NCBI GenBank assembly: GCA_029555025.1
Contig: JAKPTZ010000093.1
Location: forward strand, 1 to 64,000
DNA length: 64,000 nucleotides
From: Deltaproteobacteria bacterium
Lineage (GTDB): Bacteria; Myxococcota_A; UBA9042; DTJE01
Direction: 5' to 3'
A program made the position numbers and the translations under genes. The notes beneath the pieces were generated by a model. That model did no database searches. It was not told the origin of the DNA and saw only the letters and a list, made by a program, of their open reading frames with translations. Shown here piece by piece: positions 1 to 64,000 of this stretch (its first letter is position 1; the number at the start of each line of letters is the position of its first letter).

Positions 1-3000
1 TCCGTCAGTACCGCTGCTGCCGTTCGCACCGGCTCCGCCAAAACCGCCGTAAATGATGTTGTCACGGACAACAAGGGCGGACGTGCAGTTCACGATGTAA
101 AGGCCATAGGAGTTTCCACCGGGATTGAAGTTCGCCGGTCCATGAACCAGGAATCCTTCAAACAGCGTTGACGTCGAAATGTTCTGCGCCGTTACAGACA
201 TCAGGTGACCGGCGCCCGAGGACGGTCCGCGAATCGTCGTCAAGGTCGTTTCGACATCACGCTCCCAGGTATCTGCGCGGTAGCCGCCCTTCATGTTGAT
301 TCCAGCCGTAATCGTCACCGCCTCGGCATACTCGCCGTTCGAAACCAGAACGTTGGTCCTGCCAAGCGTGCCCGCGCGGGTAATACCGTACTGAATCGTC
401 AGGCACGGATACTGACCGATCCCAAGCACCGACGGCGCAAGTCCGCAACCGGCGTTGTCCGCCGCCATCGGGTCGTTGTGGGATACATACACCGCCGTCT
501 CGTCAAGGAAGAACTCGCAGCCGTCGTCCGGAATCTCGTTCAGGTCATACCATCCCGCATCGCAAACCATGTTGCACTTCGGAACCCCGGAAGAATCGCA
601 TTCGCCGGACGCATTCGGCAGGTCGTAAATCTGCGTGCAGTCCGTGAAGCAGTTCCCGCACGCTTCGTCCATCACGTAATACACGCCACTCTTGAACGTT
701 TCGTCCGTCTGACCGTCGCAGTCGTTATCCAGGTAATCGCACGTCTCGGCAGACGGCGTTCCCTGGGTGGCGTTGCATTCAACGCCGGTCTGCGCAACGG
801 TGCACTGCCATGTCCCGGTCGCCTGGCACTGGCCGACGCCCGCGCTGCAAACCTGGCCCTTGGTCGGGAAATCTTCGTCGGTAAGGCTGTCACAGTCGTT
901 GTCAAGGCCGTCGCACAGTTCGGCAACCGGGGAACCCGGAGAGGCATTGCACTGGACATTGGTCTTGTCGACCGTACACACATAGACGCCACTGGCAACG
1001 CATTCACCGACACCGGCCTGGCACGCGGTTCCCTTGTTCAGCCAGGTTTCGTCGGTGTCGCCGTCGCAGTCGTTATCCAGGTTGTCGCACTGTTCCGCCG
1101 TCGGACTGCCCACCACCGCATTGCATTCGACATCAAGCTGATCCGCGCTGCAGACATACACGCCGTTCGCCTGACAGGCCCCGACTCCAGCCTCGCAGGC
1201 AGTTCCCTTGTTCGTCCATGTCTCGTCGATGCTGCCGTCGCAGTCGTTGTCCTTGCCGTCGCACAGTTCCGCAACCGGCGAACCTTCAACTGCGTTGCAT
1301 TCCACGCCCGTCATGTCCCCGGTACATACATAAACACCGTTTGACAGACATTCGCCAATACCCGACTGACATGAGCGTCCCTTGTTGGTCCAGTCTTCAT
1401 CGATGCTGCCGTCGCAGTCGTTATCCAGGCCATCGCACTGTTCCGCGACAGGCAGGCCAGGTTCCGCATCGCACTCGACACCAGTCTGGGCGACGTTGCA
1501 CACATAGACACCGGCATCAAGGCATTCACCAACGCCTTCCTGACAGGCTCGACCCTTGTTCGTCCAGGTCTCGTCGATGCTGCCGTTGCAATTGTTATCA
1601 AGGCCGTCGCAAAGTTCCGCGACCGGAGTCCCCGGGTTCGCGTTGCATTCCACGCCACTGAGATCGGCCGTGCAGACGATGACGCCCGTGTCAAGGCATT
1701 CGCCAACGCCTTCCTGGCAGGCAAAGCCCTTGTTCGTCCAGGTCTCGTCGATGCTGCCGTCACAGTCGTTATCCTTGCCGTCGCACAGTTCGGCAACAGG
1801 CGTTCCCGGGTTGGCGCTGCATTCGACGCCAGCCAGATCCGCCGTGCAAACCCAGACGCCGCTGGCAAGGCACTCGCCAACGCCTTCCTGGCAAGCGGTG
1901 CCCTTATTGGTCCAGTCTTCGTCGATGTTGCCGTCGCAGTCGTTGTCAAGGCCGTCACACTGTTCCGCGATCGGCAGGCCCGGTTCCGCGTCGCACTCGA
2001 TTCCGGTCTGATCCGCCGTGCAAACCCAGACGCCGGCATCAAGGCATTCGCCAATGCCTTCCTGACACGCACGCCCCTTGTTCGCCCAGGTCTCGTCGAT
2101 GCTGCCGTCGCAGTCGTTATCAAGGCCGTCGCAAAGTTCCGCGACCGGGGTTCCGGGATTCGCGTTGCATTCCACGCTGCTCAGATCCGCCGTGCAGACC
2201 CAGACACCCGTATCAAGGCATTCGCCGACGCCTTCCTGACAGGCCGTGCCCTTGTTCGTCCAAGTCTCGTCGATGCTGCCGTTACAGTTGTTATCCTTGC
2301 CATCGCACAGTTCAGCGACCGGTGTCCCCGGATTCGCGTTGCACTCGACGCCGCTCAAATCCGCCGTGCAGACCCAGACACCCGTATCAAGGCATTCGCC
2401 GACGCCTTCCTGACAGGCCGTGCCCTTGTTCGTCCAAGTCTCGTCGATGCTGCCGTTACAGTTGTTATCCTTGCCATCGCACAGTTCAGCAACCGGTGTC
2501 CCCGGATTCGCGTTGCACTCGACGCCGCTCAGATCCGCCGTGCACACGATTACGCCCGTATCAAGGCATTCGCCAACGCCTTCCTGGCAGGCAAAGCCCT
2601 TGTTCGCCCAGGTCTCGTCGATGCTGCCGTTGCAGTCGTTGTCCTTGCCATCGCAAAGTTCCGCAACCGGAGTGCCGGGATTCGCGCTGCATTCCACGCC
2701 GCTCAGGTCCGCCGTGCACGTCCAGACGCCGTTGGCGAGGCATTCGCCAACGCCTTCCTGGCAGGCCGTTCCCTTGTTCGTCCAGTCTTCATCGATGCTG
2801 CCGTCGCAGTCGTTGTCAAGGCCGTCGCAAAGTTCCGCCACCGGAGTGCCGGGATTCGCGCTGCATTCGACATCACTCAGGTCCGCCGTGCACGTCCAGA
2901 CGCCGTTCGCAAGGCATTCGCCAACGCCTTCCTGACAGGCTCGACCCAGATTGACCCAATCCTCGTCGATGCTGCCGTCGCAGTCGTTGTCAATGTCGTC

Positions 3001-6000
3001 GCACTGTTCACCGACGGGCAAGCCAGGTTCGGCGCTGCATTCGACCCCGCTGAGATCGGCCGTGCACACCCAGACGCCGGTGTCCGAACAAGCACCAACA
3101 CCTTCCCTGCAGTCCGTGCCCTTGTTCGTCCATGTCTCGTCGATGCTGCCATTACAATTGTTGTCAAGGCCGTCGCACAGTTCGGCAACCGGCGTTCCAG
3201 GATTCGCGTTGCATTCCACGCCGCTCAAATCCGCCGTGCAGACCCAGACGCCGGTATCAAGGCATTCGCCGACGCCTTCCTGACAGGCCGTGCCCTTGTT
3301 CGTCCAGGTCTCGTCAATGGAGCCATTACAGTCGTTATCCTTGCCATCGCACAGTTCCGCGACCGGTGTCCCCGGATTCGCGTTGCACTCGACGCCGCTC
3401 AGATCCGCCGTGCACACGATTACGCCCGTATCAAGGCATTCGCCAACGCCTTCCTGGCACGCAAAGCCCTTGTTCGTCCACGTTTCGTCTATGCTGCCGT
3501 CGCAGTCGTTATCCTTGCCGTCGCACAGTTCGGCAACCGGCGTTCCAGGATTCGCGCTGCATTCAACCCCGCTCAGATCAGCGGTACAAAGCCAGACGCC
3601 GTTCGCAAGGCATTCGCCAACGCCTTCCTGGCAGGCGGTACCCTTGTTTGTCCAGTCTTCATCGATGCTGCCGTCGCAGTCGTTATCCTTGCCGTCGCAC
3701 AGTTCGGCAACAGGCGTTCCCGGGTTGGCGCTGCATTCGACGCCGCTCAGATCAGCGGTACAAGTCCAAACGCCGCTCGCGAGGCATTCGCCCACGCCTT
3801 CCTGACAGGCCGTACCCTTGTTCGTCCACGTCTCGTCGATGCTGCCGTCGCAGTCGTTGTCAAGGCCGTCACACTGTTCCGCGACAGGCAGGCCAGGTTC
3901 CGCGTCGCACTCGATTCCGGTCTGATCCGCCGTGCAGACCCAGACACCGGTATCCAGACATTCGCCAACGCCTTCCTGACATGCGCGACCCTTGTTCGTC
4001 CAGGTCTCGTCGATGCTGCCGTTACAGTTGTTGTCAAGGCCGTCGCACAGTTCGGCGACAGGCGCGCCGGGATTCGCGTTGCATTCCACGCCGCTTTGAT
4101 CGGCCGTGCAGACGATGACGCCGGTATCAAGGCATTCGCCGACGCCTTCCTGGCATGCGAAGCCCTTGTTCGTCCAGGTCTCGTCGATGCTGCCGTCGCA
4201 GTCGTTGTCAAGGCCGTCGCACAGTTCGGCGACAGGCGTTCCAGGATTCGCGTTGCATTCCACGCCGCTCAAGTCGGCCGTGCAGACGATGACGCCGTTC
4301 GCAAGGCATTCGCCCACGCCTTCCTGGCAGGCGGTACCCTTGTTCGTCCAGTCTTCATCGATGCTGCCGTCGCAGTCGTTATCAAGGCCGTCGCACAGTT
4401 CGGCAACCGGCGTTCCCGGGTTGGCGCTGCATTCAACATCACTCAGATCGGCCGTGCACGTCCAGACGCCCGTCGCAAGGCATTCGCCAACACCTTCCTG
4501 GCAGGCTCGGGCCAGGTTCACCCACTCCTCGTCAATACTGCCGTCGCAGTCGTTATCAATGTCGTCACAAAGTTCAGCTACCGGATCGCCCGGTTCGGCG
4601 CTGCATTCAACCCCGCCGAGGTCAGCCGAACACACCCAGACTCCGGTATCCGAACACGCGCCAATGCCTTCCCTGCAGTCCGTTCCCTTGTTCGTCCAGG
4701 TCTCGTCGATGCTGCCGTTGCAGTTGTTGTCAAGGCCGTCGCAAAGCTCCGCGACCGGCGTGCCGGGATTCGCGTTGCATTCCACGCCGCTTTGATCGGC
4801 CGTGCAGACGATGACGCCCGTATCAAGACACTCGCCAACGCCTTCCTGGCATGCAAAGCCCTTGTTCGTCCAGGTCTCGTCGATGCTGCCGTCGCAGTCG
4901 TTATCAAGGCCGTCGCACAGTTCGGCAACCGGCGTTCCAGGATTCGCGCTGCATTCAACCCCGCTCAGATCCGCCATGCAGACGATGACGCCGTTCGCAA
5001 GGCATTCGCCGACACCTTCCTGGCAGGCGGTACCCTTGTTTGTCCAGTCTTCATCGATGCCGCCGTCGCAGTCGTTATCCTTGCCGTCGCACAGTTCCGC
5101 GACAGGCGTTCCCGGGTTGGCGCTGCATTCCACGCCGCTCAGATCCGCCATGCACGTCCAGACGCCGTTGGCAAGACATTCACCGACGCCTTCCTGGCAG
5201 GCCGTGCCCTTGTTTGTCCAGTCTTCATCGATGCTGCCATCGCAGTCGTTATCAAGGCCGTCGCACAGTTCCACGACTGGCGCGCCCGGCTCCGCGTCAC
5301 ACTCGATGCCGGACTGATCCGCCGTGCAGACCCAGACACCGGTATCAAAACACTCACCCACGCCTTCCTGGCAGGCCCGGCCCTTATTGGTCCACGTCTC
5401 GTCAATGCTGCCGTCGCAGTCGTTGTCGATTCCGTCACAAAGTTCCGCGACCGCCGTTCCCGGATTCGCGCTGCATTCGATACCGCTGAAGTCCGCGGTG
5501 CAGACCCAGACACCGGTGTCCAGGCAGGCTCCGACGCCCTCGTTGCATGGCCGCCCCTTGTCCGTCCAGGTCTCGTCGATGCTGCCGTTGCAGTTATTAT
5601 CAAGGCCGTCACAAAGTTCCGCCACCGGAGTCCCCGGATTCGCGTTGCATTCCACGCCGCTCAGATCGGCCGTGCAGACGATGACGCCCGTATCAAGGCA
5701 TTCGCCAACGCCTTCCTGACAGGCAAAACCCTTGTTTGTCCAGTCTTCATCGATGCTGCCGTCGCAGTCGTTGTCAAGGCCGTCGCACAATTCGGCAACA
5801 GGCGTTCCAGGATTCGCGCTGCATTCGACGCCGCTCAGATCCGCCGTACAGACGATGACGCCGTTCGCAAGGCATTCACCCACGCCTTCCTGGCAGGCGC
5901 GACCCAGATCGGCCCAGTCTTCATCGATACTGCCGTCGCAGTCGTTGTCGATTCCGTCGCAGATTTCGGGCGATGGGGTACCTGCAACCACGCTGCATTC

Positions 6001-8961
6001 AATGCCCGACATATCGGCCATGCATCGGAAAACGCCCGTCGCGCGGCACGCGCCCTGGCCGACCACGCATACGGTTTCCCGTTCCGGCCATAATTCGTCG
6101 ATCTCAAGGTCGCAGTCGTTATCAAGGCCGTCACAAAGTTCCTGGCCTGCAAGTCCCTCGATCGCATCGCACGCCAGTCCACTCTGATCCGCACTGCAGA
6201 TCCATACACCGTTCGCGAAGCACTCGCCCACGCCCACGGCGCAGACCCGCCCCTTCAGCAGGTAGTCTTCATCGACGCTGCCGTCGCAGTCGTTATCCCT
6301 GTCATCACAGGTTTCATCGACCGGAGTCCCCTGGACGGCGTTGCATTCCACGCCCAGGCCGCCCGCCTGGCATACATAGGTTCCGCTGGCAAGGCACTCG
6401 CCCGTCCCGACGAAACACACCTTTCCGTAGTCCGGGAAGTCCTCGTCAACCGAGTTGTCGCAGTCGTTATCCTTCAGGTCGCAGATTTCGGAAACAGGCT
6501 CGCCCGCAACAGCCGTGCACTCCACGCCGTCGCCAACCGCGTTGCACACGATATTTCCAGTGCCAAGGCATTCCCCGATACCGGCCGTGCACGTCGAACC
6601 GACCGACGGGAAGGGCTCGTCGATCAGGCCGTTGCAGTCATCGTCGTTGTTGTTGCAGATTTCCACCGACGGGGTCTGGGCATTGCACACGGTCCAGCCG
6701 GTCGCCGGCTGACACGTCTGATCGCCAAAGCACCGACCGAAGGAATTCGAAATGACGCATGCACGGACATGACCCGCGTTTGCGGCAAGGCAGTCGCACG
6801 AATTCGACTGCGGGAAACACTTGAAAAGGGGCTGGCCCAGGTCGTTCGTCTCGCGGCAGTAATAACCTTCCGGACAAGTCTTACGATCGGGATCAAGTTC
6901 CGGACGCAACGCGTCCTCGCTGCAATCCCACATGCAGTATGTATTTCCAACCGAGTCCGCCGGGATGCACACGTCGCCCGGAATCTGGCAACTCGCATCG
7001 CTGCTGCAAGCAAGACACTGCGACTCGGGGAACCGCTGACATGAAAGATCCGACGCCTTCCACCAGCCCTCGTTGCAGTAATCGACCAGGCATACGGGCT
7101 GCGGACCGGTCGCGTCGCACTTCATGACCGCGTTCTGCACCAGGCCCGCGCACGAAACGTTGCACGCGCCGCAGTGGTCGTAATTGTTGTACTTGTTCGT
7201 TCCGGCCAGCTTGAAATCCTCGTCCGTCTCTCCGTTGCAGTTATCATCGATCGCGTTGCAGACTTCAGCGGATGGCATCTTCGCGGGACATACCCATTCC
7301 TTCCCGGATGGAGTGTCCTGGCAGGACCACGTCCCGCCGCACGTGTATTCCGTTCCAGACACAGGATCGGTCCACGATTTCTCGCACGGATCCGGGGGCT
7401 GGATCGGATCGTCATCGACCAGCCCGTTGCAATCGTTGTCAATCGCGTCACAGATTTCGTCAGCGGGAACCCTGGCCGAGCAGTTCACCCAGCCAACAGC
7501 CCCGTCACAGACCTCGTTACCCTGGCACGTTCCGAATTCATTCACGATTTCGCAGATTCGCTTGATCCCGTGGTTCGCCTGCGTGCACTCGCAGGTTCCC
7601 GAAATCGGAACGCACTGCATCGAACCGGCAACGTCCGAACACTGATAACCTCCAGGACACTCCGGGCCGTAAATGCCGTCCGGACTGCAGTCCCGGCCGC
7701 AGTACTTACCCGACTCGAACTGGATACACTTGTTGACTTCGGATCCGCAGTTCGAATCCTGCTCACAGGGAACGCAAAGGCTTGAAATCGCCGGACGACA
7801 AAGCTGCGGACCGGCCTTCAGGTATCCCTGGATGCACTCCTCGACCACGCACTGGGGAACATCCTCCGGATTGATGCCGGGATCGCACGACGTCGTCTTC
7901 GCGAACGGAATCAGACCATCGCAACCGACCCCGCACTGCCCGCAGTTCTCCTCGCTGACGTACTTACCGTCAACCTTGAAGTCCTCGTCCGTGCTGCCGT
8001 CGCAGTTGTCGTCCAGATAGTTGCAGGTCTCGGCCGCCGGTATCGGCCCGAAACAATCCCAGCCATCCTGACCCCGACAAAGCCATTCACCGCGACACGA
8101 ACCGATCCCGTCCACCGTATTGAAGCAATCGCCCACCGGAAGTTCCGGATTGTCGTCCGAAATCCGGTTGCAGTCGTTGTCCAGTCCGTCGCAGATTTCC
8201 GCCGTCGGCTCCGCCGCCGAACATTCGCTCCAGCCAGTTGCAAGATTACACGTCTGGAACCCGAGACACGTACCGGCTTCGTTGTCCTTCGAGCAGGGGC
8301 GCTGCTCAGTATCGTTCTTCAGGCGGCAGGTGCACGTCCCGTTCGAGGGAATGCACTGCGTTGACTTCCTTGAAGTCTCGGGATCCGTTGCCTCGACGCA
8401 GTCGTAACCGTCGGGACACGCCGAATACTCCGAACAGGAACGGCTGCAGAAGTTGCCTTCCTCGTATGGCAGGCAAAGACCGTCCGCGCACTGTGAATTC
8501 TTGACGCACGACCGGCAGAGGAATACCCCCGAAGGCATGCACAGCGTGACAGGATCCCCAACGACGATAACCGTCCGGCAAGACCAGTCGTCTGGGCAGT
8601 CGTTGTTGCAACGCCTGGAACAAACCAGGCCGTTAACGTCCTCGACGCAGTAACCGGAATTGCAGTCGGTGTTGTCCAGGCACGGGTAGCCGAACTCGCG
8701 CGGCAGCGGCCCGGTATCACCGTTTGAATCGGGCACGTTGGTATCGACTCCGATCAGGTCGATTCCGATATCCTCGCCGATGCGGTCTTCCTGATTGTCC
8801 GGAAGGATGTCCTTCGGCGGGATTGTGTCGCCGGCAACGTCCGAACCGTTGTCCGAACCCGGGATGTCATATTGGAGTACCGGCCCGTCGGAACAGGACA
8901 GCGCGAAAAGACCGGTCGCAACAACGACGGCAAAAATGCGAATCGAAAGAAGACTTCTCAT
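1..8961 (-). CDS. Giant Cys-rich, metal-binding-repeat surface lipoprotein with beta-helix (partial, C-terminus off the left edge)
   Basis: The ATG at 8961 follows a GGAGG Shine-Dalgarno and the frame stays open to base 1, at least 2,987 codons. The N-terminus is a lipoprotein signal ending in LFALSC, so Cys22 or thereabouts is the lipidated residue, followed by an Asp-rich tether. Residues to about 768 form a non-repetitive Cys-rich region with several DNDCNG/DNDCDG motifs. Residues about 769-2740 are 34 tandem 58-residue units, each with six Cys and a DNDCDGSIDE loop that resembles MopE-type 'putative metal-binding' and thrombospondin-type-3 Ca2+ loops. After the array come a short Cys-rich linker and the beginning of a right-handed beta-helix (TITAGINMKGGYRADTWERD) that turns Gly-rich at the window edge. 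I infer a secreted, surface-anchored, disulfide-stabilised, metal-binding fibre or adhesin; no catalytic domain is seen. It has its own promoter and a shorter paralogue at 37.8-40.4 kb. Confidence 0.9.
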   Translation of the reverse strand, partial: MRSLLSIRIFAVVVATGLFALSCSDGPVLQYDIPGSDNGSDVAGDTIPPKDILPDNQEDRIGEDIGIDLIGVDTNVPDSNGDTGPLPREFGYPCLDNTDCNSGYCVEDVNGLVCSRRCNNDCPDDWSCRTVIVVGDPVTLCMPSGVFLCRSCVKNSQCADGLCLPYEEGNFCSRSCSEYSACPDGYDCVEATDPETSRKSTQCIPSNGTCTCRLKNDTEQRPCSKDNEAGTCLGFQTCNLATGWSECSAAEPTAEICDGLDNDCNRISDDNPELPVGDCFNTVDGIGSCRGEWLCRGQDGWDCFGPIPAAETCNYLDDNCDGSTDEDFKVDGKYVSEENCGQCGVGCDGLIPFAKTTSCDPGINPEDVPQCVVEECIQGYLKAGPQLCRPAISSLCVPCEQDSNCGSEVNKCIQFESGKYCGRDCSPDGIYGPECPGGYQCSDVAGSMQCVPISGTCECTQANHGIKRICEIVNEFGTCQGNEVCDGAVGWVNCSARVPADEICDAIDNDCNGLVDDDPIQPPDPCEKSWTDPVSGTEYTCGGTWSCQDTPSGKEWVCPAKMPSAEVCNAIDDNCNGETDEDFKLAGTNKYNNYDHCGACNVSCAGLVQNAVMKCDATGPQPVCLVDYCNEGWWKASDLSCQRFPESQCLACSSDASCQIPGDVCIPADSVGNTYCMWDCSEDALRPELDPDRKTCPEGYYCRETNDLGQPLFKCFPQSNSCDCLAANAGHVRACVISNSFGRCFGDQTCQPATGWTVCNAQTPSVEICNNNDDDCNGLIDEPFPSVGSTCTAGIGECLGTGNIVCNAVGDGVECTAVAGEPVSEICDLKDNDCDNSVDEDFPDYGKVCFVGTGECLASGTYVCQAGGLGVECNAVQGTPVDETCDDRDNDCDGSVDEDYLLKGRVCAVGVGECFANGVWICSADQSGLACDAIEGLAGQELCDGLDNDCDLEIDELWPERETVCVVGQGACRATGVFRCMADMSGIECSVVAGTPSPEICDGIDNDCDGSIDEDWADLGRACQEGVGECLANGVIVCTADLSGVECSANPGTPVAELCDGLDNDCDGSIDEDWTNKGFACQEGVGECLDTGVIVCTADLSGVECNANPGTPVAELCDGLDNNCNGSIDETWTDKGRPCNEGVGACLDTGVWVCTADFSGIECSANPGTAVAELCDGIDNDCDGSIDETWTNKGRACQEGVGECFDTGVWVCTADQSGIECDAEPGAPVVELCDGLDNDCDGSIDEDWTNKGTACQEGVGECLANGVWTCMADLSGVECSANPGTPVAELCDGKDNDCDGGIDEDWTNKGTACQEGVGECLANGVIVCMADLSGVECSANPGTPVAELCDGLDNDCDGSIDETWTNKGFACQEGVGECLDTGVIVCTADQSGVECNANPGTPVAELCDGLDNNCNGSIDETWTNKGTDCREGIGACSDTGVWVCSADLGGVECSAEPGDPVAELCDDIDNDCDGSIDEEWVNLARACQEGVGECLATGVWTCTADLSDVECSANPGTPVAELCDGLDNDCDGSIDEDWTNKGTACQEGVGECLANGVIVCTADLSGVECNANPGTPVAELCDGLDNDCDGSIDETWTNKGFACQEGVGECLDTGVIVCTADQSGVECNANPGAPVAELCDGLDNNCNGSIDETWTNKGRACQEGVGECLDTGVWVCTADQTGIECDAEPGLPVAEQCDGLDNDCDGSIDETWTNKGTACQEGVGECLASGVWTCTADLSGVECSANPGTPVAELCDGKDNDCDGSIDEDWTNKGTACQEGVGECLANGVWLCTADLSGVECSANPGTPVAELCDGKDNDCDGSIDETWTNKGFACQEGVGECLDTGVIVCTADLSGVECNANPGTPVAELCDGKDNDCNGSIDETWTNKGTACQEGVGECLDTGVWVCTADLSGVECNANPGTPVAELCDGLDNNCNGSIDETWTNKGTDCREGVGACSDTGVWVCTADLSGVECSAEPGLPVGEQCDDIDNDCDGSIDEDWVNLGRACQEGVGECLANGVWTCTADLSDVECSANPGTPVAELCDGLDNDCDGSIDEDWTNKGTACQEGVGECLANGVWTCTADLSGVECSANPGTPVAELCDGKDNDCNGSIDETWANKGFACQEGVGECLDTGVIVCTADLSGVECNANPGTPVAELCDGKDNNCNGSIDETWTNKGTACQEGVGECLDTGVWVCTADLSGVECNANPGTPVAELCDGKDNNCNGSIDETWTNKGTACQEGVGECLDTGVWVCTADLSSVECNANPGTPVAELCDGLDNDCDGSIDETWANKGRACQEGIGECLDAGVWVCTADQTGIECDAEPGLPIAEQCDGLDNDCDGNIDEDWTNKGTACQEGVGECLASGVWVCTADLAGVECSANPGTPVAELCDGKDNDCDGSIDETWTNKGFACQEGVGECLDTGVIVCTADLSGVECNANPGTPVAELCDGLDNNCNGSIDETWTNKGRACQEGVGECLDAGVYVCNVAQTGVECDAEPGLPVAEQCDGLDNDCDGSIDEDWTNKGRSCQSGIGECLSNGVYVCTGDMTGVECNAVEGSPVAELCDGKDNDCDGSIDETWTNKGTACEAGVGACQANGVYVCSADQLDVECNAVVGSPTAEQCDNLDNDCDGDTDETWLNKGTACQAGVGECVASGVYVCTVDKTNVQCNASPGSPVAELCDGLDNDCDSLTDEDFPTKGQVCSAGVGQCQATGTWQCTVAQTGVECNATQGTPSAETCDYLDNDCDGQTDETFKSGVYYVMDEACGNCFTDCTQIYDLPNASGECDSSGVPKCNMVCDAGWYDLNEIPDDGCEFFLDETAVYVSHNDPMAADNAGCGLAPSVLGIGQYPCLTIQYGITRAGTLGRTNVLVSNGEYAEAVTITAGINMKGGYRADTWERDVETTLTTIRGPSSGAGHLMSVTAQNISTSTLFEGFLVHGPANFNPGGNSYGLYIVNCTSALVVRDNIIYGGFGGAGANGSSGTDG
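700..6657 (-). repeat. Tandem array of 174-bp (58-residue) units, 34 complete plus one partial, inside the giant lipoprotein
   Basis: The DCDG/NCNG core recurs at exactly 174-bp steps: taking the base just before the conserved core on the plus strand, the series is 714, 888, 1062 and so on through 6456 and 6630, with all 35 positions in register and no indel. Units at the two ends are more diverged than the central ones, as expected for an array that turns over by unequal exchange. About nine units carry NCNG instead of DCDG. Two neighbouring units (about 2187-2360 and 2361-2534) differ at only two bases. Confidence 0.97.
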
Positions 8962-9018
8962 GATAAATCCTCCGGGAACGGCGACGGACTGAAAAACAAT
9001 GCCTAACCCGCTGTTTTC

Positions 9019-9035
9019 AAGGGCCAAAAGGCCCT
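9019..9035 (-). other. Short hairpin in the leader of the giant lipoprotein gene
   Basis: On the minus strand the sequence AGGGCC-TTTT-GGCCCT forms a GC-rich hairpin with a 4-base loop, about 60 bases before the start codon at 8961 and downstream of the promoter at 9064-9092. It is not followed by a U-run, so it is not a convincing intrinsic terminator; an RNA-stability or leader structure is possible. Confidence 0.45.
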
Positions 9036-9063
9036 GCCAGGGAACACTTGAGTTAACTGCACG

Positions 9064-9092
9064 ATTCTATCGGTGAACAGGCCCTGTGTAAA
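9064..9092 (-). promoter_or_regulatory. Sigma-70-type promoter of the giant lipoprotein gene
   Basis: On the minus strand TTTACA (9092-9087), a 17-base spacer and TAGAAT (9069-9064) give a near-consensus housekeeping promoter. The expected transcript start is near 9057, leaving a leader of about 95 bases before the ATG at 8961. Confidence 0.7.
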
Positions 9093-9157
9093 GGAACGCT
9101 CATGAAAAACACATGAAATATCGAGAAAAATTCAAGGGCTGGAAACCGCACGCAATG

Positions 9158-10084
9158 TCAGAAGGACTTACCCAGATACCACTGCACGATGGGGCGAACC
9201 GATCCGCGGAACGTCACGGGGGCACCTTCAAAATCATCGTTGATATAGGAGCATCGATCAAAAACGTGCGTATTCTTTGTATAATCAAGACCTTCCGGCA
9301 CCGGCCCAAACTCCTCGGTGGAAAGCCATTCCGTCGCATTCCTGGGTCCACCGGTCAAGTGTCCCAGCTTGCCGACAATCGAGAAAACCTTCTGGAAGTC
9401 TGAAAAGAGCCTCTTCTGGGAAGGATACTGTTCAATCATCCTCAACTTGGTTTCCATCTCCGGCTCCGAGAGGCTTATCCGAAGCCTCTGCCCCCTGTAA
9501 AAGGGATGGAACCTGTGGGCCACAAGGATCGTGTACTCGTAAGCCGGCATGTGGAAGAATTCGACGGCCGATCCGGTCTTCGCGGAATACTCGCGAACGG
9601 CCAGTGCCGTGAAGAAATGAACCAGGTCGTGCTCGGGCTGGCCCCCCTGCCACGCCAGGGTGAAAACCGCGTCGGGGCCGATCTCAAATATGTCGTTCCT
9701 GATATCGTCCCTGATGCAGTCAAAAAAGCCGGCAGCCTGCTCCATCGAGGCGGCGCCCGAATTCAGGCGGCTGAGCCAGCGGTAGATCTCGACCTCCGAC
9801 CACCCGTGACACCGGGTGGAGGACTCCGGGATTCCAGCCTGGGCCACCGATGCGATGCCTTCGGCCATCCTCAGCCTGCCATAGTCGGCCGGCTGCATGT
9901 CGGATTCAAAATACAGGCCGTCGCTGTTGGTAACCCAGACAGCCCGGATATTGGGGCCCAGGCGCTGAAAGACCCCAGCCTGGCTGATCTCGTCGTCGTG
10001 ATGGGCCATCATGAACAGCGGGCGCGAAAAACGCCTTTCAAGCAACCGCGTGCCGCCTGCAATCATTTTTGACTTACTGGACAA
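9158..10084 (-). CDS. PIG-L/LmbE-family deacetylase-like protein
   Basis: The protein has the family's N-terminal zinc-site motif as AHHDDE (usually PHPDDE) within RPLFMMAHHDDEI, and a later EHDLVH segment corresponding to the second metal-binding His motif, so it is probably a metal-dependent N-deacetylase acting on an N-acetylated sugar or glycolipid. The substrate is not visible. The preferred start is TTG at 10084, seven bases after GGAGG; an upstream TTG at 10138 would overlap the preceding gene and lacks a good ribosome site. It lies between two Cys-rich lipoprotein genes in the same direction, which suggests a role in glycan modification at the cell surface, but that is inference. Confidence 0.78.
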   Translation of the reverse strand: MSSKSKMIAGGTRLLERRFSRPLFMMAHHDDEISQAGVFQRLGPNIRAVWVTNSDGLYFESDMQPADYGRLRMAEGIASVAQAGIPESSTRCHGWSEVEIYRWLSRLNSGAASMEQAAGFFDCIRDDIRNDIFEIGPDAVFTLAWQGGQPEHDLVHFFTALAVREYSAKTGSAVEFFHMPAYEYTILVAHRFHPFYRGQRLRISLSEPEMETKLRMIEQYPSQKRLFSDFQKVFSIVGKLGHLTGGPRNATEWLSTEEFGPVPEGLDYTKNTHVFDRCSYINDDFEGAPVTFRGSVRPIVQWYLGKSF

Positions 10085-10127
10085 TGTGTCGCCTCCGGAT
10101 AATCGTAAATGGGAATCCAGACCGGAG

Positions 10128-11777
10128 TCAGTCGTCAAGCCTTTCGCCGTAACACGGCTTCGCGCCGCCCTGACTGGTCATGCACATCGCAATATCCTCG
10201 AATTCGCCGCACTTGCAGGAGTCGCCGGACGCCGAGCAATTCACCAGCGCGGTCCACCGCCTTTCGCTGGAAGGAATCGACGGATCGGTGGGGCAGATGA
10301 ACACGCACTGCGGGAACCCGTTCAAGTCATTGAAACACTTGTAGCTCCCAGGTGCCGAACACTTACCGTTTGTCGCGGGGCATTCGTTCATGCAGTCATT
10401 GATGAACGGGGAACAGCCGAACTGGCACGGCGTCGCCGGCAACTTTTTGTTGCAGCCCTCGACCGCGTAGGTACAGGTCCATACGGCGGTGCCGTCGGGC
10501 GTGCAGTACTGTCCCGGCGTGCATTCGTCATCGCACGGCTCGCACATCCCGGATTGATTGCAGACGGCCCCGTGACCACAAAGCCCGCATGGAACCCCGC
10601 ACCCGTTGTCCCCGCATTCACGCTCGCCGCACTCGGGGATGCAGCACCTGTCGTTGATGCACTCATACTCGCCGATGCACCCACAGTCCCCGGGACAGTT
10701 GCGGCAGTTCTCCGACGCCACGCCTTCGCAGTCCTCGATCTCGGGATTGCAGGACTCGCAGAAGTTGTTCAGGCATTCATTGGTCGTCTGCGGACAGAAG
10801 TAGTTGTGGCAGTCAACGCCCGCCTTGCACTCGCCGCAGCTTCCGCCGCAGCCGTCGTCGCCGCACTGCCCGGGACAGTAAGGCTGACAGCACTTTCCAT
10901 CTTCGGTGCAGACGTGGTTGACCGGGCACTCCGGCCCGCAATAGCCGCCCTGCCCGTCAGGCCCGCATTCACGTCCCTGGCATTCCTTCGGACAGCACGT
11001 GCTGCCGTCGAAACAGCACACCAGATCACCTTCACAGGAACCGCATGAGCCACCGCAACCGTCGGTGCCGCAAATCTTTTCCGAAAGGTCGTCACCGCAG
11101 TCCGGGGTGCAGCACGAACCGGCAAAGCATATCTCGCCCTGGGCGGTCTTGCACGATCCGCAATCAACCCCGCCCGTCCCTGTTCCGCACCAGCGTCCTT
11201 CGCAACCATTCGGGCGGCAAGTGCCGGACTCGCAGAATCTGTCGGCGGCGCACTCGCCGCAAGTACCGCCGCAACCGTCGTCGCCACATTCCATCCCGGC
11301 GCACTGCTGCTTGCAGCACTGGCCATCGGCACACCTGAAACCGGCATCGCACTTGCCACAACCTTCCGGCCGCCCGCAACTGTCTTCACCGCACTTCGCC
11401 GAACCGCAAACCGGAACACAACATGTGCCCGCCATGCAGGGCAGCCCGTCACCGCACTGCCCGCACTGTCCGCCGCAACCGTCATCCCCGCACTCAAGCC
11501 CGGCGCAGTTGGGGGTGCAGCACGTGCCAAGGAAACATGTCTTGCCATCCTGGCAACTTCCGCATGTTCCGCCACAACCGTCGTCACCGCACTCACGCCC
11601 CTGGCAGAACGGATCGCAGCAGGTGCCGTCAAAACATACCTGGGGGGGCTTGCAGCGATTGTCGCAGGAATCCCGGGTATCAATACTTGAATCCGTCAGG
11701 ACGTCGGTGGGACTTGAACCGGAACCGCAGGCGACGACAAACAGCGGAACAAGAGCCGCAAGGAATGACTTATTCAT
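10128..11777 (-). CDS. Cys-rich lipoprotein with nine CGDDGCGG-type repeats
   Basis: Translation from ATG 11777 (GGGGG-type ribosome site) gives a 549-residue lipoprotein: signal MNKSFLAALVPLFVVAC, then a Ser/Asp-rich tether, then about nine irregular 30-45-residue units built round CxGxECGDDGCGGxCGxC. The last third changes to other Cys patterns, including PGDCGCIGEYECINDRCC. Such repeats are common in extracellular proteins of Myxococcota-like bacteria, where the function is unknown; the conserved Asp/Cys spacing suggests disulfide-rich, perhaps metal-stabilised, small domains. The 57.9-kb lipoprotein carries two copies of the same unit. An ATG-less extension to 11930 in the same frame is rejected because it precedes the promoter and signal peptide. 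Confidence 0.85.
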   Translation of the reverse strand: MNKSFLAALVPLFVVACGSGSSPTDVLTDSSIDTRDSCDNRCKPPQVCFDGTCCDPFCQGRECGDDGCGGTCGSCQDGKTCFLGTCCTPNCAGLECGDDGCGGQCGQCGDGLPCMAGTCCVPVCGSAKCGEDSCGRPEGCGKCDAGFRCADGQCCKQQCAGMECGDDGCGGTCGECAADRFCESGTCRPNGCEGRWCGTGTGGVDCGSCKTAQGEICFAGSCCTPDCGDDLSEKICGTDGCGGSCGSCEGDLVCCFDGSTCCPKECQGRECGPDGQGGYCGPECPVNHVCTEDGKCCQPYCPGQCGDDGCGGSCGECKAGVDCHNYFCPQTTNECLNNFCESCNPEIEDCEGVASENCRNCPGDCGCIGEYECINDRCCIPECGERECGDNGCGVPCGLCGHGAVCNQSGMCEPCDDECTPGQYCTPDGTAVWTCTYAVEGCNKKLPATPCQFGCSPFINDCMNECPATNGKCSAPGSYKCFNDLNGFPQCVFICPTDPSIPSSERRWTALVNCSASGDSCKCGEFEDIAMCMTSQGGAKPCYGERLDD

Positions 11778-11855
11778 CGGACCCCCGACAGAAAATCCCA
11801 CAAGACAACCGAACCGGTTTCCAAGGACACGGGAACACCGGCCGGGACAGAAGCC

Positions 11856-11883
11856 ATTATAAGGATATGGTTCCCGTCTGCAA
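11856..11883 (-). promoter_or_regulatory. Sigma-70-type promoter of the CGDDGCGG lipoprotein
   Basis: On the minus strand TTGCAG (11883-11878), a 16-base spacer and a perfect TATAAT (11861-11856). It lies between the recN stop at 11899 and the lipoprotein start at 11777, giving a leader of about 70 bases. Confidence 0.65.
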
Positions 11884-11898
11884 CGGCAACGATTGCGC

Positions 11899-13584
11899 CT
11901 AAAGCAGCAGTCCGTCCGGGGACGATCCAAGCATTTCGCCAGCGTGTTCCCGGGCCTTGTCGGTGATCACCACACCACCGATTATCCTGGCGATCTCGTC
12001 AACCCTGGCCTGGCCGGTCAATCCCTCGACGCCGGCCACGGTGCGTCCACCGACAAGACTCTTGAATACCTTGAAATGCTCGTCGCCGCAGGCGGCGACC
12101 TGGCCATGGTGCGTCACGACCAGAACCTGGCGACCCTCGGATGCCTTCTTCAGCACCTGCCCCATCCGCTCGGCAACACCCCCGGAAACGCCCGCGTCGA
12201 TTTCGTCATACACGATCACCGGCGTACCGACCGATCCCGACATGACCGAATAAATACCGAGCGTTATACGAGAAAGCTCACCGCCGGAAGCGACATCGGC
12301 GACCTGGCCGAACCCTTCACCCGGGTTCGCCTCGATCATGAACTCAACCCTGTCGCATCCATCGGGCCCCGGTTCGTCCGGATTGACGTCGACGCGGAAG
12401 GTGGCGCCCTCCATAGCCAGTTGACGAATAACGGCGGTTACCGCGGCCCCGAGAATTGCCGCATGCCTGCGCCTTTCCTCGCCAAGAACCCCGGCGGTCT
12501 TCATGAACATCGACTTCAGCCCGGCAACCTTCCCGGCCAGACCCTCACCCTCGACGACATCCCCATCCAGACCGTCAAGCTCGGCCCTGGCGGCGGCCAG
12601 CGTCCTCAAGACGGCATCCTCGCTTCCTCCGTACTTGCGGAAAAGATCCTGCATCGCATCCAGTCGCGCCTCGACGGCAACCAGGCGTTCCGGATCAAGA
12701 TCAACACCCTCGCCGTAATCCAGGATTTCCCTGGACAGTTCACGAACCTCGATCCTGGCGGAATCAAGCCTGGCCAGCATCGGCTCAAGCCCCCTGTCTA
12801 TCGCGGCCATCTCGCGCAACAGGTGTTCAACCCTGCCCAGCTCGTCAAAAACGGCGCCGGCCCCTTCGTAAAGAGCCTCATATCCCTGGGCGGCAAGTTC
12901 CCTCAACCTGCCGGATCCGCGCAGCCGCGCCGCTTCGTCACGAATCGAATCGCCGTCGCCCGGCTTCAACCCGACCGACTCTATCTGGGAAATGACATGT
13001 CGCAGATAATCGCGCCTGGCCTCGCGACCGGCAGCGGCTTCATCAAGCCTGCGAAGTCTTGCGGCGGCCTCGCTGAATGCTTTGAATGCATCACGACAAT
13101 CAGCCGTCAGACTCTGGTTGCAGGCGAAGGCATCGAGCATCGCCATGCGCTGGCCGGGAACCCCGAGGCCGATGAAGGCGTGCTGACCGGCAACCGACAC
13201 AAGCGCCCCGACCAGATCCCGAAGAACCCGGGCCGAAGCCATTGAACCGTTGATGTATGCCTTGGATCGGCCGTCGGAGGTTATCGTCCTGCGTACGTGG
13301 ATTACCCCTTCCTCGCCATCGTAAGGGCCATAACCAGCCTCGGCGAACAGGGAATCGATCTCCGGACTGGAACCGGTCGAAAAGACCGCTTCCACAACGG
13401 CCTGACTTTCACCTGAACGGACGTCAGAACCTTCGGCCCTTGCACCCATCAGCAACTTGATCGCCCCGACCAGCAACGACTTGCCGGCACCGGTCTCCCC
13501 GGTCAGGACGGTCAGGCCCGGATGGAAATCGACCTCGACATCGCCAAGGACGCCAAGATTCCTGACATGAAGGGTCTTGAGCAA
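11899..13584 (-). CDS. recN: DNA repair protein RecN
   Basis: This is an SMC-like ATPase of recombinational double-strand-break repair. Walker A is GETGAGKS at about residue 29, the ABC signature is VASGGELSRITL and Walker B is VIVYDEIDAG near the C-terminus, with an Ala/Glu/Leu-rich coiled coil between. The length of about 561 residues fits the family. The chosen start is TTG 13584, five to seven bases after GGAGGG, which gives the family-typical beginning MLKTLHVRNLGVL; a TTG at 13602 would add six residues. It is 85 bases downstream of prfA and may be read with it. RecN is SOS-induced in many bacteria; I see no LexA box directly in front of this copy. Confidence 0.95.
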   Translation of the reverse strand: MLKTLHVRNLGVLGDVEVDFHPGLTVLTGETGAGKSLLVGAIKLLMGARAEGSDVRSGESQAVVEAVFSTGSSPEIDSLFAEAGYGPYDGEEGVIHVRRTITSDGRSKAYINGSMASARVLRDLVGALVSVAGQHAFIGLGVPGQRMAMLDAFACNQSLTADCRDAFKAFSEAAARLRRLDEAAAGREARRDYLRHVISQIESVGLKPGDGDSIRDEAARLRGSGRLRELAAQGYEALYEGAGAVFDELGRVEHLLREMAAIDRGLEPMLARLDSARIEVRELSREILDYGEGVDLDPERLVAVEARLDAMQDLFRKYGGSEDAVLRTLAAARAELDGLDGDVVEGEGLAGKVAGLKSMFMKTAGVLGEERRRHAAILGAAVTAVIRQLAMEGATFRVDVNPDEPGPDGCDRVEFMIEANPGEGFGQVADVASGGELSRITLGIYSVMSGSVGTPVIVYDEIDAGVSGGVAERMGQVLKKASEGRQVLVVTHHGQVAACGDEHFKVFKSLVGGRTVAGVEGLTGQARVDEIARIIGGVVITDKAREHAGEMLGSSPDGLLL

Positions 13585-13669
13585 CAGTCCCTCCGCCGGC
13601 AACCATGCGGCCGGTCGAACCCGGATTCAGACATGGGGATTGTATTCCATCGCGGCGGCGTGAAACAGG

Positions 13670-14749
13670 TTATCTTTCGGCAAGCGCCATCGCGGCGAAC
13701 TGGGCCTGAAGGTTGCTGATCATTTCGTCCAGGTCGCCTTCCATTATCTGTTCCAGCTTGTAAAGCGTCAGATTAATTCGATGATCGGTCAACCTGTTCT
13801 GTGGAAAATTGTAGGTTCTGATTCGCTCCGAACGATCCCCGGATCCGACCATGGCCCGCCGGGCATCCTGCTCCGAGGCGTACTGCTCCGAGCGCTTCTT
13901 TTCCGCAAGCCTGGCTGCAAGCACCTTGTACGCCTTCGCCCGGTTCTTGTGCTGGGATCTTTCGTCCTGGCAGGTAACGACCATGCCCGTCGGAAGGTGC
14001 GTCAACCTTATCGCCGAATCGGTCTTGTTGATGTGCTGGCCGCCCGCGCCCGAGGCACGGAAGATGTCTTCGCGGATTTCGCTCTTGTCGATCTCCATTT
14101 CGAAGTCATCGTCCGCTTCCGGCATGACGGCGACCGTTACGGCGGACGTGTGGATGCGCCCCTGCGCCTCGGTCTCGGGCACCCGCTGGACGCGATGCAC
14201 GCCGCCCTCGAACTTGAGATAGCTATAGACGCGGCTTCCGCTGACAAGCGCTATGACTTCCTTCAGGCCGCCCAACTCGGTCTCAGAGATGTTGACAATC
14301 TCAACGGCCCAGCGACGGGCCTCCGCATAGCGGCAATACATCCTGAAAAGGTTTGCCGCGAACAGCGCGGCTTCCTCGCCACCCGTTCCGGCCCTGATTT
14401 CAAGGAAAATGTTCTTTTTGTCCAGCGGATCGACAGGCACCAGGAAACGCATCAACGCGGATTCCAGTTCCTCGCCGCGGGGGATCAACCGCTTCAATTC
14501 CTCGACCGCCAGTTCACCGAGATCAGGATCCGAACGCAGTTCCTCGTTGTCGGAAATGGCCTGCATGACGTGCCGGTACTCACGATACATCGACACGGTT
14601 TCCTCGAGTTCGGCGCGCTCCAGGCCGATCTCCTTCATGCGATCGACGTTCAGATAGACTTCAGGCATTTCCATGTCGGCATTCAGGCGCTCGTACCTGG
14701 CCTCCACGTCATCCAGCTTCCGAAGCGCAACCGAAAGATCCATCGTCAT
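13670..14749 (-). CDS. prfA: Peptide chain release factor 1
   Basis: The 359-residue product recognises UAA/UAG stop codons and releases the peptide. The peptidyl-tRNA hydrolysis motif GGQ is in SGAGGQHINKTDS, and the stop-codon-reading PxT tripeptide is PET in VQRVPETEAQGRIHTS. The start ATG at 14749 overlaps the stop of the DUF1385 gene as ATGA, indicating translational coupling; ATG 14743 is a possible alternative two codons in. The order rpmE, DUF1385, prfA is a widely conserved cluster, usually followed by the release-factor methylase prmC, which is not here. Confidence 0.97.
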   Translation of the reverse strand: MTMDLSVALRKLDDVEARYERLNADMEMPEVYLNVDRMKEIGLERAELEETVSMYREYRHVMQAISDNEELRSDPDLGELAVEELKRLIPRGEELESALMRFLVPVDPLDKKNIFLEIRAGTGGEEAALFAANLFRMYCRYAEARRWAVEIVNISETELGGLKEVIALVSGSRVYSYLKFEGGVHRVQRVPETEAQGRIHTSAVTVAVMPEADDDFEMEIDKSEIREDIFRASGAGGQHINKTDSAIRLTHLPTGMVVTCQDERSQHKNRAKAYKVLAARLAEKKRSEQYASEQDARRAMVGSGDRSERIRTYNFPQNRLTDHRINLTLYKLEQIMEGDLDEMISNLQAQFAAMALAER

Positions 14750-15810
14750 TCTCCCGAACTTTCTTCCGGCCCGGCGGCCCGGCGATTCGAAAATTCCCGG
14801 AATTCATCGTAACCGGCAAATTCCGCGACCCTTTCCCCGAATTCCCCGGAAAGCCCGAACAAGGCAGGGTTCAACGCGGACTCAAGGGCCACGATCGCGA
14901 TTTCCTGCTGACGCGCGTCGGGACGCCTGGTCGTGATCTTCTGCATGAGCAGCCCGGGTCCGGAAACCATGCTTCCGAACCATGACCCCCGGCACTTCCC
15001 GGCGAACCTTATGATTTCATAGGAAATGGCCGCAACCGGCAGGATCAGGGGCAATTTGATGGCGACATACAGAACCTGGTTCACGAACCTGACCTGCGAA
15101 AGCTCGGGAAGCAACGGGAACACGCCGGCAAAAACGAATATGCTGACCGCGATCACCGTGACCAGGAAGGCCGTGCCGCACCTTGGATGAAGGGTTGTGC
15201 GGCTCTCAAGCTCTGCCGGCGAAAGAGCTGCGCCCGACTCGAAGGCGAATATCGCCTGGTGCTCCGCCCCGTGGTACTCGAAGACGCGCCGCATGTCCTT
15301 CATGAAGGACACCAGCCAGATATAGAGGACGAATATGCAGAGCTTTATGAAACCGTCAACCAGATGAAAAGCGGCGGCCTTTCCTCCGGCCAGCGCATCG
15401 CTGCCCATCAGCATGCCGATTCCCCAGGTGAGAAAATGGGGCAACGCGGCAAAGAGCGCGAAACCAAATGCCATGGAAACGACAAGGGTTCCGACTATGG
15501 CGCCCGTGGTCATCGCCGCGCCCGGCTTGTCGCCTTCGCCCGCCTGCTCCTGGGGCATCGCGTGAACTGCCGAGAAATTCAGGGCGGAGATACCGTCGGC
15601 CATCGTCTCGAGCAAGGTTGCCATGCCACGAAGACCGGGCCTGGCAAGCGCAGGAAATCGCTTTGAAAGCGAAGCCTGGGAACGCACCCGGACGACTATG
15701 GAACCATCCGGCCGCCTTACAGCGACCGAGGTCGCGTCCGGCGCCCTCATCATGACGCCTTCAACGACCGCCTGTCCGCCAACGGAAGGCGTCTTTGATA
15801 CCATCGTCAT
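14746..15810 (-). CDS. DUF1385 family membrane protein
   Basis: A 354-residue integral membrane protein of the DUF1385 family, recognised by the N-terminal [12 protein letters not shown] motif, the central [14 protein letters not shown] motif and HPRCGTAFL. Four to five membrane segments are visible between about residues 100 and 260. The family's biochemical function is unknown; it is nearly always found between rpmE and prfA, as here. ATG 15810 overlaps the rpmE stop (ATGA) and the gene's own stop overlaps the prfA start, so the three genes are tightly coupled. Confidence 0.92.
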
Positions 15811-16031
15811 TTGCGGATCTGGCTGAGCGGATTCAGGCCTGCGTACTTGCGGTTGAACCGATCGACGCGGCCTTCGGTATCGACGATCTTCTGCTTGCCG
15901 GTAAAGAACGGGTGGCACGACGAACAGATTTCAACGGCGTACGAACCGCGGGTCGAATGGGTCTCGATTACGTTGCCGCATGCGCACGAAATCTTGGCTT
16001 CCGGATATTTGGGATGAATTTCCTTCTTCAT
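15807..16031 (-). CDS. rpmE: 50S ribosomal protein L31 (zinc-binding form)
   Basis: A 74-residue bL31 protein beginning [20 protein letters not shown]. Cys pairs in SCACGN and CSSCHPFF make it the C+ (zinc-binding) type. A GGAGG ribosome site lies just upstream of ATG 16031 and a near-consensus promoter at 16079-16107. First gene of the rpmE-DUF1385-prfA cluster. Confidence 0.97.
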
Positions 16032-16078
16032 ATCGTCCTCCAGACGGTTACTCGATCAAAACCTGATCGGGGCGCGGA

Positions 16079-16107
16079 ATGGTATCCATTTTCAGTGATT
16101 GAGTCAA
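16079..16107 (-). promoter_or_regulatory. Sigma-70-type promoter of rpmE
   Basis: On the minus strand TTGACT (16107-16102), a 17-base spacer and TACCAT (16084-16079), about 45 bases upstream of the rpmE start. Confidence 0.65.
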
Positions 16108-16220
16108 CGAAAATCCGCGAAAGGAGCCTTGGTTATTGCCGAAGGCAAGCGCTTGTGGACCAGGGCGGGACAATATGAACAGGAAATCTTGTCCGGGCGC
16201 GTAAATATTCACCCATTAGA

Positions 16221-16250
16221 TTGACCGTAACCGCACGTTCACTATATATT
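16221..16250 (+). promoter_or_regulatory. Sigma-70-type promoter of the kinase-pseudopilin gene
   Basis: TTGACC (16221-16226) and TATATT (16245-16250) with an 18-base spacer; TATATA at 16243-16248 gives 16. The transcript would start about 20 bases before the ATG at 16277, where no Shine-Dalgarno is visible. Confidence 0.65.
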
Positions 16251-16276
16251 CTATCGGGCACTTTATTTTGAACGCA

Positions 16277-18229
16277 ATGGGGAAGGAAGCTCGGGGCATA
16301 TGCCCACACTGCCAGCAACAGACGGGCGACGCGGGAACGCCGTGCCCTAATCCCGAATGCGGACGGCTGGGCTATTACCTTATTCCGATACTTTCATTCG
16401 ACGCATCCAAGGCCCGCGCGGAAAAGAAGGGCGCGGGAATCGAACCCATCATCGGCCGCAGGATCGATCGCTACCTGATGGTCGGCAAGGCCGGCGAGGG
16501 CGGCATGGGCGCGGTGTATATCGCGCTTCAACAGCCGCTGAACCGCGAGGTCGCCGTCAAGATCATGCCGTCGATCCACCTTTCCCCCGAGGCCCTCGAA
16601 CGCTTCGAGACCGAGGCCAAGGCGGTCTCTGCACTGGATCACCCGAATATCGTCAAGCTTTACGACTACGGTTTCGGGGAAATAGAGGGCCAGCGCGTTC
16701 CTTACATGGTGCTTGAATACATCAAGCACGGCCGGACGATGAAACAGCTCATGACACAGGAATTCGCGGAACACGAAGTCCTGCGCAGCGAACTGACGCT
16801 GCAGATTTTTGAACAGGTTCTTGGCGGCCTGGGCGCCGCGCACGCCGTCGGCATAGTGCATCGGGACGTTAAGCCCGAGAACGTCATGCTGACACAGATT
16901 CACGGCAATCCGTATTACGCGAAGATCCTCGACTTCGGGCTGGCAACCGGACTTCATGGCAACAGCACCGGAATGACCGGTTCAAACCAGATTCTGGGCA
17001 CGCCGACCTACATGGCCCCCGAGCAGATCCCGTCCAGCAGGCGCCAGGAAATCGATCTCAGGACCGACCTCTACGCGGTCGGCGTCATGCTGTTCGAATG
17101 CATGACGGGAAGCAGGCCATTCCCGGGCGACACGGCGCTGGCGGTGCTGACGGCCAAATCGAACGAAAAGTTCAATCCTTTCGATGCCCCCGTGGCGGCA
17201 AGGCTTACGAAGCCGCAGAGGGCGTTCCTTGAGAAGGCCATCAGCTTCGACTCGGATGGTCGCTTCCAGAGCGCCGGCGAGATGCTGGCCGCCCTGAACG
17301 AGGCCATCGCCCAGTCGGGTGCAAGGAAGCGTGGCGGCCTGCTCGGTTTCATGGAAGACAAACTCGGCACTCAGCTTCCCGGGCTCGGGTCGAGGGGTCC
17401 GGCCACACCTGAGAAGACGAATCCGCCAGCCGGAATCACCGGTTCCGGGGCGACTCCGAACCCGATTACCGGCATGGCCATGCATTCGATGTCCGGGATG
17501 GCGCAGAACCCCCTGGCCGGGATGCCGCCGGGATCCTTGTCCGGGATGGCGCAGAACCCGCTCGCAGTTCAGGGAATACCGCTTAACGGCGGTCCGACGC
17601 CATCGACAAGCCCGGGGATACGCAGACCGGCCAGGACGACGACCAACCCCATCCCCGCGGTCAACGTGACTCCGGGGTGGCAAAGCCAGACCAGTGAGAT
17701 CAGACGCACCGGGCAAAGCTCGATGACCCCGGAGGAACGTGCGGAAAGACTTCGTGGAAGGAAGCGGCGGACAACCGGAACCCACATGGCAAGGGCGGTC
17801 GAGGCCGAAAGGGCGGCGGCCGGGACTCATGACAATCGGGGATTGCCGACGATGCTCGTGGTATTCGGCATCATCGTAGCCATAATCGCCGTCTCTGTGG
17901 CCGTGCCGAGATATCTGGAGAGCCGCCGAATCGACAGGACGCAGGCCGACCTTAAGGATCTGCGGTCTTCGCTGGTGATAGCCGGCAAGTTCGTCGGGCT
18001 TGACAGCCCGGTGCTCCGGGCGGGCACCCAGCTCGACTATTTCATCAGCGATCCCGGCCGGCCGGAGAGCCCTCTGCTTGACGCCTGGGGCAATCCTTAC
18101 CGCGTTCGGTACTCGCTGCAGAACCCGGCCGGATATGTCCTCTATTCAACCGGTTCCGACGGCGAAAAGGGCACCTGCGACCGTGCCCCCGGCAACGACG
18201 ACATCTGTGTGGAACTTGGCTTGCCATGA
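16277..18229 (+). CDS. Membrane Ser/Thr protein kinase fused to a GspG-like pseudopilin domain
   Basis: The 650-residue protein starts with a zinc-ribbon-like segment (CPHC ... CPNPEC, residues about 9-30), then a Hanks-type kinase at about 55-340. The kinase has a Gly-rich loop GEGGMGAVY, Lys in VAVKIM, the catalytic loop HRDVKPENVM, DFGLA and MAPEQ, so it looks active. Next is a low-complexity Pro/Gly/Met linker with repeated GMAQNPLAG-like pieces. One transmembrane helix (LVVFGIIVAIIAVSVAVPRY) follows at about 523-545, and the extracytoplasmic end reads like the C-terminal half of a type II secretion major pseudopilin (DAWGNPYRVRY, LYSTGSDGEKGT). The prepilin-peptidase GFTLIE site is absent, so this is not a processed pilin. 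ATG 16277 is preferred to an in-frame TTG at 16268. Cardiolipin synthase follows directly. Confidence 0.92.
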   Translation: MGKEARGICPHCQQQTGDAGTPCPNPECGRLGYYLIPILSFDASKARAEKKGAGIEPIIGRRIDRYLMVGKAGEGGMGAVYIALQQPLNREVAVKIMPSIHLSPEALERFETEAKAVSALDHPNIVKLYDYGFGEIEGQRVPYMVLEYIKHGRTMKQLMTQEFAEHEVLRSELTLQIFEQVLGGLGAAHAVGIVHRDVKPENVMLTQIHGNPYYAKILDFGLATGLHGNSTGMTGSNQILGTPTYMAPEQIPSSRRQEIDLRTDLYAVGVMLFECMTGSRPFPGDTALAVLTAKSNEKFNPFDAPVAARLTKPQRAFLEKAISFDSDGRFQSAGEMLAALNEAIAQSGARKRGGLLGFMEDKLGTQLPGLGSRGPATPEKTNPPAGITGSGATPNPITGMAMHSMSGMAQNPLAGMPPGSLSGMAQNPLAVQGIPLNGGPTPSTSPGIRRPARTTTNPIPAVNVTPGWQSQTSEIRRTGQSSMTPEERAERLRGRKRRTTGTHMARAVEAERAAAGTHDNRGLPTMLVVFGIIVAIIAVSVAVPRYLESRRIDRTQADLKDLRSSLVIAGKFVGLDSPVLRAGTQLDYFISDPGRPESPLLDAWGNPYRVRYSLQNPAGYVLYSTGSDGEKGTCDRAPGNDDICVELGLP

Positions 18230-18279
18230 CCTTTTGCGCCGGGGCTTCCCGGGCCGACGGCGTTTCTTCTGGTGGACCT

Positions 18280-19677
18280 ATGCAAACGTTCGTTGTTTCG
18301 GCGCTGCATGTCCTGCTGGCATCCTCACTTTCGGTTCATATTCTTCTTAACAAGAAAAGTCCCGCGCGCGCAGGCATCTGGATCATCCTCGTATGGTTCA
18401 TCCCTGTCGCGGGCGCCCTGCTCTACTGGGGTTTCGGCGACAACCGCATCGCGCGGCGGGCCAAACGCCGCCTGAAGGCCAAAAGGCCCGACGGCACGCC
18501 CGACAGTTCGGGAAGGGTGCCCTCGAACCTGATACCTCTTCAGGTCGCCGGCGATCGCATTGCACACAACCCGCTTGTTCCCGGAAACCATATCGAGGTT
18601 CTTGAAAACGGTGACCAGGCTTATCCGGCGATGCTCGCGGCGATTGCAAGCGCCAGGAAAAGCGTGGCATTCCTTACTTACATTTTTGATTCCGACGAAG
18701 TGTGCCGCCACTTCACGGACGTGCTCTGCGACGCGGCAAGACGTGGGGTGCAGGTCAGGCTTCTGGTTGACGGCATCGGCGCGAGGGGCTTCGGGCCCGT
18801 TCTCAGGCGGAGACTGTCGGAGGCCGGCGGCAGGATGGCCAGTTTCTGGAGGCGGGGGCGATGGCTGCGCCACCCTGGCATAAACCTTCGAAACCACAGA
18901 AAAATCCTGGTAATTGACGGTGAAACCGGATTCACCGGCGGCATCAACATCAGCGCAAGGCACGTCACGCAACCTGGCGCACCCTACCCCGAATCATTCG
19001 ATCTCCACTTCAAGCTGAAGGGGCCTGTCGTCGGTCACCTGATGGAAACCTTTACCGACGACTGGGAACTCAGCACCAACGAAACGCTTACCGGCCCGGA
19101 CTGGTTTCCGGATCTGACGCCGGCCGGCAACGTCCTGGCCCGGGGCATTCCATCCGGCCCCGACTTCAGCGTCGGCAGGCTTCACGACCTTCTCCTGGCC
19201 GCGCTCAGGACGGCCAGGGTCTCGATCGACCTGATGTCGCCTTACTTCATCCCGGATGAAGCCATCATGGCGTCGCTGCGAACGTCCGCAAGATCCGGCG
19301 TCAGGGTCAGGGTTTTCATACCGAGCAAGGCGGATCACCGCTTCATGTCCTGGGGTGCCAGGGCTTATCTGCGCGAGTTGATCGTCTGCGGTGTCGAGGT
19401 CTGGGAGATGGGGCCTTCCTTTAACCACAGCAAGTTGACGGTCATCGACGGCGAGTGGCTGATGATGGGATCGGCCAACCTCGATCCGCGAAGCTTCAGG
19501 CTGAATTTCGAGTTCAACGTCGAGGCATATTCCCGTGAACTGGCGGCAAGGGTCGCCGACTACATGGACAGGCAGGTTGCCGGCGCAAGGCGGATCAACA
19601 TGAACGTGCTGGATAAGGAGTCCGCGTTCATAAGGGTTCGCAACAGGTTCATCGCGCTGTTTTCGCCATTCCTGTGA
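18280..19677 (+). CDS. cls: Cardiolipin synthase, phospholipase D superfamily
   Basis: The enzyme joins two phosphatidylglycerol molecules to make cardiolipin at the inner membrane. Two N-terminal membrane helices (residues about 2-20 and 30-50) are followed by two PLD catalytic motifs, HRKILVIDGETGFTGG and HSKLTVIDGEWLMMGSAN, both with the complete H-x-K-x4-D set. The length is 465 residues from ATG 18280, which places the first helix at the N-terminus. An ATG at 18226 overlapping the kinase stop as ATGA is the alternative and would add 18 polar residues. It probably shares a transcript with the kinase gene. With pssA at 45 kb it belongs to phospholipid head-group synthesis. Confidence 0.92.
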   Translation: MQTFVVSALHVLLASSLSVHILLNKKSPARAGIWIILVWFIPVAGALLYWGFGDNRIARRAKRRLKAKRPDGTPDSSGRVPSNLIPLQVAGDRIAHNPLVPGNHIEVLENGDQAYPAMLAAIASARKSVAFLTYIFDSDEVCRHFTDVLCDAARRGVQVRLLVDGIGARGFGPVLRRRLSEAGGRMASFWRRGRWLRHPGINLRNHRKILVIDGETGFTGGINISARHVTQPGAPYPESFDLHFKLKGPVVGHLMETFTDDWELSTNETLTGPDWFPDLTPAGNVLARGIPSGPDFSVGRLHDLLLAALRTARVSIDLMSPYFIPDEAIMASLRTSARSGVRVRVFIPSKADHRFMSWGARAYLRELIVCGVEVWEMGPSFNHSKLTVIDGEWLMMGSANLDPRSFRLNFEFNVEAYSRELAARVADYMDRQVAGARRINMNVLDKESAFIRVRNRFIALFSPFL

Positions 19678-19684
19678 TTTCCGA

Positions 19685-21169
19685 CTAGTCGTAATAGAAC
19701 ATGCCGGCGCGATCGAATGTGACGGCCCCGAAGGTATTCATCAGCACCGAGAACGCCCCCGCCGCCATGAACCAACCGGAAAGCTGGCGTCCGCCTGCCG
19801 CAAGAAGCACCATCGCGAACGGAAGGAAATCGAGGGCGAAGCGGAAGCTGAACTGGGACCATCCGGTATTCTGATAGCAGATAAGCGGAATCGCGATGAC
19901 CGCAATCGTAATCGCAAGGTTCCTCTGGAAAGCGCCCCAGACCCTGGGCCAAAGGACAAGCAGCAGAAATGGCGATGTCCACAGAAGACCAAGCCCATGC
20001 CTGGTTATGTGGACAAACGGGGCAACGCCATCGATGACCGGCGGGTTCGTCAGCATCGCGCCAAGGTTCGCCCTGGCGAACCACATCGAAAAGAGGCCGT
20101 GGTCGCGAATCGATGCCCGGGTACCGTCCGCAAGGAAGGTATGGCCGAACTCCATCGGGTTGTCGAACCTGAAGTAGTTCATCAGCATCAGCAGGATCCC
20201 GCCGACGACGATCGGGGCCGCGAATGGCAGTCCCTTGCGAAGAAGGTGGCCGAATCCTGGCCATCGAAGCCTGTCGCCGTCACGGAAAAGTTCCAGCGCG
20301 AAGAAAACGGCGGCAAAAGCAATCGTGGTTCTGGTGGCCATCCCGCAGGCGATTGCCAGCCCCGCAAGAAACGGCCTGCGGTTGCCGATGGCGCAACTGA
20401 TGTACCAGATGTTGATGGCAACACCGAGGATCTGCGCGGTGAACCAGACCTGACCCCGGATCGAACTGAAAAAGTGAACCGTGCCGAAACAGAAAAGCAG
20501 CGCCAGAACAAGGTTTTCGCGCCTGGTGCGGGAAGATAGTCCCTGCCGGACCAGGAATTCCAGGAGCAGGAAGAGCAGCATGCAGTTCAGGGCGCCGTTA
20601 AGAACGGTGAACAGGACGTCGTTCACGTTGTACCCGAAGATGGCCGTAAGCGGAATCATCACGACGGCCGGAAACGGTGGAAAAGACACGTACCAGTCCT
20701 TCCTGTCGCACTTTGCCGAAGGCTGCCCGCACCCCTTCGCGATATCGAGCTGCGGGTCGATGATTCGAATCGTTCCGTCCAGGGCGTGAAACCTGTTCTT
20801 CATCGATCCTTCCTGGTTGCCCCAGGGAAAGACACCGCGGACAACGGTTCCGTCCGTCATCGTGATTTCCCGGACGGATGCCCAGTCGTTCCAGCCGGTC
20901 GTAGAGCCGTTCGCGCCGGTCAGGTGACGATCGATGGCCTTGCGGTAACCGGCCGGATCCTCCGGACGCTGCTTCTGGCCCCTGTGCTGCCTGGGGGTAT
21001 CCGTATCAAGCCGGCCGTGAAGGAATGACTGAGCCAGATCGACAAAGTGAAAGTGGGGCGACGGCGACAGGATCCAGTTCCAGGAAAACAGTCCCAGGAC
21101 AACGGCCGATGCGACGAAAAGCAGCAACGGCGCCCTGTGTTCACCCAGTATTTCCTTGATTCTTTTCAA
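19685..21169 (-). CDS. Polytopic membrane protein, GT-C/ArnT-like glycosyltransferase candidate
   Basis: About 494 residues with roughly ten membrane helices. The long first extracytoplasmic loop contains HFHFVDLAQSFLHGRLD and later FPPFPAVVMIPLTAIFG, an arrangement typical of uncharacterised GT-C-fold proteins (PMT/ArnT-like), which transfer sugars from polyprenyl-phosphate carriers. No diagnostic DxD/ExD motif can be assigned with confidence, so the enzymatic role is a family-level guess. The preferred start is TTG 21169, six bases after GGAG, giving MKRIKEILGEHRAPLLL; TTG 21181 is an alternative. It is convergent with cls (7-base gap) and divergent from ftsE. Confidence 0.72.
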   Translation of the reverse strand: MKRIKEILGEHRAPLLLFVASAVVLGLFSWNWILSPSPHFHFVDLAQSFLHGRLDTDTPRQHRGQKQRPEDPAGYRKAIDRHLTGANGSTTGWNDWASVREITMTDGTVVRGVFPWGNQEGSMKNRFHALDGTIRIIDPQLDIAKGCGQPSAKCDRKDWYVSFPPFPAVVMIPLTAIFGYNVNDVLFTVLNGALNCMLLFLLLEFLVRQGLSSRTRRENLVLALLFCFGTVHFFSSIRGQVWFTAQILGVAINIWYISCAIGNRRPFLAGLAIACGMATRTTIAFAAVFFALELFRDGDRLRWPGFGHLLRKGLPFAAPIVVGGILLMLMNYFRFDNPMEFGHTFLADGTRASIRDHGLFSMWFARANLGAMLTNPPVIDGVAPFVHITRHGLGLLWTSPFLLLVLWPRVWGAFQRNLAITIAVIAIPLICYQNTGWSQFSFRFALDFLPFAMVLLAAGGRQLSGWFMAAGAFSVLMNTFGAVTFDRAGMFYYD

Positions 21170-21363
21170 AATCGGCTCCAACAGGTTTCGGGGCTGAAAC
21201 CCCGGACATGGACTCGTCCGTCAACCCGATTCGGCCGCTTCAGGCCACCCGGATTCCGAACCTGCCGAAATATACCAGACGCCGGCGCCTTCTGCTATTC
21301 TACGACGGTCGGAAACGGGCAAGGCGCCCTGGTCGGCGTTTCCGGCGATGCTGCCTGGAGTCC

Positions 21364-22119
21364 ATGATGTCGGTCTTATCGATTGCGGGCCTGAAAAAGA
21401 CTTACCCGAACGGCAACGAGGCCATCAGGGACATCTCGTTCGAGGTTGGCAGGGGCGAATTCGTTTTCCTTTCGGGCCCAAGCGGCTCCGGGAAGACGAC
21501 GCTGATCCGGATCCTGCTGAAGATGGAGGAAAGCACCGGGGGCCAGGTGCTGGTGTTCGGAAAGAACCTTAACGCCCTGCTGCCCTCCGCGGTGCCCTAT
21601 CTGCGCCGCAATATCGGCGTCATCTTCCAGGACTTCAGGCTGCTGCAGGATCGGACCGTATTCGAAAACATGGCACTTGGACTGAATATACTGGGGCTGA
21701 CGACACGCGAAATTTCAAGGCGGGTCGAGGGCATACTGTATGACCTTGGCATCGATCGGTACGCCGGAGCCTATCCGGCCATGCTCTCCGGCGGTGAACA
21801 GCAGCGTGTGGCAATCGGCCGGGCACTGGTCATGGAACCCGCGCTGATACTGGCTGACGAACCGACAGGCAACCTTGACTGGGAACTGTCGCAGGACATA
21901 GTCCGGCTTTTCGAGGAATTGAACGCCCGTGGAACGTCCGTCCTGATGGCGACACACGACAGGTTCCTGCTTGAGGCTTTCCCGAAGAGGACGCTCCTTA
22001 TCAACCGGGGAATCCTTGTCGAGGATCGCAACCCCGGGATGGCGGCCACTCGGCGGGAAGCGGGACAGAACCGGTTCCAGCATTTCGTGGCGGGCCGGAC
22101 GGATGGCAGTCCCGCCTGA
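21364..22119 (+). CDS. ftsE: Cell division ATP-binding protein FtsE
   Basis: ATPase subunit of the FtsEX complex that controls septal peptidoglycan hydrolysis. Walker A GPSGSGKT, Q-loop VIFQDFRLL, signature LSGGEQQR, Walker B LILADEPTG and switch His in MATHD are all present. ATG 21364 follows GGAG; ATG 21367 is equally possible. A longer open frame from 21208 lacks similarity and a ribosome site. FtsX, EnvC and a YibQ-like protein follow in the same direction, which fixes the identity against other LolD/FtsE-like ATPases. The product has a C-terminal tail of about 30 residues beyond the ABC core. Confidence 0.95.
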   Translation: MMSVLSIAGLKKTYPNGNEAIRDISFEVGRGEFVFLSGPSGSGKTTLIRILLKMEESTGGQVLVFGKNLNALLPSAVPYLRRNIGVIFQDFRLLQDRTVFENMALGLNILGLTTREISRRVEGILYDLGIDRYAGAYPAMLSGGEQQRVAIGRALVMEPALILADEPTGNLDWELSQDIVRLFEELNARGTSVLMATHDRFLLEAFPKRTLLINRGILVEDRNPGMAATRREAGQNRFQHFVAGRTDGSPA

Positions 22120-22153
22120 CCGGTGACAGCGCCGGTCGTGACTTGGTGTGTTG

Positions 22154-23074
22154 ATGACTGAAGAAGATACAAGGGCAGACGGGGCCACCAGGCTAATGAG
22201 GCTGGTCGGTCAGGGCTTCAAGGGGCTGGTGGTCGCCCCATGGCAGACCCTTGCCTGCGTGGTATCCCTTGGGGTCGCGGCCTGCCTGATCGTCCTGTCG
22301 GCTTCCGCCGGCAGCCTCACGATGTCGATGCTGGGCCGGGCATCGAGGGCCGCCAGGATACTGGTTTACCTGAAGGACGATGTCGAAAGCGAACGGATTC
22401 GCGAGATGATTGGCGACATAAGCCGCCGCCCGGATGTCGCCAGCGTCGAATACATCAGCCGGGAAGAGGACAGAACCCAGAACGCAGACATTCTTCCCGA
22501 AGGGCTGGTCGACGCCCTGCCCCGCGAGGCGATTCCCGGCCAGCACGGGCTCATCGTCATTTTCAGGGACGATGCGGGAAGGACGTCGGAACTGGACGGG
22601 CTTTCCTCGTTCCTGGAAGCCATCGAAGGCGTCGATATCGTTGCCGGACCTCCGGTCGGTTCGGCGGCCCTTCGATCGCTTGCCGGCGCGGTCGGTTTCG
22701 TAAGGGTGACCATGGCGGTCATGGCCGCCGTCCTTCTTTTCGGAACCCTGTTCTTCGTTGTCGGCACATTGACCAGGACAATGGAAAGCAGGCGCGAGGA
22801 GATGGCCATTCTGAGACTTTTCGGCGCGACGGGCGCCTATCTGAAGGCCCCGCTTTACATCCAGGCCTGCGTCCAGGGCGTGGCTGGACTGTCCGGCGGC
22901 GTCCTGATGGGACTTGCAATCATCTCGAGCACGAACGCATACCTGCTGTCGGAACTTTCGGTCGGCACCGCGCTGCCGTCGTGGCCTGCCATGTCGCTTG
23001 CCGCGGCGATCCCGGGCGGGATCGCGGTCGGACTTGCCGGTGCCATCATCGCATCCTCCAGGAGACTCCCGTGA
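22154..23074 (+). CDS. ftsX: Cell division protein FtsX
   Basis: Permease-like membrane partner of FtsE that relays ATP hydrolysis to EnvC in the periplasm. One N-terminal helix (residues about 30-55), a periplasmic domain of about 110 residues beginning ARILVYLKDDVESERIREM, and three C-terminal helices form the usual FtsX topology. The segment RREEMAILRLFGATGAYL between the second and third helices is the family's most conserved motif. Starts at GTG 22148 or TTG 22151 are also in frame. The stop overlaps the envC start as GTGA. Confidence 0.94.
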   Translation: MTEEDTRADGATRLMRLVGQGFKGLVVAPWQTLACVVSLGVAACLIVLSASAGSLTMSMLGRASRAARILVYLKDDVESERIREMIGDISRRPDVASVEYISREEDRTQNADILPEGLVDALPREAIPGQHGLIVIFRDDAGRTSELDGLSSFLEAIEGVDIVAGPPVGSAALRSLAGAVGFVRVTMAVMAAVLLFGTLFFVVGTLTRTMESRREEMAILRLFGATGAYLKAPLYIQACVQGVAGLSGGVLMGLAIISSTNAYLLSELSVGTALPSWPAMSLAAAIPGGIAVGLAGAIIASSRRLP

Positions 23075-24210
23075 AGGCCAGACGTTTCCGCCGGGCCACG
23101 CCGGGCTTGGTACTGTCCGTCATGGCAATGCTCGCAACGGTTCCGGCAGCCGCCGGGGCGACCGATGAGACGACCTCGACCGCGGAGACTCTGAAGCAGG
23201 AACTGTCCATTCTTGACGCGCTTGACAGTTATGTGTTCGAGGCCAGACAGGCGGAAAGCACGGCCGCCCGTACCGCAGGGTACCTGCAGGCGGCAATGGC
23301 GAGGCTCGAAAAGGCCACCTCGGAGCTGGCTGTCGCGACCGGGGAGTTCGAGGCATCCCGGAAGCGGCTTGCCGACACGATAAGAATCGGCAGACTGACC
23401 GCCGACTACGGCGTATTCGAATCTGTCTTCATTCCGGATCGCAACCTGGAATCCACGCGGCGCAAAATGCTGGTAAGGAAGATGGCCGCACGCCAGGCCG
23501 ACGACCTGGCGATAATGACCGCCGCGCACCAGAAGGCCGTTGCAATGGAGTTCGTGGCCGGGATGGAACGCGCGCAGGCATGGGTGCTGGCCAGAGTCAG
23601 CCAGGATGCCCTGGCGAAACTTCAGGCGGACACCGAGGCGCGCCGCAGCCTGCTGAACCGGATCGAAAGCGACATCAAGATGTACCGCAGGCGCGCGGCC
23701 GAATTGTCGGACGCCGAAATGTCGATGGTCCGGATCATCCAGGCCCGGCTTTCCGACCGGAACGTGCCGGTCAACTTCGACGCACACAAGGGAAGCATGC
23801 CGCTTCCGATTGCCGACGGAGTCGTCAAGGTTCCTTTCGGCGACGTCGTGCATCCCAGGTTCAAGACTGTGACGCCGCACCCGGGCTGGACAATCACCCA
23901 CGACTCCAGGGGCCCGCGGAACGTGCGCAACATCGCTTTCGGGCGGGTCGTCTGGACCGGCAGGATGCGCGGGTTCGGAACAACCGTTGTGGTCGATCAC
24001 GCCTCCGGCTGGTACAGCGTCTATGCCGGGCTTTCCACTCTCAAGGTTTCCGACGGCGAGGTCGTCCGCCAGGGCCAGGTTCTTGCCCAGGTTCAGGCGG
24101 CTCCCGGCGATCTGGAAGTCACGATGTACTTCGAACTGCGCAAGGGTTCGGTTGCGATTGACCCGGCCGACTATGTCTCGCAGCCTGATCCGCCCGGGGG
24201 AAAGCCATGA
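23071..24210 (+). CDS. envC: EnvC-like murein hydrolase activator (LytM domain)
   Basis: Periplasmic coiled-coil protein that FtsEX holds and uses to switch on septal amidases. The GTG start at 23071 follows GGAG and overlaps ftsX by four bases. A signal peptide (LVLSVMAMLATVPAAAGA) leads into a long coiled coil (residues about 35-235) and then a C-terminal LytM/M23 fold (about 260-370). In the LytM fold the metal-ligand positions are degenerate: VDHASGWYSVYAGLS replaces the HG...YAHL pattern and MYFELR replaces HLHFEIR. This is what EnvC activators show, as opposed to active M23 endopeptidases. 379 residues. Confidence 0.9.
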   Translation: MKARRFRRATPGLVLSVMAMLATVPAAAGATDETTSTAETLKQELSILDALDSYVFEARQAESTAARTAGYLQAAMARLEKATSELAVATGEFEASRKRLADTIRIGRLTADYGVFESVFIPDRNLESTRRKMLVRKMAARQADDLAIMTAAHQKAVAMEFVAGMERAQAWVLARVSQDALAKLQADTEARRSLLNRIESDIKMYRRRAAELSDAEMSMVRIIQARLSDRNVPVNFDAHKGSMPLPIADGVVKVPFGDVVHPRFKTVTPHPGWTITHDSRGPRNVRNIAFGRVVWTGRMRGFGTTVVVDHASGWYSVYAGLSTLKVSDGEVVRQGQVLAQVQAAPGDLEVTMYFELRKGSVAIDPADYVSQPDPPGGKP

Positions 24211-25103
24211 ACTCCGGCCACCTGCGCCGCGTCGGCCCCGGCGCGATCCTTATATGCTTGATTGCCTTGCCGGCCTTATGTGGCTGCGCGTCCGGCCCGC
24301 CGCGCAACCTGCGTGGCGAAGATACCGGGACTTCGATGCCTACCAGTCCTCCCGAACCGGAAAGGTGCCCCGCCAGACTGGTTCCGCCAGGACCCCCGGT
24401 TCCGGCGGGCTCGGCCGTGGTGGCAATCGTGATTGATGACTGCGGCGAGTCGCCGGAACAGGTGATACCCTTCCTCGGGATTCCGGTTCCGCTCTCGTTC
24501 GGCGTTCTCCCCTGGCATTCCGAATCAATGAATACGTCCCTGCTCATTTCGGCTCGTGGATTCGAGACGCTGGCCCACATGCCCATGGAACCGCACGACC
24601 CGCGGTGGCTGGAAAACGACTGGTTCCTGACAACCGGGATGGATCGCGAGCAGATCCGGATCCGAATCGACAGGGCTCTTGATGGGGTTCCGTGCGCCAC
24701 CGGCATGAACAACCACATGGGATCCAGGTTTACGGCAGACGCTCCCGGAATGGATCACGTAATGTCAAGGCTTAAGGAGCGCGGCATATATTTCCTTGAT
24801 TCAAGGACGTCGGATCAATCGGCCGCGATCGCCGCGTGTTCAAGACAGGACGCGCGCTGCCTTTCGAGGGACGTGTTCATAGACAATGAAGACGATGTGG
24901 AGGCAATCACCGCACAAATAAAAAGGCTTGTCGAAGCGGCCAGGAAGAACGGGTGCGCAATCGGCATCGGTCATTGCAGATCAAAAACTGCCGCCGCCAT
25001 CATGCATTACGTCCGCGCTCGCGATCCCGGGGTGGTGTTTGTGCCGGCCGGTCGGATTTTCGAACATTGTCCTTCTGGGCAGCCTCAAAACCTGCCGGAA
25101 TGA
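24207..25103 (+). CDS. yibQ: Divergent polysaccharide deacetylase (YibQ/DUF610 family) lipoprotein
   Basis: 298 residues with a lipoprotein signal (LPALCGCASG) and a divergent polysaccharide-deacetylase fold at about 70-285. Family motifs are VAIVIDDCGESPEQ, HMPMEPHDP, NNHMGSRFTA, FLDSRTSDQS, LSRDVFIDNEDD and GIGHCRSKTAA. This family follows envC in many Gram-negative genomes; the substrate is not known but is assumed to be an envelope glycan. ATG 24207 overlaps the envC stop. The last 104 bases overlap the 3' end of the convergent jag gene. Confidence 0.9.
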   Translation: MNSGHLRRVGPGAILICLIALPALCGCASGPPRNLRGEDTGTSMPTSPPEPERCPARLVPPGPPVPAGSAVVAIVIDDCGESPEQVIPFLGIPVPLSFGVLPWHSESMNTSLLISARGFETLAHMPMEPHDPRWLENDWFLTTGMDREQIRIRIDRALDGVPCATGMNNHMGSRFTADAPGMDHVMSRLKERGIYFLDSRTSDQSAAIAACSRQDARCLSRDVFIDNEDDVEAITAQIKRLVEAARKNGCAIGIGHCRSKTAAAIMHYVRARDPGVVFVPAGRIFEHCPSGQPQNLPE

Positions 25104-25932
25104 TCAGCAGCCGCCTGAAGTCCCCCACACCCTCGCTCCTGGTGGAAACCTTGCGGTTTTCCCGCAGGGCCAGGTGCATCAGCCGCCTGTCCTGGGCCGT
25201 CATCGGACTCAGCCTGATGACGCGGCCGGTTGCGACGGCCTTGTCGCCAAGCCGCCTTGCAAGCTTGCCAAGCGTCTGCTCGCGACGCCCCCTGAAACCC
25301 TCGGCGTCAAGAATTACCAGCTTACGGTCATCGGGGAACCTGTTGACGATCTTGTTAACGATGAATTGAAGGGCGGCCAGGACCTCGCCGTCGCGCCCCA
25401 CAATCATCTCATAGTCGCCACCACTGACATTAAGGCTGACGGACTCGGGATTCTCCTCGAACTCGACCTGGCACTCCATTCCCATAAGGCCCAGGATTTC
25501 CCCCAGAACCTTCGACGCCGCCGGGCCCTTTTCCGAAAGAATCGTTTCAGGCTGCGATCGGAGTTCGCGAACCGGCTGGGCGGTAAATTCGCCAGCCTCG
25601 ACCGAATCGACCACCCCGGACGCCGGCAGTTCGCCCGGCAACGCCTCGACGTTCTTTTCACGGGACGGCTTCTTCAGCGTCAGTATCTCGCCGGCAGTCG
25701 TCACCAGCCCGGTGTCGCCGTAACCGGGAACGTAGTTGGCGCGCGTCACGACCTGGGCCGCGTCCTCCCTGACCCGAACCACGACTCTCACATCCTTTCG
25801 GAAAAGTCCGAAAAGCGAAGTCTCCTCGTCAAGAACCTCGTACGTCATGTCACTGATGTTGACGCCAAGCTCCTGGCTTGCCTTCAGCAGTGCTTCCTCA
25901 CTTGATCTGCCGGTAAATATCGCTTCCTTCAT
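25000..25932 (-). CDS. jag: Jag/KhpB RNA-binding protein (Jag_N, KH, R3H)
   Basis: 310 residues from ATG 25932, preceded by GGAGG. Jag_N (residues about 1-50) starts MKEAIFTGRSSEEALLKAS. A linker of about 80 residues, longer than usual, precedes a KH domain with EMIVGRDGEVLAALQFIVN and an R3H domain around LSPMTAQDRRLMHLAL. KhpB-type proteins bind RNA and affect envelope growth. It is the last gene of the rpmH-rnpA-yidD-yidC cluster, 47 bases after yidC. Its final 35 codons (TPPRDRERGRNA tail) overlap yibQ tail to tail. Confidence 0.93.
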   Translation of the reverse strand: MKEAIFTGRSSEEALLKASQELGVNISDMTYEVLDEETSLFGLFRKDVRVVVRVREDAAQVVTRANYVPGYGDTGLVTTAGEILTLKKPSREKNVEALPGELPASGVVDSVEAGEFTAQPVRELRSQPETILSEKGPAASKVLGEILGLMGMECQVEFEENPESVSLNVSGGDYEMIVGRDGEVLAALQFIVNKIVNRFPDDRKLVILDAEGFRGRREQTLGKLARRLGDKAVATGRVIRLSPMTAQDRRLMHLALRENRKVSTRSEGVGDFRRLLIIPAGFEAAQKDNVRKSDRPAQTPPRDRERGRNA

Positions 25933-25979
25933 CACGAATCCTCCGCCCCGAAATGGCATGGGGCCAGCGCGATCGTTTT

Positions 25980-27944
25980 TCAGCCCGCAACTGCCTTCCT
26001 ACGAAGCCCGCGGTTGTTCCAGAGCGTGTGGAAGACCGAAAGCACCGTGTTGATAAGAATGTAGAAGACAAGCCCGGACGGCAGGAACATCATCATCGCC
26101 GAGAACATGATCGGCATCATCCACAGCATTATCTTCGCCTGGGTCGGGTCGCCGCTCACGGGCGTTATCTTCTGGTTCACCCACATGATCACGCCAAGAA
26201 GCACCGGGAGCACGAAATAGGGATCCCTGGACGAAAGGTCCGCGATCCACAGCCCGAGCGGGGCCTGATAAAGGTCAACCGCGCTGTAGATGGTTCGGTA
26301 GAGCGCAATCCAGATCGGCATCTGGATAAGCATCGGAAGACATCCGCCAAGCGGATTGATCTTCTCGCGCTTGTAAAGCTCCATCGTGGCCTGGTTCAGC
26401 GCGACCTTGTCGTCCTTGTGCTTCTTCTGCAGTTCATCGATCCTGGGCTTCAGTTCGGACATTCGACGCATCTGCTTCATGCTCGAATGCGTGAACGGCA
26501 GCGTGATCAGCTTGACAATGATGGTAAGGAAAATTATCGCCAGACCCCACGACGGAACCACCGAATGGGCAACTCGCATCAGCCACAGCATCGGCTTGGC
26601 CAGAACGCCGAACCAGCCGAAATCAATCGTATTTTCCACACCAGCCGACATCGAGCGCAGCAGTCCGAGATCCTTGGGCCCGGAAAAGAACTTGAAGTTG
26701 ACGAGGCGGTCGCGCCTGGCCATCAGCACCTGTCTTGCTGCGGCCTTGTCGGGATCGAGCCCATCCTCCTTCATTTCCGAAAGCTCGACGATGCCGATCC
26801 CGGGATCGACACCAAGCACCGAAGCAGCCTGGGAACAGGTGAGCCGTCCTTCCATGCCGTGCGCGCCGACGAGCCAGTCGGGGATGCAGGGAGTCCCCCG
26901 AACCGCCTTGATTAGCTGGTTTCCACCAGACTCGTTTCCCCATCGAATCAAAGCCGTGACGACGCCGACCTCGGACGCGGATGCAACGCACTGGGCAACG
27001 TTTCCGGAACCCGGGAGCACTGCCGAAAGAAAGTACCTTGAAGACACCCCGACATACGACGCGGATTCGGTGATCTCGAATCCCTTGTTGTCCAGGATGT
27101 CCTTCCGGTTCTTCAGATCGACATCCTTCGACGTTCCGCAGACCGCCTGCAGAAGATCTGGCGGGGCGCCGAACATGCCGCCGCAGTATCCCCCGGAAGC
27201 AGCCGCCGATTCCCATGCGGACACGGAAAGACGCATCGTGCCGGCGATCTCGCTTTCAGAAAGGCTGATCAGCCGAATCGTGGCATCAAGCGAGTAACGC
27301 TCGCCGATGGAATACGTGCGTTCGATGTAAAGGGGACTCGAAAACCGGGCCGGATCCGGCCAGACCATCACAATCCGCGAGTCGGTCGCCTGCACCACGC
27401 GATAATCAGGATTCTGCTGATATTCCTTCCAGAAATCGACGGGTTCCGTGGTCCACGTCTCCACTGGGGCTGGCTGCGGTTCGTTCGCGACGGCGGCAGG
27501 CTCGGCGGACGCGTCCACGGACGGGGCAGCCAGTTCCGCACCGGCGGCTGGCGCGGCAACCGGCGGCGTGACCACCTTGACAAGACGCCCCATGGAAAGC
27601 GGCGACGGATCCTCGAAGGCAATCGTCAGGGGAAGAAAGGCATTGTCCCACGTCGAAACAAGATCCAGTGGCCCCTCGGCAATCTTCTGCGAAGGCGGCT
27701 GAACGGTTCCCTTGAAAGGTTCCCTTGCGGTCTGGTGAAACTGCTTGTCGTGGAGAATGACGGCCTTCAGGACACCGCCCCTGGCTGAAACGTGGACATC
27801 GAAACTGCCGTCCGGGGCCTTCAGGACACCGACAATCTCGCCGTCAGCCGGCGGACATGGCTGGTGCGCAAGTGCCGGAAGCGCCGCGACCGCGGTGATG
27901 ACATGAATCAGGAGGATCGCAAACAGGCGTCTGGTCGAATTCAC
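25980..27944 (-). CDS. yidC: Membrane protein insertase YidC
   Basis: 654 residues in the Gram-negative form: N-terminal signal anchor, a large periplasmic domain with an Ala/Pro/Glu-rich insert around residues 125-160, then the conserved insertase core from about residue 455. The core includes a transmembrane helix in [20 protein letters not shown], the Lys-rich cytoplasmic hairpin ([18 protein letters not shown]), and [20 protein letters not shown]. It inserts and folds inner-membrane proteins with or without SecYEG. The GTG start at 27944 overlaps the yidD stop as GTGA, so the two are translationally coupled. Confidence 0.97.
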
Positions 27945-28213
27945 TTTGTCACCGTTTTCCTTTCCGGAACAGGATCAAAACCGCCCGGATTAAAGGGATG
28001 GCATCTGCCGATCCTGCGGATCCCGAGCCACAGCCCGCGAAAAAATCCGTGGATCTTCAGTGCCTGAATCATGTACTCGGAACAGGTCGGGCTGAAGCGG
28101 CAGGCGGGGCCCAGCAACGGAGAAATCAGCAATCTATACGCCTGGATCAGGCCTGTCAGAAGGATTACCGGCAACCTTGCCGGCCAGCTTTCTTTCAATC
28201 CGGCGGAGGGCAT
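27941..28213 (-). CDS. yidD: Membrane protein insertion efficiency factor YidD
   Basis: 90 residues with one amphipathic or membrane-associated helix ([19 protein letters not shown]) followed by the family signature [18 protein letters not shown] and [18 protein letters not shown]. The start ATG 28213 has GGGGAG eight bases upstream. It lies 80 bases inside the end of rnpA, in another frame. Overlaps of rnpA and yidD are known in other bacteria. Confidence 0.95.
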
Positions 28214-28592
28214 CGGCCAGCTCCCCTTCGAGGTCTGCAATGGCGGGGATCTCCCGCTTCGCGGATGGGCCGTCCGGCCTGCGTTCCGCGGCTTCGCCTC
28301 GGTTGCGTTCAAACCCGGGAACCGCCTTCACCGCGACAACCATGTCGAAGCCGGCCAGACTATCCTTCAGTTCGTTCCTGAAAACTTCCCTGATCAGTCT
28401 TCTCCAGCGGTTGCGGGCAACGGCGTTCCCAACCTTTCTGCCAGTCGCCAGCCCGAGCCGGGAACATTCCAGGTCGTTTTCCTTGACGAAAACAATCAGG
28501 TTCCAGGTCCAAGCCCTGAAACCGCCCTTCATCACCCGCTCAAAGTCGGATGGACGAAGAAGCCTGTTCGACCTGGGAAATCCCCGATCCAC
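28134..28592 (-). CDS. rnpA: Ribonuclease P protein component
   Basis: 152 residues; protein cofactor of the RNase P ribozyme that matures tRNA 5' ends. The N-terminus is [17 protein letters not shown] and the RNA-binding signature is [18 protein letters not shown] 28592 is chosen because it gives the family-typical beginning and sits eight bases after the rpmH stop; the frame is open further upstream but that part lies over rpmH. About 30 residues rich in Arg/Glu/Pro ([20 protein letters not shown]) are inserted near the C-terminus, just where yidD begins in the overlapping frame. Confidence 0.94.
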
Positions 28593-28600
28593 GGCTTGCG

Positions 28601-28750
28601 CTACTTGCCCGGAATGGTCGGAACGAGAACGGCGCGGCCCTTTGCACGACGCCTCGACAGCACCTTGCGGCCAACGGCCGTGGCCATTCTGGCCCGGAAT
28701 CCGTGGGTCCTGAGTCGCTTGATACGGCTTGGCTGATAAGTTCTTTTCAT
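28601..28750 (-). CDS. rpmH: 50S ribosomal protein L34
   Basis: 49 residues, starting [20 protein letters not shown] and ending in [14 protein letters not shown] ribosome site upstream of ATG 28750. First gene of the rpmH-rnpA-yidD-yidC-jag cluster. A near-consensus promoter (28855-28882) and a leader hairpin (28772-28812) lie upstream. Confidence 0.98.
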
Positions 28751-28771
28751 GACTGAATTCCCTTAAATAAT

Positions 28772-28812
28772 CAACAGGTTCAACCAACTTCAGAAGGCTT
28801 TCGAACCTGCTG
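28772..28812 (-). other. Leader hairpin of the rpmH operon
   Basis: In the roughly 100-base rpmH leader, CAGCAGGTTC and GAACCTGTTG are inverted repeats with nine of ten pairs matched and a loop of about 21 bases. No U-run follows, so this is not an intrinsic terminator; a regulatory or protective RNA structure is possible. Confidence 0.45.
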
Positions 28813-28854
28813 GAAAGAGTCTCTGCCGCCCAACCTGCAGGCGCACAGCGAAGT

Positions 28855-28882
28855 ATTTTATGGATATCCTGGCTTGTGTCAA
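28855..28882 (-). promoter_or_regulatory. Sigma-70-type promoter of the rpmH-rnpA-yidD-yidC-jag operon
   Basis: On the minus strand a perfect TTGACA (28882-28877), a 16-base spacer and TAAAAT (28860-28855). This is the strongest match to consensus among the promoters I found in the window. Confidence 0.78.
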
Positions 28883-28934
28883 TGGAAGACCTGTCATGAG
28901 TCACCGTCCGAAAACAACAGGCTTCCGAAATCGA

Positions 28935-30440
28935 TCAATAGCCAATGCCGAAAACGACTACCCTGTCGGCCGGCTTTCCGGAAATTATGTCCGGCCCCGT
29001 GCCGCCGGGCTGGTCAAACGGTATGCACCGGACCGTCGCCTTTGTCTCTTCCTTGATCCTGGCCTCGACGGCGCGATCCGGATTGAAGCGACAACGGACA
29101 AAGCCGCGGCTTCCAGCAAAGAAGGCCTTCAACTCGTCATACGAAGCCACATCAACCACGTTTGCGTTGCGGAATTCTACGGCACGCCGGAACAACGCGT
29201 CCTGGATGGCCGCCAGCCGCGAATCGAACGAATTCCTGTCAAGGTCGGCCGCATTGATGACGTCCTTGTCGCCCAGCCTGGACTTGATGACCGCGGTTCC
29301 GGACTCGACGTCTCTCGGACCGATTTCAATCCGCAGCGGGACGCCGCGCTGTTCCCAGTAATAATGCTTCTCGCCGGGACGCATCTGATCGCGCATGTCG
29401 ACCACGATCTGCTGGCCGGTCAGGTTGTTGTAGAAGACCGCCGAGAGCTGGTCATTTCCAAGCCTGGCCGACGCGGCATCGACCTCGGCATCACCCGCCA
29501 GACGCCGGAGCACCGGATTGAAGTACTCGACAACCTTCTTTTTCTCTTCGTCGGACTTGCCAATCGGAATCACGACCGCCAGCACGGGGGCCACCTTCGG
29601 TGGCAGGACAAGACCCTCGTCGTCGCTGTGGGCCATGATCAGCGCGCCGATCAAACGGGTCGATACACCCCACGAAGTCGTCCATGCATTCTGAACCACC
29701 TGGTCGCGCCCCTCGAACTTGATATCGAACGCCCTGGCAAAATTCTGGCCCAGGTTATGGGATGTGCCCATCTGAAGGGCCTTCCCGTCCTGCATCATGC
29801 CTTCGATGCAATACGTCCGCAGCGCGCCGGCAAACTTCTCGGAGTCCGTCTTGACGCCGGTCATGACCGGAACCGCCAGGAAGTCCTCGGCGAAGGAACG
29901 GTAGCATTCGAGCATCCTCAAGGTTTCCTGCTCCGCTTCCTCGGCGCTCTCATGGGCGGTGTGACCCTCCTGCCACAGGAACTCCATCGTGCGCAGGAAA
30001 AGGCGAGTCCGCTTTTCCCATCGAACGACGTTTGCCCACTGGTTAATCAGAACCGGCAGATCCCGCCAGGAGTGAATCCAGTCGGCGTACATGTGACCGA
30101 TGATCGTTTCCGATGTGGGACGCACAACAAGAGGTTCTTCCAGTTTTTCGCCGCCGCCGTGCGTAACGACCGCGCATTCGGGGGCGAACCCTTCCACGTG
30201 CTCGGCTTCCTTCCTCAGGAACGACTCCGGGATGAAAAGGGGGAAATAGGCGTTGACGTGGCCCAGTTCCTTGAATCGCCTGTCCAGCTCCTTCTGCATC
30301 GACTCCCATATGGCGTATCCGGTCGGCCTGATGACCATGCAGCCGCGAACCGGCGCGTAATCGGCCAGCTGAGCCGCAGCGATCACATTCAGGTACCATT
30401 CCGAGTAATCTTCATTCCTTGGCTTTATGTTCTTCGCCAT
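28935..30440 (-). CDS. proS: Prolyl-tRNA synthetase, archaeal/eukaryotic-like (ProS type 3)
   Basis: 501 residues; charges tRNA-Pro with proline. The class II core includes RPTGYAIWESMQKELD, VVRPTSETIIGHMYADWI and FLWQEGHTAHESAEEA, followed by the anticodon-binding domain (LAVVIPIGKS) and the C-terminal zinc-ribbon-like domain typical of type 3 enzymes. There is no INS editing domain between motifs 2 and 3, unlike E. coli-type ProS. CGGAGAA ribosome site before ATG 30440. It lies 57 bases after ahcY and is probably cotranscribed with it. Confidence 0.96.
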   Translation of the reverse strand: MAKNIKPRNEDYSEWYLNVIAAAQLADYAPVRGCMVIRPTGYAIWESMQKELDRRFKELGHVNAYFPLFIPESFLRKEAEHVEGFAPECAVVTHGGGEKLEEPLVVRPTSETIIGHMYADWIHSWRDLPVLINQWANVVRWEKRTRLFLRTMEFLWQEGHTAHESAEEAEQETLRMLECYRSFAEDFLAVPVMTGVKTDSEKFAGALRTYCIEGMMQDGKALQMGTSHNLGQNFARAFDIKFEGRDQVVQNAWTTSWGVSTRLIGALIMAHSDDEGLVLPPKVAPVLAVVIPIGKSDEEKKKVVEYFNPVLRRLAGDAEVDAASARLGNDQLSAVFYNNLTGQQIVVDMRDQMRPGEKHYYWEQRGVPLRIEIGPRDVESGTAVIKSRLGDKDVINAADLDRNSFDSRLAAIQDALFRRAVEFRNANVVDVASYDELKAFFAGSRGFVRCRFNPDRAVEARIKEETKATVRCIPFDQPGGTGPDIISGKPADRVVVFGIGY

Positions 30441-30497
30441 CAGGGTTCTCCGTTTGGTGACAGAATTCTTGAAAAGGACTCCCGGCCACGGCCCGAA

Positions 30498-31763
30498 TCA
30501 GGTTCCGGCCGAGAAATCGTCGCGATAACGAATCTGTTCGGGCGTCAGCGCGTCGATCGATATCCCCATGGTCTTCAGTTTCAGGGACGCAATATCCTGA
30601 TCCTGCTGGCACGGAATGTCGTGAACATCGCGTGAAAGGGATCTCCCTTCCCTGGCCAGGCGCACCATGCTCAGGAACTGGTTCGCGAAGGACATGTCCA
30701 TGACCTCGGACGGGTGTCCCTCGGCCGCGGCAAGATTCACCAGACGTCCCCTGGCAAGCAGGTAAATCCTGCGACCATCCTTCATCAGGTACTCGTCCGT
30801 ATTCGGCCGGATCTCCCGCGATGAGGCCTTGAGCGCCTCGAGTTCCTCGATGTTAATCTCGCAGTCGTAGTGACCGGTATTGCAGACGATCGCGCCGTCC
30901 TTCATGGACTCGAAATGCCTTGTTCTTACAACGTCCTTCATTCCCGTCGCGGTAATGAAGATATCCCCGATGCTGGCGGCCTCGTCCATCGGCATCACGC
31001 GACATCCGTCAAGTGTCGCGCGAAGACCCTGCAGGGGATCGACTTCGGTCACGACAACCTGGCACCCCTGCCCCTTCGCCCGCATCGCGAGCCCCTTCCC
31101 GCAATGGCCATATCCGGCAATCACGAACACCTTGCCGGCCAGCAGCACGCTGGTGGCGCGAAGGATGCCATCGATCGACGACTGTCCGGTGCCATACACA
31201 TTGTCAAAATCCCACTTCGTCTGCGCGTCGTTCACGGCGATGACCGGGTACAAAAGCTTGCCGGCCCGACCCATGGCCCTGAGGCGGTGAACCCCCGTGG
31301 TCGTTTCCTCGGTTCCACCAATCATCTTCGGACAGTATTCCGGATGCTTATTGTGCAACGTGAAAATCAGATCGGCCCCGTCGTCAAGCGACAGATCCGG
31401 ACCAAACTCAAGAGTCTTCTCAATACACCAGTAGAACTCGTCCACAGTGAGTCCGCGCCAGGCATAAATGGAGAACCCCTCGTCGGCCAGCGCGGCGGCA
31501 ATCTCGTCCTGGGTCGAAAGGGGATTGCAGCCGCTCCACGAAAGCTCGGCGCCGGCGGCTCGCAATGTGCGCATCAGGACGGCGGTTTCCTTGGTCACGT
31601 GCAGACAACCGGCTATCTTAAGGCCTTCAAGCGGACGAGTCCTCGAGTACTCCTCCCTCAGCGCCATCATGACGGGCATGTGCGCCTCGGCCCACTCGAT
31701 CTTCATTCGACCTTCCGGGGCCAGGCCCAGATCCTTGACTCTGCAATTTGAACCGCTGTACAT
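30498..31763 (-). CDS. ahcY: Adenosylhomocysteinase
   Basis: 421 residues; splits S-adenosylhomocysteine to adenosine and homocysteine, completing the methyl cycle. Recognised by HVTKETAVLMRTLRAAGAEL, FTLHNKHPEYCPKMIGGTEE, the NAD-binding loop GYGHCGKGLAMRAKGQG (usually GYGDVGKG) and NTGHYDCEINIEELE. It is the short bacterial/archaeal form without the 40-residue insert. GAGGTGA ribosome site before ATG 31763. Divergent from folK; I see no SAH riboswitch pattern in the 77-base gap. Confidence 0.96.
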   Translation of the reverse strand: MYSGSNCRVKDLGLAPEGRMKIEWAEAHMPVMMALREEYSRTRPLEGLKIAGCLHVTKETAVLMRTLRAAGAELSWSGCNPLSTQDEIAAALADEGFSIYAWRGLTVDEFYWCIEKTLEFGPDLSLDDGADLIFTLHNKHPEYCPKMIGGTEETTTGVHRLRAMGRAGKLLYPVIAVNDAQTKWDFDNVYGTGQSSIDGILRATSVLLAGKVFVIAGYGHCGKGLAMRAKGQGCQVVVTEVDPLQGLRATLDGCRVMPMDEAASIGDIFITATGMKDVVRTRHFESMKDGAIVCNTGHYDCEINIEELEALKASSREIRPNTDEYLMKDGRRIYLLARGRLVNLAAAEGHPSEVMDMSFANQFLSMVRLAREGRSLSRDVHDIPCQQDQDIASLKLKTMGISIDALTPEQIRYRDDFSAGT

Positions 31764-31781
31764 GCTTCACCTCGCGACGGT

Positions 31782-31809
31782 TTGACACCCCGGATATCCA
31801 GGGCATAAT
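31782..31809 (+). promoter_or_regulatory. Sigma-70-type promoter of folK
   Basis: Perfect TTGACA (31782-31787), 16-base spacer and CATAAT (31804-31809), about 30 bases before the folK ATG. Confidence 0.65.
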
Positions 31810-31840
31810 CTCGGATCGATCCGGCGCGTGATGGTATTGG

Positions 31841-32404
31841 ATGCACCACGAAGTGTCAATCGAACGACAGTACGCCGGGTTCCGGAAGGTCTTGCTCGGA
31901 CTGGGTTCCAACCTCGGCGACAGAAGGGCAAACCTGACCGCTGCGCTCGACGCAATCGACCGTCATCCGGACTGCCGGGTTGATATGGTTTCCTCGATTT
32001 TCAGGACATGTCCGGTTGACGCGGGCGGGGGGGAATTTCTTAACGCTGCGGCAAGGATCTCAACCACGCTTCAACCAATGGAACTGCTGGCCTTCCTCAA
32101 GCAAATCGAGGCCGGCCTCGGCAGAACCGGAAGCGGTCGCGATGCGCGCCCAATCGACCTGGACATACTTTTCTTCGAAGGGGTTCGGATGGCGGATGGC
32201 GGACTTACCATTCCGCATCCCCGATGGAGGGAACGCCAGTTCGTCCTGATACCCCTTGCCGAAGTCTGCGATTCCTTTCCGGATCCCGACGAAGGCGTGC
32301 CGCTGGCCTCATTGGTCGCCAGACTGGCGATGCCTTCACCGGACGTGGTGCCGGACGCTCCCGGAAAGTGGTGGAAAGCACCAGGCGAAACGAATGACAA
32401 TTGA
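31841..32404 (+). CDS. folK: 2-amino-4-hydroxy-6-hydroxymethyldihydropteridine pyrophosphokinase
   Basis: 187 residues; transfers pyrophosphate from ATP to hydroxymethyl-dihydropterin in folate synthesis. Diagnostic motifs are LGLGSNLGDRRANL near the N-terminus and GRDARPIDLDILFF in the middle, plus IPHPRWRERQFVLIPLAEV. The start codon lacks a clear Shine-Dalgarno. The C-terminus is about 20 residues longer than in short family members. Single gene under its own promoter. Confidence 0.95.
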   Translation: MHHEVSIERQYAGFRKVLLGLGSNLGDRRANLTAALDAIDRHPDCRVDMVSSIFRTCPVDAGGGEFLNAAARISTTLQPMELLAFLKQIEAGLGRTGSGRDARPIDLDILFFEGVRMADGGLTIPHPRWRERQFVLIPLAEVCDSFPDPDEGVPLASLVARLAMPSPDVVPDAPGKWWKAPGETNDN

Positions 32405-32437
32405 AATGCCGCGATTGAAAATCATTCACAAATCATG

Positions 32438-32466
32438 TTGCCTCGCCCGCACGTACCAAGTATGAT
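32438..32466 (+). promoter_or_regulatory. Sigma-70-type promoter of the outer-membrane barrel gene
   Basis: TTGCCT (32438-32443), 17-base spacer and TATGAT (32461-32466), placing the transcript start about 30 bases before ATG 32504. Confidence 0.65.
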
Positions 32467-32503
32467 TCACCGGATTCAGCCCTCGGGGCGGGTGAGGTTA
32501 TTC

Positions 32504-33646
32504 ATGAAACACGTTGTTTTCCTGACTGCGGCGATGGTTGTCGCGCTTGTGGCCACGCCGGCCCTGGCTTCGGATTCCGGACCGTTTTCGTTCCTTCAGG
32601 ACGAGGGTTCGGCTACCGCGCCCACCCAGGACGCTGCTCCGGCCGAACCGGCTGCCGAGGCTCCGGCCCCCACTGACACTGCTTCTGCCGAGGCCGCTCC
32701 GAAGAAGGATTCCGCCGTTCCGGACGCGGTTGCCGTCCTGACCGGCGGCACGGCCAGCCAGGAAAGATTCGGCGGCGCCTTCAGTTTCAGCCAGTCCCTG
32801 GGCCTTGGTTCCTTCGTCATGGACAAGTTTGCCCGCCAGCCCTATTACGGCTGGAGCATCAACCTGGCGCCGCGCGTTTTCCTTTACAAGGATCTCTGGT
32901 TGTCGATGTCCTTCTCGATGTCCGGCGAACTCTCCCAGTCCTTCACGTCGAACAACACGTACCCGCGGGTTTTCATGCCCAGCGACCTGTTCATTTCACT
33001 TAAGTACAAGTACGTGATTCCGAAGATCAAGGTGAACTTCTCGCCGTTCATACGAATCGGCGCGCCGACGTCCGCGGAAAGCCGCGCGCGTGACCTTTAT
33101 CTTTCGACCGGCATTGGTTTCGACCTGAACCGGATGTTCGGCAAGCACGTCCTGCTTGGATACTCGTTCCGTTACAACAAGAACTGGAACGGTTCCACCA
33201 GCACGGTTATCCCCCGTTATGCATCGCTTATCCGCCTGAACGGGGCAGAGGATGCCGGCGGCGGCCAGGCATACGGCGGCGGACTTACTTCAGAGATGTC
33301 CATAATGAACCGCCTGATGGCGTCGTTCATCATTAATGATCAGTGGTCGATTTCGGTCGTGCTCGGCATCTCGAACGCGTGGACCTACAAGGGTGCCCTG
33401 CCGTCCGAACGCGATGAATTCACCAACGAGAACGCGAAGCCCGGCCGCGGTCAGTCCGACTCGACAAGCGGCGTGATCGACATTTCGTACCAGCCGTGGG
33501 AGCACGTCGGCTTCTCGATCGGCATGTCCTCGTCCCAGCCGGCATTCACGGCCGACAACAAGTCCCTGCGCTTCCCGTTCTTCGATTTCACGTCGGAAGG
33601 CAACAACTTCACGCAGTTCTACTTCGACGTCACCGTCAACTACTGA
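32504..33646 (+). CDS. Predicted outer-membrane beta-barrel protein
   Basis: 380 residues from ATG 32504 with GAGG upstream. A signal peptide (FLTAAMVVALVATPALA) is followed by a Pro/Ala/Asp/Glu-rich segment (about residues 35-75) and then alternating, Gly- and aromatic-rich strands such as YYGWSINLAPRVFLYKDLWL and LGYSFRYNKNWNG. The last strand ends in an aromatic (FYFDVTVNY), consistent with BAM recognition, although Tyr replaces the usual Phe. I do not recognise a specific porin or transporter family. The Ala/Pro linker could cross the periplasm. Strong promoter, so probably an abundant envelope protein. Confidence 0.8.
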   Translation: MKHVVFLTAAMVVALVATPALASDSGPFSFLQDEGSATAPTQDAAPAEPAAEAPAPTDTASAEAAPKKDSAVPDAVAVLTGGTASQERFGGAFSFSQSLGLGSFVMDKFARQPYYGWSINLAPRVFLYKDLWLSMSFSMSGELSQSFTSNNTYPRVFMPSDLFISLKYKYVIPKIKVNFSPFIRIGAPTSAESRARDLYLSTGIGFDLNRMFGKHVLLGYSFRYNKNWNGSTSTVIPRYASLIRLNGAEDAGGGQAYGGGLTSEMSIMNRLMASFIINDQWSISVVLGISNAWTYKGALPSERDEFTNENAKPGRGQSDSTSGVIDISYQPWEHVGFSIGMSSSQPAFTADNKSLRFPFFDFTSEGNNFTQFYFDVTVNY

Positions 33647-33683
33647 TACACAAGACAAGTCCGGCTCCAACGTGATTGCAGGC

Positions 33684-33822
33684 GGGCGAATTTTCATTCG
33701 CCCGTACGGAGCGGGGGGGCGGATGCACTGTGCCTGTTCGCGGCGGGCGGTTGTAATCCGCCCGTACAAGGAGAGCGGCGGACGAATTTCCTGCCCTGAG
33801 AATTCCGAAGGGTTGTTCACCC
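33684..33822. repeat. Cluster of three REP-like palindromes between convergent genes
   Basis: Three hairpins share a GGGCGR...CGCCC stem and a CCCgTAC or CCCcTAC tail. They are 33684-33703 (8-bp perfect stem, loop TTTC), 33745-33763 (6-bp stem) and 33810-33822 (GGGT-TGTTC-ACCC). They lie in the 176-base gap between the barrel gene and rocD and reach the rocD stop codon. The first may also end transcription in either direction. The form resembles dispersed repetitive extragenic palindromes, but one window cannot show dispersal. Confidence 0.6.
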
Positions 33823-35025
33823 CTACAGGGTGGTCATGACTTCGGTGACTTCGGAGATGGCCCAGTCGATCTGTTCACGGGTGATGACAAGCGGGGGTGC
33901 GAAGCGAATGACGTTGTCGTGCGTTTCCTTGCAAAGGAGGCCTCGCTTCATAAGCGCCTCGCAGAAACGACGGGCGCCGCCGGCTTCCGGATGAAGAACC
34001 ATTCCGACAAACAGACCACGGCCCCGAATCTGCTTGATGTGCTTCGACTTGATTGATGCAAGCTTTTCGATCAGGTATTGGCCGTTTTCCGCGGACTTTC
34101 CTGTCAAATCCTCGTCAAGCATGACCTTCAGGGCAGCCCGTCCGACGGCGCATGCCACCGGATTGCCACCGAACGTCGAGCCGTGCTCGCCTGGAACAAA
34201 AAGGCCAAGGACGTCGCGACTGCCAACAACGGCGCTGACCGGATAGACACCGCCGCCCAGGGCCTTGCCAAGACACATGAGATCCGGCTTCACGCCCTCG
34301 TGCTCGACGGCAAACCTGCGGCCGGTCCTTCCAAAACCGGTCTGAATCTCGTCGGCCACGAACAGAACGTTGTTGCTGCGGCAGATCTCTGCGGCGCGCG
34401 CAAGGAATCCGTCCGGCGGAAGGACGACGCCAGCCTCGCCCTGGATGGGCTCGACCAGGAAAGCGGCGGTGTTCGGGGTAATCGCCTTCTCGAGAGCATC
34501 GGCGTCGCCGAACGGAATCACTTTGAAGCCGGGGGTAAACGGACCGAAGGCTTCCTTGTAAAGCTCCTCTGTCGAGAAGCTTACTACCGTTGTGGTTCTG
34601 CCGTGGAAGTTGTCGGAACACACGATGATTTCCGCATCGTACTTCGGCACGCCCTTGACCACGTATGCCCACTTGCGAACGGCCTTAATCGCCGTCTCGA
34701 CAGCCTCGGCCCCGGAGTTCATCGGAAGGGCCATCTCCATCCCGGTGAACTCGCACAATTCCTTCATGAACGGGCCAAGCTCGGAATTGTGGAAAGCCCT
34801 GGAAGTGACGGTGACCCTTCCAATCTGCCGGATTGCCGCATCAACCAGAGCCTGGTGCCGGTGCCCGTGGCTGACGGCCGAGTAACATGACAGGAAATCG
34901 AGGTATTTGTTCCCTTCGACATCGAATACCCAGACGCCCTCAGCCTTGTCGATAACGACCGGCAATGGCTTGTAGTTCCTCGCGCCATAAGTGTCAGCAA
35001 GCTCCATCAGCACCTTGGAATCCAT
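33823..35025 (-). CDS. rocD: Ornithine--oxo-acid aminotransferase
   Basis: 400 residues; PLP enzyme that converts ornithine and 2-oxoglutarate to glutamate semialdehyde and glutamate. The N-terminus (ELADTYGARNYKPLPVVIDK) and FLSCYSAVSHGHRH are typical of ornithine aminotransferase rather than ArgD. PLP site motifs are MNSGAEAVETAIKAVRKWAY, SDNFHGRTTTVVSFS and the Schiff-base Lys in DLMCLGKALGGGVYPVSAV. ATG 35025 has GGGAGG upstream; an in-frame extension to 35250 is non-conserved. ArgD remains an alternative but a weaker one. Confidence 0.92.
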   Translation of the reverse strand: MDSKVLMELADTYGARNYKPLPVVIDKAEGVWVFDVEGNKYLDFLSCYSAVSHGHRHQALVDAAIRQIGRVTVTSRAFHNSELGPFMKELCEFTGMEMALPMNSGAEAVETAIKAVRKWAYVVKGVPKYDAEIIVCSDNFHGRTTTVVSFSTEELYKEAFGPFTPGFKVIPFGDADALEKAITPNTAAFLVEPIQGEAGVVLPPDGFLARAAEICRSNNVLFVADEIQTGFGRTGRRFAVEHEGVKPDLMCLGKALGGGVYPVSAVVGSRDVLGLFVPGEHGSTFGGNPVACAVGRAALKVMLDEDLTGKSAENGQYLIEKLASIKSKHIKQIRGRGLFVGMVLHPEAGGARRFCEALMKRGLLCKETHDNVIRFAPPLVITREQIDWAISEVTEVMTTL

Positions 35026-35203
35026 TTTGAAACCTCCCGGACATAAATAATAAGTTGACTTTGCGCCCCGTTTGTCGGGACGCCGTGTAATATAACCCGG
35101 TTTCGGCACAGAACCGGCGAAGAAGACTTGAGAATCTGGAAATTCCTTTATTTTGCAAGGACTTAACATGTAAAATAATTCGGTCGATTTTCGGAAGGGC
35201 GCA

Positions 35204-35989
35204 ATGCGCGACGTCGGTGGATTTCTTCTGCTTGTCCTGATTGTTTTCACGATCCTTTACGTATCGATCAGGTTTGCCCTTCCCCTGCTGCTTGTCCATG
35301 CTGGCGGCCTGGTCGCATTCGCGGTCGTTGCCGCCGTGATTATCACCAGGGGTCGCCTGCGACGGGTTCACTTCAAGTCACTTCTTCTTCCCGGCTATGG
35401 AGCGGCTTTGGCCCTTGCGGCCGCAGTGATCCCGGCGGTTCATCTGACGCTGCTGTGGCTTGCGGGAAGGCGCGAGGCGCTTCCGGTCGTTGCCGCCTTC
35501 AACTGGACTCCTCCCCTGGTATTCGCGGGATGGATCCTGCTTGCGGGAAGGGCGCAGAAGAAAGAGTACTACAGCGCCGGCCATGACCTCGAAGATAGGA
35601 TCGAGGAATGCCTCTCACGGGCCGGGCTGCTGGATTTGAAGATCGAGATCATGGCGACCGCCGCAGAGACCGAGGAAAAACCGGAAGCGTGGGAAGTCGA
35701 TGCCGGAATCGCGCGGCCTGCCGGGGAAGGCATTCGTGGCAGAATTATCCAGGCCATTCTGGAAATGAAGCAGCTCCGTGACGAGTACCGCCGCCTTGCG
35801 GCCCGCTTCGAGGCATCAGTTGCGTCCATTCGCTTAAGCGGCAGGCGCGATTCCGGAATCGACACGGGCGCGCTGAAGACCGCCTGGGCTGAGCTTGATG
35901 GCGCATGGATCGCGATATCTCGCGAAACGACCCTGATTCTTGACGAAAAGGTCGGGTATACATGCAGGGAATGGGAACAAACGGCCTGA
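35204..35989 (+). CDS. Unknown membrane protein with soluble C-terminal domain
   Basis: 261 residues from ATG 35204, preceded by GGAAGGG. Three to four hydrophobic helices fill the first 115 residues (FLLLVLIVFTILYVSIRFAL onwards); the rest is soluble, charged and probably helical, including LEMKQLRDEYRRLAARFEAS. I do not recognise the family and see no catalytic motif. It is divergent from rocD and convergent with the LysM lipoprotein gene. Confidence 0.7.
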   Translation: MRDVGGFLLLVLIVFTILYVSIRFALPLLLVHAGGLVAFAVVAAVIITRGRLRRVHFKSLLLPGYGAALALAAAVIPAVHLTLLWLAGRREALPVVAAFNWTPPLVFAGWILLAGRAQKKEYYSAGHDLEDRIEECLSRAGLLDLKIEIMATAAETEEKPEAWEVDAGIARPAGEGIRGRIIQAILEMKQLRDEYRRLAARFEASVASIRLSGRRDSGIDTGALKTAWAELDGAWIAISRETTLILDEKVGYTCREWEQTA

Positions 35990-36009
35990 AGCCCCGATGA
36001 AGCGGTGGA

Positions 36010-36756
36010 TCAGCGTATCGTCCCGGGGCTGTCAACCAGCAATTGCCTGGATTCGGAAGGTGGCACCGGAACCGGGGTCGGGTTCGGCGCCGGCGGACCC
36101 GGCAGCCTCTCCGTCTTGCTTTTCCGACCGGTGGCTTCCCTTGCTTCGTCACCCGCGACAATCGGAACCATGATTTCGTCACCCGGGTATAAAGAAAGGC
36201 CCCTGGCCTTGGGATTGAACTTCTCGACCAGGTCGATCATCGTTCCATAGTCCCTGGCGATGCTTTCCATCGTGTCGCCGGCCTTGACCCGATGCCTGAC
36301 GACATCAAGAACCTCGAGCCCCCTTGACCGCTTTTCCAGCAGCCGTGCCCTGAAGCCGTTGCGGGCCCCGTTGAAAGTATTCCAGGCACCGGCGGACAAC
36401 CGGATGGTGAAGCCGTTTCCGGGAATCAGGCCGGTCTGCTTGACCAGCGGATTGCGGGCCAGCAGTTCCTCGACCGTCTGGCCACTCCATTCGGCCAGCA
36501 GATTGAGCGTGTCTTCGGGCTGCAGCGAAATGATGTAGTCGTTCTGGGGCCCCTTTTTCAGTTCCTTCATTATCATGCTGACCGAATCGCCGGGATCCGC
36601 GGGGGCCAACGGATCGACAGGCGCCGGAAGAACCGCCGGGCACATCCCGAGTGGACCACCGCACCGCTGACCGTCACTGCCGCGCATGTCGCGGCAGCCA
36701 GGCAGCAGGAACGCAAACGACGCCACAAGCGCCAAAGTGATTCGATTCATCGGCAT
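36010..36756 (-). CDS. LysM-domain lipoprotein
   Basis: About 248 residues. A lipoprotein signal (LALVASFAFLLPGC) precedes a short Gly/Pro region and two LysM-like modules: IISLQPEDTLNLLAEWSGQ (about residues 75-120) and HRVKAGDTMESIARDYGTM (about 150-200). LysM modules bind peptidoglycan or chitin-like glycans, so this probably links the envelope lipid to the cell wall. The C-terminus is Pro-rich. No hydrolase domain is present. Starts at 36756 or 36750 are both possible; an extension to 36807 is rejected because it would bury the signal peptide. Confidence 0.85.
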   Translation of the reverse strand: MPMNRITLALVASFAFLLPGCRDMRGSDGQRCGGPLGMCPAVLPAPVDPLAPADPGDSVSMIMKELKKGPQNDYIISLQPEDTLNLLAEWSGQTVEELLARNPLVKQTGLIPGNGFTIRLSAGAWNTFNGARNGFRARLLEKRSRGLEVLDVVRHRVKAGDTMESIARDYGTMIDLVEKFNPKARGLSLYPGDEIMVPIVAGDEAREATGRKSKTERLPGPPAPNPTPVPVPPSESRQLLVDSPGTIR

Positions 36757-36852
36757 ACAGGCACCCGGAACCTGGCAATGGCCTGACGACGATTCTATTG
36801 CGACCACCTGGGAACGCCAAACTCATGCACCTGATCGGGCAAAGATTCTCGA

Positions 36853-36880
36853 TTGCACAAGCCCGCGCGGGGTGTAGAAT
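36853..36880 (+). promoter_or_regulatory. Sigma-70-type promoter of the DnaJ-TPR gene
   Basis: TTGCAC (36853-36858), a 16-base GC-rich spacer and TAGAAT (36875-36880); the ATG is at 36935 with an AGGGGA ribosome site. Confidence 0.65.
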
Positions 36881-36934
36881 CAGGTCAGTCGATGTCGCGC
36901 GGCATGCAGGCCGGCATCAAGGACAGGGGACGCA

Positions 36935-37750
36935 ATGGGAGATATCGATAACAGTTCGGCAAACGCGTCCGACTTGCGCGCGTTAATCGAGGAAAAGGCG
37001 AACTGCCTTGCAGAAAACGATTTGTACAAGCTCCTGGGCGTGCCCCAGCAGACCCCGCCGAACGGCATTCGGGACGCTTATTTCGCGCTTGCCAAGCAGC
37101 TTCATCCCGACTCGATCGCCAAGGCCGGCATAGACGATGTCCGCCCCCAGGCCGTTGAAGTTTTCAAGGGAATTGCAAACGCATACCGCACCCTTACCGA
37201 TCCCAGGAAGAAGGCGGAATACGACGCGGTCTGGGCAAGGGCTGCCGGCGTAAGCCTGACTCCGACCCAGGCGAAGACCAAAAAGGATCTTGAGGCCGAG
37301 GCCCGGATGTTCTTCCACAAGGGCAACCTGATGGTCAAGCGCATGCAGTGGGAAGAAGCCATTGCAGCGTTCAGGAAGGCCGTTGAACTGGACGAGCGGA
37401 ATTCGGAATACCTTGTATCGCTGGGCTGGTCGGTCATGCAGAACGAAAAGCTCCCGAAGACCAGGCGCCTCGAGGAAGCCCGAGGCTGGTTCGAGCGGGC
37501 CATCAGTTCCGAAAATCCGACGGCCAGTTCGCATTACTATATGTCGCTTTATTACAAGGCGGTCGGCGACGTTCCGAAGCAGCGACTGGAACTGCAGGAC
37601 GCCCTTACGATCGATCCCGGCCACATTGGCGCCCAGCGCGAACGCAGACTCCTTAACATGCGGCAGCAGAACGAAAACAAGGCGGATCTGTTCGCCGCGG
37701 TCAAGCGCTGGTGGCAGGCCCAGACCGGGCCATCAAAGCCAAAAAAGTAA
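36935..37750 (+). CDS. J-domain protein with C-terminal TPR-like repeats
   Basis: 271 residues. The J domain (about residues 28-95) has DLYKLLGVPQQTPPNGIRDA and the essential HPD in QLHPDSI, so it can be expected to stimulate an Hsp70 partner. After a linker, residues about 120-245 form TPR-like helical hairpins (ARMFFHKGNLMVKRMQWEEA, RGWFERAISSENPTASSHYY). There is no Gly/Phe region or zinc finger, so it is not DnaJ itself. J-TPR proteins of this type are common in Myxococcota-like genomes, often with signalling genes; its client is unknown. Confidence 0.9.
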   Translation: MGDIDNSSANASDLRALIEEKANCLAENDLYKLLGVPQQTPPNGIRDAYFALAKQLHPDSIAKAGIDDVRPQAVEVFKGIANAYRTLTDPRKKAEYDAVWARAAGVSLTPTQAKTKKDLEAEARMFFHKGNLMVKRMQWEEAIAAFRKAVELDERNSEYLVSLGWSVMQNEKLPKTRRLEEARGWFERAISSENPTASSHYYMSLYYKAVGDVPKQRLELQDALTIDPGHIGAQRERRLLNMRQQNENKADLFAAVKRWWQAQTGPSKPKK

Positions 37751-37775
37751 ACTATATTGCGGGATTATCGATTTA

Positions 37776-40433
37776 TTACGGACAGCCGAAAGACTGTCCC
37801 GAGGATCCGGAAGCGCCCGTGTTGACCGTCGAAGAGCCCCCTGGTCCACCGGATCCGGTCAGCACGGTCATGCCCGAGGACACGTAGGACGCATCGACGC
37901 AAACGATGCCGAAGCTGGGCCCGCCACCGCCGCCACCGCCAGCGCCACCGGCACCACCTTTGCCACCGACACCGCCTGCGGCACCGACCCCCTGGCCGTC
38001 TCCGTCCCCGTGGTCACCGGCAAGGCCCGCCGTTCCACCGGAACCGGCCGAGCCGCCAAATCCGCCGGCACCGCCCGCACCGCCGCTTCCCGTAAGGATC
38101 ATGGTCTGCTCGATCGCGACTGAACCAGCCGATGCAAGGATGCCGACCGAGGCACCACCGCCACCGCCACCGATACCACCCTTTCCGCCGCCGCCGCCAC
38201 CGCCGCCGCCACCGCCGCTGGAACCGTAGGTTCCGCAAAGGTTCAACTCCCAGATCTGCGGATTGTCGCCGCCACCGGCTCCGCCACCGCCACCGCCGCC
38301 ACCGTCCGTGCCGTCCGTTCCGGGCGAGCCGTCCGCCGCGGCGTAGCCGCCCGCTGAGAAGACTCCGGACGCCCCGCCGCCGATGCCGTTCGAACCGGAA
38401 ACGCCGTCCAGCCCGTCATGGCCCCGGCTTCCGTTCTGGGTCATCGGGCCACCCGAACCGCCGGTTCCGGCGCCATTGCCAAGACCGGAGCCACCCGCGC
38501 CGCCGGCCGTCGCATACGGACCGCCATCCCCGCCTTTCCCGCCATTCGCGCCCGCGGCGCCGGCACCCCCGGCACCACCAAGCGGACGTTCGCACTGGCC
38601 ACACATGTCGAAGCAGTTTTCGTCGCCTATCTGGAATACACACACGTATTCGCAACCGGCGCTGCCTGATGAACCGTTGCTTCCCGCCTGGCCCGCATTT
38701 CCGGCCGCACCGGCGGCCCCTGGGGCACCGGCGCCTGCCTGGACGGTACATGCCTGGATTGAAAGCCCGCTGCCGTTCCTTGCCGCCACGGCAATCGAAC
38801 TCGACCCTGGTGCCGATGCCGACTCGCTGGTAATGACAAGACCCTGGAGGATGGTTGGTGAAGCGATTCCGTCAGCGGTAACCGCAAGGGTTCCGCCCCG
38901 AATCTGCGAAACCTTCGATGGCGCGCGTTCCCAGTTTCTTGAACTGTCATACCTGCCGAAAACACCCACACCGTCGTGCAGTACGATCGACTCGTTATAG
39001 ACACCCTGGGAGACAAGAACCTGCGACAGGCCCCGCGATGCCGCGATATCGATGCCTTCCTGGATGGATGGCACCGGGGCCTGGCGGGATCCGTCATTCC
39101 CGGTTACACCGGACACGATATCGACGAATACGGCTGACGCCGCGTCGCCGTCAACACCGTCGCAGTTCACATCATCCATGTCGATGTCAGGGATATCCGG
39201 CGAAACGGCCCCCAGCATCGGATCACATTCAGTCGGAACGCCTGACGTGCAGGCGGGAAGAACCCGATGGCACGCACCCAGGCCGCACTCGATGGTGCCG
39301 AGATCCTCGGGCTCGTCGGTCTTGCCGTCGCAGTCGTCATCGACCCCGTTGCACAATTCCACGTCGGAAGCGATGTCACCTTCACATGTCAGCCCCATGC
39401 CGTCCTCGGCACAGCCCCAGGTTCCGTTGGCGCAGACATCAGTATCCCCGCCGTCGCATGCCGCGCCCTTGTCCGGCCAGTTCTCGTCGGTCGTGCCGTT
39501 GCAGTTGTCGTCCAGCCCGTTGCAGACTTCATCCTGGCTTCCTTCGTACGGGTCGCACAGGAATGCCTGGCCATCCACACACTTTTCAACCATGTGCGCG
39601 CACACGCCGGTTCCGCAGACCTCGGTACCCATGTCGTCGGTCGCGCCATTGCAGTCGTCGTCAATCCTGTTGCACACCTCCTGGGAAGGCTCGCCAACCG
39701 AACACGCGCCCCAGGCGAACTCATTACCGGTTCTTGTGCAGAATCGACTGCCAAAGCAGGTTCCCGACTGATTCGAACGGCTGCACCTGGACTCCATGCC
39801 CGCAACCGGCGACACGCACGGGCAAAGACCGTCCTCCTTCACGCATGCGCTGAAGCCGGCCTCGACTTCCCGGCATTCAAAACCCTCGAGGCAGGACTCC
39901 GGATTCGCGGTGCAGTCGGTCGCGCAAAAACTGGCCTCCTCTCCGTAGGAAACGCACCTTGCCGACTCCTCGCCCTCGACAAGGCGGCAGGCCGCATCGG
40001 TCATGCAGGGCTTGCAAAGCCCGGTCGCCGGGGGAAGACAGACGTATGTAGTATCGCCGCCCGCAAGTACCAGGGCCTCGCACGTCCAGCCCGGGAATGG
40101 ACAAGAACTGGAACACGGCGAACTGCATATATTTCCGTAAATGTACGGCAGGCAGAATCCGTATTCGCAGTCGGAATTCTCTTCGCAGAAGGTTCCCGGC
40201 GATCCCGGTCCGACGTCATCCTGCACGTCGCAAAGGGCATCAAGCCGGCAGAGGTTGTCCGGGACATCCTGGTCGCCGGAATCCGGATCAATTGAATCCG
40301 GCTCCTGGAGTTCATACCCGACATCCATCGCGCCGTTCAGGTCATCGGGCGACGACTCCTGACCGCACCCCGTCATGGTCATCGAGAAGGCGGCAAAAGG
40401 CGCAAGCAGACTGATGAAAAAACGATTTGACAT
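37776..40433 (-). CDS. Cys-rich metal-binding-repeat/beta-helix/Gly-rich surface lipoprotein
   Basis: 885 residues and complete, with the same plan as the giant gene at the left edge. The order is a lipobox signal ending MTGCGQ, an Asp/Pro tether, a Cys-rich region, three to four DDDCNG/DDNCNG/DDDCDG metal-binding motifs (about residues 255-385), a right-handed beta-helix (ASAVFVDIVSGVTGNDGSRQ, then GLSIQACTVQAGAGA) from about 435, and a very Gly-rich C-terminus broken by short Cys motifs. The Gly-rich tail contains runs of ten or more Gly. It probably serves as a surface adhesin or matrix protein. GAGG ribosome site before ATG 40433, with a possible weak promoter (TGGAAA, 17 bases, TATGAT at 40465-40460) upstream. 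Confidence 0.9.
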   Translation of the reverse strand: MSNRFFISLLAPFAAFSMTMTGCGQESSPDDLNGAMDVGYELQEPDSIDPDSGDQDVPDNLCRLDALCDVQDDVGPGSPGTFCEENSDCEYGFCLPYIYGNICSSPCSSSCPFPGWTCEALVLAGGDTTYVCLPPATGLCKPCMTDAACRLVEGEESARCVSYGEEASFCATDCTANPESCLEGFECREVEAGFSACVKEDGLCPCVSPVAGMESRCSRSNQSGTCFGSRFCTRTGNEFAWGACSVGEPSQEVCNRIDDDCNGATDDMGTEVCGTGVCAHMVEKCVDGQAFLCDPYEGSQDEVCNGLDDNCNGTTDENWPDKGAACDGGDTDVCANGTWGCAEDGMGLTCEGDIASDVELCNGVDDDCDGKTDEPEDLGTIECGLGACHRVLPACTSGVPTECDPMLGAVSPDIPDIDMDDVNCDGVDGDAASAVFVDIVSGVTGNDGSRQAPVPSIQEGIDIAASRGLSQVLVSQGVYNESIVLHDGVGVFGRYDSSRNWERAPSKVSQIRGGTLAVTADGIASPTILQGLVITSESASAPGSSSIAVAARNGSGLSIQACTVQAGAGAPGAAGAAGNAGQAGSNGSSGSAGCEYVCVFQIGDENCFDMCGQCERPLGGAGGAGAAGANGGKGGDGGPYATAGGAGGSGLGNGAGTGGSGGPMTQNGSRGHDGLDGVSGSNGIGGGASGVFSAGGYAAADGSPGTDGTDGGGGGGGGAGGGDNPQIWELNLCGTYGSSGGGGGGGGGGGKGGIGGGGGGASVGILASAGSVAIEQTMILTGSGGAGGAGGFGGSAGSGGTAGLAGDHGDGDGQGVGAAGGVGGKGGAGGAGGGGGGGPSFGIVCVDASYVSSGMTVLTGSGGPGGSSTVNTGASGSSGQSFGCP

Positions 40434-40563
40434 TGCCAGACCTCGGATTACTTGACGGGATCATACATTCGACAGGGAAACTTTTCCAGTTGACGTGTTC
40501 CTGTCCGCAAACCGGGGCGCGTCAGAATCCCGATACTTGTCAGGCTCCGGCGGGCTGCGACAG

Positions 40564-40590
40564 AAAACGGCCGGATCATTCGACCGGCCG
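40564..40590 (-). terminator. Intrinsic terminator at the end of rsmI
   Basis: On the minus strand a perfect 7-bp all-GC stem CGGCCGG/CCGGCCG with a 9-base loop is followed by TTTT. The rsmI stop codon lies within the loop, so the terminator overlaps the end of the reading frame. Confidence 0.65.
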
Positions 40591-41283
40591 ATCCTCGCGA
40601 TCCCGCGGGGGTGATACAAGAAGGGTGACCTCGCCCCTGGGGGTGCGGCCGGAGAAAGCCGCGGCACAGGCTTCCGGCGAACCCCTGACGAATTCCTCGT
40701 GCAACTTGGTGAGTTCCCTCGCAACGACAACGGTTGCCCCGGGAATGGCCAGCCCGATCTCCGCCAGAACCTTTTCGAGCGTGCGGGCCGGCACGAAGAA
40801 GATGGCCGTCCCGGTCATTCGGCCGAGTTCGGCAAAAGCCTTCATTCGCCTGGGTGATTTCGGAGCAACAAAACCCATGAACGTGAAGCGATCCGAAGGC
40901 AGTCCGGAGGCCGAAAGCGCCGTGATCGCAGAACATGGCCCGGGAATGGGAACCACGGAGATTCCGGCCGCGGCAGCCTCGGAAACAATCCTGTATCCGG
41001 GATCGCTGACAAGGGGCGTCCCGGCATCGGAAACAAGCGCCACGTCCTGGCCTTCCTGAAGAATCGAGAGCAGCAGCGGAACCTGCCTGCGTTCATTCAT
41101 GTCATGAAAGGCAATCAGGCGGCGACCGGTCCGGTCGATCTCCAGGGCCTTCAGGAGCATCCCCGTGTGCCGCGTGTCCTCGCAGGCGAGAACCGGAACC
41201 TCGCGAAGGATCGCAAGCGCCCGCAATGTGATGTCCTGAAGATTACCTATCGGGGTGGCCACGATGTAGAGGGTTCCGGGCAT
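40576..41283 (-). CDS. rsmI: 16S rRNA (cytidine(1402)-2'-O)-methyltransferase
   Basis: 235 residues; methylates the ribose of C1402 in the ribosomal P site using SAM. The tetrapyrrole-methylase fold is marked by LYIVATPIGNLQDITLRAL, ACEDTRHTGMLL, ALVSDAGTPLVSDPGYRIV, IPGPCSAITALSASGLPSDR and TIFF-like AIFFVPARTLEKVL. Five bases after ilvE and probably cotranscribed. It ends in an intrinsic terminator. Confidence 0.96.
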   Translation of the reverse strand: MPGTLYIVATPIGNLQDITLRALAILREVPVLACEDTRHTGMLLKALEIDRTGRRLIAFHDMNERRQVPLLLSILQEGQDVALVSDAGTPLVSDPGYRIVSEAAAAGISVVPIPGPCSAITALSASGLPSDRFTFMGFVAPKSPRRMKAFAELGRMTGTAIFFVPARTLEKVLAEIGLAIPGATVVVARELTKLHEEFVRGSPEACAAAFSGRTPRGEVTLLVSPPRDREDRPVE

Positions 41284-41288
41284 TCAAG

Positions 41289-42227
41289 TCAGATCTCTTT
41301 GGGGGTATAGAACGAGAACCACTTGTCGTATCCCTGAACGCCACCCGCAACCAGCTTCATGTACTTCTGCTGGAGCATCCGGGTGATGGGACCTGCCTTG
41401 CCGGCACCGACCTGACGCCTGTCGATTTCATAAATCGGGGTGACTTCTGCCGCCGTCCCCGAAAAGAAGACTTCGTCGGCCAGGTAAAGATCGCTTCGGC
41501 CCATCCGAACTTCGTTGACCTTGATTCCTTCCGCCTTCGCAAGCGTAATCACCGTGTCCCTTGTAATGCCGCCAAGAATCGACGAGGAAAGATCCGGGGT
41601 AAAAATCTCGCCATTCTTCACGATGAACAGGTTCTCGCCTGAACCCTCGGCCACGTATCCGCAGTGATCCAGCAGGATGCCCTCGTCAAAGCCCTCGCGC
41701 TTTGCCTCGACCTTGGCCAGCACGGAATTGACGTAGTGTCCGCAAATCTTCCCCTTGACCAGCAGTGCGTTGACATGATGCTTGGTCCACGTGGAAATCT
41801 TCACCCGGATGCCCTTTTCCAGCGCCTCCGGTCCAAGATAGGCGCCCCATCGCCAGGCGATGACGCTGAGCCTGACATCGGGATCATTACCTGGATATAC
41901 GCCGACTTCCTTGTCGCCGAGATAAACGAGCGGCCGGAGGTATCCGGCTTCCATTCCGTTCGCCGCAAGCGTCTGCATGCACGCCTGGTCAATCTGTTCA
42001 CGTGTGTACGGAACCTTCAGCTCGAGCAGGTGCGCGGAATCGATCAGGCGCTGGGTATGTTCCGCAAGCCGGAAAACGGCGGAACGGCCGTCCTCGTGAT
42101 GATATGCGCGGATTCCCTCGAACGCGCCGACGCCGTAATGCATCGTGTGCGAAAGAATGTGAACATTCGCGTCATCCCAGGGCACCAGCCTGCCGTCCAT
42201 CCAGATCCACTTGAGCTTCTTAACCAT
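41289..42227 (-). CDS. ilvE: Branched-chain-amino-acid aminotransferase
   Basis: 312 residues; PLP-dependent last step of leucine, isoleucine and valine synthesis. Motifs include WMDGRLVPWDDANVHILSHT, HYGVGAFEGIRAY, KGKICGHYVNSVLAKVEAKR (around the PLP Lys), GYVAEGSGENLFIV and GGITRDTVITLAKAEGI. ATG 42227 has GGAGG upstream; an in-frame extension to 42278 is not conserved. The promoter is at 42318-42346. I looked for an attenuator peptide rich in Ile/Val/Leu in the leader and found none. Confidence 0.96.
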   Translation of the reverse strand: MVKKLKWIWMDGRLVPWDDANVHILSHTMHYGVGAFEGIRAYHHEDGRSAVFRLAEHTQRLIDSAHLLELKVPYTREQIDQACMQTLAANGMEAGYLRPLVYLGDKEVGVYPGNDPDVRLSVIAWRWGAYLGPEALEKGIRVKISTWTKHHVNALLVKGKICGHYVNSVLAKVEAKREGFDEGILLDHCGYVAEGSGENLFIVKNGEIFTPDLSSSILGGITRDTVITLAKAEGIKVNEVRMGRSDLYLADEVFFSGTAAEVTPIYEIDRRQVGAGKAGPITRMLQQKYMKLVAGGVQGYDKWFSFYTPKEI

Positions 42228-42317
42228 GACGAAACGCCTCCAATCCACCAATACAGTTAATTGCAGATGGCCGGACATGCCGCATCAAGCCGACGGCTTC
42301 CCGGACATCAAGGATGC

Positions 42318-42346
42318 ATCCTATTTGGGATTCAAATCTATTTCAA
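42318..42346 (-). promoter_or_regulatory. Sigma-70-type promoter of ilvE-rsmI
   Basis: On the minus strand TTGAAA (42346-42341), a 17-base spacer and TAGGAT (42323-42318), giving a leader of about 85 bases. Confidence 0.62.
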
Positions 42347-42423
42347 CACCCCTTGAAGCAACGATTGCAGCGATATCGGGCGAAACGAAAGCAGGAAGAT
42401 TGGAAGTGAGGCGGGCACAATTG

Positions 42424-44325
42424 CTAGAACTTCTTCAAGTCCCCGACCTTGCCTGGAGCATTTTTCCCCGCCGGCGACTGATCGCCCCCGACCTTCCTGA
42501 AACCACCGTCGCCGGCAGGTTTCGATGGCTTTTCGGGTGCGGGTGCGGGTGCGGGCGCCGCCTGCGGGGCGGCCGGGGCTGACGGAGTCGCCGCCACCGG
42601 GTTTGACGCGGGCGCCGGTGCCGATGGGGCGGGGGCGACCGGCGAGGCGGCCTGCGGCGGTTGCCTGCGGACACCGGCCGCCGGTCTGGCGCGTCCTTCC
42701 TGCTGCACCCGTGGCGCTTCGGGAACCGGTGAAAGGACTGCCGAAAGAGTGGTGTCCCGCTCCAGCCTGGAACTGACGGACGAATCCGAATGGCCCGCAA
42801 GCCTGAACACGAAGTCCATCGGTTCGGCCTCGACCGGCATCTTTTCCTCGAAAGGAGTCAATCCAAGCTCCACGCCATCAAGAAGGACTCTCGCACCTGC
42901 GGGAACCGACTCGAACCTGACTTTGACCTGGGCCTGCACAACGGCGGGACTCCCGGCCTGGGCGACCGCGTCCTTTTGCGGTCCGGCATCCGGGGCAAGC
43001 GCGGCGACCGGCGCCGGCGGCGGCAACGGGGGCGCAGCCGGATCCGGAATCACAACGGTCGCGTCGGACGGGGTCGCGGCGGAATCGCGCATGAACATCG
43101 TCCAGCCGATGCCCGAAGCCGTACCAAGCACTGCCAGCACGGAAACGGCAATCAGCAGGCCGGCCGGGCCGCGACGGCGCCTGGCCGGAAGGGGGACTTC
43201 CACAGGTTCGGAAGGCGGCTGGTCGGGCTGATCGGTCGCCTGCTTATCGACAAAAACAACCCGTTCGTACCTGCCGTCGAGCCGATCAAGCACGGCGCGC
43301 GCCTCGGCAGCCAGGGCCGCCGCCGACTGGAAACGCCTGTCCGCCGACTTTTCCAGGCACCGGCGAACCATTTCCTCCACTTCGGGGGGCACGGAAACAT
43401 CGGGACGCACGGAAGCCATCGGCGGAACGGAGTCCTGGATGTGCTTCATCAGGATGGCCAGCGGATTATCGGCATCGAAAGGCGTGCGGCCGGTCAGCAT
43501 CTCGAACCAGATGACGCCGAGTGCGTAGATGTCCGCCCTGGCATCGACCGCCATCGTCCTGGCCTGTTCCGGCGCCATGTACCTGGGGGTACCGAAAATG
43601 ACGCCGGCCTGCGTCATCGTGCCCTGGCTGTGATCCTGCTCCTTCATCCTGGCGACACCGAAATCCAGGACCTTCACGAAGTCGGGATCGTCGCCAACGG
43701 CGCACAGATAGACGTTTTCGGGCTTCAGATCGCGATGAACAATCCCCTTGGAATGCGCTTCCGCAAGGGAATCGGCCATCTGTGTCATGACGTGAATGGA
43801 ACGCCTGGCGGAAAAAGGCCCATCCTGCCTGATCGCCTTGTCCAGCGGGCGGCCTTCCAGGAGTTCCATCGCGAAATACAGCGTTCCATCATCCATCTGC
43901 CCGAAATCATGGATGCGGATCGTGTTCGGATGATTCAGCTTCGATACGGCGCGGGCCTCGTTCTTGAAGCGCATGACGACCTTGCCGTCCTGCGCCCTGT
44001 CCTTCAGCAAGGTCTTAATCGCGACAATCCGGTCAATCCCGACCTGCCTTGCGCGATACACGACGCCCATGCCGCCTGCGCCAAGCCTTGAAAGAACCTC
44101 GAATCTGTTGTCGATGAGACGGCCTATCAGGGGATCGCGCGCAGGCTGTTCGTCATCGGCGATCTTCGAGACGGCAGCCTCGATTCGGGCCTCGACATTG
44201 CCTTCGTCAACAAGGGTCGGCCTTCCGGCGGCGCCGGCCTGGCGGGTCGGATCCCGCGAACCTGCGGCGCCGCCCGAAGCGGCATCGGAACCCCGCGCCG
44301 CGGCATTCTTGTCGTCAGATACCAC
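42424..44325 (-). CDS. Membrane Ser/Thr protein kinase with PEGA domain
   Basis: 633 residues from GTG 44325 (GGGG eight bases upstream). A Hanks-type kinase domain is at about residues 65-330, with LGAGGMGVVYRA, Lys in VAIKTLL, HRDLKPENVYL, DFGVARM and YMAPEQA; all catalytic residues are present. A transmembrane helix (LLIAVSVLAVLGTASGIGWT) follows, then a PEGA domain (FESVPAGARVLLDGVELGLT) in the periplasm and a long Ala/Pro-rich C-terminus. PEGA domains are thought to sense or bind envelope components. Divergent from lexA, with which it shares a 173-base upstream region. The frame is open to 44523 but no ribosome site supports an earlier start. Confidence 0.93.
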   Translation of the reverse strand: MVSDDKNAAARGSDAASGGAAGSRDPTRQAGAAGRPTLVDEGNVEARIEAAVSKIADDEQPARDPLIGRLIDNRFEVLSRLGAGGMGVVYRARQVGIDRIVAIKTLLKDRAQDGKVVMRFKNEARAVSKLNHPNTIRIHDFGQMDDGTLYFAMELLEGRPLDKAIRQDGPFSARRSIHVMTQMADSLAEAHSKGIVHRDLKPENVYLCAVGDDPDFVKVLDFGVARMKEQDHSQGTMTQAGVIFGTPRYMAPEQARTMAVDARADIYALGVIWFEMLTGRTPFDADNPLAILMKHIQDSVPPMASVRPDVSVPPEVEEMVRRCLEKSADRRFQSAAALAAEARAVLDRLDGRYERVVFVDKQATDQPDQPPSEPVEVPLPARRRRGPAGLLIAVSVLAVLGTASGIGWTMFMRDSAATPSDATVVIPDPAAPPLPPPAPVAALAPDAGPQKDAVAQAGSPAVVQAQVKVRFESVPAGARVLLDGVELGLTPFEEKMPVEAEPMDFVFRLAGHSDSSVSSRLERDTTLSAVLSPVPEAPRVQQEGRARPAAGVRRQPPQAASPVAPAPSAPAPASNPVAATPSAPAAPQAAPAPAPAPEKPSKPAGDGGFRKVGGDQSPAGKNAPGKVGDLKKF

Positions 44326-44442
44326 TTCAATCCCCGGAAACGTCCCTGGAACGACGAACGCGCACGGATGAAATCTATCACAAACCGCCAATTGTTCCGA
44401 GTTCACGTCAAGCCGTCGCCCCCTGACGCGCGCGCTGTTTTG

Positions 44443-44471
44443 TTGCACTGTGAACAAATGTTCAGTAGGAT
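44443..44471 (+). promoter_or_regulatory. lexA promoter
   Basis: TTGCAC (44443-44448), 17-base spacer and TAGGAT (44466-44471). The SOS box lies inside the spacer, so bound LexA would block RNA polymerase directly. Confidence 0.7.
44452..44463. promoter_or_regulatory. Putative LexA operator (SOS box), GAAC-N4-GTTC type
   Basis: A perfect palindrome, GAACAAATGTTC, lies in the lexA promoter spacer. The GAAC-N4-GTTC pattern is that of the Gram-positive 'Cheo box', not the enterobacterial CTGT-N8-ACAG. The position implies autorepression of lexA; the divergent kinase gene starts 127 bases away and could also respond. Confidence 0.75.
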
Positions 44472-44498
44472 AGTCACGCCTATGGAGAGTCCCCCAAA

Positions 44499-45116
44499 AT
44501 GAAACCGGACAAACTGACCGCAAGGCAACAGGAAGTTCTTGATTTCATAACCAGCTTCACCGAATCCAGCGGCGCTCCCCCCACGGTCAGGGAGATTGCT
44601 TCCGCCATGGGATTCGCCTCGACCAACGCCGTATCCGACCACCTTGCCGCAATCGAGCGCGCGGGATTTATCGAACGCCGTTCGAACAGATCCCGCGGCA
44701 TCAGGGTGACGGCCCAGGCAAGGACATCCGGGGCCGGCCAGATTCCGATTCTGGGGCGGATCGCGGCCGGCCGGCCGATCTACGCGGCCGAGAACCTTGA
44801 AGGATATCTGTCACCCGACCCTTTCTTCATCAGGGACACCGCTGAAACGTTCGTCCTGTGCGTCACGGGGCGAAGCATGATCGGCGATGGCATCCTTGAC
44901 GGCGACTACATCTTTGTCCGCCGCCAGCCGGTCGCGGACGCCGGCGACATCGTTGTCGCCCTGATCGACGACGAAGCCACCGTGAAAAGATACACGCGCA
45001 CGTCGGCAGGCATCGCGCTGATGCCGTCCAACCCCGACTTCAAGCCCATCGTGGTCAGGCCGGACGACCACTTCGAGATTCTTGGCGTCGTCACCGGTGT
45101 TTTCCGGAAGATGTGA
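44499..45116 (+). CDS. lexA: LexA repressor
   Basis: 205 residues; SOS-response repressor with self-cleaving C-terminal domain. The winged helix-turn-helix is at about residues 25-65 (PPTVREIASAMGFASTNAVS). The Ala-Gly cleavage site is in GRIAAGRPI, the catalytic Ser in VTGRSMIGDGI and the catalytic Lys in DEATVKRY. GGAGAG ribosome site nine bases upstream. A GAAC-N4-GTTC operator sits in its promoter. Confidence 0.97.
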   Translation: MKPDKLTARQQEVLDFITSFTESSGAPPTVREIASAMGFASTNAVSDHLAAIERAGFIERRSNRSRGIRVTAQARTSGAGQIPILGRIAAGRPIYAAENLEGYLSPDPFFIRDTAETFVLCVTGRSMIGDGILDGDYIFVRRQPVADAGDIVVALIDDEATVKRYTRTSAGIALMPSNPDFKPIVVRPDDHFEILGVVTGVFRKM

Positions 45117-45167
45117 CCTGCCAGCTTCGCCGTCGATTATTCCGATTCGAATTTGAAAGGAATGGGA

Positions 45168-46040
45168 CTAGTGGCTCGGAGCGTGTTCGGAATCCCTGTT
45201 GTAGGCGGCGGTGACGATGCGCACGCGGCGAAGCGTTTCGGCCGGGATTTCGGTCCATGCGACCGAAACATAGAACGACAGCCAGATGACGACCCAGTCA
45301 AGCACAAGGTTCGTGGGCAGCAGCGGCTTGACCGGGTGGCCGACCAGGCGCGAAACCAGCGGAACCAGTATGCCGGCCAGGAAACTGAAGGCGACCGTCA
45401 TCCAGACGCAGTGCAGCACGAATTTCAGGTGCGATGAGAATTCCTTTCCGTGATGGCTGATGAACGGCATCAGTGTAAGGTTCATGATGCCAAGGAATAC
45501 GACCATCGCGACCCCGACCCAGCGCATCGTAAGGGAAACTTCCATCAGGTGAGAGTTCAGCAAGGCCACGATCAGCAGGGCCGAGGCGGGGCGCGGGAAT
45601 CCGATGAAGAACCCGGGAACGTCCATCCTGACGGTATTGAACCTGGCGAACCTGATGCAGCCGGAAGTGACCGGAATGGCGCCAAGCACGACGGCGATTA
45701 CCTGCTGGGCAAGTGGATAGGATGCCAGGCCGGGAAGCATCAGAACCTTGGCATACGCAAAATAGACCACGAAGGACGGGGCAACGGAATACGCGACAAG
45801 GTCGGCGACGTTGTCGAACTCCGAACCGAACCTGTTCATCTGACCCAGCCACCTGGCAACCTTGCCGTCGAAGGCGTCGAACACCCACGCAAACAGGATG
45901 CACATCGCCGACCAGAACAGCCAGATCTTGCCTTCCTCGGGTGTCGTGGCCTTCGACATCCCGTTCATCGCCACAATGATCGCGGCAACGCCACCGCCGA
46001 TATTGCCGACGGTCATCAGATCCTTGGCCTTGAAAAACAT
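45168..46040 (-). CDS. pssA: CDP-diacylglycerol--serine O-phosphatidyltransferase-like protein
   Basis: 290 residues; multi-pass membrane enzyme of the CDP-alcohol phosphatidyltransferase family, with the catalytic signature D-x2-DG-x2-AR-x8-G-x3-D-x3-D complete from DAFDGKVARW to the Asp of DNVADL. About eight hydrophobic segments. Serine specificity is inferred from the N-terminal DLMTVGNIGGGVAAI and the length; another CDP-alcohol acceptor cannot be excluded. 14 bases after miaB in a gene row starting with MoxR. Confidence 0.88.
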   Translation of the reverse strand: MFFKAKDLMTVGNIGGGVAAIIVAMNGMSKATTPEEGKIWLFWSAMCILFAWVFDAFDGKVARWLGQMNRFGSEFDNVADLVAYSVAPSFVVYFAYAKVLMLPGLASYPLAQQVIAVVLGAIPVTSGCIRFARFNTVRMDVPGFFIGFPRPASALLIVALLNSHLMEVSLTMRWVGVAMVVFLGIMNLTLMPFISHHGKEFSSHLKFVLHCVWMTVAFSFLAGILVPLVSRLVGHPVKPLLPTNLVLDWVVIWLSFYVSVAWTEIPAETLRRVRIVTAAYNRDSEHAPSH

Positions 46041-46054
46041 CTGATTCCCCCTGT

Positions 46055-47491
46055 TCAGCCCGGCACGACACCCTTCAGGCAGTGCGCCAGGATTCTTTCG
46101 ATCCTTACGTCAACCAGTTCTCCGGGGCTGGGAACCCGCCCGCCGGGAACGGTGAAGTTTACTATGTAATTCGTCCTTGTGCGGCCCATTATCTGAAGGG
46201 CCCCGTCCTTCCTTGAATCCCTGCTCGGTCCCTCGACCAGGACCTCCTCGACGCGACCAAGGAAACGCTGCATCCTTGATTTCGTGATCCCGTCCTGCAT
46301 GGCCTGAAGCGCCGCCAGCCGCGCGGCCTTTTCGGCCTCCGGCACATCATCCTTCCACGAAGCCGCCGCGGTTCCCGGTCTTGGCGAATACTTGAACGAA
46401 AACATCAAATCGAACTGGCATCTCCTGACGGCGTCCATCGTCGATTCAAAATCCGCGGCGGTCTCACCGGGAAAACCGACGATGATGTCGGTTGAAAGCG
46501 CGACATCGGGACAGGCCGCGCGAACCCTCTCGATTCGATTGAAGTACTCGGCGAACGTGTATCGACGCCCCATCCGCGCAAGCACGTCGTCGGATCCGGA
46601 CTGCATCGGCAGGTGCAGGTACTCGGCCAGGTTCGGCAGCCGCCCGAACAGGTCGAGCAGGCGATCGGACGCGTCCGCGGGATGTGAAGTCACAAAACGA
46701 AGCCTTTTCAGTCCCGGCACGGCGGAAACGGCTTCAAGGAGATCGGGGAAGGTCGGATTTCCTTCAAGGCCCCGCCCCCATGAATTCACGTTCTGCCCGA
46801 GCAGCGTCACCTCGGATATTCCGGCCTTGACCAGGCTCCCGACTTCGTCCAGGACCAGTCCGGCCGGCTTGCTGACCTCGCGACCACGAACGTAAGGCAC
46901 CATGCAGTATGAACAGAAGTTGTCGCAGCCCTTGATAATCGTAAGGAAAGCCACCGGGCCGGCCTCAACGTCGGCATCAAGCGGAATGAAGTCGTAGGAT
47001 CGCGGATCCATCCATGTGGCGGAAGACGTCCTTCTGCCGGAAGCGGCGCGGGTGACGACATCTGGAAGATCCGCGATATTGTCGGGCCCGATGACGAAGT
47101 CCAGGTATGGCACCCTGTCCAGGAGCGCCTGCCCGTGCTGCTGGGCGACGCACCCGGCGACCCCGAACAGGACCGGCTTGATCTCCTTTAACGGCAGAAG
47201 CCGTGAAAGGCTGCCAAGAACCTTCTTTTCCGGCCTGTCCCTGACGCTGCACGTATTGAAAATGATGACATCGGCGGCCGCGGGATCGTCTGTTTCCACA
47301 TATCCGGCATGGCCAAGAACCTGGATCATCCGACGGGAATCGAACACGTTCATCTGACAGCCGTAGGTCACGACCATCACCCGCGGCGACTTTTCCGCCA
47401 ATCCATCGTCCGGCCGGCACTGCCCGGAAACCGCGGATTCCGCCGCCCGGCCCGGGTTCATCGACAGTTCTGTGGATGTATCGTCCATCAT
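46055..47491 (-). CDS. miaB: tRNA-2-methylthio-N6-dimethylallyladenosine synthase
   Basis: 478 residues; radical-SAM methylthiotransferase acting on i6A37 of tRNAs. The N-terminal UPF0004 domain starts VMVVTYGCQMNVFDSRRM, with its three cluster Cys in TYGCQMN, FNTCSVRDR and VAGCVAQ. The radical-SAM cluster is GCDNFCSYCMVPYVRG, and a C-terminal TRAM domain ends near NFTVPGG. ATG 47491 is preferred; a TTG at 47515 lies too close to its GGGGAG. The N-terminus carries about 38 non-conserved residues. Confidence 0.95.
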   Translation of the reverse strand: MMDDTSTELSMNPGRAAESAVSGQCRPDDGLAEKSPRVMVVTYGCQMNVFDSRRMIQVLGHAGYVETDDPAAADVIIFNTCSVRDRPEKKVLGSLSRLLPLKEIKPVLFGVAGCVAQQHGQALLDRVPYLDFVIGPDNIADLPDVVTRAASGRRTSSATWMDPRSYDFIPLDADVEAGPVAFLTIIKGCDNFCSYCMVPYVRGREVSKPAGLVLDEVGSLVKAGISEVTLLGQNVNSWGRGLEGNPTFPDLLEAVSAVPGLKRLRFVTSHPADASDRLLDLFGRLPNLAEYLHLPMQSGSDDVLARMGRRYTFAEYFNRIERVRAACPDVALSTDIIVGFPGETAADFESTMDAVRRCQFDLMFSFKYSPRPGTAAASWKDDVPEAEKAARLAALQAMQDGITKSRMQRFLGRVEEVLVEGPSRDSRKDGALQIMGRTRTNYIVNFTVPGGRVPSPGELVDVRIERILAHCLKGVVPG

Positions 47492-47524
47492 GGCGGCCAA
47501 GGGTATCCGTGGCAACGCTCCCCG

Positions 47525-49684
47525 TCAAGACGCCAGGGCACGGCGGATACGTTCAAGGGCGGCGTCCAGTTCCCCGGGCGGGACCGAAGGCTGCCGACCG
47601 GCCAGAACGGCGCAGTACTGCCAGGCGATCAGTTCCAGATCCGCCGCCACCGACGGGAACTCCACCCCTGCCCTTGCGGCGAACTCGATCTGCGTCTCGG
47701 ATCCGGCCCGGACGAGACCGCGGCGATGCAACATGCGCCTTGCCCTGCGGTAATGGATTACGGCCGGCACCGCGGATGGCAGCCCCCGTCCTTTCAACAC
47801 GCGCGGCGCAAGGGCCCTGACACCGACAAACAGGCCGAACAGAAGAACCGGGATCCCGAAAATCGTTCCCCATGGCAGGTTCCGGATCTCCCGGGCGATG
47901 CGACGGATGTCCCGACGGTTGATATTGTCGCCGAACCCCTTGTCCTTCTTGACTTTAAGCAGCCTGGCAACCATCTCGAACTGCTTTTCCAGGTCGTATT
48001 CGATGACCCACTGGTACCAGGTCAGCTTGACTGCATCGATCGCCGCCCTGATCTCGGCAAGCAGCCCGCCGCCCTTGCGAAGGTCGAGCGCACCTGGGGG
48101 TGTCGGGTCAAAAACGGCCCAGCCCGATCCCGGGAAATAGACTTCCACCCACGAGTGGGCGTCCGACTTGCGAAGCGCCACGTAGTTGCCGAATTCGTTG
48201 CGCTCCCCACCGTAGAATCCGTTGACTATCCTGGCCGGAATTCCAAGGACACGGAGCATGATGACCATCGAGGACGCAAAATACTCGCAATGACCGGTCT
48301 TGTTCCGAAGAAGGAAATCGGCCACCGGATCGGTATTCCCGTGAACCGAATCCAGGGAATATGCCCACCCGTTCCTCAACTCGTTCTCCATCGCGACCGC
48401 AATGTCGAACGCGTTGTCCCGACCCGCGGCAATCCTGCGGGCCAGGGCCGAGACGCCGGGATCCTGGGGCGGAACCGGCAGATAAAGATCCTTGATTCGC
48501 TGCGGCCAGGAATCGCCGGCGACACGAAGAAGGGCCGGATCCGACGGTGGCGGGGATGATTCCACGGTATATACGAGGGCGGTTGACTCAGGACCGGTCA
48601 TCGTGACGTCGCCCGCGGGATCCGCGAAAAAGCGCAACTTGTCGGTGCGCATGGCGTCAAGCATGCCCATCGGCGGCCTGAACCCCGTAATCATCGGCTC
48701 CCCGAAAAGCACGCGCACCGTGCCGGGCATCGGTTCAAGATATACGTCGCGCTCGAAGGAAGGCCCGGGCGGAGCCTCGTCGCGGGAACGCCTTGGACGA
48801 AGCAGGCCGCCTTCGCCGGTGTCGAGCTGATACCTTCGCGGAGTCGTCTTCCTCCAGGTCCGGCCGTCGTAACTGTCAAGACTCTGGCCCTTCATCCGCA
48901 ACGGCAGCCGCAGCATTCCGGCCTCGGGACCGCCATTCGGGACAACCCTCATCACCACGTCGAGGTCGCTGATGATATTTCCGAAATCGCCAAGGGTGAC
49001 TTCCTCGGAAAAGCCTGTCATGGCAACGCACTGACGCTGCTGCCTGGCGAAAAAGCCAAGTCCCATCCTTGGGAACAGCAGGAAGAACAGGACGTTCGAA
49101 AAAAAGACCGCCAGCGTGATTCCCACGGTCACCAGCACGAACCTGCGCCGGATGATCCCGCGCCTGCCCATGAAGGCGGCGGCATCCGCTGCGCTGTCTG
49201 GGCGGCCGCGATCAAGTATCGAACGCTCCATGTTCTGGCGCAGGCTGTTCAACATCAGTCCGAACACCAGAAGCACCGTGTATGGCAGCATCACGATGCC
49301 GAAGGAAAGGCCCGGATTGACGACGGCGGCGGCCATGACAGTAAGGAACGAAAGCGCGTACATGTGCATGAAATCCACGGCCATCCGCAGGTACAGGGAC
49401 TTCAGGCAGGCAAGAAAGACGGCGAACTTTATCGCCCAGAGAAGATAGTCGGTTGTCGAAAAGGCCATCCAGCCGGCACCGACGCCACCGAGAACGGCCA
49501 GTAGCCCGGCGAGCCTGCCCGAATGGCGACGCCCGGCGAGGCGCCAGGAAAATATCCCGGCGACCGGAAAGGCAAGCGCCGGCAGAACGACGGAAAGCCC
49601 GAACTCGCCCGAAAGGAACAGCGCGCCGAAGCCGACCCAGACGACCGCTGCGGTAACAAGCCTGTGGAGGATGTCAAACCGCAC
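47525..49684 (-). CDS. TgpA-like membrane transglutaminase (DUF3488/transglutaminase core)
   Basis: 719 residues from GTG 49684 (GGAGG upstream). Five to six helices in the first 200 residues, then a periplasmic region with a transglutaminase-like fold at about 430-530. The catalytic triad is complete: Cys in NKTGHCEYFASS, His in KSDAHSWVEVYF and Asp in WAVFDPTPP. A last helix near residue 615 precedes a cytoplasmic DUF4129-like tail. Such proteins always sit with MoxR and DUF58, as here; the substrate is unknown and presumed to be in the envelope. Confidence 0.93.
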   Translation of the reverse strand: MRFDILHRLVTAAVVWVGFGALFLSGEFGLSVVLPALAFPVAGIFSWRLAGRRHSGRLAGLLAVLGGVGAGWMAFSTTDYLLWAIKFAVFLACLKSLYLRMAVDFMHMYALSFLTVMAAAVVNPGLSFGIVMLPYTVLLVFGLMLNSLRQNMERSILDRGRPDSAADAAAFMGRRGIIRRRFVLVTVGITLAVFFSNVLFFLLFPRMGLGFFARQQRQCVAMTGFSEEVTLGDFGNIISDLDVVMRVVPNGGPEAGMLRLPLRMKGQSLDSYDGRTWRKTTPRRYQLDTGEGGLLRPRRSRDEAPPGPSFERDVYLEPMPGTVRVLFGEPMITGFRPPMGMLDAMRTDKLRFFADPAGDVTMTGPESTALVYTVESSPPPSDPALLRVAGDSWPQRIKDLYLPVPPQDPGVSALARRIAAGRDNAFDIAVAMENELRNGWAYSLDSVHGNTDPVADFLLRNKTGHCEYFASSMVIMLRVLGIPARIVNGFYGGERNEFGNYVALRKSDAHSWVEVYFPGSGWAVFDPTPPGALDLRKGGGLLAEIRAAIDAVKLTWYQWVIEYDLEKQFEMVARLLKVKKDKGFGDNINRRDIRRIAREIRNLPWGTIFGIPVLLFGLFVGVRALAPRVLKGRGLPSAVPAVIHYRRARRMLHRRGLVRAGSETQIEFAARAGVEFPSVAADLELIAWQYCAVLAGRQPSVPPGELDAALERIRRALAS

Positions 49685-49696
49685 CGAAAACCTCCA

Positions 49697-50734
49697 TCAC
49701 GGGCGAACCCATACGACACCGCCGGGATTCAGGGATGCCAGCATCCGGCGAACGTGCATCTCTTCCCCCGGCGAGTTCAGTTCAAGGATCGGAACCGTCG
49801 CCAGGTAATCCAGGATCCGCTCGACCTGGGCCGGCCCGCTTCCCGGGGATACCGCGTCGAAGGATGAGACCAGTCCGACCACCCGCCCCTTTCCCAGCAG
49901 GTGTGCCGCCACCGACGCCGCAATCTCGACCGCGGTCTCGGCCCTTTCAAGCCCATCCGGTCCACCCGGATCAACATTGACCAGGGCCACCATCACTTCC
50001 TTGTTCCCCGTCTGCTCGAATTCACGGACTATCAACTGGGTGCGCCCGGCCGACAGGCGATGACTGATGTTTCGCGGATTGTCGCCCACGCGGAAGTCCC
50101 TGACACCGAAAAACTCGAATCCGCGCCCGGCCCTGGGAAGACTCTCATCCTCGCCCTCGGCGGCCGCTGGCAGATCGATTTCCCTGATGGGATGGACCAC
50201 CGGATGCACGACCACGGTATCCGAGCATGCGGTGACCGCGGACTTCCTGAAGAAGGAGAACGGAAAGCTTGTTGAAACGACCACGCCGTGCATTCCGTAC
50301 CGGCCGCGACGGGAAAATGTTATCGCCCCTGGCGCATCGGCGGCCGTTCCGGGCGGCATCTCCAGGAACCTGGCCGGTTCGACCTGGACGCCGTTGCCAT
50401 CGACCAGCGGCCACACCTCGATCCCGAACGAGGACATGCGCTTGTTAAGGTTCGTCGCGCCAAGCATGAATGACGCCGGCCTTCCCGCCGAGGCGCGAAG
50501 ACGACCCATCCTGCCGGGAACTATCGAACGGATGTTGTACTCCGACAGGAAGCCGCTGATCAGGATTAACGCCAGCGACAACCCGAAAACCATGTAGAGC
50601 AGGTTGTTTCCGGTATTGACCGCGGCGAAACCAAGGCCGATCGAAATCAGGACGACGACCTTCCCCTCCCGCGAAAACGAGAGTTTCCGGGGGAAGAAGT
50701 CGGAGCGCCACAGGAATCCCTTCAATCGCCCCAT
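49697..50734 (-). CDS. DUF58 domain protein
   Basis: 345 residues. Two N-terminal membrane helices (VVVLISIGLGFAAVNTGNNL, then MVFGLSLALILISGFLSEY) precede a beta-rich region and the DUF58 core with GRGFEFFGVRDFRVGDNPRN followed by a VWA-like segment (KEVMVALVNVDPG). The MIDAS-like motif is incomplete. DUF58 proteins pair with MoxR ATPases and membrane transglutaminases in a module of uncertain envelope function. Genes are spaced 12-21 bases on either side. Confidence 0.92.
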   Translation of the reverse strand: MGRLKGFLWRSDFFPRKLSFSREGKVVVLISIGLGFAAVNTGNNLLYMVFGLSLALILISGFLSEYNIRSIVPGRMGRLRASAGRPASFMLGATNLNKRMSSFGIEVWPLVDGNGVQVEPARFLEMPPGTAADAPGAITFSRRGRYGMHGVVVSTSFPFSFFRKSAVTACSDTVVVHPVVHPIREIDLPAAAEGEDESLPRAGRGFEFFGVRDFRVGDNPRNISHRLSAGRTQLIVREFEQTGNKEVMVALVNVDPGGPDGLERAETAVEIAASVAAHLLGKGRVVGLVSSFDAVSPGSGPAQVERILDYLATVPILELNSPGEEMHVRRMLASLNPGGVVWVRP

Positions 50735-50755
50735 GCGGTCACCGTATCCGCCAGC

Positions 50756-51748
50756 CTAGTCGCCCGGGACCGGGGTGGAAAGCAGTATGTCGGAAAGAAT
50801 GGCCGCGGCCTCGGTGCCGGTCGAAACACCGCCCGCGCGATGGCCGCGAACCACCACCCTGTGCGAACAGACCGGCACAAAAAGGGATTTGACGTCGTCC
50901 GCGACGCAGAATCCGCGACCGCCGACCACGGCGGAAGCCCTGGCCGCGGAAGCCAGGCTGACGACACCCCTGGTGGAAATTCCAAGTTCAAGAAGATCGG
51001 AAGACCTGGTTCTGGACACAAGCTCGAGCAGGTAGTCCATCAGGAATCCCGGAAACGGGATTATTCGCGCCACCTGCTGCGCGGCGGCGACCTCGTCCGG
51101 CGAAACCACCGATTCGATGCCAAGATTTCCCGAAAAGCCCTGGACCATCGCGATGCGCCGCTCCGACTCGCGATCGGGATAACCGATCGAGAGCCTCATC
51201 AGGAATCGATCAAGCTGGGACTCCGGCAACGGGTAAGTGCCAGAATGCTCGTGGGGATTCTGTGTCGCTATCACGAAAAACGGCCTGGGAAGTTCCCTGG
51301 TTTTCGAATCGACGGTGACTTCCCTTTCGCTCATTGCTTCCAGCAGCGCGCTCTGGGTTCTTGGACTTGCGCGGTTTATTTCGTCGGCAAGCAGCACGTT
51401 GGCAAAGACCGGCCCCTGGTGAAAGACGAAACTTTCATCCCTGGACGAATAGACGCTGACGCCGGTAATGTCGGACGGCAGAAGGTCGGACGTGAACTGT
51501 ACCCTTGAAAAGCGACCGCCGATGGATGCCGCCAGCGTCCGTGCAAGAACGGTCTTCCCGGCGCCCGGCACGTCTTCCAGGAGCACGTGGCCACCGGCGA
51601 CAAGGGCGATTATGGACTGCCGCAAAACGTCCGGTTTTCCCAGGAACACGCTGCCGACACAGGCCGAAATCCTGGCCGCCGTGGAAGATGCGGCGGCAAG
51701 GGCAGCTTCGGTAACCTGCTGCCCGGCACCATTCAAATCACCCGTCAT
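50756..51748 (-). CDS. MoxR-family AAA+ ATPase
   Basis: 330 residues from ATG 51748 (an in-frame GTG at 51754 is an alternative). AAA+ motifs: Walker A EDVPGAGKTVLARTLA, Walker B VLLADEINRASPRTQSALLE, sensor 1 FFVIATQNPHEHSGTYPLPE and LDRFLMRLSIGYPDRESE. MoxR ATPases act as chaperones for metal insertion or assembly of VWA-domain partners; the partner here should be the DUF58 protein encoded next. Confidence 0.95.
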   Translation of the reverse strand: MTGDLNGAGQQVTEAALAAASSTAARISACVGSVFLGKPDVLRQSIIALVAGGHVLLEDVPGAGKTVLARTLAASIGGRFSRVQFTSDLLPSDITGVSVYSSRDESFVFHQGPVFANVLLADEINRASPRTQSALLEAMSEREVTVDSKTRELPRPFFVIATQNPHEHSGTYPLPESQLDRFLMRLSIGYPDRESERRIAMVQGFSGNLGIESVVSPDEVAAAQQVARIIPFPGFLMDYLLELVSRTRSSDLLELGISTRGVVSLASAARASAVVGGRGFCVADDVKSLFVPVCSHRVVVRGHRAGGVSTGTEAAAILSDILLSTPVPGD

Positions 51749-51795
51749 ATTCACAATCCAGCCTTATGTTTTCTATTCGCCGGCGCGCGAACCGT

Positions 51796-54123
51796 TCACA
51801 GATCCGCGATGAACCTGCGAAGCTGTTTAACAAGCACACCGGAACAGGATATCCCCGGGGACGTCCCGCAATCGCCGTCAATCGCAAAAACCCTGTATTT
51901 GTCGGGACGTTCCGCTGCAAGCGACCTGTAAGACTCCAATTCCTCCGGAAGCATCATTTCGGCCGGCAGAATCCACAGTGCCGGTCGATCGACTTCCATC
52001 GCATTGAAGCGTACCTCGGAACGGGACAGTTCCGCCCTGGCGGCAGCCTGCCTTTCCGAATCCCAGCGCAGGTGCATCGCACGCGCCGCCTTGGACATGC
52101 CGCCGGCCAGGGCCGGGGAAAACGCCTTCAAGAGGTAATAATTGACGGCTGCCGGGCGGAACTCCGCCGACTGTTCGACCAGTTCGCGGGCAATCGCATC
52201 GAACGGCTGCGGCAGGTTGCGAATCAGCACCGCATCCATCGCGTTCACCGCACCTGGCAACGGCGCCGATATGGTGACCAGGCCGGCTACACGGGCCGGT
52301 GCCTGAAATGCCAGCCACATCGCCGAGGTTCCCCCCAGCCCTTCACCGACAAGCACCGCCTTTTCCTGGCCCATGGACTCCACCAGGCAGTCCAGTTCCT
52401 GGGCCGACAGCACGGCATCGGTCGTGCTCTCCCGATTGACCGGCTCGACCCGGGCAACGGTTGCCTTCCTGCCAAGTTCCTCGATCCATCCCCCGGCCCA
52501 GGCGGAATCCATTCCAGGCCCGCCGGGAAGCGCGATTACAAGGGGCCCCCTTGAACCGACCCTCGAAGCCTCGAATCGCCCGCAGGCAACGGTGCCGTCA
52601 ACCTTTTTCGCCTTCGGTTCAACGGGGCCGACATACATCGCGTTCATGGGGTCGCGGGTTATCCCCAGGAATGCCAGGGCCTGCAGGGCAGCCAGCCCCC
52701 TCTCGGTTCCCTTGTGGGTCCTGGCAAGCTTGCGCAGCACCTCGATGGACTCCTGGGAACCGATGAAGCCAAGAACACGCGCCGCTTCGGTGGCAACGGT
52801 GGTCTCCTCGTACTCGGCGAGCTTCCGAACCAGGGGTTCCGCGGTGGAATCAAGCAGCATCATTATGATTTTCAGGGCGTGGATCCTGCTGACCCTGTTT
52901 GGATCGAATTCCGCAACCGTACGCAGCGCGGGGGCGAACGCCAGCGACTTGCGCTTCTGGATCAGTTCCAGGGCCCTGTCGCGGATCTGGTCGTCATTGT
53001 CCGCCAGGGCCAGTTCGACCATGTCGCTGATCTCTTCGACCGGATACGACGCAATCGCCTCGAACAGATCGTGGCGCGGGATATCGGGAACAACGGTTGA
53101 ATCCGATATCCTGAAACCGGCCTTGAAACGTTCAAGTGCCTCGGGGAAATGGTTGGCCGTGAAGAAGTCCAGGGCGAAGCGGCGCATGTCACGGGATCTG
53201 TCCCCGAGCAGCGCAAGGACGTATGGTCTGGAGACCGCGGCGTGCCTGGAGAAGCATTCCTTCAGAAGAGGATCCCGACCCGACGTGCTTCTGACCGCAC
53301 GAACCAGGGTCTTGATGCCGGTGTCGCCCGCCCTTACCACGGCGGCGCACGCCTTTTCAAAGTGGTTGACGTTGTTGAAGGCGTTCAACAGGTGCGGGAA
53401 TGAAGCTTCCCCGCCAAACCTGGCGATTGCCTCCAGGTACTCGCCGGCAAGCTCCCTGTTCTCACCGTTCTTTTCCGAGTCGAACGCCAGGGAGAGACAA
53501 TCCAGGCCCTTCGACGGCTTGACGGCCGCAATAAGATCCGCGGCGGCGACCCGGACGCTTGCCGGGCCGGAACTCAGCCACGCACATGCAGCCATGGCGC
53601 CGGTGGCGTTCATCGAAAGCTTGAAGGCGGAGATCACATCAAGCACGAAAAGCTCGGCCTCGCGCGATTGCGAAGGATCCGGCGCCCAGCCCGCGATGGA
53701 GGAGACGGCCTTGTCAAGCTGATTGCAGCGGAGGGCCGCCGGGTAGCGATCCAGGATCTCGGCGACAAAGGCCGGCAACCCGGCAGACACCAACGATGCG
53801 GCGAACGAGCAGCCATCGGTTCCGAAACCCGAAAGCATGTCCAGCATGCGCCGGGCAACATCGGCGTCCTTCGGGTACTTCCTCAGGACGGCGGCCACCG
53901 GCCCCTTTCTGGCGGCAAGGCCATCGTTGCCGGATTGAAGGAAGGCCTGGGCCTCGTCGTATTCGGCACCAAGCCCCACGGCCAGCGACTCGACAGCGGA
54001 CTCGACCGTGATTCGCGGCTTTCGCCCGGCCTTTCGGGAAGGTGCGGAAAACGCGTCGGTTACCGTCCCCAGCGTAACGAAAGCCATGACCATAAAAGGA
54101 AGGATTCCGCCAAATCTGTTCAT
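51796..54123 (-). CDS. Secreted HEAT-repeat protein fused to a catalytically dead alpha/beta-hydrolase fold
   Basis: 775 residues with a signal peptide (ILPFMVMAFVTLGTVTDAFS). Residues about 60-500 are helical repeats of HEAT type, for example LVRKLAEYEETTVATEAARV. Residues about 520-775 resemble peptidase family S33: an oxyanion loop LPGGPGMDS and a nucleophile elbow at VLVGEGLGGTSAMW. In the elbow Gly replaces the catalytic Ser (normally GHSxGG), and I find neither a clear acid (WILPAEMM in place of GRxD) nor a His near DGDCGTSPG. I infer a periplasmic scaffold or binding protein. It is 47 bases upstream of moxR and probably in the same operon, with a TACAAT -10 element at 54159-54154. Confidence 0.82.
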   Translation of the reverse strand: MNRFGGILPFMVMAFVTLGTVTDAFSAPSRKAGRKPRITVESAVESLAVGLGAEYDEAQAFLQSGNDGLAARKGPVAAVLRKYPKDADVARRMLDMLSGFGTDGCSFAASLVSAGLPAFVAEILDRYPAALRCNQLDKAVSSIAGWAPDPSQSREAELFVLDVISAFKLSMNATGAMAACAWLSSGPASVRVAAADLIAAVKPSKGLDCLSLAFDSEKNGENRELAGEYLEAIARFGGEASFPHLLNAFNNVNHFEKACAAVVRAGDTGIKTLVRAVRSTSGRDPLLKECFSRHAAVSRPYVLALLGDRSRDMRRFALDFFTANHFPEALERFKAGFRISDSTVVPDIPRHDLFEAIASYPVEEISDMVELALADNDDQIRDRALELIQKRKSLAFAPALRTVAEFDPNRVSRIHALKIIMMLLDSTAEPLVRKLAEYEETTVATEAARVLGFIGSQESIEVLRKLARTHKGTERGLAALQALAFLGITRDPMNAMYVGPVEPKAKKVDGTVACGRFEASRVGSRGPLVIALPGGPGMDSAWAGGWIEELGRKATVARVEPVNRESTTDAVLSAQELDCLVESMGQEKAVLVGEGLGGTSAMWLAFQAPARVAGLVTISAPLPGAVNAMDAVLIRNLPQPFDAIARELVEQSAEFRPAAVNYYLLKAFSPALAGGMSKAARAMHLRWDSERQAAARAELSRSEVRFNAMEVDRPALWILPAEMMLPEELESYRSLAAERPDKYRVFAIDGDCGTSPGISCSGVLVKQLRRFIADL

Positions 54124-54198
54124 CCGCGCCCCGCTGCAAAGAGAACCGGAACGATTGTAGCACGGAGATGCCGGTTGGATGAGTCGGGGAAAGGCCCG

Positions 54199-57100
54199 TC
54201 AATAAAAAGATGCCATATCGACCGAATAGGTTTCACGAATCGTGGTGGAAAGCGCGCGATAGTCGAAATTGCCGATGTCGAACCTCGGCGTCCGCGAACA
54301 CGTCAGGTTCATCCTCTTCGGACCCGGTCCCAGGGGCGCGTAGCCAATCGCCCTGGAAAAATCGGGGAGCTGGATCGATGACAGGCTTCCGTCGGCCACG
54401 AACTGCCAGGCCGCCGACCCGACGACACCCGAAATCAGCCCCTGGCAGTGTGTGGCGCCCCAGTCTCGGCCGGACGCCCACTCAATGTCGCGGCCGTTCC
54501 AGGCCATGCCGTCGACGGGCATCGATACTTCGGGGAAACCCGCAAAGCCGGGCAGCATGTTGACCGGTGGCGAAACCATGGCGACCAGTCCTGCCGCCGC
54601 ATCAAGAACGACGCCCCTGGAAATCGCGTACGGCATGGATGTCCTGTCCGAAATGTCGTTGAACCGGAAGCAGTCATACTGATACAGGGCTCCTGAATCG
54701 CCGAAGAAAAGTACGTTGCACTCACCCAGTTCAAGTATGCCCCTCAAGGCCTCGCTCCCCGGCGTCTTGAAAACGGTAACGTCGCCGTCCCTGATGAGGA
54801 TCACGCGTCCGTTTTCCCCAGCCATCCAAACGCGAAGGGGGGATTCCCCGGCCACGGCGTACAGGTCTTCAGCAACCGGCCTGACCGCGGCGAGGGGTGA
54901 CTGGCTGGTGCCGGTGACGATCAGGCCGTCCGGACCGGCCGCAAAGATGGTGCCGTCCTCGAAGCGGCGAACAGTTGACATGACGGCCCCCGCGGGAACG
55001 TTTTCAATCGTGACTATGCCGTTTTCAAGGCGCAGCAGGTAGTTTCCCGCGACGATGCTGAACGGTCCGCCCGGGGGGCCGTCAATCGAGGAGAAATCCC
55101 AGACGAACTGGGTCTGAACCACCTCGGCCACGCCCTCCGAGACATGAACGATCCGGCCACGCGTCCCGACTGCCGTGAAGTCGTCGGGAGACTCGCCGGC
55201 GATGTCGTTGACCTTGAAGCTGAACACATGCCGCCCCGCGGTGAAGCCGCTGCCGTCAAATACCCAGGTTCGCCCCGAATCATCAACCGCGAGCGCGGAT
55301 CCGTCGGAAAAGCGCTCGAATGTCGTGAAAGAACGCCCGATCGACGTATCTACCCTCCGTAAATCCTCAGGCGAACCGATCAGCAGGATACCGTCCGAAG
55401 AAGGCATCAGGCCGGTTACCTGAACCACGGAATACGGCATGCCGGTGTTGTCCTTGGACGAAATGGTGGCGTACAGGTCGTATCCAGTGCCCGCCAGATC
55501 GGAAATCCCTTCGCCGTCAAGCTTGTCCGGCTGACGTTCAAACGTCACCGTTCCGCCGTCGAAGCTCCCCCTGTACGGAAGCGGAAGATAGCCGTCGGAA
55601 CCAAGGTGCCATCCACCGGAAAAGCGCGGCTCCCATGTTCCCAGGTGATGCGCGGGGGCGTCGACAATCCCGAACCTGGCGACGGATTCGGTAATGATAT
55701 CAAGAGAAAGCTCGACATCCGGAACGCTGCCGTCGGTACACCGGACGTGCCTGCTGACGCCCATCCGCAAGGGATATGCCTGCTGCATGCCGGTTTCCAG
55801 GGCCATCAGCCGACATATGACCGCGAACTCGCCGCTTCGGGCCGGGATCGAAAAGCGACCGTCCTCGCGCGGTCGGTTGGACTCGGGAAGCGTGCTCATC
55901 GAGGAGTACATGGACGACGTCGATGTGAAGCACTCGACCCAGGCGGTTCCGTCAAGCCACTGGGGCTTAATGAAATACTTCCCGAAATCGCGCACCCGAC
56001 CGGATACCGTACACGTTGGCGAAGGTTCCTGGGGCTGCGGCTCCGTCGGCGTTTCGGGCGGCGGGGTAGCATAAAGCGCGAAGGTTACATCGCGACCGCG
56101 CACCCCGGCGTACGTGAAGGCGGTGTAGGTCGTGGCCGTGGCCGATACGTCAACCGCACCCGCAAGTTCCTCGGAGGAAAGCGTTATCTGGCCGCGATCA
56201 TCGGTTCGGCCCTGAAGTCGCGTATGCAGATCGGCGCCGATTATCACGTATGCGCCGGAAAGCCTGGCGCCGGTTGACCCGTCATAGACGGTAACCTGTA
56301 CGTCGCCCGAAATGCGACGCCCCCTCGACCCGCCGCCATATAAATAAGGATCATAGAACCGGAAGCCGTCCGGCAGCATCGCGCCGGTCTTTCCAAGCCC
56401 CATGACAAAGACCCTGCCGGCGGCTGAAACCCTGGGGGTCCGGACAATGATTTCGAAGTCGGAAACGCGCCGATGTATGGTGCCGGCATTGGAACCGAAC
56501 CAGACCGTGTCGATCCCGGAGAGGCCGAAGCCGCGAACCGATACGAGCGAACCGCCGGCCCAGGACGCGTCGGGCGGTTCGACGGCGAAGATCCCGGCCG
56601 TCCCGCCATCGAAACCGCGGAAGAAATAGGCGCCGCGGCTGACGACAGACATGTATCGGAACGAAAGGGTTACATCGGCCGCACCGGGAGTTCCCGGCGG
56701 GGTGACCGCCTCGATAAGTTCATCCGATATGTAATGGACGTCGGTACATGGCAGCGGCCCCACGTAAACGTCAAGGCCCTCGAAAAATCCGCTTCCGGCA
56801 ATGACAATCTTCTGGCCGCCGGACACCGGGCCGATCGCCGGAGAAACGGAAAGAATCGCGACATCCGGCATGGTCGGCCCGACATCGACCGGATCGAAAG
56901 CCCAGATGCCATCGGCCCTGACATCGCCTTCTTCGCCGACGGCCCTTACCGATGACGGACCGACCCGTCCCGGGGGCGTGACGGCAAGCACCTCGTCGTC
57001 AGACGCGACAGAAAACGCTATCGCCGGGCGATCCCCGAAATAGAGTTCACGAAGATTGGAAAATCCCGCACCGCGAACCACCACAGGGGATCCGCCAACC

Positions 57101-57666
57101 GAAGGGCCGGACGCCGGGCTGACCGCATCGACCGCCAGGACGCCGGAATAGACGAACTCACCGGGGGCCGACGCCCGACGGCCGAACGAATCCTCGACAA
57201 TCACCTGAACGCTCCCCGACCGGGCGGGCGGAGCCACGCAATTCAGGATGCCATCGGAAATCGCGAAGACGGACGGACTGCGCGCCTGGCCGAACCACAC
57301 ATCGACAACCGCCGAAAACCCGCTTCCGGTGAGCGTCACCATAGTAGATGTCGCCGGGTCGCCCTGCCGGGGATCCATCGAATCGACGGCAAGCGGATAC
57401 GTCGGGCCGGAATCGGGGGCGTCGGAATCGGCGGCGATGGAATCAGGGACGCTGCCGTCCTGGCCTGGCAATTCCGCCGGAAATTGATCGGAATCAATCA
57501 AATCCGGCTGGTCAAGATCCGAAACAAATTCGCCGGGCACGTCAAAACCTGGGGTGGAATCCGGGCCGGAATCGGGCCACCCGTCATCCCCGGCGCAGGA
57601 AACCAGCCCGACGGCCATCAGGACCGCCGCAGGTACCAGCCGAAACAGGGTATTGCGAAGCCCCAT
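54199..57666 (-). CDS. IPT/TIG-domain lipoprotein with carboxypeptidase-regulatory-like and propeller-like regions
   Basis: 1,155 residues from ATG 57666. Lipobox in LMAVGLVSCAG, then an Asp/Pro-rich tether of about 75 residues. Four IPT/TIG immunoglobulin-like domains follow (about residues 90-455), each with a VxxVSPxxGPxxGG-type start (LAVDAVSPASGPSVGGSPVV, AILSVSPAIGPVSGGQKIVI). A carboxypeptidase-regulatory-like beta-sandwich is near QVTVYDGSTGARLSGAYVII. The C-terminal 400 residues have repeated WxF/GxxG strands suggestive of a beta-propeller. No enzymatic motif. Probably exposed at the cell surface. A TAGAAT -10 element lies at 57698-57693. Confidence 0.85.
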   Translation of the reverse strand: MGLRNTLFRLVPAAVLMAVGLVSCAGDDGWPDSGPDSTPGFDVPGEFVSDLDQPDLIDSDQFPAELPGQDGSVPDSIAADSDAPDSGPTYPLAVDSMDPRQGDPATSTMVTLTGSGFSAVVDVWFGQARSPSVFAISDGILNCVAPPARSGSVQVIVEDSFGRRASAPGEFVYSGVLAVDAVSPASGPSVGGSPVVVRGAGFSNLRELYFGDRPAIAFSVASDDEVLAVTPPGRVGPSSVRAVGEEGDVRADGIWAFDPVDVGPTMPDVAILSVSPAIGPVSGGQKIVIAGSGFFEGLDVYVGPLPCTDVHYISDELIEAVTPPGTPGAADVTLSFRYMSVVSRGAYFFRGFDGGTAGIFAVEPPDASWAGGSLVSVRGFGLSGIDTVWFGSNAGTIHRRVSDFEIIVRTPRVSAAGRVFVMGLGKTGAMLPDGFRFYDPYLYGGGSRGRRISGDVQVTVYDGSTGARLSGAYVIIGADLHTRLQGRTDDRGQITLSSEELAGAVDVSATATTYTAFTYAGVRGRDVTFALYATPPPETPTEPQPQEPSPTCTVSGRVRDFGKYFIKPQWLDGTAWVECFTSTSSMYSSMSTLPESNRPREDGRFSIPARSGEFAVICRLMALETGMQQAYPLRMGVSRHVRCTDGSVPDVELSLDIITESVARFGIVDAPAHHLGTWEPRFSGGWHLGSDGYLPLPYRGSFDGGTVTFERQPDKLDGEGISDLAGTGYDLYATISSKDNTGMPYSVVQVTGLMPSSDGILLIGSPEDLRRVDTSIGRSFTTFERFSDGSALAVDDSGRTWVFDGSGFTAGRHVFSFKVNDIAGESPDDFTAVGTRGRIVHVSEGVAEVVQTQFVWDFSSIDGPPGGPFSIVAGNYLLRLENGIVTIENVPAGAVMSTVRRFEDGTIFAAGPDGLIVTGTSQSPLAAVRPVAEDLYAVAGESPLRVWMAGENGRVILIRDGDVTVFKTPGSEALRGILELGECNVLFFGDSGALYQYDCFRFNDISDRTSMPYAISRGVVLDAAAGLVAMVSPPVNMLPGFAGFPEVSMPVDGMAWNGRDIEWASGRDWGATHCQGLISGVVGSAAWQFVADGSLSSIQLPDFSRAIGYAPLGPGPKRMNLTCSRTPRFDIGNFDYRALSTTIRETYSVDMASFY

Positions 57667-57834
57667 CGAAGCACCGGAACACAAGACGACATATTCTAGC
57701 AAACTTTCGCGACAGCCGGCGGCACTTCCGACGACGCTCGCGACGACGCTTCCGTCCGGCCCGAGTCCAATGAGCGCAAGCCGCCAATGCCCCGACGCCA
57801 TTCAGAATGTTTCGCGCGCCCCCAACCAAATTGC

Positions 57835-57863
57835 TTGCATTCGAACGAAAATTCAAATAAACT
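57835..57863 (+). promoter_or_regulatory. Sigma-70-type promoter of the abundant lipoprotein gene
   Basis: TTGCAT (57835-57840), 17-base spacer and TAAACT (57858-57863), followed by a leader of about 50 bases and a strong GGAGG at about 57906-57912. Confidence 0.62.
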
Positions 57864-57920
57864 CCCGGTGGCTTTAATGGCCAGTAGGGTTGTTTTTTAT
57901 TCCATTGGAGGAAATCAGGA

Positions 57921-59165
57921 ATGAAGGAATTCGCGAAGCTTTTTGGAGTGATGGTTCTCGCTGTCGCCCTCACCGGCCTTGTCGCCTGTGGCGGTGATAA
58001 CAACGAAGGAACCGACGAAGGGAACCCGGACACCACCGAACAGGACGTTAATTACCCGGAAGACACCAACACGCCGGACACCAACCGCCCGGATGAAGGT
58101 GGCACCGACAACAACGTTCCGCCGGAAGATGTTCCGGAAGAAGTCTGCACCCCCGTGTGCGCTCCGAACACCTGCGTCGATGACGGCTGCGGAAACCTCT
58201 GCGCCTGCGACGAAAACTTCACCTGCAACGCCGGCACCTGTGAACCGGCGGTCTGCGAACCGAAGTGCGACGGCAAGGAATGTGGCGACGACGGCTGCGA
58301 AGGCACCTGCGGCACCTGCGACGACGGATTCGTCTGCGTGGAACTGACCGGCGCCTGCGAAGCGGAATGCAACTACCCGGACGACCTGCCCGCGACCTGG
58401 GGCGAGACCGGCGTTGTGAACTCCCTGCACGTCCCGGCGAACGCGACCGAAAAGGAACCCTGCTTCGACTACACCAACGACGGCGTTGGCGACTGCGGTC
58501 TGACCGGTCTTGCCGGCCAGGTCAACGGCCCGCTCAACGACATGATGGCCGACGGCTCCCTGGCGATCGTGTTCGAATTCGACAGCGTCACCGATTTCGC
58601 GAACACCGCGTCCTTCACCCTGAAGGGCCTGATGGGCGAACCGGTTGTCGAAGGCACGCTGGCTGGCGACATGTATGTTGACCCGGCTTCCTACCTTGAA
58701 GAAACCTGCACCCCCATGATCAAGTTTGCCGATGCCAGCATCACCGCCGGTGCCCTTATGGCCGGTCCCGGAAACTTCACGATCTCCGTTCCGCTTGATG
58801 AGAACCTTCTCATCACGGTTCACCTGATCGATGCCCAGATCAAGGGCGACCTGACCGCCGGCGAAACCGGTGTCGCGGCCGCCAACGGCGTCCTGTCCGG
58901 CGTTGTCACCAAGGAAGAACTGACCTCCATCATCGACATGCTCGACGCTGAATGCGACAAGGATCCGGTCCCGGCTTCCGTGGAAGAAATCTGCTCGTAC
59001 CTGGGCGTTGCCCGTTCCGCGATGGCGATGCTGTTCGACCTGCACCAGGTCGGCGACGGCACCTACATCAACAAGGACGCGGAGAACCCCGGCGATGCCG
59101 CTTCCCTGTGCCTGCAGTTCACGCTGGCCGAATCGAACGTCGCTGGTTACGTTCCGGCCGAATAG
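57921..59165 (+). CDS. Cys-rich lipoprotein, probably highly expressed
   Basis: 414 residues. Lipobox in VALTGLVACGG, then an Asp/Glu/Asn/Thr-rich tether (GTDEGNPDTTEQDVNYPEDT). Next are two CGDDGC-type repeats (CAPNTCVDDGCGNLC and CDGKECGDDGCEGTC) and a globular beta-rich C-terminal half with few Cys that I do not recognise. Codon use is markedly restricted (Glu almost always GAA, Asn AAC, Pro CCG), unlike its neighbours, and the gene stands alone between a promoter with GGAGG and a perfect intrinsic terminator. Together these suggest an abundant surface protein. The repeat type is shared with the 10.1-11.8-kb lipoprotein. Confidence 0.88.
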   Translation: MKEFAKLFGVMVLAVALTGLVACGGDNNEGTDEGNPDTTEQDVNYPEDTNTPDTNRPDEGGTDNNVPPEDVPEEVCTPVCAPNTCVDDGCGNLCACDENFTCNAGTCEPAVCEPKCDGKECGDDGCEGTCGTCDDGFVCVELTGACEAECNYPDDLPATWGETGVVNSLHVPANATEKEPCFDYTNDGVGDCGLTGLAGQVNGPLNDMMADGSLAIVFEFDSVTDFANTASFTLKGLMGEPVVEGTLAGDMYVDPASYLEETCTPMIKFADASITAGALMAGPGNFTISVPLDENLLITVHLIDAQIKGDLTAGETGVAAANGVLSGVVTKEELTSIIDMLDAECDKDPVPASVEEICSYLGVARSAMAMLFDLHQVGDGTYINKDAENPGDAASLCLQFTLAESNVAGYVPAE

Positions 59166-59187
59166 TTCCGGTTACTGAGTGACTCGT

Positions 59188-59215
59188 AAAAGGGGGCGCT
59201 TCGGCGCCCCCTTTT
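59188..59215 (+). terminator. Strong intrinsic terminator with UUCG tetraloop
   Basis: A perfect 12-bp stem, AAAAGGGGGCGC / GCGCCCCCTTTT, closed by TTCG and ending in a T-run. It is 22 bases after the lipoprotein stop codon. Confidence 0.95.
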
Positions 59216-59322
59216 CATTTCCACCAGCCTGCAACCAGTCCCGGGACAACCGTTCGCACCAGCATCTGCCCCAAACGGAAAAAAGTCGGGTACAATCCGC
59301 CTGTCGCGGTGCCGGATGACCA

Positions 59323-61803
59323 ATGAAGCTGATTGTCAGGAATGCCCGTTCTTCCCATCCCATCCTCGTAATCCTGCGCTTTCTCTTCTGGGGTCTTGTT
59401 TCCGGAACCCTGCTTGCAGGCATGGGCGGCGCCGGACTTTACGTCTTTTTGTCGCGCGACCTTCCGGAGATACCGCCCTTCGATGCCATCCGGCTCGGCT
59501 CCGTCAGTTCGATAACCGCTGACGCCGGAATGCTTCTGGGTGAATCGTTCACCCAGAGGCGATACCTGGTTTCAATGGACAGGATTCCTGACATCCTGGT
59601 GAAGGCAGTGATTGCGTCCGAGGACGAACGCTTCTTTGAACATTCCGGAACCGACCTTCGCGGCATCATGCGCGCGCTGGTGTCCAATCTCCGGGCCGGC
59701 AAGGTGAAGGAGGGGGCCAGCACAATCACCCAGCAGCTTGCAAGATCGCTTCTGCTGTCGAATGAACGCAGCTTCAAGCGCAAGGCTCGGGAAGGCATCC
59801 TGGCCAGACGCCTGGAAGACATCTATACCAAGGATCAGATTCTGGCGCTTTACCTGAACGTCATTTACCTTGGCGAGGGATGTTACGGCGTCGAGGCGGC
59901 CTCGCGGATGTACTTCGGCAGACCGGCCATGGAGCTTACCGCATCCCAGGCCGCGACCATTGCGGCCCTTCCACAGTCGCCGTCGTCGGTCACGCCATGG
60001 AGATCGCCAGACGAGTTGAAGCACCGCCGGGATCGCGTTCTGAACCGGATGCAGATGGCCGGCGCGCTGACATCGGATCAGGCTGCCGCCGCAATCGAGG
60101 AACCGATGACGTCGAGCCAGCCCCGGGATAACCTGGGCGACCGCTTCCCGTTCGTGGCGATGGATGCCCTTGGAATACTGAAGCCCATGATCAGGACATC
60201 CGACGCCAATGTTCTCGTCGGCGGCAATAATCTTCATGCCGAGACGACGATTGACGCCGGTCTTCAATTCCAGGCGGATCTGGCCGCGTTCGAGGCCGCG
60301 ATGAAGCTGTCGATGCGCCAGGGTTGGCGCGGACCGGTCGCCCGGCTTGAACCATCGACACATGAACAATTCCTTAAGCGCAACAGGGAGTGGATCCAGG
60401 GACATGCCGCATACGTCGGTGCGTCTGGCGCAAACCCGCTTCTGGCTCTGGTGACCGACGTCTCCCGGACTTCGGCGAGCGTGTCGCTGACCGTCGATAT
60501 CGGTGGGGAAATCCCGCTGGAACAGATGAAGTGGGCGGTCCCCTACACTGAGTTCGATGGGGAAAGGCTTACGGACAAGAAGGGTTCCCTGTCGCTCGAC
60601 GGAAACCTGAAGGACGCGACGGAAGCATTGCAAAGGGGCGACGTCGTGCTGGTCATGCCGGCAATCGACCCGAAGGCAGGCCCGCTTCCCGGCATGTACA
60701 GGCTGATCCAGTTCCCGGCGGTTCAGGCCGCCCTGGTCGCGATGGATCAGAGGACGGGATACATCAAGGCAATGACGGGCGGCTGGGATTTCGATGATTC
60801 CCAGTACAACCGCGTGTATGCGACCAGGCAGACCGGCAGCGTTGTCAAGCCGGTCTACTACAGCAGGGCATATGACATCGGGATTCCGCCTTCGACGGTT
60901 CTGTCCGGAGCGCCGTTCAAGGATGGCAGTTGGAATCCGACGGGCACAAAGGCGTCCGAGGATATGACCCTGTTCCTGGGACTGACGCGCTCGGAAAACC
61001 GGATATCGCTTCGGGCATACAGACTGGTTCTGGATTCGGACTCGGTCGATGGAATGAACGAGTGGGCAACTCGGTTGGGCCTGGTTGACGCATTCAAGGG
61101 TTATCCGTCCGAAGCCCTGGGTATTGAACAGAAGCCTGCCCACATGATGAAGGCCTACGGCGTGTTCGCCTCCGGCGGCCTGGGCGTCGAGCCGACCCTG
61201 GTGAAAACCATCGGAAACGATGATGGCCGGATAATCAGCGATCACAGAAGTTCCAGGGATCCATTGACATCGATAATCGATTCGATCGGGATCGAGTTGG
61301 AAGCTGCGACCGAGGCGCGTCGGCGCGTAATCACGACCGAGGCCGCATTCATTACGGCGGCCAATCTGCGAAACGTCGCCCGCGAGGGCACCGGACGCGC
61401 GGCCAGACAACTTCAGCGATCCGTTTTCGGCAAGACCGGGACTCTTTCATTTGATGTCTGGTTTGCCGGATGGACCCACGAGCTTACGACCGTCGCCTGG
61501 ATGGGCCAGGACAACCAGAACCGCTTCCTGGGAAGGAACCGTTTCGAAAGCGGCGTCGTGGCGGCCAGGTCAGCTCTTCCAATGTGGATTGACTTCATGG
61601 AGCACGCCGCCGGGGGACGTCAGCCGGTTGATGACCTTGATCCGCCGCCGCCTGGAATCGTGTTCGCCGAAATTGACCCGCAGACAGGTCTGCTGAGCAG
61701 GGATGAAGGCATTGTTATGCCGCACATAGCGGGAACGGAACCACAGGATCTGTCCCCGCTTCCGATCGAAACGATCCCGTGGGTCCAGGCGGCCTTCTTC
61801 TGA
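59323..61803 (+). CDS. Class A penicillin-binding protein (PBP1A-like)
   Basis: 826 residues; bifunctional peptidoglycan synthase. One N-terminal membrane helix (residues about 15-42). The GT51 glycosyltransferase has IASEDERFFEHSGTDLRGIM (catalytic Glu) and EGASTITQQLAR. The transpeptidase (about 460-780) has all three motifs: SxxK as QTGSVVKPVYY, SxN as LTRSENRISL and KTG as FGKTGTLSFDVWFAGW. The SxN box reads SEN instead of the common SRN. A TACAAT -10 element is at 59291-59296. Confidence 0.94.
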   Translation: MKLIVRNARSSHPILVILRFLFWGLVSGTLLAGMGGAGLYVFLSRDLPEIPPFDAIRLGSVSSITADAGMLLGESFTQRRYLVSMDRIPDILVKAVIASEDERFFEHSGTDLRGIMRALVSNLRAGKVKEGASTITQQLARSLLLSNERSFKRKAREGILARRLEDIYTKDQILALYLNVIYLGEGCYGVEAASRMYFGRPAMELTASQAATIAALPQSPSSVTPWRSPDELKHRRDRVLNRMQMAGALTSDQAAAAIEEPMTSSQPRDNLGDRFPFVAMDALGILKPMIRTSDANVLVGGNNLHAETTIDAGLQFQADLAAFEAAMKLSMRQGWRGPVARLEPSTHEQFLKRNREWIQGHAAYVGASGANPLLALVTDVSRTSASVSLTVDIGGEIPLEQMKWAVPYTEFDGERLTDKKGSLSLDGNLKDATEALQRGDVVLVMPAIDPKAGPLPGMYRLIQFPAVQAALVAMDQRTGYIKAMTGGWDFDDSQYNRVYATRQTGSVVKPVYYSRAYDIGIPPSTVLSGAPFKDGSWNPTGTKASEDMTLFLGLTRSENRISLRAYRLVLDSDSVDGMNEWATRLGLVDAFKGYPSEALGIEQKPAHMMKAYGVFASGGLGVEPTLVKTIGNDDGRIISDHRSSRDPLTSIIDSIGIELEAATEARRRVITTEAAFITAANLRNVAREGTGRAARQLQRSVFGKTGTLSFDVWFAGWTHELTTVAWMGQDNQNRFLGRNRFESGVVAARSALPMWIDFMEHAAGGRQPVDDLDPPPPGIVFAEIDPQTGLLSRDEGIVMPHIAGTEPQDLSPLPIETIPWVQAAFF

Positions 61804-61825
61804 CGAAGGTGCCTGGCGGCCATGG

Positions 61826-62284
61826 TCAACCGACCAGTTCCTCTTCGGCCACCTTGCGGACAAGGGCGGGATCGACGGCATCCCGGTGGGACTTCATCAC
61901 CAGTCCGGTCAGCCTTCCCACGGCGCCTGGACCGACAAGACCGGCCTCGGAAATGATTCCACGCACAAGCTGCCTTGTGGCGGCCTCATCCATCTTCTCG
62001 GGCAGCCAGCCTTTAAGAAGTTCGATTTCGAAACGGTAGGACTGGAGTATCGGATTGTCGCCATGCCCGGCTTTCTCGACTTCCTCGATCGTCTTGGCCA
62101 GCTTCTTTGAATATGACGACATCACGCCAAGCACCAGTTCATCGGTGACGCCCCCGGTGAATCCCGGCGCAGTCCGCTTCTCGGCCACCAGGCTCTTGAC
62201 CATCCTCAGGCAGGCCAGTTCCGGCTGATTCCTGGCCCTCATCGCATCCTTAATCGCATCGTCAAGCTTCTGTTCAAGGCTCAT
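61826..62284 (-). CDS. yqeY: GatB/YqeY domain protein
   Basis: 152 residues from ATG 62284 with GGAGG upstream, beginning MSLEQKLDDAIKDAMRARNQ. The fold matches the tRNA-binding tail of GatB (LVRGIISEAGL, then VGRLTGLVMKSHRDAVDPAL), but as a stand-alone protein its function is unknown. A perfect TATAAT (62318-62313) lies upstream. Convergent with the PBP gene, 22-base gap. Confidence 0.95.
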   Translation of the reverse strand: MSLEQKLDDAIKDAMRARNQPELACLRMVKSLVAEKRTAPGFTGGVTDELVLGVMSSYSKKLAKTIEEVEKAGHGDNPILQSYRFEIELLKGWLPEKMDEAATRQLVRGIISEAGLVGPGAVGRLTGLVMKSHRDAVDPALVRKVAEEELVG

Positions 62285-62450
62285 GCTGAAGCCTCCGTAC
62301 TGAGTCGGGCGGATTATACACCCGAAGTTGTTCCCGACACTCATTCGCGATTGAAAAACCGGGTTTACTATGTTACTTTCCCGCACGTTTTTTGTACCCG
62401 TTTCCGGATAGCGCCCCCGGCGCAATCCCGGGGCCATACTGGAGGTACCA

Positions 62451-62972
62451 ATGAAGCTGATGAGCGGAAAAGTCACCCCGCTGGCATCCGACCTTGTCGA
62501 TGAACTGGTCAAGTCGGAAAACATCGAGGTTCTTCCCGAGGAAATGCCCGAGGTTCAGCTTGACCTGGAGTCGGTGCTGAAGGAATACATCAGGACCGAC
62601 CGCGAAATCACCGAGAAGGCCAGGGACATGATCAGCCGCCAGAAGCGTGACTACGGCGACCTGCCGAAGGTGAAGGCGCAGGTTGCCCGCGAAAGGGATT
62701 TCGGGGTTGGCGACAACCTGATCGAATACATCACGGCCCAGCTCATCGAGGCGCTCATCCACAGCCGCCATGTCGAGGAAGTCTTCGGAATGGACAATGA
62801 CCTCACGCTCGTGATGACACCGATCCTGAAGAAACACCTGGCGGCCGACGAGGAACTCGATCAGGAAGTCCGCAAGCGGATCAAGAACCTTCAGGAAGGC
62901 ACGATGACCTGGGATGCCCAGTACCAGAAGCTGAAGGATGAGCTTAAACGCGTCCGCAAGCTGGACGAATGA
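62451..62972 (+). CDS. DUF507 family protein
   Basis: 173 residues, beginning MKLMSGKVTPLASDLVDELV, charged and helical throughout; a two-unit DUF507 form. The family is found mainly in deltaproteobacterial, nitrospiral and related lineages and has no known function. GGAGG ribosome site. A possible promoter is TTGAAA, 17 bases, TACTTT about 80 bases upstream. Divergent from yqeY. Confidence 0.92.
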   Translation: MKLMSGKVTPLASDLVDELVKSENIEVLPEEMPEVQLDLESVLKEYIRTDREITEKARDMISRQKRDYGDLPKVKAQVARERDFGVGDNLIEYITAQLIEALIHSRHVEEVFGMDNDLTLVMTPILKKHLAADEELDQEVRKRIKNLQEGTMTWDAQYQKLKDELKRVRKLDE

Positions 62973-63049
62973 CCGGATCGCCCCACTTTTAGATTGCCCC
63001 GCACAAAAAATCGAATCATTATCAACCGGGTGGATTCCCAGGGTTCGAC

Positions 63050-63970
63050 ATGAGAATTGAAGGAAGCAGGATTGCGGTGACGGGTGCGACCGGCTTCATC
63101 GGCCGGCATATCGTTGAATCGCTGCTGTCGGCGGGGGCCGACGTCATCGCCGTGGTCAGGAATCCCGACAGGGTTCCGGAATTCAAGCGGCCGGGAATTG
63201 AATTCAGGCTTGCCGACCTTGCCGACCGGAAGGCGCTGACCGATGGATTTCGGGGGGCGGATGCCGTGGTTTCGAATGCCGCCCTGTTCCGGATGAACAA
63301 CAGCGACTGGAAAGGACACCGGGATGCGAATGTCGTCGGAACCGAAAACGTCATGCGCGCCGTCGCAAAGGCCGGTGTCGGCAGGGTAGTTCACGTTTCT
63401 TCGGTGGCGGTTTACCGACCGGGAGGGAACAACCCGGTCGGCGAGGATCAGCCTATGCTGGACGAAGGCGACCTTGGCATGTTCAACGCCTATTCGGTCT
63501 CCAAGGCCGTCTCGGAACGCCTGGCATGGAAGCTGGCGTCGGAACTTGGCCTTACCCTCTCCTGCTGCCGGCCAAGCTCCGTTTTCGGCCCCTTCGATCC
63601 GAACATCACGCCGGCCATCGCGCGCGTCCTGTCGCTTCCTTTCGCCCCGGTGCCCCGCATGCTTCGCGTTGGCCTCGTCTATGCCGGCGATGTTGCGGAA
63701 GGCACTGTCAGGATGCTTCAAACCGACTCCACGGCCGGAAAGTCATACAACCTGACCGGGCCGCACCTGCCTTCGGGCGATTTCTTCAACGCCTGGCGCG
63801 ACGCCGGGGGGCCGTGGCCCGGTCTTGCGATTCCTGTTCCGGTTCCCGTGACGCGGGTCTGGGACAACGGCAGGGCCGAACGGGAACTTGGCTGGACGAA
63901 CCGCCCCTGGGTCGAATCACTGAGGCGGACATTTGAAAGGCAGCCCTTCGGGCGCCACCACAAGGTATGA
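63050..63970 (+). CDS. NAD-dependent epimerase/dehydratase (extended SDR)
   Basis: 306 residues. Rossmann motif VTGATGFIGRHIVESLL, Ser in VHVSSVAVY and the catalytic pair in YSVSKAVSE are all present; the substrate-binding end is unremarkable. The family reduces, epimerises or dehydrates nucleotide sugars, sterols or other ketones and alcohols, and the substrate cannot be named from sequence. The stop overlaps the next start as ATGA. Confidence 0.92.
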   Translation: MRIEGSRIAVTGATGFIGRHIVESLLSAGADVIAVVRNPDRVPEFKRPGIEFRLADLADRKALTDGFRGADAVVSNAALFRMNNSDWKGHRDANVVGTENVMRAVAKAGVGRVVHVSSVAVYRPGGNNPVGEDQPMLDEGDLGMFNAYSVSKAVSERLAWKLASELGLTLSCCRPSSVFGPFDPNITPAIARVLSLPFAPVPRMLRVGLVYAGDVAEGTVRMLQTDSTAGKSYNLTGPHLPSGDFFNAWRDAGGPWPGLAIPVPVPVTRVWDNGRAERELGWTNRPWVESLRRTFERQPFGRHHKV

Positions 63971-64000
63971 AGACAATGGACAAGACCAGATTCAGGAAGC
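63967..64000 (+). CDS. Start of a further gene (partial, right edge)
   Basis: An ATG at 63967 overlaps the SDR stop as ATGA and opens the frame MKTMDKTRFRK to the window edge; ATG 63976 is an alternative start. Too little is visible to name a product. The overlap suggests cotranscription with the SDR gene. Confidence 0.4.
   Translation, partial: MKTMDKTRFRK

Follow-up and report, generated by a model that had tools for sequence, protein, structure and literature searches.

A GspG-like, predicted periplasmic domain on a Ser/Thr kinase of Myxococcota as a candidate sensor

Based on sequence analysis of 64,000 nucleotides of a Deltaproteobacteria bacterium (the window) and comparisons to related genomes, we propose that the gene described here encodes a single-pass receptor-type Ser/Thr kinase, the periplasmic end of which is a GspG-derived, non-polymerising sensor domain, a reading to which we assign a probability of roughly 57%. 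Hanks kinases that span the membrane and carry an outer sensor domain are a familiar type, and to our knowledge the inputs of most transmembrane bacterial kinases are unknown. A kinase with a GspG-like outer domain is, judging by the literature searched, undescribed; nothing relevant on a kinase-pseudopilin fusion was found in a search with thin coverage of subscription papers, in agreement with the first-pass annotation of this DNA, which knew of no such system.

The same in-frame fusion is present in 7 of the 14 genomes of the order, all Myxococcota MAGs, distributed over the genera g1, g3 and g5, which answers an earlier suggestion to look for it in this phylum. An alignment-based contig search returned six of the seven from MAGs designated Myxococcota, Myxococcales or Deltaproteobacteria; a single tail sequence used as query against the genome contigs found no relatives. 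The architecture and its neighbours are listed in Table 1. The initiating ATG lines up with the start codons picked for the orthologues in the alignment. With the Gly-rich loop, Lys, HRD, DFG and APE all present, the kinase domain is complete, and by its intact domain and motifs the protein is a Hanks-type Ser/Thr kinase with predicted phosphotransfer activity. The motifs GEGGMGAVY, VAVK, HRDVKPEN, DFG and APE are kept in all seven orthologues, as are the four cysteines of the ribbon (C9, C12, C23 and C28), so that the initial description of a complete kinase preceded by a ribbon holds, with zinc as the probable ligand of the latter. As the kinase is cytoplasmic, the protein is expected to adopt an N-in/C-out topology.

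Table 1 Features of the kinase gene and its immediate neighbours in the window.
Feature	Position	Strand	Basis or remark
DUF1385 gene, left-hand neighbour and locus marker	14746..15918	-	PF07136; synteny
Complete gene: ribbon, kinase, linker, TM helix, GspG-like ectodomain	16277..18229	+	Single open frame, ATG 16277 to TGA 18229, 650 aa
N-terminal four-Cys ribbon, probable zinc site	16301..16360	+	C9-x2-C12-x10-C23-x4-C28; metal binding predicted
Hanks-type Ser/Thr kinase domain with intact catalytic motifs	16481..17269	+	PF00069, E 6e-45, residues 69-331
Pro/Gly/Ser-rich linker	17312..17836	+	Poorly conserved; omega among orthologues given in the text
Single TM helix	17840..17911	+	About residues 522-545; poorly conserved, no conserved prepilin Gly/Glu5
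GspG-like ectodomain: GxFVG motif, DAWGNPYRV, hairpin, calcium-type loop	17912..18226	+	PF08334; profile-profile matches
PERCAL/GspG calcium motif, long-loop form with Cys pair	18152..18208	+	G626-S-D628-G-E-K-G-T-C634 ... D641-D642-I-C644
PLD/cardiolipin-synthase-like gene, right-hand neighbour	18280..19677	+	PF13091; 50 bp downstream

The overall layout, a cytoplasmic kinase followed by a linker, one TM helix and a C-terminal outer domain, resembles that of the PknB/PASTA kinases (NF033483), to which the kinase region aligns. However, the window protein scores 252.8 bits against a cut-off of 450 for that family, and instead of PASTA domains it carries the GspG-like outer domain as well as the N-terminal four-Cys ribbon; no PASTA or other named ectodomain was found on it in Pfam or NCBIfam. 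We note that the window encodes a second Hanks kinase (42424-44523, minus strand; PF00069), which has no T2SSG match.

As a single sequence, the tail matches T2SSG (PF08334) with an E-value of 1.6e-4 and 22.1 bits, just above the gathering score of 21, and the GspG equivalog TIGR01710 with an E-value of 3.3e-5 and 23.9 bits, far under the cut-off of 88.85. A profile of the seven tails aligned with hhalign to a GspG profile from the same family of genomes reaches 97.0% and an E-value of 9.9e-11 over 95 columns, the alignment being strongest at the C-terminal hairpin; the proposed connection of the kinase to a GspG-like domain through one helix is thereby sustained. Homology to GspG is clear mainly over the C-terminal hairpin and the calcium-type loop. 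By sequence, the nearest solved structure is GspG 2kep (E 0.003), followed at a marginal E of 0.46 by EpsG 3gn9, both matched in the hairpin only. The kinase tail and GspG each have a long N-terminal helix and then the hairpin DPWGNPY...S-x-G-x-D-G...DD with its calcium-ligand acids; their middle regions differ, that of the tail carrying a GxFVG motif. Modest AlphaFold models built from the seven sequences (pLDDT 75.6 for the tail and 79.4 for the ectodomain) display a long helix and a beta-sheet. Of the structural check proposed in the first-pass annotation, this helix-and-sheet layout is what emerged; Foldseek searches of the PDB with these seven-sequence models, whole-tail and ectodomain-alone, run without a positive control, yielded no significant match to a pilin or any other fold.

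The last part of the ectodomain carries the calcium-type loop. In GspG, the loop PGPDGVPNTEDD binds Ca2+ via the main chain of P114 and V119 together with D117, T122 and D125; its generalised form is known as PERCAL (G-x-D-G-x-x-[GN]-[TN]-x-D-D), and Ca2+ binding by the GspG/PERCAL loop was observed in crystals and with a peptide (PMC3396595). The kinase loop, GSDGEKGT-CDRAPGN-DDIC, opens with G-x-D-G-x-x-G-T and closes with D-D as in PERCAL, but departs from the exact consensus in that CDRAPGN stands between GSDGEKGT and DD, lengthening the segment from T to DD by about six residues, with a cysteine at each end. D628, C634, D641, D642 and C644 are invariant in the seven orthologues. Since the acids D628, D641 and D642 are kept and the cysteine pair is invariant, Ca2+ binding and a C634-C644 disulfide are plausible. 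Ca2+ binding may nevertheless have been lost, as the loop extends about six residues beyond the PERCAL consensus.

T2SSG matches occur almost everywhere in Myxococcota, according to PF08334 scans of 52 genomes of the class and 86 of the phylum. Further kinase-GspG fusions elsewhere in Myxococcota were not found in 379 genomes of the phylum using the tail profile, with 11 candidates scored per genome, and there is no kinase among the remaining long T2SSG-bearing frames inspected in two PF08334 scans. Several of these long frames (L130-L133 from Myxococcota), and also L090 from KSB3, represent alpha-2-macroglobulin-like proteins, so named by reading of the sequence, in which a GspG-type hairpin (DxWG...GPD..DD) is inserted before an MG7-like segment, approximately at the expected bait region. 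Separately, a 608-aa frame of genome G019 (L036:6783-8606, minus strand), apparently a membrane protein, ends in a GspG-like domain, and a second T2SSG-matching protein of the window's genome (L033:6093-6845, plus strand) has a lipoprotein-like start and no prepilin motif in frame.

The best profile match of the kinase tail is a family of stand-alone Cys-type proteins (alignment A6; 97.8%), which it matches slightly better than GspG (E 7.9e-13 versus 9.9e-11); the match of this family to GspG is itself weak (76.6%, E 2e-5). Like the kinase tail, these proteins (L143-L162) possess a single N-terminal hydrophobic segment, a long loop with two cysteines ending in DD-x-C and no prepilin site; unlike it, they are separate proteins, with a gene-order link to a membrane protein. 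They are detected in 21 of the 52 class genomes, in families f6, f9 and f11, and in family f1 the kinase tails are the only matches of this type. The linked protein is apparently multi-TM with two cNMP-binding domains, and a relative of it adjoins the Cys-type gene in 18 of 20 loci, one of which (L157) is a weak partial match; of the remaining two, L147 has its upstream region cut by the contig end and L158 gives no match. In genome G048 the two genes overlap by 4 bp. The pair, with the cNMP-binding protein first and the small Cys-type GspG-like protein second, is conserved across f6, f9 and f11 (L137:3552-5650, L139, L140 and L143-L162). This proximity is an association, not proof of signalling.

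In codon-level comparisons between pairs of orthologues, the kinase shows an omega of 0.07-0.15 and the ectodomain one of 0.13-0.29; the linker lies at 0.21-0.71 and the TM helix at 0.28-0.67. Among these values the close pairs L028/L029 and L030/L031 weigh most, dS being saturated or high in distant pairs. The ectodomain is thus under purifying selection and represents a maintained part of the protein. Alternatively, it could be structural only, plugging the periplasmic side as a small, stable unit and serving to anchor or dimerise the kinase, with input arriving via the cytoplasmic ribbon or the linker. A hairpin stabilised by Ca2+ and a disulfide would make a plausible anchor, and the closest ribbon-kinase paralogues carry PEGA-like or low-complexity tails after their TM helices, indicating that the kinase core tolerates many ends. 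We nevertheless regard such a role as unlikely, perhaps a one-in-five prospect, as the conservation of GxFVG, hairpin and loop positions, combined with purifying selection, seems more than would be required of an inert plug.

True pseudopilins are marked by a class III signal peptide with Gly-1 and Glu5 (PMC4471445). In the seven orthologues, these residues at or before the hydrophobic helix are absent or not conserved, in accordance with the early remark that the cleavage site is missing and the domain stays tethered. In the true GspG proteins of these genomes, conservation peaks in the N-terminal helix, with a mean pairwise identity of 0.92 versus 0.69 for the rest, while the kinases show the opposite pattern (0.31 for the TM helix versus 0.45 for the ectodomain). 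Hence, the helix of the kinases looks like a plain membrane anchor rather than a filament-building helix. An uncleaved pseudopilus subunit was also considered and is rejected, as the assembly features are absent, with neither Gly-1 nor Glu5 and a poorly conserved helix.

It was first suggested that the tethered domain reports on the pseudopilus, contacting GspG or the inner-membrane platform and informing the kinase of assembly. The tail is homologous to GspG and the genome carries a T2SS operon, which includes its own GspG (GMTLIEIMVV, contig C81). Yet the insertion helix and Glu5 of pilins are not kept, the kinase gene lies remote from that operon on contig C49, between the DUF1385 and PLD genes, and four genomes of the same family (G002, G006, G007 and G008) have GspG without the kinase. 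Moreover, the tail fits GspG no better than it fits the Cys-type neighbours of cNMP-binding proteins, and the hairpin is reused in unrelated proteins without an evident secretion role. Taken together, these observations make a reporter of the secretion system improbable, and the suggestion is not upheld.

The gene order in the window is prfA-DUF1385-kinase-PLD-(one gene)-ftsE-ftsX-M23 peptidase. PLD lies 3' of the kinase in all six genomes with a contig reaching that far (the window and five other loci), and DUF1385 lies upstream in five (G000, G001, G005, G011 and G012). The gap between kinase and PLD widens to about 3 kb in G011 and G009, DUF1385 was not found on the other side of the kinase in G009, and the 4.3-kb contig of G003 carries the kinase only. 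PLD also adjoins DUF1385 without the kinase (locus L093); in G008, a stretch of about 350 bp separates DUF1385 from PLD, and no kinase lies between them. In a tree of concatenated prfA, DUF1385 and PLD, which omits G003, the sampled kinase-bearing genomes form one clade (support 0.81) with G008 beside it. The fusion is accordingly inherited at one locus, most simply explained by one gain and subsequent vertical inheritance. The PLD gene, possibly co-transcribed with the kinase gene in the window, is locus context outside the kinase finding. Elsewhere in the window, a very long frame of 3009 aa (1-9027, minus strand) runs off its edge; L027 has a relative of it with 46% identity, placed on the corresponding side of the kinase locus. 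In addition, a predicted secreted Cys-rich protein (10128-11930, minus strand) contains several degenerate CGDDGCGGxCGxC repeats. That the architecture itself is spurious, a misassembly joining two genes or a fortuitous DPWG motif match, as the single-sequence Pfam score barely over the cut-off might hint, has next to no credibility in view of profile E-values of 1e-10 to 1e-12 and the same in-frame fusion in seven MAG assemblies, which also disposes of the sequencing join that had been named as a potential refutation.

For the receptor-type kinase, we therefore favor the following mechanism. The GspG-derived domain would have lost polymerisation and would no longer serve a filament; it would be built on the calcium-type loop, which probably holds Ca2+ and is clamped by the predicted C634-C644 disulfide. 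In the periplasm it would provide the input, as a ligand-binding or dimerisation module, its state changing with a partner protein, Ca2+, redox or an envelope condition, and the signal would then pass through the TM helix and the flexible linker to the cytoplasmic kinase. One lineage would have linked this kind of module to a kinase, and others to cNMP-binding proteins; what the two arrangements have in common is an outer GspG-like domain joined to a cytoplasmic signalling domain.

In conclusion, the GspG-derived outer domain with its calcium-type loop is a concrete and testable candidate for a kinase input. More tentatively, and at present short of an even chance, Myxococcota may have recruited a pseudopilin-derived domain with a Cys-clamped calcium loop for signalling in the periplasm; as a module it would be attached to a kinase in one family and would work together with a cNMP-binding membrane protein in others, and it would constitute a new class of envelope sensor. 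The recurrence of the domain beside cNMP-binding membrane proteins suggests a common periplasmic signal in Myxococcota that can be approached from both sides. The head of a filament subunit appears to be reusable away from any filament, and a T2SSG match alone should therefore not be read as secretion.
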